Position numbers and translations under genes: made by a program. A stretch of 64,000 bases of DNA from Ureaplasma sp. Hg1 (lineage in GTDB: Bacteria > Bacillota_I > Bacilli_A > Mycoplasmatales > Mycoplasmoidaceae), in assembly GCA_021378535.1 (NCBI GenBank), contig JAACJV010000001.1:50155-114154 (forward strand), read 5' to 3'. The notes under the pieces are model-generated. The model saw nothing but the letters and a program-made list of their open reading frames with translations, ran no database searches and was not told the DNA's origin. Positions 1-64,000 of this stretch are shown here, piece by piece. Within the stretch, counting starts at the first letter, position 1, and every line of letters starts with the position of its first letter.

Positions 1-354
1 AATAATTTGGGTAAAATTTTTAATAATTCTTCCTTTTTCATATTGACTTCTAATTTTGAAGGCTTTGGTTATGTATTGGTGGAATCCTTATCTCACGGTG
101 TTCCGATTCTTGTGAGGGATTCTTTTCCTTCGGCAAAATTTTTAACCAATAATAATAAAAATGGCTTTTTATTCTCTAAAAAATCTAGCGCACCTGAAGT
201 GGTTGATTTCATTAACAAAAGCATCGCTGAAATGAATGAAGATAGCTATAAAGTGATGCGAAATAATTGCACTGATTTCGCAGTAGCAAACCTTGCTATT
301 GAAGCTTTCGAACATAAATGAATTGAAATATTGAAAATAAAGAAAATTATTTAA
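1..354 (+). CDS. Glycosyltransferase (GT4-like), C-terminal part, truncated by window start
   Basis: Motif SNFEGFGYVLVESLSHGVPILV typical of GT-B C-terminal domain; frame continues through TGA at 319 to TAA at 352-354. Confidence 0.8.
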
Positions 355-419
355 TATAGTAATTATATTTTTGCATATTTTATACCCTAAATATCACAGA
401 ATATTATGCTGACAAATAA

Positions 420-452
420 TAAAGGGGGAAGGCAACAAAAGCCGCCCCTTTT
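420..452. terminator. Probable bidirectional intrinsic terminator
   Basis: AAAGGGG-GAAGGCAACAAAAGCCG-CCCCTTTTTT hairpin between convergent genes. Confidence 0.7.
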
Positions 453-488
453 TTATTGGCTTTATTCTAATAAAATCTGTTAGAGATT

Positions 489-1601
489 TTATAAGCATTT
501 TTTTAAAAGATTGTATTTTAACATAACTTCACTTACATCATTTTTTGATAATTTTAAATATTTTAAAATGCATTTTTCGCATTTGATGTTATGCATATCG
601 TGAATAATTGCTTGGGCCTGCTTATCATCTAAATAATCATATTTAAAAACATAAGGGATGATTTCTAAAAAGGTATTGTGTTTTACATTGTAATCATACA
701 TTTTATCTAGTAACAATTGATAGCGATCATTTTTGCTTAGTTTTCTTATTGGATCGCGTGCAACCCGTGTTACTGCATCTATGATATGAATATTAGAAAA
801 ACGTTGAATTGACTTGTCTTGGTACTGGTTTAGCTCGTTAGAGCTAAAATAGCTTTCTGCTAATAGCGTATTAATAATTTCAAAATAGAAATTATTAATT
901 TTAGCTTTTATTTTTGGATCTTCAATTGATTGGTGAATGTATTCATAACCATAATAGTATCCCAAATATGCAATAGCCGAATGAACTGTATTTAACATAA
1001 ATAATTTACGTTCAATATATTTCTCTAAAGATTTTGACATAGTTGCATATTTTAATAACAAGCCATGATGTGATTGAGTTTCATCTAGAACTCATTCGTG
1101 ATAGCTTTCCACATCAACATTTAAACTAGTTCTACTTTGGTTTGGAACGATGCGATCGATACTACAATCGATGAATGAAGCATTAGATTTAACGGTGTCT
1201 TCATTTAATAAAGATTTTAATTTAGTCGAAGCCCGATAACCATTTTCACAAGCTATCACATTAACTGACGGATTAAGTGGTAGGCTTGCATTTAAGATGC
1301 TTACTATTTTATTTAAATTAGTGATTCCTATTGTTGTTGAAACAATGAAAGCTTGCGAAATAATTTCAATAATTTTTTGTTTGTCATCGACTATATGCAA
1401 GGCTTTAACGTTTTTAATAATGTGTTCTTGATTAGTGTCCAACTCATGAATAGTATATTGTTTTTCTTTATTTATTTTAGTTACTAAATCCTTATTACTA
1501 TCAACAAAGTAGATATCCATTAAATTTTCATTATAAATAAAACCCATTAAGCCTCGGCCAGCGTTACCCGCGCCGAAGTGAACAACTATTTTATTTTGCA
1601 T
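489..1601 (-). CDS. Mannitol-1-phosphate 5-dehydrogenase-like (MtlD family)
   Basis: N-terminal VVHFGAGNAGRGLMG Rossmann motif and MtlD-like body; one in-frame TGA(W) joins the two ORF-track pieces. Confidence 0.8.
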
Positions 1602-2295
1602 GGTCTAAAATTACCTTTGCAAGCAATAAGTCAAATTCAGTTGTGATTTTAATATTGTAAGGGTCGCCCTTAGTAATACCGATGCTTTTGTTCATTTTTA
1701 GCAATGGTTTAGCACAATCGGTCATAGCTGCAATTTCATCAGCTGGGGAATCAAAAACTAAATTTAAATTTTCTAACGTGATACATTGCGGGGTTTGACC
1801 TAAAAATAATTTACTTCGGTCAGGAATGGAATCAATCGTTTTAGCATTTCCAGAAACAAAAATTGTATCAATCGCTGGTGCAACTGGCGCCGCTGAGCCA
1901 TATTTGATAGTTGCTTCAATACACTCGTTAGTCATTTCGTTAGTAATAAATGGTCTTACAGCATCATGTGTTAAGATAACAGATGTGTCCGGTGCTTTTA
2001 AAGTTTTGATACAAAATTTTCTAATTTCATTAATTGTATCAATTCGTTGTTTGCCACCCTTAACAATATATATTCTATCTTTTTGATCACTGCAATATTG
2101 ATTAATTAAATCATTCATATGCTCAATTCAATCTGGGTGGCACCCAATGACGACATGGTCAATGTTCGGGTTGCTTAAAAAAATAACCAATGAATAGATA
2201 ATTACTGGTTTGCCTTCCAAAAGTAAAAATTGTTTTGGCATTTTTCTTTTCATTCGTATGCCAGTACCACTAGCTAAAATTGCTGAAATATTCAT
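1591..2295 (-). CDS. IspD/TarI-like CDP-sugar-alcohol cytidylyltransferase
   Basis: MNISAILASGTGIRMKRKMPKQFLLLEGKPVIIYSL nucleotide-binding N-terminus, THDAVRPF motif; RBS AGGAG; overlaps the MtlD-like start by 11 nt. Confidence 0.8.
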
Positions 2296-2427
2296 AATTA
2301 CTCCTTGTAGTAAAAAAACATATAAATATTATAACCTAATATAATTCCTAATTTAAGATAATAAACTATATCTAATTAAAACAGCAAGCACCAACCAACA
2401 CGTATAAAAAATTAAATTCATATAAAT

Positions 2428-3315
2428 TTAATTTTTTATTGGAAGATAATGAAGTTTAAATTCGCTATTAGAATATACGATTTCACTGTATAGAATCAAA
2501 TCAAAGCCATATAACTTACCTTTGCTAAAAACATCAATACAGATAATTTTATTTGTACTACTATAGAATGGGTTAAAACTATAATTTAATAAAATATTGT
2601 GTAGCTTAGAGTTTTTAGACTTAGAGGATTCCTTAAAAAGTTCATCTAAATCTTCATGTGATTTACCCATTAATTTAATCTCGTCTCATAAGAAGTCGTG
2701 ATAGTGGCCAACATATAATTTTTTATTTCCAAGAAAAGATATCATCTCTTCTTCATATTGATTAAACGTCTTAAAATTAAAAAACCCTTGATATGATTCA
2801 TCTAATAAATAAATTTTTGAATTGATTCATTCACTGGTTAAAGAACCGGTTGTTTTTTCATAAAACTTTCTCATGGTTTCATAAATTTTAGCTGGAGAGC
2901 CATTTAGAATATCGCCATATTTAGATAAAATATTTTTGTCAATAGAACGTTTTAAATGTTTTTCTATTCCCCATCTTGGATTTAGCCATCCATGAATAGC
3001 AATAAAGTCATCATTTTCAAAAACACAAGGCAGCTTAGATAATCATTCAAACTCAATGACACTGGGGTATTTATTGATAATATCCATTTCATGGTTGCCA
3101 AGCAAATATATAATGTTATTGTGTAGGCTAACAAATTTTTTTATTTTATTAACTTCTATTTTAAGATTTTCTAGCGGCATATTTCTATCAATTATATCAC
3201 CAATTAGGATAAGTTTATTATTATCATCTAAGGGATCAAATTTAGACTCTTCGCAAATGAATTTGACTCATTCATCAAATCACCCGTGGGTATCACTTAT
3301 TAAAAAATATTTCAT
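2428..3315 (-). CDS. Calcineurin-like metallophosphoesterase
   Basis: MKYFLISDTHGWFDEW, LIGDIIDRN, LLGNHEMD, AIHGW, VGHYH metal-binding motifs across several TGA(W). Confidence 0.85.
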
Positions 3316-3316
3316 A

Positions 3317-4642
3317 TTAAACGGGAAGAACCATAATTAGAACTACAAAAACAATAAACATTATTAAAATAATGCTAAAAAAAACAAGGTGACATACAAA
3401 TCTCTTTTTACTTTTTAACTCACCATATTCTAATAAAGTTTTAATTAAAAGTAATAATGCCATAACGAATCCTAGGCATGAAAATAATAAAATAATTAAA
3501 TTAGATGCGTCAGCTAAACTAGCGTTAGCTGCGATGTCTATTGAACCTAAAACTAGAGCAATTAGTGTTGAAAATAAAATTAAAATTTGAACCATTCATG
3601 CTTTTACTTTTTTGGTTTCTATTTTATTTTTAAAGACTACATTACGTAATTCTAATTCATTTTTTATCAGACTGTTTTTTTGGATTTCTACATCATATTT
3701 TAAAATTCTAGAATTGTAATCCATTGAATTTATTTGTTCATGTCTAATCGCACTATAAAAACATTTATTTGATTCTTCAATTAATTTATCGCTTTGCCCG
3801 ACGAAACTAACGTGAGGTGATAATTGCGCTTTAATTATTAAATATTTACCTTTAGCGGCATGGTATGGGCCACAAGTACCATCTCTTGAGAGCTCTAATA
3901 TTTTAATGAGCTCATCCAAAAATTTAATTTCCTTTTTACTCGCTAGTTTTCAATTTATAAATTCTTCTCGGTGAATATCAAACATTTTAAAATAAAGAAA
4001 AAAGATATCGCTTATTGCTGCAGAGTAGTTTTTAATTATCTTTGACTCACGAAATAAAAGTTTAAGGTTATCATATGATTCTAATAAGACACTAAAATCA
4101 TTAGAGGTTTCATACAAGTACATTGAATGCAAGATGTAATATCATTTTTTGCTATATTTTTTTAATTTATCATTCACTTTTTTATATTCAAAATTAATCT
4201 TTTTAGAATTATTAAATATGATATCATATTCATTTAGTTGCTTACTTCTTCTATAAGCCTGACACAACCCAAAAAAGACAATTAGATTTATGAAATCAAA
4301 TTCTTCGTTCCATTCCTCTTTATCTAAAGCCTGTATTAAAAATTCGTCCAATATTAATCTTAATTGTTTTATCATATCAAGATTATTATTATTTTCATTT
4401 ATAGTTTCACTAAATTTTTTATTCCATGTTTCATCTTCTAAAATGGTTTTATTTCGCGTTTCATTTTCTGAAATAGGTTCATTATATTTTTTTATTATAT
4501 TAAAAATCTCTTTGATAATTGGATTTGATGATAAACCTTCTTCAATAATAGTTATTTTTTTATTACTATCTTTATTAACAAAATTTTTTAATTCCTCGCC
4601 GATGATGATGCTATTCGATTTATCAATATTTTGATCAGCCAT
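3317..4642 (-). CDS. Unknown protein: helical (TPR-like?) N-terminal region plus about three C-terminal TM helices
   Basis: Three ORF-track pieces are contiguous in frame through TGA(W); hydrophobic C-terminus WMVQILILFSTLIALVLG...VLIMVLPV; 1 nt from the phosphoesterase gene. Confidence 0.75.
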
Positions 4643-5274
4643 TATGTAACTCCTTTGTTAGTGTAATAATATTAGTTAGATTGTAATATAATGTTTAAAA
4701 ATAAGTCTACTTTTAAGAATTAATAGCAATATATTCACCATAAAATATGTAGAAACGCTCCAATAACAGGTAAATGGTTATTGGAGCTAATAGGATTCAA
4801 TTAATTAGTCGGCCAAGATTATAAAATGAATATTCATGAAGTGATTAAAGATTCATTGAGCATAAAGCGAGATAGCAATAGTGTAATAATAGGTTATTTA
4901 AATAAGATATATTTTAACACCCGTATTTTGATATATCTATTAGAAGCATTCTATATTATGCTTAAGTTTGATTATCCAATATATTTTTTTTAATACAAAA
5001 ATACAATGTTTTAACCTATTCGCACTTTTTTATTAATTAAATGGATCGTTGTTATTTCTTAAGAAACTAAGCGGCTATAATAAATATAAAATCCAAGGCT
5101 TATAACTATACAGAAATTTCAAGGCACAAATTCGTCTAACGACTATAAAACGCGTTAATAAATTGCTTTAATTTGATTATTATAATAAACTTATATATAA
5201 CTTTAAAGTTATATTGATCATTGTTACACGTTGATTAATGGAATCATTTAATGGAATCATAGGGGATATATAAG

Positions 5275-7380
5275 ATGATTTATTTTTTACCAATTTTTCT
5301 TTTGCTTCTCATGCCGGTAACGATTTTAGTCCAAAGAAATCTGAAATGAAAAGAATTTGGATCACTAGGAATTTTTATTTTCTTTGCAGGTTTCGAATTA
5401 TTGCTTGCCCCTTTAACAATCTTTTCGATCACAAATTTTGAGGCCTATTCAATTGTCGTGTGAATTATATTGTCATTATTTATCGGGGTCGTGGTTTCAC
5501 TTTTGTTTTTTTCAATATACAAGGAAAAACTATGATTGGATAATTTGAAATATATTTTTAAGAAATACGCATTATATTATTTGGTAATTGCCATCATTTC
5601 AATCGTGTTGATGTTCAATAAAGCTTATTTTATTGATACGAATGCATATATCAATTTGTCATCATTTTTCAAAAAAGGATTATATACTTTTAACGGTAGT
5701 AGAAGTATCGGAATCCAGTATCGTACCGCAGCTAGTTATTATGTTTATAGTGTTTTTTCAAGCAACGCTGCACCATTCTTTTTATTCTTTACAACATATG
5801 TTTATACTTTGTTAATAACAAGCATTCTATATGATTTTCTAATTAATAATTTCAAAAATAAATATGCTTGAATTATCAATCCGTTTGCTATTTTGGTTTT
5901 AGGATTTTCAATCACCGGTTGAGGTTTTTCAACAAATAGTGGAAATCTATTATTTCAAGCTGCAATCTTAGTTTACGTTTATTATTTCTTTACAAAATAT
6001 TCTAAAATATATTGCTTTATACCAATGTTAACAATGCAATTTTTTAGTCCAACAGGGGCTTTGTTAACCACTGGTTTCTCCATAATTATGTTGATTTATT
6101 TTTTATTATTTGAAAATTATAAAAATTTTGGCTTTGCATTAGCAGCTTTCTTTTTAGTAAATACGACCTCAATAACGATGTTGCTAAATAGTCAATGAGG
6201 TTGACTGGGCATGGCCATTGTTGCGTGCTTAATATTTACTACAGTTTGTTTAGCTTGTTGGAAATGAAATCTGAAGCACGATATTATTAACCATAAAATA
6301 AAATGACATAGCAAATATATTTACTATCCGATATTATGTTTAAGCTTAATAGCGTTAGTTGGTAATTTTGCTTTATATGGTTTCGTGATGGACACGACTA
6401 ACTACCAAGGTTGACTGGTTTACGTCTACTTATTTTTGTTTGGTTCGGTGTTGACCTACTTCTTCTATCATTTAAAAAAACATGAAGATTTTAATCTAAA
6501 TTTATTCTTTATTATATTAGCTTCATTTGTTTGTTTTGTGCTAACGATTGTTATCTTGCTATCATCAGCGCGAATCGGAAATGATTCGACATACCGCACG
6601 ATGTATCTAAATTTAGGGATGGGAACAGTTAATGATATCTTCGTGAGCATCGTTTTAATTGGTGTCCCAGTCTTAAAAACGATTAGGCTAAAAGATTTTA
6701 CGCTTTTTAATAAAATTGAAATAACCTCAAGCCGAGTTTATCGTTATTCAATCGGGTTATGGTCAGTTATTTTATTAACGGGAAGTATAATTACCCCGAT
6801 TATCTTATATGAAGTGTTACATGGCGTTAGCAGCGAGACGAGACAAGAATATACACCAGACATTAGTCGTAACCTAGCTATTTTAAATAAAACTGAGCGA
6901 GACGATATCAAATCATTCGTAGCAAGTCATGCAGTTAATGGATCAACAACCTATATCGCTGATTTCCCCGTCGCTTCCTTTGTTGGGACCGGCAAAGATA
7001 TTACTTGGGAGTTAACCCAAGATTTTAATAACAATACCAATCATTTAAGAAGTTATGAAGTTCAAACCTATAATTTCTTAGGATCACTAGATTTTTGTTA
7101 TCGCTTAAACGATCCAAGATTAACAAAAAATGCAGCTAAGTATCAATATACTTATCTTGCTGCAAATGATCAAACCCTTAAAATATTTATGGAAGAGAAT
7201 ATCTTTGACCTTAATCAAAAAAAGGAAATCCAACCAGATTATTTCTTCTTAAAGAACGACAGCATTTATTATCAAACGATTAAAAAAGAAGTAGAAGAAA
7301 ACAACTATCAAGCATTAAAAACCAATCCTGTGAATCAACAAAACATTAGTTTCACTATCTTTCAAAAAGGATCATTATAA
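5275..7380 (+). CDS. Large polytopic membrane protein, unknown function
   Basis: Single 701-aa frame through many TGA(W) codons; repeated hydrophobic segments. Confidence 0.8.
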
Positions 7381-7432
7381 AATATTAATTAAAGCAAAAT
7401 AACCGTTATTAGCAAACGACACCCCAAAAACC

Positions 7433-7466
7433 AGCTCCGATAACAAATATGTTATCGGAGCTTTTA
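7433..7466 (+). terminator. Intrinsic terminator
   Basis: Perfect 12-bp stem AGCTCCGATAAC/GTTATCGGAGCT followed by TTTT. Confidence 0.85.
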
Positions 7467-7582
7467 TTGATGGAATGTAGTTTAAATGGTTGATTAGTGA
7501 GATAAGGTTATAGAATAGATATTAGTGATGAAGCAACATAAAATAATAGAAGCTTCATGTAACATAAGGAGGAGGTAGTAAT

Positions 7583-8527
7583 ATGAATAACGATAAATTA
7601 GAATGTTTTATTGATATTAACAAAATCATCAGGGGTGATAAAACATCAATTGAGTTAGGGATGACCGATTGAAGTGGGAAAGTTTATAATTATGATTGAG
7701 TTAATGACCAAGAGATCATTATTAAACAAATCAGTAAATATAATGTTATTTATTACTTTGATCATATGGAACGAGATTATCTTAGTGAATTGAATCAAAA
7801 GGATTATTCAATTCTTCCCAAGGGAAGAGATTTAAGTAATAATTTTATTGATAGTGAAGGTAATAAGATATCAATTGATCGGCTTTGCTTATTGTTTCTA
7901 GATAATATGGATAGCTCTAAAAACCATACTTCAGCGAGTCATGACGCTGAAGTCTTAAGAGAATTATACCGTTGTTATCGAGATGAAAAAAAATTATGAA
8001 AAGAAGCAATTCAAAATTCATTAAAATTTCTTCCTAAAATTACTTCAACCGAATTTGATTCATTTGAAAATGAAGAACCTAATATTACGATTTTTGGTAA
8101 TTATAAAAGTATTGTTGTTTTAGAATTTGATATTCAAAAATTAATCAGCAAAGTTAGTGGTAAACAAGAAAAATCATTTGCTAAACTAAATGTTAAGTTT
8201 AAAGAAGAAGCAAAGGAATGAGCTGCTTATAATTATGAATATGAAAAAGATTTTGATAATGTAAAGAAGTTAGAAGATATCTTTGATAAATTAATTAATT
8301 CTTATATTTTTACTAACACAAGTATTAAAAAAGTTAAGCATGTTCGCATGGCGTTTTATAATAATTCAAATAAAAAATTAAAACAAAACTTTTGATTTTT
8401 TACTTCACCATCAATTGATGAAAATCCGGCTTCATTAAAAAAATTCGTTAGCGGCAATAAGGGTAATTACTCTGAAATCAAAAACCTTAAAAAAGCAATT
8501 ACAAGAATTAATAAGATTTTAAAGTAA
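7583..8527 (+). CDS. Divergent DEDDh 3'-5' exonuclease-like protein
   Basis: FIDI...SIELGMTDWSGKVY, YYFDHMERDYL and SHDAEVLRELY resemble exonuclease motifs (first acidic motif degenerate); RBS GGAGGT. Confidence 0.5.
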
Positions 8528-8581
8528 TTACAATGTATGTTAGCGGTATCTTTTATATTGATGGGCTAGTGTTCAAAACAA

Positions 8582-8615
8582 CTCTAACGATGATTGAACC
8601 ATCGTTAGAGCTTTT
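8582..8615 (+). terminator. Intrinsic terminator
   Basis: 11-bp stem CTCTAACGATG/CATCGTTAGAG then C-TTTTA. Confidence 0.8.
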
Positions 8616-8664
8616 ATTAGACTATCATTGAGGTATAAGATTTAAGCAATAATAAGGGGATAAG

Positions 8665-9537
8665 ATGAACGTTAAGAAAGTATATCTAATTAGTGAAGGT
8701 GATGATGAGTGAAATTATTTTGAGCAACTTAATATTTTACTTAGTAATATTAAAATTATTAATCTTAAACCATCTAGTTTAAGAAGTTACTCAAATAGTG
8801 AACATTCATTAATGTTAGGCATATTATTCTATAGCAATAATATCCTTGAAGAAAAATTGCATTTTAAATTTTGATCATTTTATTATCATTGGTTTCTTAA
8901 GGAAAAAGGATATAATATCAGTAGTCAAAAATTAGTTGCTAAAATAAACGATTTAATCAATAAAAGAAATTTATCATTAGATTACGCTTCAGAAATTACA
9001 TTAGATGCATTTATAAATAAACTACTTGCGTATGATTTTTTTATAATAAGAGAGATAGATCAAGCTAATAAATTTAAAAACTTTATTATCAATAATAATA
9101 AAATATGTAAAGTTAACGATTTTAAAGTTTTAATTTTTGATACCGATAAAGGGTCAAACAAAACAGATGAATATGATTTAGCTAAACTATATTCAAAAAA
9201 GGGAAATTTATTCTTTGGTTATAGTAATCCTTGCTTTGAAATTTTTGCTTTATTACATTTAAGAAAAATAACTAGCAAGGATATAAAATTACTTAATGAT
9301 GCCGATTATAAAAAAAGATCTGACCAAATGAAAGCAATTTATAAAGTTACTAAAAATAAAATATTCAAACAACCCGATAGTAGTTTAGCTATGTTATGTG
9401 CCGATGCAACTACCAACTGACAGTTAAGTAACTTATGTGGCGAAATTAATAAATTAGATTCTGAATATGGCACGAACCTAATAAAACTTCTCGGTAGGTT
9501 AATTGAATTAAATAGGAATAATACATCTTCAAACTAA
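8665..9537 (+). CDS. RloB-like TOPRIM-domain protein
   Basis: VYLISEGDDEWNYFE (TOPRIM Glu), KVLIFDTDKGS (DxD), GYSNPCFEIFALLHL (RloB signature). Confidence 0.75.
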
Positions 9538-9570
9538 GTATTCAAGAACATAGAAATTACATAACACACA

Positions 9571-9626
9571 AAAACATCCTATCCATTTCAGTTAAACGCG
9601 TTTAACTGAAATGGATAGGATGTTTT
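9571..9626. terminator. 56-bp perfect palindrome, probable bidirectional terminator
   Basis: AAAACATCCTATCCATTTCAGTTAAACG/CGTTTAACTGAAATGGATAGGATGTTTT, 28-bp arms with no mismatch, between convergent genes. Confidence 0.75.
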
Positions 9627-9643
9627 AGCATAAAATAAGCAAC

Positions 9644-9766
9644 TTATTTTATACGTCGGTTGGTTTGATTTGTCGTTTTACATTTTGGGCATTCTGCAGT
9701 TGTATCCACATTAACATAGTTATGCTTACAATTTTTACAATCAAATTCATATAATTTATTATCCAT
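9644..9766 (-). CDS. Small zinc-ribbon protein (40 aa)
   Basis: MDNKLYEFDCKNCKHNYVNVDTTAECPKCKTTNQTNRRIK: CxxC...CPxC; RBS AAGGAG. Confidence 0.65.
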   Translation of the reverse strand: MDNKLYEFDCKNCKHNYVNVDTTAECPKCKTTNQTNRRIK

Positions 9767-10277
9767 ATTATAGTAACTCCTTTCCTTGAAATATTAACAC
9801 GTTGTACGGCGCATGATAAAAATAATAAATTCCGCGCTATAAAGATATATTGATTAATAATAAGCGAATATCATTAATCATATTTTTCTTTTTGAGCTAG
9901 ATTTTTTGAATATTTCCACTTTTTATGAGCGATAATATAATTTTATTTAATAATCTCCAATGTAGTCTTAATGAGCTACTAGCTTGTTAAATTAAGAGGT
10001 ATTTATTGAAAAATCAGTAGGAATTATATATTCATTTTTTTAAAATATATTATCGTTTCTAAAAAGGAAGCGATTAAGATAAATATATAAATTTTATGTT
10101 GTTTCCCATAAAATATGGCTGAAATTACCATTTTTTGAAGAATTTACGTATTTTATACATAATTTTATTAAGATTGTTTCCTTGGGAGAGTTCCCAATGA
10201 TACGATAAATATATACGACTAATGTTAATTGAACACTAACTAATTGTATTAATATTGAATATAACAAGGAGTTAATT

Positions 10278-11081
10278 ATGGAAAATTATCACACACATAC
10301 ACTTTACTGCAATCACGCTGAAAATACAGTAGATGAAATGACGCTTCATGCAATCGCTGAAGGGTTTAAAAAATTAGGGTTTAGCGAACACATATTTTTA
10401 CCCGTAAATCATAATCGGAAGAGACTAAAACCTGAAGAATTGGAATTATATATTGCAGACGTTGAAAGCGCCAAAATAAAGTATAAAGGACAAATCGAAA
10501 TATTATTAGGTTTTGAAGTTGAATATTCTAAGGAATTTGAACCTTTTATTAAAAATTTATTATCTGATAAGAGAATCGACTACATAATATTTGGAAATCA
10601 CAAATTGGGTGATATCGTCAATAACGATGGATTAGCTTATGACGAATGTGAAAACCTTAGCGATATACAACAATTCTACACTAGATTAGAACAAGGGATG
10701 ACAAGTGAATTATTTTTATTTGTTGCTCATCCGGATGCTGTTTTTATGCATTACAAAGAATGAAACATAGGTTGTGAAAAAATAATAAATGAATTTCTAG
10801 ATGCTGTAGAAAAAAATGATATTCCGCTAGGGTTTAATGCTAATGGGTTTCAAAAAAATTGAGGATACCCAGATAAAAATTTCTGAGAATTAGTTAGGGA
10901 AAGAAAAAATATTAAAATTGTAATCGAAATGGATGCTCATAAAACAAAGACATTAACATCAGAATTATATGAAGCACTTAAGAAACAACTTATAGACTGA
11001 AAATTAGATGATAAATTAATTGAGACTGTAGATATTGCAAAGTATCGTAAAAAAACTTTCAAAATAATAGAAGGCAAATAG
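10278..11081 (+). CDS. PHP-domain phosphoesterase (histidinol-phosphatase-like)
   Basis: NYHTHTLYCNHA, GFSEHIF, GFEVEY, FGNHKLG, VAHPD PHP metal motifs. Confidence 0.8.
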
Positions 11082-11084
11082 AAA

Positions 11085-12611
11085 ATGGATAAAAAAAATA
11101 GAAACTATGTTAATCAAAAGTTTAGGGATGAAAATAAATCAGTAAGTTTAGATGAATTACAAAATGAGATGTCAATTAGCCGTAGAACAATATCAGATGT
11201 TATTCATCTTTTAAATATCGAACAATTGATAAAAAATAAGAAGACCAACGTAGGAGATAGAAATGCTAATTATATTAGACAAATAGATGTATTTAAAATT
11301 TTGCTATACTATTTTGCCACTAAAGTTCTAGGGTCAGCAAACGAAAAAAACAGAAACTATTCACTAGTTAATAAAACATCGTTCATCGAATATACTAAAA
11401 AGAAAATGAACGCAGACGAACTTAACAATGTTATAAAATTATTTGAATCTAATAATTCTAGAAATTATTATATTATTAAAAGAATGTCAAGTTACATAGA
11501 GAACAATCAATATGATCAATGAAAAAAATTATATGAAGAAATGAATGAAACCATATCACCGACTCTCAAAGAGATATTAGTGCTTGATACATCTGTTTTA
11601 GTAAATGCACCAAAAGTAATAGACGAATACTCTGAGGGATTTTATAAAATTAAAATACCTAATATCGTTTTGGAAGAACTAGATAATTTAAAAGATAATA
11701 GATCAAAACTAAATAATAATTCAGTTAATAATGCTCATAACGCAAATATTGCTTTACTTTCAATTGAAAAATTTAATAAATTAGAAATACTAGATGTAAT
11801 GCCCAAAATAGTTAAAGAAGGTAAAAATGATAATAAAATTGTTGAATGCTGTAAGCAACTATCTAATAAATACAAAATAACATTTCTAACAAATGATAAA
11901 ACTCTAATTACAAAAACACAAAATATAACTAATTTAAAAGCTTTGAGATATAGTGAGTTTATTGAGATAAACGATAACAAACAAAGCGACGAAAAATTTA
12001 GTATTATTAAATCAGAAAAATTTATCAATCTAGTAGAATCAGAAAAATACGACGAACTTCTAGAAGGTGATTGAAGTAACATTAATATTAATTACTTCAA
12101 CACAATGGGTTATGCTCCGGTTCATATTGCTACAAATAAAAATAACTACAAAATTTTAAAATTTATTTTAGAAAATTTTAACAAAAAATTAGATATCAAT
12201 ATATTAGATAAACATAAATATGGAATTACCCCAGTAACATATGCAGTAATGAAAAGAAATTTAGGAATGATTAAATTGTATGAAAAACATGGCGCTGATT
12301 TTAGCGTCGGTAGTAAAGGGAATAATTTCAATAATACACCTCTATTAATAGCGGCGTGGAACGGTTATCTAGAAGGAGTTAAGTATATTTTGGAAATAGA
12401 TGTAGTTTCTATTAATCAGGTTGACAGCAATGGTTTTACAGCATTGTTCAAAGCAGTTATAAAAGGGCACATAGATATAGTAAAGTATCTTATTTCTAAG
12501 GGCGCAGACATAAAAATATATTGCTTTAAGGGTTTGTTAGTTTCTGATTACGCTAAAAAAAATCGTAAAATTAATCAAAATAAAGAAATAATGGAGTTAT
12601 TAAAATGATAG
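11085..12611 (+). CDS. HTH - PIN nuclease - ankyrin-repeat fusion protein
   Basis: SISRRTISDVIHLL (HTH); ILVLDTSVLVNAPKVIDEY...IPNIVLEELDNLK...TNDKTLI (PIN acidic residues); ankyrin units GYAPVHIATNKNN, NTPLLIAAWNGYLEGVKYIL, GFTALFKAVIKGHIDIVKYLISKGADI; one frame through TGA(W). Confidence 0.85.
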
Positions 12612-14818
12612 ATCGATGTTGTATTTCGTTGAACAATTACTGTAATATGAATTGTAAATACTGCTATTTTTATAAACGTGATAATATTCGCATTAAAGAC
12701 GTTCAATGCTTTGGTATAAATGAAATAAAAGTGATTTTAGATAATATTTTTGAATATTGCGAAACAAAAAATTTACGTAAAAAATTTATTATAGGAATTG
12801 TTGGCAGTGGCGAACCATTACTAAATTTTAAGGAGATAGAATACATAATAAATTATACGAAGGAAGTTGGAAAAAAAAGTTTAGTTAGATTTTATGTAAT
12901 AACAAATGGATACAATTTAGAATCAAAAAAATTGGATTTTTTATTTAATAATAAAGATCTTATTGACGTTTCTTTCTCGTTAGATGGAGATAAAGAGCTG
13001 CATGATTTGAATCGAGTTAAATGAATAGGCAAGGAGTATGTAGGAACATTTTATGAAGTTTTTAGTAATATTAAGCGATATGCTTTAAAATTTGGGCGAA
13101 TGCCAAGTATCAATGTAACGGTCCATAAATTTACAATATCAAAGATAAAGGATTTATATGATTTTTTAATTAGAGAGAATTTTTCAAAGGTAACTTTCAG
13201 TAAAATTTTTGATAATAAAGATTCTGAATTATATATAAGTGATCAAGAATTTAGTGATTTCATAGAGGAAATAAACAAAATCAATGAACATTTAATAATT
13301 AGAAATATTGAAGCAAGAGATTCAAAAAAAGTAGATTGCTCAAAATATGGAGCGAAATGTGGAGTCGGGATAACAAATATCTTTTATGGTAATGGTAAAA
13401 TTTATCCTTGTGGGAGATTTCTTAATAACAAGGAATTTCAATTAGGTAATTATAACGACAAACTAAGAGATATAGAATCAAAATTTTCAGATTGTAAATA
13501 TACAAAATTTAATGATTTAAGAGAAAGTTTTAAAAGTTATCATGATGTTTATATTTCGAAAAGTTTAAAAGAATATAGTAAGATAGTTCTCTATGGTTTG
13601 CCGAGAAGCGGAAAAAACTACGCCATTAGTAAGTGCTTCAAGGGAACTGATATTAAGTATTATAGTGGTTCATCAAACTTATTAAGTAGCTCAACTCTAT
13701 CTACATTTAGAAATCTACCTAATGCAAGCAAAGAACTTAAACGGAGGAATTTTATTAAAACTTTTAACAACTATCGTTTAGAAAACCCATCTAATTATAT
13801 TGTTGACGGACATTTTTCATTTCCTAAAAAAGATAAATTAGATATATGTATGCTAGATGATGATTTGTTATGTTACGACTACTTTTTATATAAATATACA
13901 AAACCGGAAATAATATATAAAAATTTTTTGAAGGACAAGGGATCAATAGATATGAGCAATATGCCTATGTCAAAAATAGAATCATGGCAAAATTTTGAAA
14001 TAACCAATTTAAAGGTAAGGTGTGCCAGCATTGGCAAGGAATTAATTGTTATTGATGATAATAAAAATATTCGTCGATTTAGTAAATTTTTAGTATCTAA
14101 AGAGAAATCAATTAATTCAAATTTTCAAGTTGATAGTTGAATTGAAAAAAATAAAGATAGAATTGCAAACCATAATAATATAATAGTTATCGATGGCGAT
14201 AAAACAATTTCAAATATAGATAAGTCAAAGGAATTGCTAAAAAAATTGATAGAAAATAAAGGTAGTTTAGATAAAGAAATTGGTAGGATTATTTTTAAGA
14301 ATGATATCTATACTTCTTATCAAATTTTTCAATACATAGATTACTTTTATTCAAATTTTAGTTCTCTAGAGATAAAATCTGCCTTAAATTCTATGGATAT
14401 CAAAGAAGATGAAGACGGGTTGATGAGTATATTAAAATTACTATCTAAAAAATACCTAATAATCGTTGCAACTAGTGGTTTAAAGGATTTATGAGATCAT
14501 TTAACAAAGGATATAGACCGATTAATAATCGGATCTACATTAAATGCTAAGGCTTGTATTATCTCTTCTTTTAGTAAAAAATTGTTAGTGGAGAAACTTT
14601 TAAATTTAGATAAAAATGTAATTGCAATCGGAGATAGTGAAATAGATATACCAATGCTTGAAGCGGCATCAAAAGGATTTTTGATTATAAATAGTGAAAA
14701 ACAAAAAAAGCGTTTAGCTACGAGTCTTAATGTTAAGGGCGGGCTGAATTTCAAAGTTATAAATAGAACTGAAAAGAATGTTCTATTGAGTCTAGGAGAT
14801 GAACAAAATGATGGATAA
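12605..14818 (+). CDS. Radical SAM (SPASM-like) - P-loop kinase-like - HAD phosphatase fusion protein
   Basis: CNMNCKYCYF (CX3CX2C), CSKYGAKCGVG...GNGKIYPCGRF; P-loop VLYGLPRSGKNYAI; HAD VIDGDKT ... VATSG ... IAIGDSEIDIPML; single frame. Confidence 0.85.
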
Positions 14819-15380
14819 TTTATCTAAAATATACAATTTGAATAATATAATAAACGAAAGTAGAGATTCGAGAAATGACGGGTTAGTTTTAGTTGGAATC
14901 CATAGAAAACTGGGCAACATAATAGGTTTTCACTTTTTGAATAGGTTAGTACTAAAACCAATCACTATTGAACATGTGCAAGGGGTTCAGGAATGTGTGG
15001 CATATGACACGGCCGAAGTGGTTATTATTAGTTTAATGCGCGGCGGACTTTTTTTAGCAGAAGGAATTTGAGAAACTATAAAGGAAGCAAAATTTATTTT
15101 ATACAATGATGTCAAAGATATTGAAAAACACAAACATATAATCAAGGGACGAAAAATTTTAATTGTTGACAGTGTTATAAATAATGGAACATCCGTTAAC
15201 AAAGTCATCAGCGAAGTAGAAAATATTAATAAGGACATTACAATCGTATCAGCTGTCACTCAAGAAAAATTTGAAAGCAAGTACGACCTAATCACTATTA
15301 GAATTTCTAATAATAAATATAAAGGTGTCAAAAATTTGGATACCGGTAATAGATTATTTAACACAAAGGAGATCGATTAA
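14808..15380 (+). CDS. Uracil-phosphoribosyltransferase-like PRTase
   Basis: [18 protein letters not shown]-binding loop; [14 protein letters not shown]-terminal [11 protein letters not shown] resembling UPRT GDAGDRLFGT. Confidence 0.75.
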
Positions 15381-15817
15381 TGTTAGTTAGTATAATAATG
15401 GGAAGTAAATCCGATGAAAAAATAATGAATGCGGCAAAGCTGATTTTTGATCAATTCAATATTAAATATGAGTATAAAATTATTTCAGCGCACAGAACCC
15501 CTCAAAAAATGTATGAGTATGCAAGGGAGACTAAAGCTGACATAATTATTGCTGGTGCAGGCGGAGCCGCTCACCTTCCTGGGATGGTTGCCTCTTTAAC
15601 AATTAAACCGGTCATAGGAGTCCCGATAAAATTAAAAGATTTAGCAGGGCTCGACTCTTTATTGTCGCAAGTCCAAATGCCTAAAGGTGTTCCTGTCGCG
15701 ACCGTTTCTATTGATGGAGCCGCAAATGCTGCGCTTTTAGCGATTGCAATATTAGCAATAAAGGATAAAGATTTGCAAAAAAAATTAACCTCGTATAGGG
15801 AAGAATGAGAAAAATAA
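15380..15817 (+). CDS. purE: N5-carboxyaminoimidazole ribonucleotide mutase
   Basis: [35 protein letters not shown] PurE motifs. Confidence 0.95.
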
Positions 15818-16839
15818 TGGTAATTGGAATAATAGGCGGAGGCCAGATTGGTTGAATGATGATTGATGCTATCCATGAACTAGGTTATAAAGCAATTGTT
15901 CTTGAAAAAAGCGAGTTATGCCCCTGCAAAATGAATGCTGACAAAATAATTATCGGTGATTATAGTGATATAAATGCGCTACAAAAACTATATGATGCTT
16001 CTGATTTAATAACTTATGAATTTGAAAATATTAATATTTCAATTTTTAAAGAGAATGCTTTTTTATTAAGTAAAATTCCCCAAGGAATTGAGCAATTAGA
16101 AATTTTTCAGAATCGTCTAAAAGAAAAAAATATGATGATAAAACTAGGTTTTAAAACTGTAAAATTTTCATCCCTAAATTTTAAAAATGCAGCAAATGTT
16201 CTTAAATATTATCCCGGCAAATATATCATCAAAACAATTCTAAATGGGTACGATGGGAAAGGGCAAAAAATGTGTAAAAATATAAATGAAGGTTTGGATT
16301 TTTTAGAGTCCAACAGCGGAAATTTTATAGTTGAGGAATTTGTAAATTTCGATTTTGAAATTTCATGTATAGTGCATTCCAACGGCAGAGATACAATCTC
16401 ATATGATCCAATTTTAAATATTCATGAAAACGGAATTCTAAAGGAATCATTTTCTCCTGCTACAATAGATGATGATTTGAAGAAAAAAATCGTAGATATT
16501 AGTAAAAGCATAGTTAAAAAAATGAATATCATTGGGACGATTGTAATTGAATTTTTTGTAATAAATAATCAAATTTTAATAAATGAAATAGCTCCTAGAC
16601 CTCACAATAGTGGTCATTTAACAATTGAGGGATATTCAGAATCTCAATACATAAATCATATTAAAGCTATCACCTGTAGTGAATTGAAAAAGCCGAAACT
16701 TATTCATAAAACAAAATTAATTAATTTGTTAGGAACTGAAATTTTATTACAAAACTTAGGTGGTATCAAATATAATTATAATAAAAGTGAAATCATTAAA
16801 GGTAGAAAAATGGGTCATATAACCTATATCATGGACTAA
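15805..16839 (+). CDS. purK: N5-carboxyaminoimidazole ribonucleotide synthase (ATP-grasp)
   Basis: [42 protein letters not shown]. Confidence 0.95.
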
Positions 16840-16842
16840 AAT

Positions 16843-19800
16843 ATGTATTTCAAATATAAAAAAAACTATGATAATGAATTTCTAAAGCTCAAATTATATT
16901 TAAAAACTGTAGCTAATTTTAGCGAAACAAAAATAAATGATATTGAATTCCATTATTATATTAAAAATAACCAATTAGCTTTAGAAAAAACAAGAGAAAT
17001 TTTAGCGAAAAATGACTCTATATTTGAGTCTGCTTTAGATGATAAAAAGTATTTCGCATACATTAGCAAGGATAATCAAATCGATATAACATCCCAACGT
17101 TTGGATGAATTATTACTTAACATATATAATATTTCGTCTAATACTGAAATTGTTAAAATCATTACTTGAACTAATTTGAATGATAAAGAAGTAGATATAA
17201 TAAAAAAAATTGTGATAAATCCAATTAAAAGTAGAGAAATTTATATTCCATTTAAAATCAACATTAAATCAGGAGCTTCTAGTAGTGAAATAAAATTAGT
17301 GGAATACAATGATGCTCGAAAAAATTATAAATTACTTTCACAAACAATTGATTTCATCGCTTCAATAAATAAAAATAAATTGCTAAATAATGTTGAATGA
17401 AAATTAGTTGAAACCTATTTATCTGACCATTGTAGACATAGCACTTTCAATACTATATTATCAAATGTAATAATTTCAGATGGTGAACTTTACAATGAGG
17501 TGCAAAATACCTTTAACAAACTAAAATTAAATTTAAAAGGGAAACCACTTTCCCTTATGAACGTTGCTACTATTTTTAAAAATAATTATTCTCAAGATAA
17601 AATGTTAAATGATAATGCTTTTGGTTTTATAAGAACAATTAATAATAAAAATTATTTACTTACAATAAAGAATGAAACGCATAATCATCCATCGGAAATT
17701 GAACCTTTTGGAGGTGCGGCAACATGCATTGGTGGCGCGATTAGAGATCCTTTGGCATTGGCGACGATTCCTTTTCAAAGTATGAGAATATCAGGAGTAA
17801 AAAATCCTCTTGAAAATTATTTAGACACACTACCAAATAAGCAACATCAGGCTATTCTTTCTAAGGAATCTGCAAAGGGATTTTCAAGTTATGCTAATCA
17901 AATTGGTATTCCGTGTGGGTATGTTAACGAAATTTACGACGAAGGTTTTGTGGCTAAGAAATTAGAATTAGGTGTTGTAGTTGGAATTGGGGAATATGAA
18001 AATAATAAAAATAAATTAATAGTTGGAGATGTAATATATCTATTGGGAAATAGGACTGGGATCGATGGAATAGGTGGAGCAACTGGTTCATCAATCGAGA
18101 TGACTAATACTAAATTATCTTCAAAATCAACCGAAGTACAAGAGGGAGAGCCAACAACTGAAAAAAAATTATTAAATTTATTTAGTGATAAAAATTTCAA
18201 GTCTCTAATTAAACAATGCAATGACTTAGGTGCCGGAGGAATTTCGGTGGGAATAGTTGAATTAAGCGAATCCATGGAAATAGATTTAAAAAATGTTAAG
18301 GTAAAACAAAATAATATTTCGCCTTATGAAATATTATTTAGCGAATCGCAAGAGCGTATGGGTATCGTAATTGCGAATAAAGACATAGATAAACTAATCA
18401 AATTACTTGATCAATTTGATGTTGAGGGCTCAGAAATAGGAAAAATTAGAAATGATAAAAAAATATTAATCAAATATGGCGGGGAATCGATTGTAAACTT
18501 ATCAGTAAATATTTTAAATTTAAATAATTTTTTTAATATAGATACTTTAAAAATAGAAACTAGAGCATCAAAACAACTATATTATAATAAATGTAATTTT
18601 AAAAACCAAATTTCGATTTTAAATGAATCATCTAAAAAAGGGATTTCTAATTTTTTTGATAGTTCCATTGGAGGCCAAACAATATTGGCGCCTTATGGAG
18701 GCAAATATCAAGCTACTCAAGCCGAAGGATGCATAAATAGATTGCCAATAAAGCACTCGAATTATTTTAGTTCTCTTTCGTTCGGATACAATCCATTACT
18801 TTCTTACTTATCGCCTTATTTAGCGGGTATTTATGCAGTTGTTGAATCAATAAACAAACAAGTTTGTATGGGTAATAATATAAATAATATAAAACTTAGC
18901 TTTCAGGAATATTTTCCAACCCTTAATAGTAATTCAAAATGATCATCAGCTTTTCTAATTTTATTAGGTGCCACAGAGGCCCAAGAAAAACTAAATGTTT
19001 TTAGTGGTGGAGGCAAGGATAGTGTAAGCGGTACGTATAATAATATTGATGTACCTTTCACATTAATTTCAATTGCTTGATCAATATGTAGCGATATTAT
19101 AGTTGTCTCTCCTGAATTAAAATCAAGGGAAAGCTATATTTACTTATTAAAGCAAAATAAGAAGGTTAATTTTTACCCAAACTTTAAGGATGTAATTAGT
19201 AATATTAATTTCGTGACAGAATATATTAAAAAGAAAATAATTATTTCGGCCAAAACTATTGAGACGAACCCTATTTCGGATTTGAAGAAAATGGCTTTAG
19301 GGAATCAGATAGGATTTAAATTGTTAGGGAATTTTAATTCCTTAAATGATTTTTTACCTGGCACCATTCTAATTGAGACAACAAATAAAATATTCTATAA
19401 AAATGCCATTTTAATTGCTGAAACAATAGATAAGCCATTTATTGAAATTAAAGGGACAAAAACACCTATTGATACCGTTTTTGATGAAATGAGAAATCCA
19501 TTATCAAAATTATATCAAGATTACAAATTTTCAACTGTAGCTAATTTGAAGCTTATCAATAAAATAAAAATTAATTCTAATTCTAAAAAGGTTAGGGTTC
19601 TAATTTTAGAATTTCCAGGTACTAACGGCGGGAGAGATATCCAAAATGCTTTTGATTACATGAATGTGGTAACAAAAATTAATGTAATTAAAACAAAATC
19701 TAAAAAATTATTTGACACTTCAATTGATGAATTAGAAAAAGATTTGAATATTAGTGATATTCTTGTAATACCTGGTGGGTTTAGTTTTAACGACGAACCT

Positions 19801-20352
19801 TTTGGTGCCGCAACATATATATCTGAAATTTTAAATATAGAAAAAATTAGATTAAAGCTACATGAATTCATGAAGAAAGATAAATTAATTCTTGGTATTT
19901 GTAATGGATTTCAAGCATTATTAAAAACCGATTTATTATGAGAGTATGATTTGCCTAAGCCCAAACTAGTTAGGAATATTAATAATGATTTTATTTCTAC
20001 ATTGGTTAACGTAGAAATATTAGAGAGTCCAAGTATTTGAACGAAAGGAATGTTAAATAATATTTTTTTACAACCAATTGCCCACCAAGAGGGAAGATTT
20101 ATAATAAGTAAAGATTCATATGACACTCTTGTTAAAAATAAGCAAATAGTTTCAAGATATCATGAATCCAATCTTAATGGATCTGATTATGATGTGGAAG
20201 CCATATGCTCAAAAAATGGAAATGTCATAGGGATGATGACTCATCCTGAACGAATAAATAATAATTTATTTATTAACGTACCAGGAGAGAAAGAGAAAAA
20301 TATATTTATAAATGCAATAAATTATATAAGGGAAAATAATAATGAAAAATAA
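16843..20352 (+). CDS. purL: Phosphoribosylformylglycinamidine synthase, single chain with glutaminase domain
   Basis: YLSDHCRHSTF, NETHNHPSEIEPFGGAATCIGG, GILGICNGFQAL glutaminase Cys region (LGICNGFQALL), MTHPER; one frame of about 1169 aa. Confidence 0.95.
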
Positions 20353-21652
20353 ATTGAATGAAGCTTGTGGAATCTTTGCTAATTATAGTTTTGGGGATGA
20401 GCGAACTTATATCAAAGATAACGTTGAAAACCTAAAACAATTGTCTCATAGAGGTCAAAATGGTTGGGGCTTCGTATTTGATAATAACTTTAAAGACATA
20501 TATGGTGTTGATTCTATAGTCGATTTTTCCTTAGAAAGCGATATAAAAAGTAATAGATTTTTAGGGCATGTTCGTTACTCTACGTCCAAACATAATGCGA
20601 ATGGTTTACAACCAATATTATTAGAACCGAATATTTATGTAACACATAATGGAAATTTAACAAACACTAAAGAAATATTAATTAGCCTTAATAAGGGAGA
20701 TATATCGCTAGATAGTGATTCAGAAATAATAAAACATTTATGACAATCTTATAAAGAAAAAAATATAAAAGCAAGGGTTATAAATGTGCTGAAAACTATC
20801 GAAGGGGCATATTCTTTGGTTTTCATGGCATCCAATGCTTTATATGCTGCTAGAGATAAGAACGGATTCAAACCGTTAGAATATATAGCAACGAATGAAA
20901 ATTGTATTGTAACTAGTGAGAATAGATTTCCTAACAAAGAATCAAAAACAATTGAGCCGGGTGAAATGTTGGTGATAGAGAATGACAAAATATCTACAGA
21001 ACGAATTTTACCTTTATCAATAAATAAATTTTGTTTATTTGAATATTTGTATTTTTGTCGGGATTCATCTCATGTTAATGGTTATCTAGTAAAAAATATT
21101 AGAAGTAAAATTGGGAAAACAATGGCATTCAAAGTAAAAAGTAATGAGTATGATTATGTTGTTCCGATACCAAATTCCGGATATGAATATGCTCGCACTA
21201 TATCAAAAGAAAATAATATCGAATTATTTACTGCCATTGAATTAAACGTAAATCATGAAAGAACCTTTATTGAAAATATTGAATCCTCAAGAAAATTAAA
21301 AACAGTTAAAAAATACATTCTTAATAAAGACATAGGTTTAATTAAGAATAAAAGTATCCTAATCGTTGATGATTCAATTGTAAGGGGCAATACATTAAAG
21401 CATATCTTAAAATCTATTGAAGTCTATTCTCCGGCCAGGATAGATATAATTCTGGCAAGCCCCAAGATAATTAATGTATGTAAATGAGGCGTAGATATTA
21501 AATCTAAGGATGAATTAATTATGAATAAATATACTTCAAATGAATTGGCTAGAAAATGATTTGTGAACAATGTTTATTTTTCTACAATCAATGAAATATT
21601 AAAAACTTGTAATAGCGGAAGTTGTAGTTTCTGCTTCAGGAAAGGAAATTAA
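20342..21652 (+). CDS. purF: Amidophosphoribosyltransferase
   Basis: NEACGIFANY (N-terminal Cys), HRGQNGWGF, VRYSTSKHN, IVDDSIVRGNTL, CNSGSCSFCF. Confidence 0.95.
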
Positions 21653-21653
21653 A

Positions 21654-22643
21654 ATGAGTAAAATTTACAAAAAAGCTGGAGTTGATATTAAAAGAAATGA
21701 CGAGTGTATTTCGAATTTATCGAAAATCATAGGTAAAAATAATAATCAAAATTTAGATAATTTTTGTGCGATTGAAAATATAAATTTTATCAAGCAATAT
21801 AAAAATCCGGAAATTATTATGTCAACTGATGGAATTGGATCAAAAATATTGCTTCATTTAAAATTCAAAACTTATAATTATTTAGCGCAAGATTTATTGG
21901 CGATGAATATTAACGATATCATTACAAAGCGGGGGAAACCTCTATATTTTCAAGACTATATATCACTACATAAAAATCACAACGATGGGGTTGTTGAGAA
22001 TATAATAATGCATTTATCATCGCTTTGTAGTGAATACAATATAAAATTGACGGGCGGCGAAATTTCAGAAACACCCCTTATAAATAAAGCGGATTCCATA
22101 GACATCGCAGGTTTTATTGTCGGCATAAGAGAATCTCAAAAAAATGAGCCCATTAATGATAACGATTTAATTGTCGGTTTACCCGCATCGGGTCTACATG
22201 CTAATGGTTATACTTTAATCCACAATTTAATTGAAAAATATAAAATTCAATATTCAGAAAAATATAAAGGGAATGAAATTAGTGAATTACTAGTAAAACC
22301 AACTAAAATTTATCTTAATGATATTAATGAAATTGAAGACGTTTGTATCATAAAGAACATCGCTCATATCACCGGCGGTGGAATTAATAATAATTTAAAG
22401 CGAATATTGAACGGTTATGGGGCAGATATCTATTATAATCAATTTCCAACTTTGACAATCTATGAATTTCTTGAAGAAATTTTGAAATTAAATAAAATCG
22501 AAATAAGCGAAGTATTTAATTTTGGGATTGGCATGTTATTAATAATGAACGAAGCTGAACTCAAAAAATTCCCCGCCAATATTGAACATTATGTTGTAGG
22601 TAAAGTTAATATAAGTAAAGAAATTAAAATATTATGAAAATAA
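21654..22643 (+). CDS. purM: Phosphoribosylformylglycinamidine cyclo-ligase (AIR synthetase)
   Basis: MSTDGIGSKIL, LTGGEISETPL, GLPASGLHANGYTL, HITGGGINNNL. Confidence 0.95.
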
Positions 22644-23176
22644 TGGTATTTGCTTCAGGAGAGGGAACTAATTTTGAGGCCATCTTGAAATCGCCAATTG
22701 GATATTTAATATTTGGTTTAATATCGGATCGCAAATGTAAGGCAATTGACGTGGCGTTAAAATACGAAAGACCTTATTGGATTGTGCCTAATAATAAATT
22801 AGCAAGCAGGGAAATTATAAAAATACTGAAAGATGAAAGTGTTGATTATGTTGTATTGGCTGGATACAAAAGAATTATATGCGGAGAAATTATAGATTTA
22901 TTCAAAAATAAAATAATAAATATTCATCCATCGCTATTACCACTTTACAAAGGCTTAAACGGTATTGAGAAATCGTTTGATATGAAAGATAAATATACAG
23001 GAGTAACCATTCATTTAATAAATAAAGAAATAGATTCAGGGACTATTTTATTTCAAAAATCCCTAAAAATAAAGAAAGATTGAAAGTTAAATGATTTAGA
23101 AAGAGAAATCCATAAAATAGAACATACCTATTTTTGAAAAGAAATAGAGAAAGAGGTTAAAAAGTGAAGTTTTTAG
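22634..23176 (+). CDS. purN: Phosphoribosylglycinamide formyltransferase
   Basis: FASGEGTNFEAI, VVLAGYKRII, NIHPSLLPLYKGL, TGVTIHLINKEIDSGTI. Confidence 0.93.
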
Positions 23177-24366
23177 TTTTAGGTAGCGGCGGGAGAGAAT
23201 TAGCGATAGTTAAAAAATTAAGTGAGGATTATCCTGGGTGTCATATATTTTGTTTCCCCGGCAACATAGGCACCTCAAAATTAGCTGAGAACCTAAATAT
23301 AAATAGAAACATTAACAGCTATTTAATAAACTTTAGTATTGTAACTAAGATTGATTTAGTTATTATCGGGCCTGAATCCTTTATCGACCGGAAAATAGTG
23401 GATGAAATGTTACTTTATGAAATAAATGTTGTGGGTCCAAAATACGAAATGGCTAAGCTAGAAAGTGATAAGTGATATGCTAAGAAATTAATGATGCGCC
23501 TTGACATTCCAACGCCCAAAACCAAAGCTTTCACAGATCCAACGTTAGCTATTAAATTCTTATCGGAATGTACCTTTCCAATAATATTAAAAAGAAACGG
23601 CTTAAACGGCGGCAAAGGAGTTTATATATTAAAAGATTACAAAAGTGCTCAAAGTAAAATATTAGATATTATTAGCATCGATACCATGGTACTAATTGAG
23701 GAATTTGTTGAAGGAGAGGAGTTTTCAATTATATTTGCAATTTATAATAATGAATATACTTTATTGCCTCCCAGTAGAGATTTCAAAAAAAGATCATTAG
23801 GAAGTAACGTTAATACTGGCGGGATGGGAGCCACAACACATTGCCCAAATATTAATAAAAAAGATTTGAATTTTATTGAAAATAAAATTATGAAAAAAAT
23901 AGTTTCATATTGAAAAACTGAAAATTTGGAATATAATGGTTTTTTATATATGGGAATTATAAAGCATGATAACAAAATTAAAATATTAGAATTTAATTGT
24001 CGTTTAGGCGACCCCGAAACTCAAGTAATTCTTCCTAAAATTAATAGCAAATTATTTAGCACATGAATTGAAAAACGTGTTTTATCATTAAGTTTTAGTG
24101 ACCTAATTTATACTACAAAAGTTTTGGTAAATGTTAATTATCCCTATACTACAGATATAATGGTTTCTATACCGGAAGGAAATCTAAGTTTTTCTAGAAT
24201 GTTAATTTATAGTGGGCTTATTTCGGATTCGCTATTTAAATCCGATGCCGGCCGCGTTTTATCTATTGTTGTGTCAGGAAAAAACTTTGCAAATATATCT
24301 AAAAAATTAAATAAAAAAATGGATAATTTACAAGGAAAGAATACCGATTATAGATGCGACATTTAA
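23164..24366 (+). CDS. purD: Phosphoribosylamine-glycine ligase (GTG start)
   Basis: FLVLGSGGRELAI, NGGKGVYI, NTGGMGATTHCP, LEFNCRLGDPETQVILP. Confidence 0.95.
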
Positions 24367-24666
24367 AAAATTAAATTTTAAATATGCATAAACATTATGG
24401 ATACATTTATTCGAATTAGCATAATTTTATGTGGAATTGTACCTTTTGTTCGATAAATAATTGTAAAATTTGACTTTTTAAATTGTTTAACATACAATAT
24501 GAATTGCTATAAATCATTGAGTTATTTTATGAATTATAGCAATATTCGGATTAGTAATCTGAATGAAAACGAAATTTTTTAAGGTTTCAAAACTATATTT
24601 ATTTCTATTTTATATTTCTTAAGGGATTAAGGGATATAGGATTGGGATAAATTCGATTAATTAATG

Positions 24667-24680
24667 GTTCCATATGGAAC
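24667..24680. promoter_or_regulatory. Palindromic candidate operator upstream of helicase-viperin operon
   Basis: GTTCCATATGGAAC perfect 14-bp palindrome in a 590-bp intergenic region. Confidence 0.25.
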
Positions 24681-24908
24681 GAACACTTTGATAACAAACG
24701 TTTTAAACGATTGTATATTAATTTTAAAATTAATAGATAGAAAATATTATTGAAATAATTGGCTACTATTTAATTTACCAAACGAATAATTGATTAAATT
24801 GTTCATCTATAAAGAAAAGAAATATTATGAATTCTATGAATTTATATAATTGATATTAATTAAAAAAATAATTCTCGCAAGAGAAATCAGCATACAGGAG
24901 AATAAAAT

Positions 24909-24980
24909 ATGCACGCAAAAACAACAATAAAACATAACGTACAAGAAGGAGAAAAACATGAAACTAAGTATAGACTTTAG
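24909..24980 (+). CDS. Candidate 23-aa leader peptide overlapping the helicase start
   Basis: CAGGAGAATAAAAT-ATG; MHAKTTIKHNVQEGEKHETKYRL*; ends inside the helicase gene. Confidence 0.3.
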   Translation: MHAKTTIKHNVQEGEKHETKYRL

Positions 24981-27900
24981 TAATCAAAATATTAGCCGTG
25001 GCAACCAAGCAATTAATTATAATAGTGTTCAGTTTAACAAAACTATTTCACTAATTAAGAGTTTAAAAGACAATCTAAAATTTAGGGGATTATACCCAGA
25101 ATATTCAAGCGTTGAAGATAAAATAAAAATGGGATTATTGCCAGATCTTGAAAATGCAGATAAACTGCAATTATTACAATGTAGTAAAACGCCACTATTC
25201 CGTAATTTATGAAAGAAAAAACAAGGTGCAAATTCTACCGAATGAGTTAACCAAATTATGGTATTCAAATATAATCAAATCAATGAAAATTGAAAAAATG
25301 ATGCAGTAGCATTATTTGGGAGATATCGATTTGTTAACTCACCAGATTCAACTAACAGTTCAATCACGTTTGTAGTAGAACGTGTCGAATTCATTGATAT
25401 CTTTTATTTAATAGAAGGATCGAACAAAATAATTGAAGGACCTTTCGATATCTCATTTAACAAACCTTTGCTAGACACTGAGTGTATGGACTTGGTTAGG
25501 ATTTTATCTGATAAGAAACGAGATATAAACGTTATCATTGAAAATGCAAATGAAAATTATGATTTAAATAAGGACATCATTAAATTAGTTCAATGATTTG
25601 AATTTATAAATGAATACAATAATACAATCAAAGAAGAGGATGAAGATCGTAAGGTTAAACTCTTTAGTTTGGATTCAGAATATAATTCTACTGATGTTAA
25701 GAATATAGGGGATTTAAGCTTTATATGTGTAACGAATAGAAATAATTTAGATGAATTCTTAGGCTCTAGACACCTAACGATGTCATATAAAAACGATGAT
25801 AATATTAATCACAAAATATTTGTTAATAAAAATCATTTTAATAAGATTGATTTTGAGTCATTAGTTGTAGATAAATACATAACAAATTTAGAAGATATTG
25901 ATAAAACAATGTTTGATAAAATCAGTGATATTGATCAAATGATAGAATCTCTGATAATAAAAACTAAGGACCAAAAAATTGATCAAAAAAATTTATTAGA
26001 CGACTTAAGTGCAAAAGAGATAAATAGAGATGCAACTAAAGAAAATATTGATTCCAAAAATAGCTTATTGGATAATAATAGCAACAATTTGAAAAAAATA
26101 AAATTTTCTATTAAAAATAATTTTCAGAAAATAAGCAATATTAATTTGTTAATAAAAAAATCAAAGAAGGATTCATTGGATCGTGAAGCAGAATTAAAGC
26201 AATTAGATACAATTATAAACGAAAAAGAATCTTTACAGAAAAAGACGAAATTAAATAAAAAATCGCAAAATAAAGACACCAATAGTGATGGTATTAATCT
26301 TGCTAAAATAAAATTAGCATTTAAAAATTTAATCGATAAAAATAATACTACTAACAAACAAGATATTGTAAATAAAGTTCAATTTGAAAGTGAAATATTA
26401 GAATTATCAACAAAAGTTAAAATACTGGATGAAGAAATAGAACAAAAAGAGAAATTAAATAAAAATTTCCAAAATGAAATTATGGAATTAAACAAACTTT
26501 TAAATTCCATGAATAAAGAGGTGCAAATTTCTGCTAAGGTTTGTAATAATGCTGAAATGAAATTAAGAAATTTGGCCAATCAAACCAGAGAACAGCGCGA
26601 TCAACATTCTGTTGCTGTTGAAGAAAGGGAATTGAATTCTCAAAAAATTACATATTTTAGAAATTTGATAGTTCTTATTTCTCAATACAACACTGTATAT
26701 GAAATACAAAATATAAAAATAAAACCAAATGAATCTAACGAAGTTATAGATGGCCCATTTTATCAACAAGATATAAGTAAAAATGAAGATATTTTATGAC
26801 AATTATCGACTAAAAATATGGGTACAATAAGCAAGATGAGAAGATATAGAAATGCTGTTTATAATGTTATGGATGCATGTTATAGAAATCCATATATCAT
26901 TTATTCAATGTACAATGCTCCTAAAATTTCCACAAAATATTATGATTTCGATAATTCGTTACAATCAAAATATAATCTTAATAATGAGCAAATGGAAGCT
27001 ATCTTAAAAAGTTTGAACACTAGAGATTGCTTTTACTTGCAGGGTCCTCCGGGTACAGGGAAAACCCAAACAATTAGTGCAATAGCGCACCAAAACATAC
27101 TAAACAACAAGACAACGTTGATGACATCTTCGACGCATGAAGCAATAAGTAATTTCATAGATCGTTTAAATTCTTATTCCTTAACTGATCCGTCGATAGT
27201 GTTATTTAAGTATGTTGCACAAAATTCTAATTCTAATAAAAATTATAACCCTTATGATGAAGACCATTTATACTCTAATTTTATAAAAAAAGCTTTAACA
27301 TTAGAGGACGACATTAATGATACGGAGATAGATAATGTCCATGCAGTTAGACAGTGCTATAATGATAATCCTGAGATGCAAGCATTATTTTTCAGCGTTT
27401 CCTGAATGAAAAATTTTATAAATCAAATCGATATAATGCTAACTGATGAAGAAGCTATTTTAAATAGTGATATGTGACTTAAAAATAGTAAATTTCTAAA
27501 AGAGTTATTAGGAAAAACAAATCAAAAATTGCCAACCTTAGAAAACGATATGGATAATTTTCATAGAACCTTAAAGAAACTACTAAGAAGTCGCGAGAAA
27601 ATAGGTTTAGAAGATGAATTACTTAATAAATATGAAGATCTTTTAAATAATTTTATTAAAAATGAGAATGACGCTCATATTACCTTTTCACAATTAATGA
27701 GTAAATTTCAAGCTAAGGCTAAAAACAATTTGGAGAAAAGAATTCATAATTTAAAACACCATGTATTAAATGATAATTCTTCCAACGACATTAAGACAAT
27801 CGAAAAAGAGGAACGCGAGTTTAAGAATTACTTGTTTAATAAAAATTTAATAAACGTAATAGGTATCACCACAACATCGCGTACTTCAATAAAAATAAAT

Positions 27901-29190
27901 GATCAAGAAAAAGATATTTTCACAGAATATCCGATTGATATAGTTATTATTGATGAGATTTCAAAATCTTGTACTCCCGAAATATTATCTAGAGCCATTT
28001 TGGCTAAGAAGGTAATATTTGCTGGCGATTATCGACAATTACCACCGCATGTAGAATTGGATAGTAATGAACTTCGTGAATTTACTGAAAGCAGCTATTG
28101 CAATCATTATTTCTATAACATAGCGAAACGTAAAAATTTAATTGATTATAGCGAAACGTATGACCAAGATAAAAATTATGCTTTTAATATTTTAGGGAAA
28201 GATGCAGACGAAAATAAAATCACAGATCATTTTAAAAATTTATGGTCACTATCATTCTTTACTAAACAAATTATGAAAATTAAAAGTAGCGGTATGAGAG
28301 ATAATCAAGCTTATTCGATACTAAGAGAACAGCACCGATTTAACAAAGATATTATGAATATAGTAAATATTAATTACGAAGAGGATGAAAGGCTAAAGCT
28401 AGCTAATGACGACCAGTCCTTAAATGAATATAATTTATTTATTAATAATACAAACTATGCATATGCACACACGATAGCGCTGGATACTAGTTATATGTCT
28501 AATAAATTTATTTCATATGCTAAACAGGCAAGTGAGAATGGAAGGAAATTGCAAAAATTTGAAAGTTACGTTGATTCTATAGAAGGCACTAAAATAGATG
28601 CCTTTGATCAAAAAATAGCAATATTCTCTAAAAAAATTAGATTATCTAGTTCCTCAACTTGTAACGAATACAACGCTTATACAATTGTTAAAATAATTAA
28701 AGAAATAGTAAATTCAAATGAAATAGAAAAAATTAAAAACAACATTGGAATTATCGCTATGACAATTAATCAAAAAAATATGATTAAAACATATCTTAGA
28801 GATACTAAATTTGTAACTAATGATGAAATTAAAAAAATAAATGATTGCGTGTGAGTTGATACCGTAGATAATTTTCAAGGTCGTGAAAAGGATTTTATAA
28901 TCGTAGATTTTGTAAGAGCAAAAAATTTATGTAATGCAGATGGGCTATTATTTAAAAAAGAAACAAAACAAAGAGATACATCGTTTTATGAAAAAATAGA
29001 AAGATTGAACGTTGCTATAAGCCGCGCAAAATCAAAACTAATTCTAGTCGGTGCATTTGAGCAACATCTTAACGATTTCGTTTCTCGAGTTACAACGGGT
29101 GAAAACCTTGTTGCTAGTAGAGAAAAGGTTATAAATTCAATGTATGAAAAATGTATAGTTAAGATCAACACTTGAAAGGAGGATTTATAA
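24958..29190 (+). CDS. UPF1-like SF1 helicase with long coiled-coil insert
   Basis: YLQGPPGTGKTQTI (Walker A), IVIIDEISKS (motif II), FAGDYRQLPPH (motif III), DTVDNFQGREKDFIIVDFVRA (motif V), LNVAISRAKSKLILVG (motif VI); merged through TGA(W). Confidence 0.9.
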
Positions 29191-31175
29191 TGGACAAGAA
29201 ATTAATAATAGAACTACCTGTGCTATATACTTTTAATCAAGTTAACGCACAGTTAAAAACTATAGAAAATATGACGCATTTTCAAAGTATGTTAGTCATT
29301 GTTGTTGAAGCCTGCGAAAAAGGTGAAATTAAAAAAACTGAAAATTTTCTAAATGCGATTAAGGAAACATACAATATAAATGATAATTACGACTATATGT
29401 TGATAGATTTAATTCTAAAAACTCTTAAAATAGGTAATATTAACTATTATGAGTACACAGATGATAAACCATTAAGAGATTTTTCTGATTTAAAATGGAG
29501 AACTATTTATGATTCTCTAATAGGGAATTACAAATTAAACCAATACATCAGAGATAATGTTGAAAATAATAAGTTTTTAGGTTTTTCTCCAAAGATTGAG
29601 AGTGAAAATCCTTTCATTGTTGAAGATTGTGTTAACTTTCCTGAAAGAAATAAGGAAATTAATATAATAGAATTAAAAGGGCGAAAACCCCAAAACTGAG
29701 ATTCGATAGATGAACCACAATATGTTCGTGTTCAATATGAAGATATTAATGACGAAGAAAAACAATACAATAAAATTGAAAAATATTTCAATAGCATCAA
29801 ACCTAGATATAGTATCTTTAAAATAGATTTACCATATTTGAAAAACAATAATAATTTATTTTATAAGAATGAAACTTTTGGATTCACAATTGATAATAAT
29901 TTAATTATTCCTGATAATAATGAATCAGAGAAAGTATTAAAATCCTATATTAATGAACAAGGATTTAGAAGTTTTAAAGATATAATTTTGGATCAAATAA
30001 GTATTGACCCAAAGCAATATAATATTAAAGCTAGCAATAAAAACAATTTAGTAACAAACGAAATTAATATTAGTGAATTTAAAGAATATATTGAAAATCG
30101 TTCAATTTTGCGAAGTGTCTTTAAAAATGAAGACATTGAATTTAGTTTTAACAAATATGAAGTTGTTTCGTTGAACTATGTCGAAGATGAAGTGGCCTTA
30201 AGTGATAATAACGAGTTAATAAAATTTGAATTTAATAATCCTGTTACAACGATTGAAGATAATCAGATTTTTAATAGATTATTAAAAGAAAAAATCGAAA
30301 ATAACGATATAAATTATGAACTAATTAATGAAGCGCCTAAATATTTGATTACTCAAATGGGTAATTTTATTATCAATATGATTCAGTCTAATTTAGTGCT
30401 AGATCAAGAGATGATCCAATTCTTTGCTAATGAAAATTGATTTGATAAACAATTAGTCAAACAGTTGAGCTTGGAAAAAATAGATGAATATTTTCTAAAT
30501 AATTGAGATTATCTAGGGGTTGTTATAAACAACGATAAAGACCAAGGAAAATTAATTAAGCATCTAATAAAGTTTCAATATAGTAGTAAAAATTACGAAA
30601 GAATTTATAATGTATATAAATTTAACTATAGTAAAATAGAAAAACCAATATTTAAAAATTGAGATATTGAAAGCAAATTATTTGAATTAAAGTCTTTTGC
30701 TAAATCGATTACGAGTGGAAAAATATTAAAGTTAGAGATGAAAGATCTAGAAGATATTATATATAAATTCGACACATTTATTAACCAGATTAATATTATT
30801 TCCAATGTTAAAGAAATGTTCATTGATAAAATAAGAGAAATAAATAGTCGCATTAATCATTTAAAAGACCAAGATGAAGAAAGCATCAAAAAAGATATAA
30901 ATAGCAATTTGATGGAAGCTAATAAACTAATGGAGGCATATCTTTCTAAACTTTCAGACTTTAATGGTAAAGATGCAAAAAAATACATTAATAAACTAAA
31001 TATTTCAAAAGGTGATAAAAAAACGCTAGAAAAATTTAGGGATACGAGAAATATGTATACCCACGAGGACAGTAAAAAGAAAAAAAATAAGGTTTTTACT
31101 AAATCAAGAAACATTGAGATTAAAAACTTATATGAAGAAGTTAAAAGAATAACTAATCAAAAGGAGAAAAAATAA
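29190..31175 (+). CDS. Unknown protein (661 aa), operon partner of helicase
   Basis: Stop/start overlap with helicase and following gene; no motif recognised. Confidence 0.75.
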
Positions 31176-32134
31176 TGAGTCATAGTGTATTTATAACAAC
31201 GGATGGTAAAAAAAGAATGCAGCACCAATGTGATCACGTTGCTGCTGAAATGGAAAAAATGTTAGAGCAAATCTCGCTGACTTCAAAAGTGGCGGTTGGA
31301 ATTAGAAAAAAAGTTGAAGCAATTAGAAATCAGCAAAACGAACTAATGAAATTTAGTGATGAAATAAACGATGTAAAAATATCTTCTGATTTTCAAAAAA
31401 AATTATCAACGCTAACAAAGGAAGGCACAAACCTTTTGCGTAATAGTTCAATAATCGGTACGCTAATTGATTTTAAGGAAGAACAAAGAGTCGAGATAGA
31501 GACTTTTATAATGGAGCAAGGTTACAAGGCGACAATAGCATATCGTAATTTAGAAAATAACAACTACATTGTTAACATGGAAACTTTACGCGAAGAAATG
31601 GATAAGATTAAAAATAAGAATTTAGAAAAAGAAGAATTAGATTTATTCATCAAAAAAAATATGATGTATATTAAAGATTTAGATCTAGATGATAGTCTTG
31701 CATTTGCTCTAATTAACAAATTAAAGTCATATAAAACCCCAGAAGGTTTAACTGATTTTCAATCATTTGTGAGTGAGAAAGAATTTGAAGTGAGCGAAAT
31801 TAATTCTTTAGCTAAAAGTATGTTTAAGGAACTAACTAAATATGATTTCAAAATGGGCAAATATGAATACAAATTAAATGACAAAGGAATTGTAGTGGGA
31901 AGTTTTATTTTGAAGGATAAGGCCTATCATGAATTGAAAATAAATATTGATGGAGCAAACGGAATTAACTATAAATTAGGTAATTACGAAGGACATGCAT
32001 GCGAAAAAACATCGGTAAAAATTTGGAATTTTTTAGATGAAAATGGATACGGAATAATAGCTGCTCCAATTATCAGAGATGTGAATGAAGAACCGCTTTC
32101 TAAAGCACAAAAATTATACGAAGGAGACAAATAA
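31175..32134 (+). CDS. Unknown coiled-coil protein
   Basis: TAATG overlaps at both ends; charged helical N-terminus. Confidence 0.75.
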   Translation: MSHSVFITTDGKKRMQHQCDHVAAEMEKMLEQISLTSKVAVGIRKKVEAIRNQQNELMKFSDEINDVKISSDFQKKLSTLTKEGTNLLRNSSIIGTLIDFKEEQRVEIETFIMEQGYKATIAYRNLENNNYIVNMETLREEMDKIKNKNLEKEELDLFIKKNMMYIKDLDLDDSLAFALINKLKSYKTPEGLTDFQSFVSEKEFEVSEINSLAKSMFKELTKYDFKMGKYEYKLNDKGIVVGSFILKDKAYHELKINIDGANGINYKLGNYEGHACEKTSVKIWNFLDENGYGIIAAPIIRDVNEEPLSKAQKLYEGDK

Positions 32135-34056
32135 TGAGTTTTTACAAATCACTAAATCAAGCAAAATTAAAAATACAACAAAAGAACATAGTTCTACTAA
32201 GCGGGAATGTTCAAGACTTTATTTTTGAATCTATTGAAGGATTCCCGATAGACAAAAAGAAAAAGAGAATTTACACTCTAGTGGAATATATAACAGAAAT
32301 GCTAAAGCAAGATAGTTACAAATTTGTTTCACTATACTCGCCAACTCGCGGCTCGGTGACGTTATTAGATAATGACCAAGTTAGTAAAATAGAACAATCA
32401 ACAACTAACAAAAAAGGTAAATTTGACGATTATTTCAATAACGATGAAGAGGGGGATAAGGATTCAATCAATGTTGATAATAGTGAAGTCAAAGATGATA
32501 AAAATAAAAACGAATCTGGTAAAATTAGTTTACAGCAATATGTTGCTGAAATTACACGTCTAATAAAATCACAAAAGAAAATTAGTAATAATGATAAAAG
32601 TAACGCATTTATAATTGATTTTTCAGAAGTAAATTTTGAAAAATCAATAGGTGCTAGTGAACAAAAATTCATTGCAGAACTATTAAATAACTTCATTAAT
32701 CAAGATTCAAATAGCATTCTTTCTTATATCGAAAGAAGAGATAAGTTAATTTTGATTTCAAGAAACCCTAATCTTTTAACCAACTTAATTCCAACTAACA
32801 ATAGCGAATTTGGAAGCGTAAGTATTCTTAAGCCGGACAATAAAGAGAGATCATCATTTTTTAAAAAATACTCTAATTGTTTCGATATCGGCGGAGATTT
32901 TGCAGACGATAAATCTGCCGATAAGAAGGATGCAATCCGCTTAACAGATAACTTATCATTTAGAGAAATTAGTCAATTGGCTAAGATTAATAACAACCAT
33001 AATGAAACATTAAACTTTAAGCAATTATATGGTTTGGCAACTTTTAATAAAACAGAATCTGAATGAGAAAAAATTGATTTTGAACAAATTAAGAAATTAA
33101 AGACTGAATTACGTTTGAAGGTCAAAGGACAGGATGAGGCGATTGCTAAAGTACAATCGGTAATTACTAAATCTTTTGTGGGATTATCGGGTATTAGTCA
33201 TTCATTAACAAAGAACAAACCTAAGGGGGCCTTGTTTTTTGTCGGCCCGACTGGGACGGGTAAAACTGAGTTAGCCAAAGCCATCGCTAGTTTTGTTTTT
33301 GGGGATGAATCAAAATTTATTAGATTTGATATGTCTGAATACAATCATGAACATAGTGATCAGAGATTGATAGGAGCACCTCCTGGATACGTTGGTTATG
33401 ACGCTGGAGGACAATTAACCACAGCTATTAAAGAACGTCCCTTTTCTGTTCTTCTATTTGATGAAATTGAAAAGGCTCACCCTAAAATTCTTGATAAATT
33501 TTTACAAATTTTAGAAGATGGAAGATTAACATCTTCCCAAGGCGAAACAATTGATTTTTCTGAAACATTCATTATCTTTACTTCCAATATAGGTTCAGAT
33601 ACTGTTGGGTCAAACCAAAAAGAAACTGGCGAACATTTTGTTAATGCTGTAAGTAATTACTTCACTAATGAAATTAAGCGTCCAGAATTATTAAATAGAA
33701 TCGGTTTAAAAAATATCGTAAGTTTTAATTTTATTACTGACGATAAAATCATTAAAAGTATTATTAATGCAAAAATTAAAATGATTAATCAATATCTTAA
33801 AGAAGAAAAATCATATAATATGTTGATTGATGAAAGCGCAGCTCAATGTTTAATTAAATTAATAATTAATAATTATGATAAGAAATTTGGTGGGCGAGGA
33901 ATTGTAAGTTCAATAGATGAAATTTATATTGATGCTTTATCAGACTTTATTGCACAAAATCACGAAACGATAAAGGCCATAGTAAAAGATAAACGCTTGG
34001 CTAGTATTAAACTTTCTGCGGAAAATAATAAAATCAAGTTTGCCCTAATTTCATAA
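32134..34056 (+). CDS. ClpA/ClpB-like AAA+ ATPase with degenerate N-terminal AAA half
   Basis: VGPTGTGKTELAKA, RFDMSEYNHEHSDQRLIGAPPGYVGYDAGGQLT, LFDEIEKAHP, FTSNIGSD; N-terminal half lacks a recognisable Walker A. Confidence 0.88.
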
Positions 34057-34100
34057 TATAAAGAAATTACAAACACCAACTATAAAAAGGAGGCATTATA

Positions 34101-34988
34101 ATGCTAAGTAAAATTAAGAAACCATTTAACTATAAAGTTAATTATCATTTCATTGAAACATGTAACATGAACTGTAAATATTGTTTTGCCAAAATGATTG
34201 GTAAAGAAATAAGTGATGAAGAAAAGAAAAAATTAATAACTAGAATAAGTAAAAAATTCAAAGCTATAAATTTTGTTGGTGGAGAACCATTGCTAAGGTT
34301 AAAAACCCTAGAAGAAATGGTGGATATTTGTAATAAAAACAATTGTAAACCATCCGTCGTTACAAACGGTTCGATGTTTGCTTTTAACATTGAAAAGTAC
34401 CGTTCTTTAATTTTAAAATTAGATACGATAGGGATTAGCATCAATAGTTTAGAAGATAAAACATTAATTAAGATTGGTAATTGCCTTGGCAATAATCAAA
34501 CTTTCAGTGACAAATATTTAACTATTATTACAACATTGAGAGAGATTAATCCTAATATCAAAATAAAGATTAATACAGTAGTTGAAAAGTTTAATTACAA
34601 GGGAATGGAATTAGCAAAATTTATTGATGAAGTAAAACCATACAAATGGAAAATTATGAAAGTTATTAACATTGACAATCATGGAGAAGGTTTTGAAATA
34701 ACCGATCAACAATATCATCAATTCATTGACAATAACAAACTTAAAAATAATAAAACTAATGTTATTATTGAAGCTGAAGGAGAAATGATAAATTCATATA
34801 TTATGATTCATCATAACGGTAGTTTTGTATCCAATTCAAATCAATCTAATTGTAATTTAATATCATACAAGAGCACAGACACCACTATAAAGCAATGACT
34901 AGACAATAATTTAGATTTAGATAAATATAATAAACGGTATGAATTTAAACAATCAGAAAATAAAGATCATAAGGAAATTATTATATAA
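34101..34988 (+). CDS. Prokaryotic viperin-like radical SAM enzyme
   Basis: NYHFIETCNMNCKYCFAKM, NFVGGEPLL, VVTNGSM, LDTIGISINS, IKINTVVEKFNY, KWKIMKVINIDNHGEGFEIT, NSYIMIHHNGSFVSN match the viperin pattern. Confidence 0.82.
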
Positions 34989-35197
34989 ATTTATTACTTT
35001 TACAAATAGATTGAGCCGCCACATTGGATTCAACTATTTGTTTTTTTATATACCTAATGAGCGTTGCTATAGATGAGTTTCACTAAATGATATTACCTAA
35101 TAAAATATATAGATTAAACTTAGCTTAAATTTTGCTTTATAATCAATATGAATTATAAATATTATTAAGATATTTATTAAAGAGGAATAGGTTTAAA

Positions 35198-36037
35198 ATG
35201 AGCAAACTATATGAAGATGTAAATAAGAAGAATAATGAATATGGTTCAGTCATTGCTACCATTTGTAAAGCGCGAAGAAATCAAATTTTAACAATCTTAA
35301 CGGTCGTTACAAAAGAAGTTAAAAGTGAAAGATGACAAAATAAATTTTCAATTGAAAAAGATCGTATTTATAAAGTCGGAAGCGCTTGATTAAACTATTG
35401 TATGGTTGAAAACGCTAATGCAGCTAATGCCTTTAAATTCAATATGGATTTCTATTTTTTAGTTAAAGCCAAACCGAGCGCGACCGATGTTGATTGCTTT
35501 GAAATTTCCAAACGAATTAGAGCTATTATTGATGGAAAATTCAATGAAATGAAGCCATGCAAGATCTTGTTGGGCACCAACAAAAGAGCTATTAGATTAA
35601 ATTGTTCAGTTAAGAATGCCGACGGTAGAAATGTGATTGATTATTCAATTGACATCGCAGTTCATATCTTAAGAGGTAATAAGGAAGTTACTTACATGAC
35701 TAGCAATGATGATGTCGGTAGTACGCCATTTGAATTCCATGAAGAATTGACATTTAATTATTGAGAACCAAAAATAATTTTAAATTTTAAAGATCCTTAT
35801 CGTTGGGCTCTTAAGACTTTAAAATACATTTATTATTTTAATAATACAAATAATGAAGAACTTGAAAACGAAATGAAAAAAGACAAATTTCTAAGTTTAG
35901 CTTATGAAATAACTACTAAGGTTATTAAAAATAGCCCTCACTTAATAAATGACACTAAGGCTATGCGAACTAAAAGAAGAGCTATTACTGATGAAATTAA
36001 TAGAAAATTTGGTGCGTTTAAGAAACCTGTGGCGTAA
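35198..36037 (+). CDS. Unknown protein, weak nucleotidyltransferase-like pattern
   Basis: KVGSAW...FKFNMDFYFLV...VIDYSIDIAVHIL recalls a GS / DxD / third-Asp layout, but the second Asp of DxD is not present. Confidence 0.35.
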
Positions 36038-36159
36038 ACATTATTCTACAATAGATAACTCAATAGGTATCTTTATTGATTGATTTAAATTTGGAAATAA
36101 TTTTCAGATGAACCCACTAGTGTAACCGCTTTATTTGCCGTTAATTGATGCTTATCTTA

Positions 36160-37113
36160 TTATCGTTTTTTAGAACTTGATTTATTGTAATTATTTTTTT
36201 TAATGTAATAGTCCATTAGGACCTTTTTGTTACATTTTTTAAAACTTGATAAATATAATAATTCACCAAAAGTATAAGTTAAAGTATTTTTAGATGGCCA
36301 TCGGTGCGTTGATCACATTTTAATTCAACTAACAATGGAAATAACAAGCATATGAAATAGATATGTTAAAACCGGTACACATCAGAATGGGACTCCTTTA
36401 AATAAATTATAAAAGAAATTGAAATCAGGATTAATATTATTATCACTTTTAATATAATCATATTTACTTAATCCCGAAGTATTGGAGCTAACATTTAAAC
36501 TAGTTTTCATAATAGCAACATAAGATAGAAAGACAGCAACAAAAGTAATCATTACTAAGGCATCATAGCGATTATATTTATCTTTGTATAACAATGCGTT
36601 CAACCCCACCGTCATAATAAATAAATGGACGATTAGAGTCATGGAATTATAAGGTACACCCGGTTCCTGATTGCCAATAATTAAATAGTCAACCGTTAAC
36701 TTAGCATTACTAATGAAAATTTTAGAACCAAAGATAACCATAGCTCCAGCATAAAATGCGAGTGGTGCGATATGCCCTAAAAAAACGCGTCCAACTTTAC
36801 TCATCATCGAAATACTAATAACGACAGCTAGCATCGGACAAAAATCTAATAAAAAAGCTCAACTATAGGTTGTGTTATATTGCATTGGATTATCCGTCTT
36901 AGAATATGTATGCTTAGCAGCGCTCTCAATTACTGGCAATCAACGAACACCAAAATAGCTCGCCAAAAAAATAATTGCTACGATTACAACAATCGGAACG
37001 ATGGGTATTCTATCCATTTTGATTTGATCCGTATGGGATGCAATTTTAAAGGTAAACGAAAGTAGCAACAAAACGAGTGCTACCATTAGTAATAAGATGT
37101 TTGCTGGATTCAT
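36160..37113 (-). CDS. Polytopic membrane protein (YwaF/TMEM164-like)
   Basis: 317-aa frame through TGA(W); SWAFLLDFCPMLAVVISISMMS... hydrophobic segments; RBS AGGAGAG. Confidence 0.6.
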
Positions 37114-37261
37114 ACACTCTCCTAATATAAATATAACAAATTATTTTATTTATGCGCTAACGCAGCGATAAATTGGGTAATTAGTTAATTCGTTTACTAA
37201 ATGATAAGATAGTGATTGTTTCCCTTTTTATCGTATAATATTATCATACGTAGGAGAAAAC

Positions 37262-37759
37262 ATGGAAAATAAAGAGGAAATTGAAAGTCTAAAAAGAAAA
37301 TTAGCTTCACTTGAAGGTAACCAAAATCAAGCGGGAGAAAAGGACTACCAAAATAATGTTGTTAGGTCAAATAATTTAGATTATTCTAGGGCTAGACATG
37401 CAATCAATAGATTGCTTTGGACGGTTTTAGCGGGCATCATTTTAATTGTAATACTTATTATAATATTAGCGGTTGTAGTAACTATGACTACAACTAACCA
37501 AACTGATTTTTATTCGTATACAACATCTAACACCGATATGATTATTGATATAATGATTCTTCTTCTTGTTGCCGCCGGTGGAATTTTGGCAATTATATTT
37601 ATTATTTTTGGAATATTAGCTGCAATCGAATGTAATAAGGTAGATTGTAGCGTTGGATTAATAGCTGGAATCCTTTGCGCGATTCCTTTAGGAATTACTC
37701 AATTAATCGGATTGATTTTATGCTTTGTAGCGAAATCGAGTTTACATAACGATTGATAA
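37262..37759 (+). CDS. Small membrane protein with coiled N-terminus
   Basis: MENKEEIESLKRKLASLEG then two or three TM segments; TGA(W) before TAA. Confidence 0.65.
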
Positions 37760-37784
37760 ATAGCTATTAAAATTCATTATATGG

Positions 37785-37816
37785 AAACGATGTCACTGTA
37801 ACGTGACATCGTTTTT
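37785..37816. terminator. Intrinsic terminator
   Basis: AAACGATGTCAC/GTGACATCGTTT perfect stem then T-run. Confidence 0.85.
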
Positions 37817-37851
37817 TATAATATGATATCATTGGTTATTTTTAAGTGCGA

Positions 37852-38655
37852 CTAATTTTTTAACAATATAATTAAATGATTATACATTTTAAGGAAAGCA
37901 GCTTTGTCAAAAGGGCTTTTCAAACCACTAGTTTCTGGTTTTTCACTATTATAAGTAAAAACCATCTTTTGTAAATCCGCACTTGTCGTTTTGATTTCGT
38001 TGAAATTACTAATGTGTGGTGCTAAAACTATTAATAATACAATAACAATAATTAAGAGACATAAATCTGTTACTAATAATATTGGAGCTAAAAAGATATA
38101 TCTTTTAGATGTTGATACTAAAGCGATTGATGCAATGATTGATAATGTACCAAAGATAAAAGTTGCAATCGCAAGCCCATTTTCGGGGATTATTTGCATG
38201 TTAAATAAATCATTAATTTGGGCAGCAGTGAAGTCGGGAAGTTGTGCTGATCATGCATCGATTAATGTGGGAAAGGCGTCCGTGCTTACTCATAAGCTGC
38301 TACCACTAAACAACGAAACTAATTTAACGTTAGTCATTGCTGCAAAAGAGATGGTAACAATCGCAATAACGATTGTAATTAAGGCAAGTCATAAAGCGAT
38401 TGTACGATATTGATATTTTAAGAAATATTGATAAATAGGATTATAGTTACTGAATTTAAATGGTTTATTTTTAAATTTTTGGATGGTTGCAAACGCTTTC
38501 TGTTTGTCAATCTTCTTATTCTTTATTTGATCTTTATGTAATATTTCATAATCAGCCTCATTATGTTTATTAAGTTTAATTGGAATGTGATTGTTAGCGA
38601 AAACAATTGGTATATGAATCTGATTCAAAGAATCGGTTGGTCTAATATCTTTCAT
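37852..38655 (-). CDS. Membrane protein, unknown
   Basis: RBS AGGAG; frame through TGA(W); several TM segments. Confidence 0.65.
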
Positions 38656-38933
38656 TGGCACTCCTAATTTTATGTGATTAATTATACATTAAATAAACTA
38701 TTCTAAACTAAAGATATTCAAATAATTTAGAGATAGATTAGCTTTATCACAGAGTTTTGGTTGATAAAACAAAATTATAAAGTTTCTCACTCTAATTATG
38801 GAGCTATCTCCATTATAATTAGAGAAATGAAGATTAAATGTATAAACATAAATTAAGATAAAGTTCAAATTTAGTTTCAAACTATTTTAAATGGACAATC
38901 ACTTCATTTATTTAAAATAAGAAAGATTATAAA

Positions 38934-39845
38934 ATGAAAAATAAAAAGAAAACTTTGCTGTTTAGATTACTATTATCGACCGCAATTTTAGGAACCGTTG
39001 TAGCTATTCCACTAGTAAGTGTTTCGTGTAGCAGTACTAAGGATGATGGAGATGGCAATAAAACCAATCCTAAACCAACTATAACTAATATCGATGTTAA
39101 TAATATTTCAGAATCACGTTTTGCTAATTTGGTTAATGCCAAGCCATTTGATCAAAACTCATTATCAGAATACATGAAAATAACAGGCGATATAAAAACT
39201 ATGAATTATGATGTTGATACTAATGAAATTAGTGGTACTTATATTGTAAATACCAAAGATAACGATATCGCAAGCATCGGAATAACTCTTATCAAGCAAC
39301 CTGATTTCTTTTCAACATCTGAGCCAACAATAAGTAATATTGATGTTCACAACATTACTTCACAGCAATTTGAAAACTTATTTGTTGTGAACGATATAGA
39401 TACAACTGTCACAAATCTTCAGAATTATATGAATATTTCTAACACCAGTTCAATTGATTCGATTATCTATGATAATGACACGAACCAAATAAAAGGTAAA
39501 TACAAAGAAAATGTTGACCATAAAATATACGAGTTTGAATCTGCTAAGATGCCCGATTTTGGAGTTCTATATGGAACACCAAACGTGCTAAATATGGGGA
39601 TGAAAAAAATAACCGAACTTAATTTTGAGGCATTGGCTAACAAAGCTGTTGACGAATCATCTTGATTAAAAAATAAAGATGAAATCGAAAAATATTTAAT
39701 TGTCAATCATGACGAAGAAATTCAAGCATTATTATACTCTTCATCAAAGCATACACTTAAGGTTACTTATTTAGTTAATTCTTGAGATCATACAGCTAAA
39801 AAAAGTATTACTTTTGATGCCTCAGCCGTTATATGGAAAAGCTAA
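38934..39845 (+). CDS. Lipoprotein with repeated about 85-aa domains
   Basis: Signal peptide with lipobox VSVSC; repeated PT-I-NIDV-NI...YD-DTN-I-G-Y units. Confidence 0.8.
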
Positions 39846-39890
39846 AATTTTATTATTAGCAAATTATTATAAGAACATAGGAGGTTATTT

Positions 39891-41210
39891 ATGAAATTAG
39901 TTGTAATAGGCGGAGGGAGTTCTTACACTCCTGAATTGATTGAAGGATTATTAAATGGTTATCAGCATTTTCCCTTAAGGGAATTATGATTGGTTGATGT
40001 TCCCTTAGGAGAAAAAAAGTTAGCAATTATTTTCGCTTTAACAAAACGAATGATTAAAAAAATGAATCTTAATATTGAAGTTCATCAAACCCTTGACCGT
40101 CAATCGGCTTTAAAAAATGCTGATTTCGTTGTTACTCAATTTCGTGTTGGCGGTTTAGACACAAGGGTTTGTGACGAAAGAATCCCTAATAGCTATGGAA
40201 TGTTAGGTCAAGAAACAAATGGGGCCGGTGGGATGTTTAAAGCGTTCCGAACAATTCCTATTGTAATTGATATCGTTAAGGATGTACAAAAATATGCGAA
40301 ACCTAAATGTTGAATTATTAATTTTGCTAATCCATCTGGAATGGTAAGTGAAGCAATTCATCGTTTTACAAATTTTAAAAGATTTGTTGGTGTTTGTAAT
40401 GTACCAATTCATTTATCGATTGCGATTGCTGAAGGTTTAAATAAAAAACGTTCTGATTTAAATATTGAATGATTGGGCTTGAATCATTTAGTATTTGGAA
40501 CTAAAGTAACAGATGAAAAAGGAGAAGATATTACAAAGGAAGTGATGGATTATCTTGTCGAAACAGCAGCGGGTAGTAAAATTTCGATGAACAACATTGA
40601 TGATATGCCTTGGGAGCCAGGTTTCATTAAAGCCTTAAATATGATTCCTTGTCCGTATTATAAATATATTGCTAAATATAACGAGATGGTGGCTCATCAA
40701 CTTGTTGAATATAAAGAAGATCGAGTTCGCGCCCAAGTAGTTAAAAAAATTGAAAGAACCTTATTTATTAAATATGCTGATCCTAATTTGGATGTGAAAC
40801 CAAAAGAATTAGAACAACGCGGGGGATCATATTACTCAACTGTAGCTTGTGAAGTGATGTTCGCACTAAATGGTGGGCCTGAAGTGGTTCATGCCGTCAA
40901 TATCCCCCATAATGGTTATATTGAGGATTTGGACAAGGATATCGTCATTGAAATAAGTGCTAGAATCTCAAAAGATAAAATAGAGCCTATTATTTCAACT
41001 CATCAGACGCCAATAGCAATTAAAGGGATTATCGAACAAACAAAGGCTTATGAAATTTTAGCATCTACAGCTGCCGTTAATGGAGACTATCTAACGGGTT
41101 TATTGGCCCTTAACGTTTCTCCTTTTGGGTGTTCAGATACTGTTAATCGTAAAATCTATGATGATTTAATGAAAGCACACCAAAAGTTTTTGAAACAATT
41201 CAAGAAATAA
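39891..41210 (+). CDS. 6-phospho-beta-glucosidase, GH4 family
   Basis: MKLVVIGGGSSYTPELIEG, QETNGAGGMFKAFRTIP, NFANPSGMV, GVCNVPI, GLNHL. Confidence 0.9.
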
Positions 41211-41563
41211 TTAAATAAAACGAATAATTCTTCAATATTTTTACATATTAGGTCTAATTTTATTAACAATACAACGAAAATTTATTAGATGTAAGTATTT
41301 TATATCTTTTAAATTTTTTATATACAGCCACCCATTCAGCCTAATTATGATTTAAATATATAGTTATAGTAAAATAAATATTTTTATTAATATAGTGTAA
41401 AAACGGCTTATTAATAATTTTAGTCCGTATGGTTATATAGTTATGTAAAACTTTTTACCTTTATCTAGTACTTATTATCTTAATTAAGTAGGATATAGTT
41501 TTTGTGTTATAATAGTTTCATTGTCTTTGATGTTTTACACATCACGAATATTTTAGGAGTAAA

Positions 41564-43048
41564 ATGGCGGTAAAAAACAAAACAGCTAAAAACATTGGCT
41601 TAGCAACATCAATTGCGATGTTGATAGGTTCAGTTGTCGGAATTGGTATCTTTTTTAAGAATGTATCAGTTTTTGCAGCGAATGATAACAATGGAATGGG
41701 TATTTTGCTGTCATGGTTAATTACTACTGTTATTGTTATAACGACGGCTTTTAGTTTCGCAGAGGTTTCTTCAAGTGATCGAAGTAAAGCTGGACTAGCC
41801 TCTTGAGCTGCCAAATTATTAAGTTATCGAATGGGTCGTTTTATTAAGTTGGCGATGCCATTATTTTATTACGGCCTACTAAATATGGCGATTGGAATAT
41901 TCACAGTTGAATCCATTCTAAATGTTTTTAATGTGAATAATTCCATCAATGTAGGTTGGATTGTTTTTATCGGGTTTATAATTGTAGTTTTATCGACATC
42001 ATTTAATTTTGTAGCCTTCCACTTAAGTAAGAAAATACAAATTGTAGCAACTTCACTGAAATTTGTACCGTTATTAGTAGTGGGAATCTCTGGAATTATT
42101 TTTGGGATTCAAAACCCAAGTTATAACCTAATAATAAATCCTCAAGGTAGTTTTAGCATTAACGGAGTTTTCGCCTCCATACCGGCGATTTTATATGCTT
42201 TTGATGCTTTTTTATGTGTTGGAAATTTTGCTTCAGAGATGAAGCAACCAAAGCGCGATGTTCCACTTACGCTAGTAATAGGAATGGTATTATGTGCGGC
42301 AGCATATTTATTGATTAGCGTTTCACAGATATTATCAGCTCAAGGAAACGCTTATGAAGTAATGGACAAGGCGAGTCACGGTAGCGATATTGCTCAAACA
42401 TTTGTGTCTGTTTTTATTATGATTGCAATCCTAGGTGTTATTAATGCATTAAGCGCAGGGGCTTTACGATCGTTTGAATCATTAATTGACGAGCATCTAA
42501 TTTATAAAAGCGAAGTATTAGCAGTGTGAGGCTCGCATGAAGGGTTAAGAGCAGGGTTTATTCTCTCCTTCTTTATATATGGCTTTTGGGCACTGGTGTA
42601 TTTGATTCCATCCTGTATCGTTAATAACGATGCATTTATTGATGGTATTAGTAATCTTCCAGCTTTATTCTTTTTTGTGATTTATGGAACTGTCATTCTT
42701 GGTGGTATTATTAATCGGAAAACAAAAAAGGTGAAGGTTGATCATATTAAAGGCTTTATGTTTATTGCTCCAATTGCGGTGTTAGGATGTTACTTTTCTT
42801 TCTTCTATCAATTAGGTTATGCTAACATTTATAATTTAATTGTTAACCCCCATGATATATTGTCTTGGGGGATGTTCGCCCACCCGAATGAATATAGGGT
42901 TGAGCAATATCAAGGCGCAATTGTATTTTATAGCATTTTGGCTGGTTTCATTGCGATCCCCATCATTAATGATTTATTACTCAAGAGTCAAAGAGACGAC
43001 TCTAATCGGGAATGGTTCCGCGAACACCGCGGTGATCTGATAGTTTAA
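41564..43048 (+). CDS. APC-family amino-acid permease
   Basis: NIGLATSIAMLIGSVVGIGIFFKN; AILYAFDAFLCVGNFASEMKQPKRDVP; multiple TM segments. Confidence 0.85.
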
Positions 43049-43066
43049 ATCTAAAATTTTGAAAAT

Positions 43067-43095
43067 AAAAAAGTGGCTTTGAAGCCACTTTTTTT
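43067..43095. terminator. Intrinsic terminator
   Basis: AAAAAAGTGGCTT-TG-AAGCCACTTTTTT. Confidence 0.85.
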
Positions 43096-43105
43096 GATGC
43101 CTTTA

Positions 43106-43264
43106 TTATTCTTTAACTAATGTTACTAAAACTTTTTGCCCGCTTCAGAAACTGTTATAACTAGTTAAACTGTGTAAAGTATAACCATTTGTAACAACGT
43201 TATTGATCTTATCTTTTTTGATTTTAGATCATTTTACTTTAACTACTTTATATTCTTTTGCCAA
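43106..43264 (-). CDS. Small conserved-looking protein (52 aa, TTG start)
   Basis: AAGGAG RBS then TTG; AKEYKVVKVKWSKIKKDKINNVVTNGYTLHSLTSYNSFWSGQKVLVTLVKE. Confidence 0.5.
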
Positions 43265-43703
43265 AATAAATCTCCTTAATTTGATATAAATAATATTACC
43301 ACAATGATTGCTATTCTATACATTTGTTCTTATCTTAAATAGTAAATAACAAATATCTTTTAACTTATTATTATTTTCATTATTTAGCAATCTAAAGTAA
43401 TTTTATTTATATTTAGGTCGTACTAGTTTAATAAAATTTTACTCGCTGGAAGGCGAGTTTAAGGACACTATTTAAAACAGCATTTTTAGTGTCATAAATT
43501 TATTGTTGAACTACAAATAATTTAGTTAAATTTAAATTTAAATATATTAATGACTAATATAAACAATAATTATGATAAAAATAATAAGAGATTAAATGCC
43601 GCATATAGAGTTATATTGACTAACCAATTGTATACTTGAATTATAATAAATTAATCAAACAAAATAAAAATTGGCCAATATAACCAATGAGAGGATTTAA
43701 ATT

Positions 43704-44573
43704 ATGAACATTAATTTAATAATAAGTGCTTTAGATGGAACCTTACTTCATACTAATGAAGAAAGAAAATTAATGAATACTAGAGTAATCAAAAAAATAA
43801 ATTATTTAACAACACAAGATGTTAAAGTTTCAATCGATTCAGGTCGTCATCATTTGGATATAGCTAATGTTGCAAAACATTTTGGTTTACAAAATATTAA
43901 CTATTATATCGGGTGTAACGGTAGTATCATCTATGATGCTAAATCAAAAGAAATTATTAAAGCTCATTATTTAGAATCTAATAACTTTAAAAAAGCTATT
44001 AACGTATCAAATTTTTTAGACCATATCGATTTAAAATTTGTAGTAGCCGGATATACGAAAACAACAGATTTATATATTATTAAAAATGAAAGTTTAACCA
44101 CAAATGGTTATGATTATTTCAAAAAAATAGAATCAGAATTTACTGACTATAAATATTTAGAAGTAGATAGTATTCCAAATGAAGCTCAAATTTGTGAATT
44201 TAAAATAACACTTGATCAAGAAAATTCATTTACGATTTATGACGTTTATCATAAAATTGAAAATGCATTCATTGATTGTTCAATGTTTATCACTGGGAAA
44301 TATTCGATTGTTGTTTTAGCAAAAGAAATTGACAAGGGGTCTGCGATTAAAGATTTAAACGAGATATTAGGTAACGAACTTAATACTTTATCAATCGGAA
44401 ATTCAATTAATGATATCGAAATGTTTAAAGCTACGAAATATAGCGCTACTTGATCAAAGTGCGATCCTAAAGTTACTAAGAAAGCAACCCACGTAGTAGA
44501 GGGTGAATCTAAAAAATGAGTGAACGAAGCTTTAGATTTCTTTTTTGATATTCCCCCAAAGATTAATAAGTAA
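43704..44573 (+). CDS. HAD (Cof-like) family protein lacking catalytic Asp residues
   Basis: IISALDGTLL and SIGNSINDIEMF in place of DLDGTLL and GDSxND. Confidence 0.8.
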
Positions 44574-44611
44574 AATTAAATAGTCATAAATTAATATTAT
44601 AAATTTTTAAG

Positions 44612-44654
44612 AAGCAAACCAAGATGTCATAAGAGGCACCTGGTTTGCTTTCTT
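44612..44654 (+). terminator. Intrinsic terminator
   Basis: AAGCAAACCA...TGGTTTGCTT followed by TCTTT. Confidence 0.6.
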
Positions 44655-44752
44655 TGTAAACATGTTATATTTATAAGCCCTGTTGGCATTGATTTGGAAT
44701 TAATGAGTTATAATTTGAATATACAAATTTTATAAGAGTAAGGAGCGCTTTG

Positions 44753-46183
44753 ATGGAAAAAGAGAATATTTTTACTAAGTTTAAGGACAAACATTTAGGA
44801 GGTTTAAGTTACGGGGTGCTCGCTGCTATCTTCATTTTAGCGGCAGCTGATGCCTTCACTATGGCTGCGCCTTATTATTTAAAGTTAATTGTTGTGGATG
44901 TTTACTCGTACATGGGGATTAATCAATCTCAATTTGATTTATTAGGTTCAATCCTTGGATATGTGACTTTAGCAACGCAATTACCCGGAGGATGGCTAGC
45001 TGATAAGGTTAGTTCTAAAAAATTATTAACTCTCTCGTTAATAATAACCGGGGTTTTAACAGTTTGATGAGGTTTATTAATTCAAGGTGGACCAAACGGA
45101 GCGAACTATATAAGCGCAGCTTCATTGATGCCGATGTATATTATTATTTATGCATCTTGAGGAGTTTCAACAACATTAGTTTTTTGAACACCTTTATGAA
45201 AATTATTGTCTCAACAAAGCCCAAAAGAAAAACAAGGTTTATCTTATGGGCTTGAAGGTACTTTCAATGGATTTATTGGGTTGATTTTTTTATGAGCCAT
45301 AGGATTTATCGCTACTAGCATCGTTAGTTCTAACTTGCCGTCAGCGTACATCGCCTTTCCCATTTTTGTTTGGTTAATCGGTGGTTTGTTAATTTTAACA
45401 GCATTTGCTGTTTTACGTTGGGTTAAGGAGCGGCCAACGAAAGATAAGTTTGCAATTGACGTTAAAACTATGTGAAGTGTAATGAAAGAACCGCGCGTTT
45501 GACTATGTTCGATTTTTGTATTAGGTTTATATATGTTCCAATCTGTGTTTGCCTATTATTTTAAAGATTATATGGCAAATGTTATTTTGTATGGTGTTGT
45601 TGGAGCAACTATTATTGTCACTGTATTATCGGGGTTTAGAACATACTTATTAAGAATGTTTGTTTCAACCCCTATCGGTAAGTGGGCAGATAAGAAAGAG
45701 TCCTATATAGTTATTCTATTTTGAACACTAGTAGCAGGGATTGTCATCGCCACCTTATTTATCTTTTTACCAGGATTTGGATCAATTCCAACTGGTGGAT
45801 ATTTAGTGGCGTTGGAGGTAATCATACCTATTCTATTTATAGTGTCTGGGATTTTATCTTGAATAATGGTAACGTTGAGATATACACAAATTGTTGAAAT
45901 ACCAACAACTCCAAATTCATATGCATGCACTACTGCATTAATTAGTTTTGTTGCATTTTCATCAGATTCTTGATTTTATACCATATCATCAGAAGTTGGT
46001 AAAAATTACTTAACCGCTGATGGAGGTTATACACAACAGGGTTATCAAATCATTCTAGGTATCGCTTTAGGTGTTACATGTATTGGTTTAATAAGCGGTG
46101 GTATCTTAATATATTGAAATAGACATGAAATGAAAAAATTAGGTAAGACATCTTACCGATGAAGGGATCTAAATAATGGATAA
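44753..46183 (+). CDS. Major facilitator superfamily transporter
   Basis: ATQLPGGWLADKVSSKKLL MFS loop motif; about 12 hydrophobic segments; frame through many TGA(W). Confidence 0.85.
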
Positions 46184-46892
46184 ACAAAAAATTATAGGAC
46201 ATCGTGGTTATAGCGGCATCGCGCCAGAAAACACTGCAATGTCATTTGAAATAGCTCATATATTTAATTTTGACGGAATCGAAATGGACGTCCATATGAG
46301 TAAAGATGGCGAATTAATTGTCATCCATGATGAAACACTTGACCGTACTTGTGACGGAGCCGGTGGGTATGTTAAAGATTTAACATTGAAAGAAATTAAG
46401 GAAGCTAATGCGAGCGCAAAATTTTATCCGCCTGCACCAGCGCAAACCATTTTAACGCTGAAGGAATTTCTAGATCAATTTTCTAATAAGTTTGATTTCA
46501 TTAATATTGAAATCAAAACCGATCAAATTGAATACCCAGGAATAGAAGGAAAGATAGTAGACACTCTAAAAAACTATGAAAATAATCGAGCTCACTATTT
46601 ACTCTCTTCATTTAATTACCAATCTCTAGTTAGAGTCAGTAAACTAAATCCAAATTTAGATTTAGGTTTCTTATGGTGAAAAATTTCTGAATTCAAAAAA
46701 ATTGATAAACAAGAGTTAAAACAAGTTTGTAAGTATCTTAATCCTTGAACGGTATTGTATGATAAACATAAAAGCGAATATGATAAATTAAATATGCCTT
46801 ATGCACTATGAACTATAGCTTCTAAAAAAAGCCATGAAAAATATGTGAATGATCCAAAAGTTAAATTTCAAATTTGTAATTATAAATTTTAA
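46176..46892 (+). CDS. Glycerophosphodiester phosphodiesterase
   Basis: IIGHRGYSGIAPENTAMSFE, FDGIEMDVHMSKDGELIVIHDETLDRT. Confidence 0.92.
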
Positions 46893-46894
46893 TT

Positions 46895-47767
46895 ATGAGT
46901 ATTAATTGAGTTATTAGTGATTTAGATGGGACACTCCTTTTCTTTAACGAAGGCAAACAAGTTATTAATCCAGAAGTTATAGATAAAATTAATTTTTTAA
47001 CAAGCAAGAAAATCAAGTTTTCAATAGCATCTGGTAGGCACCATGAAGATATTGCAAACATTGTGAAATATTTTGGTTTAGAAAATGTAAATTACTATAT
47101 TGGGTGTAATGGTAGTGCAATATATCATGCAAATTCAAAGCAAATAGTTAAGTCGCATTTTTTAGATAATAAAATTTATACTAAAATAATTAGTGCATCA
47201 AAACTATTAGATACCATTGATCTAAAATTCGTTTTAGTTGGCTATAGTAAAACAACAGATTTGTATATTGTTAAAAATAAGAGTTTGCCTACGAATGGTT
47301 ATAATTATTTTAAACAATTTGAAGCGGGTTTTACGGATTATCATTATATAGAAGCTGATAATATTCCAGATGATGTCGAAATTTATGAATTCAAATTATA
47401 TATAGATCAGAATAATGCATTAGATATCGATAACGTATATCAAAAAATAAAAAAATTATTTAAAGCTTATCAAGTGCTTATAACTGGTAAATATTCAATA
47501 GAAATTCTATCTCAAAATATAAACAAGGGGATGGCAATCAAGGAATTGGGTAAAATGTTAGATAATAACTATGTAGCACTATCAATAGGTGACTCATTCA
47601 ATGATGTGTCAATGTTTCAAGCGACCAAATATAGCGCTTCAGGTTCGCATTGTTTGAAAAAAGTTACTGAAAATGCCACTTATGTTGCAAAAGGCAACCC
47701 TAAAAAATGAGTCAATGAAACATTAGATCATTTTTTTGATATCACAAAATTTAAAAGCAATATTTAA
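46895..47767 (+). CDS. HAD (Cof-like) hydrolase, intact catalytic motifs; paralog of 43704-44573
   Basis: VISDLDGTLLFF, SIASGRHHEDI, SIGDSFNDVSMF. Confidence 0.88.
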
Positions 47768-47806
47768 TAATTATGAATTAGTATTATCTATAATTAAATA
47801 AGAAAG

Positions 47807-47837
47807 AACAGAATCTTGTAAAAGGATTCTGTTTTAT
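47807..47837 (+). terminator. Intrinsic terminator
   Basis: AACAGAATC...GATTCTGTTTTATT. Confidence 0.8.
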
Positions 47838-48056
47838 TACACTTACGCTTCAGTGACCAAACAAAGTTGAATAAGAATATATTTAAACACTTAATATTTT
47901 AATAAATATAGAAATTTATTGCATGTGCAATCGATTTTTATAAGAGATCATTTTCTAATAATTAACTATCCATATAAATTCCATAAAAGATAAATTGTAA
48001 TTTTTAATATCTTGGTGTATTTTTTATAAAGGTATTTAAAAAAGAAGGAGGAAAAT

Positions 48057-49163
48057 ATGGATAATTTTATTAATACATTAGAGAATGTTAATATGTGAGC
48101 CGCAATTGTTAGCGCAATAGCAATTATTGCTTTAGGATACATCTTAATTAAGGTGAAAGTTTTTAAAGCTGATTGGAAAAAAGTATTAAACGCAGTTGTT
48201 TTAAAAGTAGCTTTACCAGCATTAGCGATTAAAGGCTTTATGGCGGCAATTACAATACACGATCTAAAAGTTGAAGGATTTGTTTTGGGCTTTTCATTTG
48301 GTTTATATATAGTTTTAGTTCTAATTGCAGAACTATGAATTAGATTTGCACCAAAAATAATAATGAGCAAAAAGAAAATAAATCAAGTCGCTTTAAATGG
48401 AAACATTGAAAGCACAATTGTTGGAGAAATCAATACGGAGGGCGCTAACAAACAAAGAAAAGATGTGGTTATGTGAATGATGCTAATTTTTGGATCAACC
48501 ACATTCTTTGGAATGCCGATTATTAACTCGGTATATCCTGATGGAGTATTAAGTGCTAATTTAGCTAATATTCCTTATCGAATTTTCTTATACTCATATG
48601 CTTTTATGATGATGTCAGGGCTTAAAATGAATAAGGAAAATATCGTGTCATCGATGAAGAAAACATTTATGAATCCAATTATTATAGCAACTTTTATTGG
48701 TTTAATATTATGATTAAGTCAATTAATTCCAGGAGCTGGTTCATGATTTGTTTTAAAAGAAACTGCGCCTTATATCTATAAACCGTTTTTCTACATTGCG
48801 GACTTATGTTCGCCATTGGTTTGATTATCAATTGGTATTACATTAGCTTCACAACCGTTGATAAACGCTGTTAAGGATTGAACGGTATGAATGTATTGCG
48901 GGCTTAAGAATTTTGGGTTACCATTGATCGTCTTTGCAATCTTGATTTCTTGTGTTTCAAGTAATATAATTAATAAGGCAAGCGCAATGGCTTTAGTTAT
49001 TTTCGCTGCAACGCCACCAGCGACAGTTATTATAGCTTATTCAATGAATTATAAAAATAATGAAGATTTCGCTGCACGTTGTTCAGCATTATCAACCTTA
49101 ACTGCAGTTATTGTAATGCCGGTTTGAATCATCATTGGAGAAACTGTTTATTCAATGTTCTAG
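48057..49163 (+). CDS. AEC-family transporter (auxin efflux carrier/malate permease-like)
   Basis: VVLKVALPALAIKGF; FFGMPIINSVYPDG; FFYIADLCSPLVWLSIGITLA. Confidence 0.8.
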
Positions 49164-49203
49164 TAACATTGTGTTAAATAATTAATATACAAGGAGAATT
49201 ATC

Positions 49204-50187
49204 ATGAAGGTAATATGTTTTGGAGTAAGAAAGGTTGAAGAACCAATTTTCCATAAATTTAATAAATATAATTATGAACTAACATTAAAAGCAGGTGCTT
49301 TAAATGAAAGCAATACAGAATTATTATATGGTTACGATGCAATCGTAGTACGAGCGAGTGACAAAATTAATCAAAAAGTTGTTGATGCAATAGTTAAGTA
49401 CAATATTAAATATTTGCTTACATGCACCGTGGGTGTTGATCATATTGATTTAGAATATGCTCATAAAGCTAATTTAATGATGGCACGAGTGCCATCATAC
49501 TCGCCAAATGCGATTGCTGAATTAGCCGTTAGTGAAGGCAGCTCATTGCTACGGAAATCTCATTATTTTGCTAGTCGCTTAGCAAACAGTGAATTTAAGA
49601 TAGACGCATTCGGGTTTGCTAAAGAAATTCGTAATTCAACAGTCGGAATTATTGGGACAGGTAAAATTGGGTCAACAACCGCTAAATTATGAAAAGGTTT
49701 AGGCGCTAAAGTAATCGGTTACGATATTTATCAAAGTGATCACGCAAAACAATTTTTAGATTACGTAGAGTTTGATGAATTATTAAAATCATCGGATTTA
49801 GTTAGTTTTCAAATCCCTTACATAAAGGGCGTTAATGATAAAATGATTAATGATGAATTAATCGCTAAGATGAAGGAAGGGGCGGTGTTAGTTAATACAG
49901 CACGCGGCCAAATTCAAGATGAAGCAGCTATTTTAAGGGGTTTAAAAAGTAATCATTTAAGTGCAGTCGCTCTAGACACGCTTAATAATGAAAAGCAATG
50001 ATTTAACAAGGATAATGTTAAAGTTGATGACAAGGCCATCAAAGCCCTATTGGCTATGTATCCGCGTGTGATGATTACACCACACATCGGTTCTTACACT
50101 GACGAAGCAGTGGCCAATATGGTTGAATTTTCATTCGATAATCTAAATGAATACATTACATTAAATAAATGTAAAAATAAAATATAG
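49204..50187 (+). CDS. D-2-hydroxyacid dehydrogenase (D-lactate dehydrogenase-like)
   Basis: VGIIGTGKIGSTTAKL; VGVDHIDLEYA; LVNTARGQIQDE; TPHIGSYT. Confidence 0.88.
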
Positions 50188-50219
50188 TAATAAAGATATA
50201 TTTCATATTTAAAATAAAT

Positions 50220-50256
50220 AAAAAATAGTAGCTTTTAGCAAGCTACTATTTTTTAT
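50220..50256. terminator. Bidirectional intrinsic terminator
   Basis: AAAAATAGTAGCTT-TTAGC-AAGCTACTATTTTT. Confidence 0.85.
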
Positions 50257-50270
50257 ACTACATAATAAAA

Positions 50271-51200
50271 TTAGATAGTTTCATAACTAATTAGCAATGA
50301 AACTTTACCTTCAACTGTTATATTTGAATCACCAGGGAAAGCGATTAGATTATCGCCTTTTTTAATGTCTTCGCCATTAAATTTACCTTTACCATCAATA
50401 ATAGTTACTTGCAATCATTTGGCACGACCGAAACTATAAGTGTGCTTATCACCTTCGTTTGATAGATGAAATAATTTGAATAAGTCGTTATCAACCAAAT
50501 AATTATTATGTCCTTTAGCTTTTTCTTGAGAATGCTCTTGGTCTAAATATGTGATGCAATCAATTGATTGATCAATATGTAATTCACGATGATGTCCGTC
50601 TTTATCTGTACGGTCATAATCATATAAACGGTATGTTGTATCAGAAGATTGTTGAAGTTCATAAACCATGGTACCTTTTGTTATAGCATGGACTGTTCCT
50701 GCTGGCACATAAATGAAATCGCCCTTCTTGATTTTTTTATACTTTAATAATGTTTTTCATTCTTTATTTTTAATTAAGGAAGATAGTTCATTTTTATCTT
50801 TGGCATTGTGGCAATAAATTAATTGAGCGTCTTTTGGACAATCAAGAATGTACCAACATTCATTTTTAGCTTTTATGTTAGGTTTATATTCCTGCGCCTT
50901 ATCAGGGTGGACTTGGACGCTTAAATTATCATTTGCATCAATTATTTTACATAATAAAGGATATTTTCGAGTTTCGGCATTGTGGAATAAATCGATATGG
51001 TTTTCTCATAGTCATAATAAATTTTTCCCCTTAAATTCACCGCTTATAATTTCCGAACTCTTTCCAGGGTAAGCACTTATCACTCAAGCCTCTCCAATAT
51101 TTTTTTGGTTTTTAAGATCATAATTAAATTCTTTGATTTTGGTTCCACCTCAAATAACGGGCTTTAAAAAAGGTTTAAGAAATATAATTTTTTCAGACAT
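50271..51200 (-). CDS. manA: Mannose-6-phosphate isomerase, class I
   Basis: FLKPVIWGGTKIKE, VQVHPDKAQE, KGDFIYVPAGTVHAI, ELQQSSDTTYRLYDYDR. Confidence 0.9.
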
Positions 51201-51648
51201 ACTATTCTCCTTGTGTACAAATTTAAGTACATTAATATTAAAATAATAACAAAATATTTTGCAAAAGAGTTAGATTTGCTAATATTTATAACAATTGTTA
51301 GCATAACAATTTCCAATAATTTAATTTTAGTTTAACTGGTGGACATGTTTTTCTCAGATAATAAAACACATTTTAAAGCCAACTTATTGATAATTGTCCG
51401 TATAGGTATATATTTATTAATATAATATTTCCCTCTATAATATAGAATCTACTAACTACACGTTTAATTGTGAAGCAATGAATGGGCTTATTGTTTGTTG
51501 ATTAGAGTTGAAGCAGTAGAAGCGCTTCTAATAAAGTATTTTAGGATTTGCGCCCCATCCTTAATTTCAACTATGTGAAATATTAAGTAGTAAATAGTCG
51601 ATTAAATGGCGATTGCACGTCAAAGTCCACACAGACATATAGTAAAAA

Positions 51649-51674
51649 AACAACATCTTTTCATAGACGTTGTT
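51649..51674 (-). terminator. Intrinsic terminator for the minus-strand SDR gene
   Basis: AACAACRTCT-stem hairpin with T-run on the minus strand. Confidence 0.65.
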
Positions 51675-51696
51675 TATAATTCAGATTATATAATTA

Positions 51697-52419
51697 CTAA
51701 CCCTGCTTAGTATCAGTTATAACAACTTCTCGTAAACTAACGTGTTGTGGTAACTCATAAATATGTTTTATGGTTTTAGCAACATCAAGGGCAGTTATGC
51801 GATTAGCTCCAGATGATTCCTGTCATTTTTTATAGTCATCAATTAATTTTTTATCTGTTGTATGGCCTAATAGTTCGGTTGTAACAGCCCCTGGGCATAA
51901 ATTTGTAAATCTAACGTTATGATGTGCGGTTTCTAGTCGCGTTGCATCTGTTAAAGCGGTTACGCCAAATTTGGTGGCGCAATATGCGGCATGTTTTGTC
52001 ACAGGTTTTAATCCTGCGATAGAAGAAACATTAATAATTGTTCCGCTATTTCTCTTCTTCATATCATCTAATACAATTCGCATTCCATTCATTACTCCGA
52101 TTAAATTTACATTTATCATTGTTTGTCATTCTTTTGGATCTTGTTCACATATTTCGCCCAATAGCATAACGCCTGCGTTATTCACTATTAAATCGGTTTT
52201 ACCGTATTTTTTTTCAGCTTCATAAACAGCTCTTGAAAATGCTGTATAATCGCTAACATCAACTTTACAACACATTGTATTTTTTAGATTTAGTTCTTCC
52301 ATTATTTCCAATCTTCTTGCTAACATTAGAACGGGATATCCGTCTTTTGAAAATAATTTAGCAGCTTCCAATCCAAAACCACTGCTTGCGCCAGTGATAA
52401 CTATTAATTTTTTGTTCAT
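51697..52419 (-). CDS. SDR-family short-chain dehydrogenase
   Basis: VITGASSGFGLEAAK, NNAGVM, YCATKFGV. Confidence 0.9.
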
Positions 52420-52495
52420 ATATTCTCCTTATTAATACTTAATATGATTAATTATACCATTCTATACTATAATAGACATATAATAGGAGGCACTT

Positions 52496-52828
52496 ATGAG
52501 CCAACAATCAGAAACCGTTCCCGAATCCACGAAGGACGAACCTTACTCGAATGGCAACGGTAATTTAATTACATATAAGTTAATTAAGAAGTGATGTCTT
52601 GATAATAAGGATAATAAAGCTTTAAAACAAATTAAATATGGTTTATCCCATAATGATGGAACTTTTGCGAAACAGCAATTAAGTTTAATTCAATTAGAAC
52701 AAAGATTTATTAATCTTTTGGACGATGCATTTAGAGATAGATGTTTAAATATTGAAGATGTAAAAAAATATTTTTCCAAAATGAGTAATTACGGACTTAA
52801 GAAAAAATGGTTATTCGATATTTTCTAA
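52496..52828 (+). CDS. Small hypothetical protein
   Basis: RBS AGGAGG, 110-aa frame with TGA(W). Confidence 0.6.
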
Positions 52829-53012
52829 ATAAATTACATTTAAAAAATTAAAGTTAAACGAACTCTATTAATCCTTTTAAGACGAATGGATTTTCATAAT
52901 GTAAATAATATGAGTTTGATATAGTTTTAGATTGACATCTTTTGATAGCATGTTGTTGCTAAGATAATGTAAGATTGCTTGAAATAAAATAATTAGTAAT
53001 ACAGGAGAAATT

Positions 53013-53564
53013 ATGGAAAAGGAAATATACATTATTAATGAAAAAAATGGTCAAGAACCAATTTCTGATGAAAATATTTGTGACGTTTCTAAATTAAACA
53101 TAAATTCTTTGTTGCTTCATGCACTAGGTTTTGATGAAAAAAATCAACGAATTCAATTACATAGTAAAGAGACATATATTATTTCTATCATTAGTCAATT
53201 TAATCGGATTAAATTAAAGCTAACTAATAACGAACAATTATTTTTAATTGCCGCTTCATTAGGTGAATGTGGGAATGCATTTTTAAATAAAAATATTATT
53301 AAGGCTCTATATGAACTATACGCTATTAACAATAACGATTTAGCTAGTGCTCAATCTTTATGTACCTTTTATGGTTGTTATTCTTCACTTAGTAAAATTA
53401 GTGATAATAATGATTTTATTCAGTTGATTAAGAACCAGGTCGATTATAAGAACTTAAAAATAAATTTTATTTTTTCTAGTAGTTTTTCAAAAGAAAATAA
53501 GGTTAAAGAGATAGCTGAAAATTTCTTAATAAATTTTTTTAACAAGGAAACTAACAATGAGTAA
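53013..53564 (+). CDS. Hypothetical protein
   Basis: AGGAG RBS; overlaps next gene. Confidence 0.65.
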   Translation: MEKEIYIINEKNGQEPISDENICDVSKLNINSLLLHALGFDEKNQRIQLHSKETYIISIISQFNRIKLKLTNNEQLFLIAASLGECGNAFLNKNIIKALYELYAINNNDLASAQSLCTFYGCYSSLSKISDNNDFIQLIKNQVDYKNLKINFIFSSSFSKENKVKEIAENFLINFFNKETNNE

Positions 53565-54288
53565 AAAAGTCATTCTTATTAAACAACAAAATGCGAAAGA
53601 CACACGGCATGAGATAATTCGAAATGATGGATTAGTGGATTTATTATTAATAGCAGATTTAGACACTTATGAAGATCCTAAAGTTATCAAAATATTTACA
53701 CTGATTAATTATTTAAATAATCTTAAAAAATGATATTTAATATGGGATTTAGACCCAACATATATAGCTTTTTTTTGCGAACCTTACTATATGTTTTTAT
53801 GCAATGATTATAATTTAATTAAATTTATCTCTTTCTTAATAGAGGAAGATGAAACAGAAATAGATCGTTTATTAAATATTATGAATAAATATTATTGCTG
53901 CTATGAAACTTTTAATCCGTGGGTCTATAACGAGTATTTTAAACAATTGGCGAATAATCGTAATGTCATTATTTCCATTTTCTGATTTTTTAGTGAACAC
54001 GAGGATATTACAAATTCAATAACTAATTTTTCTAGGTTTAATTTGGAAAATAGTTCAATCGTTACTAACGAACGTTTTCAAGCGATAAAAGCTGAATTAA
54101 GGAATTATCGTTATACAATTGAAAAGGCCATTAATAGGTTAAACAAAGTAATTGAAGCAAATATTGGGTGAAGTGGGAAATATGATTTAGTTCCGATTGA
54201 AAACAACGCTACATTGAAAAGTGAGAAACATTTTGATAATTTTATTAATCCAAAAACAAATTTAGAATTAGATAAGAAAAAATCATAA
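53557..54288 (+). CDS. Hypothetical protein
   Basis: 243-aa frame through TGA(W), overlaps upstream gene. Confidence 0.65.
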
Positions 54289-54298
54289 GGAGATAAAT

Positions 54299-55237
54299 AT
54301 GAATATACTAGCATTGGATTTGGGAGGAACGTCTTGTAAACTAGCGATAATAGACGAAAACAAGAATATTGTAAAACGTTTCAAACCTATTAAAACAACT
54401 TTAGGAATGGACTTAAAGTGACTATTTGATGAATTAGACAAAACAATTAACCAAAATGATTACGACTACATTGGCTTATCAACTGCCGGTTTTATTGATC
54501 ATGAAAAATCAATAGTTAAATTGTCGGGTAATTTGAATTACTTAAATTTCGACATAAAAGCAAATGCTAAAAAATATACTAAAAAAGAAATTTTTGTTCT
54601 TAATGATGCTAATGCTGCAACATTAGGTGAAGCGTGGCTCACAAAGGAAAACATTGATTCATGTATTTTTTACACCATCGGAACTGGAATTGGTGGCGGT
54701 CTAGTTATTAATGGTAAATTAGTTTTTGGTTCAGAGGGGTTCGCTGGTGAATTTGGACACGGTGGAAACTTTAGCAATAAATTTAAATGCAGTTGCGGAG
54801 AAATTGGTTGTATTGAACCGTTGGCTTCAGCACAAGGTTTAAGAAGACTTTTAATAATGAAGGCAAAAGAAAACCCACAAAGTGAATTAGCTAAAATAAT
54901 TAAAAAACAACAAGATAATTTTGATGTTAATAATGTAATGGATTTATTAAATCAAAAAGACCCTTTAGTCATAAATGTTTTTGAAGTTTCAATGGATGCA
55001 CTATCTGCTCACATTAGTACAATGATATATGCTATAAACCCACAACTAGTTATTATTGGCGGCGGAATAAGTCAATGTGGTCAACCACTTATCGATATTA
55101 TAGTTAAGGGCGTGAAAAAATATTCATCTGAAATGATGACTAAAAACATCCGGTTTATGAAGGCTAAGCTAGGGAATGATGCAGGTATTTTTGGAGCTGC
55201 AAAATGAGTTATAGATAACAAGGAATGTAATAAATAA
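54299..55237 (+). CDS. ROK-family sugar kinase
   Basis: LALDLGGTSCKLAI, VLNDANAATLGEAW, GTGIGGGLVINGKLV, FGHGG, CSCGEIGCIEPLAS. Confidence 0.9.
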
Positions 55238-56076
55238 TGAATAGAAAATTATTTATCTTCGATATCGACGGCACGATTTTAGATTCTAACGATCAAATAT
55301 TACCTTCAACCTTCGAAATTGTGAAAAAACTACAAAATGATGGTCACGTAATCGCACTAGCGACGGGTAGATTACTTGATCAAACACTTGAAATTGCAAA
55401 AGAACTAAAAATAAAAACTCATATTATTTGCCTTACTGGTGTTAATTATTATAATCTTGAAACAGAAAAATTAAATATCGAAGGAACAGTTTCAAGAGAA
55501 GTTATTGATGAAATGATTAGCTTAGCAAAAAGCACTAAACGTCAATTATATTTGAAAACACCTTCACGAGGGTATCGATTTTACTTTGGAAAAAATGTAT
55601 TAACTGATATTCAAGATGCTGATTTTTGACTAGGCGGCGCCAGCCGGAACCCGCGTTATTTAGATTGGGACGAATATAAAACAAAAATTGATTATAGTAC
55701 TGTTTGTCAATGTTCAATAAAAGCTGAAAAGACAATTATTAATGAGCATTACCTTAAACTTAAAAACAAGCTTGAAATAAATAAAAAATTGGCACACATC
55801 CTTACGACTTCAAAAGTTTATCTTGAAGCTAACCCTTACGGGATCTCGAAATATTCAACTATCAAAAAAGTTCAAAAAATTGAGAATATTAATGATGAAG
55901 ATGTTTATTGTTTTGGTGATTCGGGTAATGATATGGAAATGTTGTCATCAGTGGAGCACGGTGTGGCAATGGGCAATGCTTTAAAAAAAGTTAAAGCAGT
56001 CGCTAAATATGTAACGGATAGCAATAACGATGACGGTGTAAGCAATTTCATTTTAAAAAATATTTATTCACAATAA
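55237..56076 (+). CDS. HAD (Cof-like) hydrolase
   Basis: FIFDIDGTILDSND, ATGRLLDQ, YCFGDSGNDMEML. Confidence 0.9.
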
Positions 56077-56302
56077 ATATTAGATTTACCAGCTATCTAA
56101 TATTTAGGATGCATTGTAGTTTTTAATTTATTTATATAGAAACGGGCGTTGCGCACGCACTCACGTTTGTATGTGCAAGATACCCTTCGCATGTTTCATT
56201 TGTTGAAATCCTAAAATAACTATAAAAAAACAAAAAAAAGTTTTAATTTTTCTCTTTTTAAGTGTAGTATCATACATTATTCATAGAAAGAAGGTTATAT
56301 AT

Positions 56303-58369
56303 ATGGAAAAAAAACATTTTCAAAAAATGGGAATTTTATTTGGGACAGTGCTTTTAACAGCCTTACCAATTACAATGGTAGCAACTTCATGTTCAAATAC
56401 CACAACCAATGATGATAAGGAAAAATCAAACAGCAGTGTTTATGATTTGCCCGAACATAAAGATCCAAAGGCTCAAGTAAGCCCAGACCAACACGGTACA
56501 TTCAAGGGCGACTCTAGTACGATTATTAAAAGCATCAAAGACACTCTTAATAGTATGACAAAAGCAAATTTTTTAAATGATATTAAATACTTTATTAACG
56601 GAATCGCAAGTGCTAACCCGAATGATAAAAAATTTACAACAGCAACAATAAAAAATTTTACAGTGGACAAAGGTAATACATTATTACCTAAAGCAACTTT
56701 CACAATCAACTATGCTCAAAAAAACACAAGTGATAAAAGAGAATTTATAAAGGGTCATGAAATATTAAAAGACGAAACAATCAGTACTACATTAGTTGCT
56801 AATAGTACAGCGATTGTTCCGATGTTAATTAATAACGGTGATACTCAATTTGCAAGTTATGCTTTTCAAAACGTGAAAAAAACTACAATCTATCCAAATG
56901 GAGGAGAACCACAAACTGAAACAACTAATGAAAAAAACTATATGATTAACAACAGTAAAAGTTATTTTATGAACAAATCATATAAAGGATATTCACTTAA
57001 GAGTAATTATGTAAATATTGGCGACCAAACAGAAGTTCAAGATTTTATTAAAAGCATCGATAGCAAGGACATCGATAAAGGAATGAATGCATTTTTAACA
57101 AGTATCGATACTCAAGCAACAACATACGTTAATCCGTTAAATGATATGTTAGATTATTTAAGTTGATATTTAAATGGTAGAGACGGTGACCAACAAGGGA
57201 ACTTAAATTTCTTAGGTGTTGTACTTCCATCAATTAAAAGCTTTATTCCAACGATTGAAAAACTATTAAGTAAAACTAGTGTCACTGATTTAATTGCGAT
57301 GATCTCAAAATTAGGAATCGAAATTACTGATGTCGAAAAAGATGCTATTATTCAAGATATTAATTTAATTACGCCTTTTATAACAGATTTAGCTAAATCA
57401 GTCAGTAACTTTGATGATATGGTGACCACCACAACCACAGTAATAGCTGCTCCAGTTATTAAAAATGGTAAAGTTACCTTTGACTATCAACAAACTTATA
57501 CAATGAAGAAAGATATTATTATAAACATTAAAGGGACTAATGGTCTACTGCCAATTTTTAGAGATTTAAATATCGAAGATCTTAAACCTTTAATTGATCA
57601 ACTTAGTCCTGGTTTAACTGATCAAATAACTCAAATCCAAGGATTGCTAAAAAAGAAACTTATTTATAATGTGGTTGCTAGAAAAATTCCAGATACTTTA
57701 GGTTTATTTAAAGCTAATGGTGATAAGAAAGCCGATCAAGTATCAATCGATTTTAAAGCCAATAATTCTAAAATTGAACCATCTTATGGAAATGATTTAA
57801 AAAGCTTAGGTTTTAAATTAAGCGATGTAAATATTGGGTTCACTTATGTTGCGGATCAAATGCTAGCAAACTTAGACAAATATAAAGAATTTCATAAAGC
57901 ATTTGAAGATGTATTAACTAGTAGTGAAGCTTTCACTCAAGCTGATAAATTAAACATTACGCTTGATATGAACGGTTTAAGTAAAACGAAACATTCAGAT
58001 TACGATATGTCTTCTTACTCTAGTAAAATTTATTTAAAAAATCGTCAAGTATCATGAAATAAAGATGCTGCTAAAAACTTGCTTAACAAAGAAGCAAGTC
58101 CTTACAACATTACTAAAGCCGATATTTTAAATGAATTAAATTTTGAAAAAGGCAAAAGTATCGATCAAGAAAACGGAATGACAATTAGTAACGTACCGTT
58201 AGGAATTGACTTAAGCGTGAGTGTTATGGTTAAGGTTGGGGTGAAATCATATAATAATTTCATTACGGTTAACTTTGCTAAACCCGTTACATATTTTGAT
58301 GGAACTAATTACAGCAATACTAATTCTATTTCACTTAATGTTCAATCAACAACAGGCGGCATTCTATAA
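56303..58369 (+). CDS. Large surface lipoprotein
   Basis: Signal peptide with lipobox MVATSC; contiguous frame through two TGA(W). Confidence 0.85.
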
Positions 58370-58417
58370 TAATTAATTATTATAGAATTGGAAATCAGCG
58401 TAGAAATACGTTGATTT
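58361..58417 (+). terminator. 28-bp perfect palindrome over the stop codon followed by an intrinsic terminator
   Basis: ATTCTATAATAATTAATTATTATAGAAT (58361-58388); AATCAGCGTA-GAAA-TACGTTGATTTTTTTT. Confidence 0.75.
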
Positions 58418-58485
58418 TTTTTATATTATTACGTATCTTTTCGAGAAGCTAAGATAAAAATAAAAGGTAAATATAATCTAAACAC

Positions 58486-58590
58486 TTGCATTGTGCATAC
58501 ATAGTAATATAATCATTTCATGCAGTACGAATGCATTGACGTAAAAGTCAAATAGTTGAACTGATTATTCGATTGAATAATCTTTTATAT
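58486..58590 (+). promoter_or_regulatory. Promoter plus structured leader with internal terminator hairpin
   Basis: TTGCAT-N16-TATAAT; hairpins ATGCA/TGCAT, TTGAC/GTCAA, GATTATTC-GATT-GAATAATC-TTTT, all upstream of the 58643 start. Confidence 0.45.
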
Positions 58591-58642
58591 TTTTTTTAAT
58601 AACATATAAAAAATTACGACAAATAGAGAGAAGATAAAAATT

Positions 58643-61021
58643 ATGAAAAAATTTAAACGGAATCCACATATAAGTAATATTATAGCAGCACCAGTTGATA
58701 GCATTAACATTAATCACTTATGCAAAATTTGAAATAATGAACTTATAAGTGACGAAATAAGCGAAGCCAAAAACCCCCCGTTAGCAAATAATGTTTCAAA
58801 AGGGCTAATGATAAGTAACGTTTTTAGCGCATCAAATGAGAGCTTGAAGATAGAACATTTATGTGGAATAAAACATGAAGAAATAAAGCGACATAGTCAA
58901 GGAACGAGAAAAGCTAAACGATTTACTAAAAAACGTATCTTTCTTGGAGTGTCAGCTTCATTGCTAGTAGCCGGAGCAACGGTTGGCGCAATCGTTCCAA
59001 TTTATGGAATGGGAACATCAAAAACGCATAATGATAACCCTAAAAAACCAGATTCAGATATTTATAATTTACCAGATAAAAAGATTAAAACATATAGCGG
59101 GACAAATACTACAGCAGCTAAGAAGGCTATCATTAGCAACCTAAATAACTTTAGTAGTAATGATTATGAAAACGATTTAAAATCTTTTGTTAACGGTCTT
59201 AATAATAATAAAAACGAAATTAAGATGCGATCAAAAGTTAATTCATTTAGCGTGAGTAATTTAAAAACCGAAAGTGCTACCATCGGAGGAAATACAATCA
59301 ATCAGAAATTAATTAATTTTAATATAGATTATGTACAAAAAAATATTTCTGGTCATACCATAAAACTTAACGGTCAAAATATTGCTCCAAACGGAAGCAT
59401 CACAATTAATTTGGTGGCCAACAATACCTCTGTAACACCTTCTATGGTAGGCGATAAGAATGTTAAATACGCTTCATATACATATAATAATTTAGTAAAA
59501 ATAACCTCTTATTTAGATAAAGATAATAAACAACAAACAACAACTCAAAAATTATCTAATTATCAAATTTCAAAAACAAAGAGTTATTCAATGGATATTG
59601 CATTCAACGGGGTAAGTGATTCGTACACTAATATCAGTAAAGACGCATCGGGTTTTTTGAACAAATTGACTAACACTCAAATAACGAATGATATCAATAA
59701 ACAATTTACAGCTTTGAATAATAAAATAAACGACGGTACAAAAGATGGTTTCAGCTTATTAAAGTTTATGGCTTGATTTACTAGTGATGAAAAAACAAGA
59801 ACACCAGATTCCCCCGGAAACCTATCAATCTTAAATATGTTATCAGGACTAATCAATCTACCTTTATCGCCTGAACAATTACAATCTATCTTATCATCTT
59901 TAACAAGGGAACAAATGTATTCGATTATTGGTTGGACGCCGGCAGAACAAAAGGTAATAGAAACTGATATGGCAACCCTTAATAAGGTTTCAACATATCT
60001 TGATAGCTTTAATGCTCCTGTTTCGAAATACATTAAAATATCTCATAAAATGAATACGCCCGTTGCTTATAATAAAATGACACATACAGTTAGTTATCAA
60101 TATGAATACGACTACACCGTAATAAAGCGATTACAAATCCAACTTATTAGCGATAGTAACAATCCGGTTGGTGTGTTCTCAGATTTAATGACATTAGACC
60201 TTAAACCACTTTCTAAATTAGATAGTCTTATTCCAGGGATGTCTGGGATGGTGAGCCAATTTAATTCCTTACAGGCAAAATATATTGCAAATAAATCATT
60301 GGCTGATTCTTTCGCTTTGCCAGATTATATTTGAATCGGTCCATCGTGAACATATCACGGTTGATGATCTAACACATCATTTAAGGGAGATAGTTTAAAA
60401 CAAGTTTACACTGCTACTAACGCACCAGTTGCAATATCATACGACAACAAACTAGATAACAAGGTTAGTTACCGAGTAGATAATTTAAGTTTAAAAAACT
60501 CACTTTGTTTAGATTGTATGGCTAGTAGTATTTGAAATCAATATACAATTGATATCACTGGATTCGGACAGGCATTACAAGATTTAATGCATAGCTTTGC
60601 AAATCAAGTTACAAACAATAAAATGACTACAGTTGATAACTTCCTTAATACCGATAATTTTAGTTTCAATGAATCGAGTTATACAAACAAAGGTGACATA
60701 AGTGATCGAACAGTAACTTACCTACCAAACAAATCTTTTAAATTCGCTAAAAGTCCTTTGAAGGTTACAACGGCTGATATTAAAAAATTATTTAAATTTG
60801 ATTCAGACATCAATATAAATAACGTGTCAATTAGTTTAGTGCCAATTGATGTTAATGTTAGTAAATTAACATTCGGGTATTTAAGTACCTTAAGAACTTT
60901 GTCGATAACATTACATTTTGATAAACCAGTTACTTATGTAAATGGAGCAAAACATACAAATACAACAACTATAGCAAAAACATTTAGTGGATCATATTTT
61001 AAAATTCCTGCTAAAAAATAA
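58643..61021 (+). CDS. TM-anchored surface protein, paralog of the 56303 lipoprotein
   Basis: Cytoplasmic-like N-terminus then TM FLGVSASLLVAGATVGAIVPIYG without lipobox Cys; ectodomain shares YxLPxxK and FxIxYxQKNxS patterns. Confidence 0.8.
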
Positions 61022-61358
61022 GTACTACGAGAATTAATACTAAGTTATATGCGATATCTAATTTACCGTTAAATATGAAAGTGACAAGCAATTTTTTGTT
61101 TATCACTTTTTATCTTTAGTAGACCAGTTAAATTTGGGAATAGATAGATAAAAATGAGGGAATAACATTTTAAAATTATTTACTGTTACTCATATAAATA
61201 AATGCATATACATATATTTTAATAATTGCATATGCATTTTTTTTAAAATAATTTCATTATTCAAACGTTAAAATTTAAATCGTAATTTTGTTTAATATAT
61301 TACTTCCGTTTTGTGTATAATGATAATAATAAGTTAAAAATTTACAAGGGAGATAAAT

Positions 61359-63584
61359 ATGAATTTCGGCAAAAAAGAAAAGAAAGATAAATCAATATTA
61401 GAAGATAAATTAACTACTACTAGTGATGAAACCATTACAAATTCAGGTGATGAATCTATTAAAATAAAATCCAATAAAACAAATTCAATTAAAACACATT
61501 GAAATAAAATACAAATAAAATGAAGATACGTTATTATCGGAAGTTCGACTGCTTTTGTAGCTTTAGGGTTAACGGCTGCGATTGCAATACCCGTAGTTCT
61601 AAATGAAGTATATGCTTTAATGGATCCGTTCGCGCCAACGGGTGGCAGTTATAATTTTAATGCTGCTAAAAAACGTGGTAATAAATATAACGTTCTAGCT
61701 TTGGGTGATTCAGTAACCGCTGGTTATAATACGAACGCTAATAGTTTTAGTGATAATGTTGGGACCAAAGAATATGAAAGCTATGTTGATTTTATTGCAG
61801 CCGATTTAAAACAAGCGAATGAATTAAATGCTTACACTAACTTCGCTCATTCAGGATATACAACAGCAGATTTAAGAGACCAAGTTAGTTCTAAAACAAA
61901 CGTGCGCGATAGCATTAGTAACGCTGATTTAATTTATATTTCAATTGGTGCTAACGACCTATTGCCATTAGTTAAAGCATTAGGATATAACATTTTGGCT
62001 AGCGGGAAAACCGATCAAGATACAGGAACAGGAACCCATCCTAACGAAGGCGGCGATAAACCCGTTCAACCAACGATAGCTGATGCACTAAATGATATCA
62101 ATCACTTAGATACAGAAAAGCAAATTGGTTCACAAATCTTAGGCTATAATTACGATAAAGAATATATTTATGACCGTTTAAATTATATTATTACCAATAT
62201 CGTTTCAACCTTACGTGATGTAAGAAAAATTAACGATCATGCTTTAATTACTTTTATCGGTTATGCTTATCCGTTTAACACAGATTGAGATTATAGCGAC
62301 CAAAGTACATTAGATAATGGTTTCCCTGGGATACCACAATTTTTCAAAACATTCCTTAGTACGATGAATGACGAATTAGCAGGTCGTTATGATTTTGTAA
62401 AATTCTTTAATGTAAACGACGATAAGGACTTTACTAAAAACGTTACAACATATATGCCGAATCACGCTGACATCCATCCGTCAATTGCTGGTCAAGCAGA
62501 AATCGGCACTAAATTGTTTGAAAATTTAGCTTCTGAAATAAATATAAGTTATAAGGAAAGCAATTTACAAAAAGCTATCGACAATAACGATGGTACAAAA
62601 GAAGATCCAAAAGGGGTGAAAAATGATTTTGAAAAACAAGATCAAAAACCAAAGGATGCATTGCAAAATTCTAATATATTAGATGTGTTTATGTCATTGG
62701 GTGATAAAAAAAGAATGAATAGTTATGATGGCAATTTTGCTCAGTATATTTATGGTGGCAAAGATGATCAAAATATTTATGTTTATGAAGATATTAATGA
62801 TAAAACTCAAACAGGCCAATATCAAGTTAAATTATCCTATAATAAACCTGTTGTTTCAACTTCAGATGTACCTGCTAAAGTTTCTCAGCCGACTTATATT
62901 GGCAATAATTTTTTAGCAAACATTAAGATTCCTAAACTTTTTAGCAGTAGCAGCGTAAATGGATTACCGACCACGCTTCCTATTAATAGTGGCCTAGAAG
63001 CTGTAGCTACTTTATTTTCAATGGGTTTGGGAGATATAATTGAGGACTTACAAAATTTTGCTTTAACAAGCGCTCAAGAGAAAATATTAGATAATTTAAA
63101 ACCTTTCGATAATTCAACGCCAGCAGTTGCTCCTCAAAAAATTAGTGATTTCAAAACATATTTAGCAAACTTGCCGATTCCTGTGAAAATTCAAGATCCT
63201 TATTTCTTTGCTAAATTAGCAAACGCTCCAGTCGTAGATATGCTTAAAACTTTGCATACTGATTTAAGTGCAGCTCTAGTTTTGCCGAGTATATCAAATG
63301 TGGCGAAGACAATTATTGCCTCAACTCTAGATATGAATAAAGCAGATGCCAACGGTTTGCTTAGAGACGCAACTAAACTTAAAAATAAAATAAGCGAAAT
63401 TAAAGTTACTCCTCCTGTAAAAAATGCGAAGGATTTCAACATAAATTACAAAACATATGGCATTGATCCAGCTTCAAAAAACGGGAAGTTTTTGGATGGC
63501 ATTCAGAAAGACATTAATAACGGAACTGTCAATATCAATCACTTGGTAGAAGGCTATTTAGAACTTTTCCAATGAAAACTTTAA
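61359..63584 (+). CDS. GDSL/SGNH-family hydrolase, N-terminally TM-anchored, with long C-terminal region
   Basis: VLALGDSVTAGYNT (GDS), IYISIGANDLLPL, NHADIHPSIAGQ (DxxH); TM VIIGSSTAFVALGLTAAIAIPVVL. Confidence 0.88.
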
Positions 63585-63603
63585 AGTAAAGAAAATATTA
63601 AAA

Positions 63604-63637
63604 ATCATTTCACTTATCTGAGTGAAATGATTTTTTT
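63604..63637 (+). terminator. Intrinsic terminator
   Basis: ATCATTTCACT/AGTGAAATGATTTTTTT. Confidence 0.85.
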
Positions 63638-64000
63638 CATTTATGAAGTCCGCCCTCATAATGCGTGATAACCTATAAAATACCGTATTAATAGGGTGTT
63701 TTGAACGTTAGCATTTTATAATTTTTGAAGTGTCTTCAAAATGAATACACATCTTTATAAGTACTAATGTAAATAGAATATTTAATAACGCTTTTTTATT
63801 ATTAAATTTGCTATACATATTCCTTTACGTTATCTCTTTATCAAAATATAATACTAATGTTGTTTAATAAATATTTTTAACTACTACCCTTAGTTATAAT
63901 GCTATAAGCATTAGTTTTTATTCGAGCAATAGTTAAATATTCATCGACCCAATAGTCGGTTTTTTATAAAACACTAATAGGTGAATGTTTTAAGTGCGCA

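Follow-up and report, generated by a model that had tools for sequence, protein, structure and literature searches.

A viperin gene behind a helicase/Clp cassette in a mollicute: candidate radical-SAM arm of a putative anti-phage system

We have found that the 64,000-nucleotide stretch of mollicute DNA analysed here (the window) carries a gene which, judged from its sequence, encodes a genuine viperin and is the last gene of a predicted five-gene operon, the end of which is marked by a strong terminator. Few antiviral effectors are common to people and microbes, and viperin, one of these few, mostly occurs alone or with a nucleotide kinase. The explanation we favour, and consider reasonably probable, is that the enzyme provides the radical-SAM arm for a putative helicase/Clp anti-phage cassette. 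As a member of its family, viperin would abstract the C4' hydrogen from an NTP by means of SAM and a [4Fe-4S] cluster, and the product would be a 3'-deoxy-3',4'-didehydro-NTP, ending RNA synthesis by the polymerase of the invader. The helicase and Clp part would sense or handle foreign nucleic acid or protein. The sequences themselves establish to which family the enzyme belongs, its active-site residues, where the operon ends, that the cassette is conserved and that a radical SAM gene lies behind Clp. We infer the catalysis, the substrate and the anti-phage effect of the viperin, as well as its coupling to the cassette, the latter from gene order. The window genome is a draft of 42 contigs and is 85% complete.

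The viperin gene and its active site

When translated with table 4 the ORF contains a single TGA codon, which is read as Trp. The sequence blocks quoted in the first-pass annotation (ETCNMNCKYCF, INFVGGEPLL, IKINTVV, KWKIMKVINI and NSYIMIHHNGSF) were all found in it, and the identity that the annotation had given to the gene was borne out by curated HMM, fold, residues and tree alike. The NCBIfam viperin model NF038283 gave 222.9 bits (curated cut-off 180), and the next models were eukaryotic viperin (75 bits) and MoaA (52 bits). The suggested HMM comparison with the pVip families likewise agreed, with E=2e-62 for PADLOC pVip (comparison entries PDLC02903/02904), and the top PDB sequence matches were fungal, animal and mouse viperins (6e-25). 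In a tree of 27 prokaryotic and 3 eukaryotic viperins and 15 other radical SAM proteins, the viperins were set apart from the other 15 by a 97/92 split; the window protein lay with the viperins and not with generic radical SAM/SPASM proteins, the placement named beforehand as speaking against a viperin. A generic radical SAM/SPASM maturase was thus ruled out by HMM scores, fold and tree.

An AlphaFold (AF2) model of the protein, for which the input was an alignment of 27 viperins, was confident (pLDDT 85.7, pTM 0.86). When the model was compared with the PDB by Foldseek the best 30 matches were all viperins (E 4e-17 to 1e-12), and other radical SAM enzymes appeared from rank 31 (E from 4e-10). 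The three cysteines of the cluster motif (C21, C25 and C28) are invariant in 27/27 aligned viperins. Window residues N14, H16, C21/25/28 and GGEP (G60-P63) correspond to N77, H79, C84/88/91 and GGEP of mouse viperin, S113, K156, N158, W183 and K184 to S180, K220, N222, W246 and K247, and Y233, R279 and Y280 to Y302, R347 and Y351. The residues common to all aligned viperins (mouse N77, H79, S180, K220, N222, W246, K247 and Y302) are all kept, and the sole change among the active-site residues checked is that of mouse R194 to Asn127. In the mouse enzyme R194 contacts SAM/SAH together with S180 (PMC6414715). Arg occupies this position in 23/27 aligned viperins, Asn only in the window and in a congeneric genome (G241), and Ala or Ser in two spirochaete viperins. 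As these other residues also occur among aligned viperins, an R194-type Arg is not family-defining, and at the level of sequence Asn127 is best taken as a warning on activity and no proof of inactivity.

The window protein resembles pVips in HMM score, in the CxxxCxxC, GGEP, KIN, RWK/KWK and SY motifs, in fold and in its place in the tree. It differs from them in being a mollicute protein (TGA=Trp), in having Asn for the R194-type Arg, in having no adjacent or fused nucleotide kinase, and in being encoded at the end of a helicase/Clp cassette. With vertebrate and fungal viperins (RSAD2; PDB 6q2p, 9dgw) it has in common the fold (TMq 0.73-0.78, full-length matches) and the catalytic residues, but its identity to them is 22-29%, it is without the N-terminal membrane helix, and R194 is replaced.

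The operon and its relation to known systems

The four genes upstream of the viperin (24958-34056) are co-oriented and their ends touch or overlap, and 44 bp separate the Clp stop from the viperin start (Table 1). The second cassette protein would be 667 aa if started at TTG 29172; a Pfam search of its 661-aa form gave no match. The possibility that the 319-aa protein is a DUF1257/DUF2997 protein found no Pfam support.

Table 1. Features of the predicted viperin operon (positions in the window)
Feature	Position	Strand	Basis
SF1 (UPF1/MkoA-like) helicase, 1410 aa, cassette gene 1	24958..29190	+	Pfam AAA_11/AAA_12; PADLOC MkoA
661-aa protein, cassette gene 2	29190..31175	+	Aligned with cassette counterparts, whose profile places it in the cassette
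319-aa protein, cassette gene 3	31175..32134	+	Alignment: conserved MSH start, GNYxGHAC motif
ClpB-D2-like AAA+ ATPase, 640 aa, cassette gene 4	32134..34056	+	Pfam AAA_2 5.5e-51
Shine-Dalgarno AGGAGG of the viperin gene	34088..34093	+	Sequence
Viperin, radical SAM nucleotide dehydratase family, 295 aa	34101..34988	+	Table 4 translation; HMM, fold, tree
CxxxCxxC [4Fe-4S] cluster motif, C21-C28	34161..34184	+	Equivalent to mouse C84/C88/C91
Asn127 codon at the mouse R194 position	34479..34481	+	Alignment of 27 viperins
Intrinsic terminator right after the viperin	35002..35048	+	Hairpin -13.2 kcal/mol, z -5.3, then U7

The 279-aa gene that follows (35198-36037) was rejected as a partner of the viperin, as the terminator lies between the two and the gene belongs to a five-copy family limited to this genome, with zero copies elsewhere in the order. 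The model of this protein is weak (pTM 0.65) and bears a faint resemblance to nucleotidyltransferases (OAS/NF90/CdnB, E about 1e-3). Another contig of the same genome (C40; L031 1-2646) carries a second viperin C-terminus, 68% identical over 38 aa, along with a homologue of the 279-aa gene and a DUF5378-like gene. The gene order matches that of the window, which would be explained either by a duplication or by the bin containing a sister strain.

The cassette helicase is similar to MkoA of Mokosh (PDLC03920, 4.1e-52 over residues 320-1399), and the helicase of a Bacilli copy of the cassette matched MkoA at 7e-98. However, PADLOC gave no match to MkoB among the other cassette proteins, which are Clp and two unknown proteins. 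The ClpB-D2-like ATPase is remotely similar to DolB of Dodola (PADLOC 1.3e-17) and to the PADLOC candidate PDC-M37B (2e-32), but it sits in a four-gene cassette, in some cases with a radical SAM gene, and PADLOC gave no match to DolA for the cassette. With MkoB and DolA missing, the cassette is neither Mokosh nor Dodola as defined. Its patchy occurrence, the defence-type neighbours seen in several genomes and the remote MkoA and DolB similarities nevertheless point to a defence system, and the four genes probably form a mobile, patchily spread anti-phage cassette.

Distribution of the cassette and of viperin

Homologues of the 319-aa protein were present in 37 of the 334 genomes of the order, sampled at one genome per species. 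Clp always adjoined the 319-aa homologue in the 20 loci that were fetched, and wherever the locus was complete the order helicase, ~690 aa, ~325 aa, Clp was fixed, in two genome families; in viral contigs no cassette was found. Since the genes directly 3' of Clp vary between loci, viperin is an addition to the cassette. In about 20 mollicute cassettes Clp is not followed by a radical SAM gene, so that viperin is not essential to the cassette.

The cassette was also found in 8/197 sampled genomes of another family of the same class, and in all eight a ~180-aa NrdG-like radical SAM gene overlaps and follows Clp. The two NrdG-like proteins that were scanned fell under the cut-off of every NrdG model. 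In two cases (G459, L173 9875-10375; G554, L183 6224-6724) the NrdG-like gene is followed by a sixth, RNase III-like cassette gene. The place behind Clp is therefore taken repeatedly by a radical SAM gene, from two unrelated subfamilies. The radical SAM enzyme at this position would be the chemical arm of the system, viperin here and the NrdG-like enzyme in the related Bacilli. A broader proposal, which we put forward tentatively and which may well prove wrong, is that an anti-phage system of Bacilli and mollicutes not described before would consist of MkoA-like helicase, ~690-aa, MSH...GHAC and ClpB-like proteins, with the radical SAM enzyme behind Clp as its working arm, and that most mollicutes would have lost the NrdG-like enzyme, which viperin would have replaced in some lineages. 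If true, viperin chemistry would be attachable to a larger defence machine, and mollicutes with their reduced genomes would possess an antiviral arm built on nucleotides. In its own right, too, the four-gene cassette is a candidate system, and dozens of mollicute genomes carry it.

The first-pass annotation knew of no described mollicute example, but the window viperin is not unique among mollicutes: an intact viperin was found in six further genomes of the order and broken copies in two (G205, G289). Among the seven intact proteins (7/334 genomes), six scored above the NF038283 cut-off and that of G249, an uncultured Mycoplasma sp. bin (L051), slightly under it (175 bits). The concern over limited Fe-S machinery did not hold, as genes for SufB/SufD, SufS and SufU are present in all seven carriers. 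Our literature searches returned no paper on a prokaryotic viperin in Mollicutes and nothing relevant on Spiroplasma, and novelty rests on these searches and on PADLOC 2023; the DefenseFinder paper mentions Tenericutes only for CRISPR. The G241 orthologue has 69% identity to the window protein. In the tree the mollicute viperins occupy four places, namely the window with G241, then G193 with G194 and G203, then G290 with a Ruminococcus viperin, and G249. A single origin of all seven was rejected (AU p 0.004), whereas a single clade without G290 was not (p 0.25). No viperin was found in phage records; plasmids held 15, all distant. On plasmid pTS2 of Treponema saccharophilum (L189 5435-9798) a viperin lies with an adenylyl/cytidylyltransferase, a PEP-binding enzyme and a cysteine desulfurase, in what looks to be a metabolic setting.

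Two further viperins were found in contact with cassette genes. In G193 the viperin starts 2 bp after a Clp remnant which has one in-frame TAA and a missing N-terminal part, and which is 49-59% identical to cassette Clps versus 33-38% to ordinary Clp. In G249 the viperin lies in front of the cassette helicase and the other cassette genes are frameshifted. With both of these cassettes decayed, the window alone has cassette and viperin intact, and the intact look of the viperin in G249 and G193 indicates that it can outlive the cassette.

This last observation also fits a stand-alone prokaryotic viperin, making an antiviral ddhNTP by itself and standing behind Clp only through the clustering of genes in defence islands. 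The viperins of G194, G203, G241 and G290 are not beside a cassette, and pVips elsewhere work alone (Bernheim et al. 2021, as cited in PMC10865869). We regard this explanation as possible but rather unlikely, because 3/7 intact mollicute viperins, from different lineages, touch the cassette or its remnant, because the chance of such contacts is <1e-4 (a rough estimate assuming about 1000 genes per genome, with the discovery window set aside), and because a radical SAM gene recurs behind Clp in 8/8 of the other family. The explanation we favour is also supported by defence-like genes in the neighbourhood of some viperins. Near that of G241 there are, by our own reading of the sequences, Dcm methylases and a GmrSD-type protein. 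In G194 (L023 3855-10827) the viperin is downstream of DndC-like, weak MzaB-like and MzaC/helicase-like genes; upstream of these lie methylase-like genes.

Metabolic alternatives and other features of the window

A metabolic role was also considered, in which the viperin-like enzyme would contribute a modified nucleotide to biosynthesis, possibly in concert with the purine genes and the radical SAM-kinase-HAD gene upstream. Such a role would be in keeping with the purine cluster in the window, with the loss of the R194-type Arg in the window and two spirochaete viperins, and with the metabolism-like operon around the T. saccharophilum plasmid viperin. However, a 590-bp gap and four cassette genes lie between the viperin and the purine genes, the cassette stands alone elsewhere, and the G241 orthologue is located among restriction-modification genes and not purine genes. 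We therefore consider a metabolic role improbable, and a functional link of the viperin to the upstream purine genes was not supported. That the viperin is degenerate or catalytically dead, as the replacement of a SAM-contacting Arg by Asn127 and the broken copies in G205 and G289 might suggest, appears to us very improbable, since the ORF is full-length, all other checked active-site residues are kept and the 69% identical G241 orthologue has the same Asn, which suggests purifying selection.

Apart from the viperin operon, the window contains several other genes that deserve mention. A purine synthesis run encoding PurE, PurK, PurL, PurF, PurM, PurN and PurD, here in a mollicute, extends over 15380-24366. 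PurC and PurH were not found in the 85% complete genome, and the pathway would accordingly end at CAIR. Adjoining the purine genes and a UPRTase-like gene is a gene (12605-14818) for a 737-aa fusion of radical SAM, AAA_17 kinase-like and HAD hydrolase domains. At 7583-9537 an RloB-like gene (starting at 8665; Pfam 2.4e-11, PADLOC AbiLii 7.5e-13) lies beside an unknown gene at 7583, and the two could possibly constitute a small defence pair.
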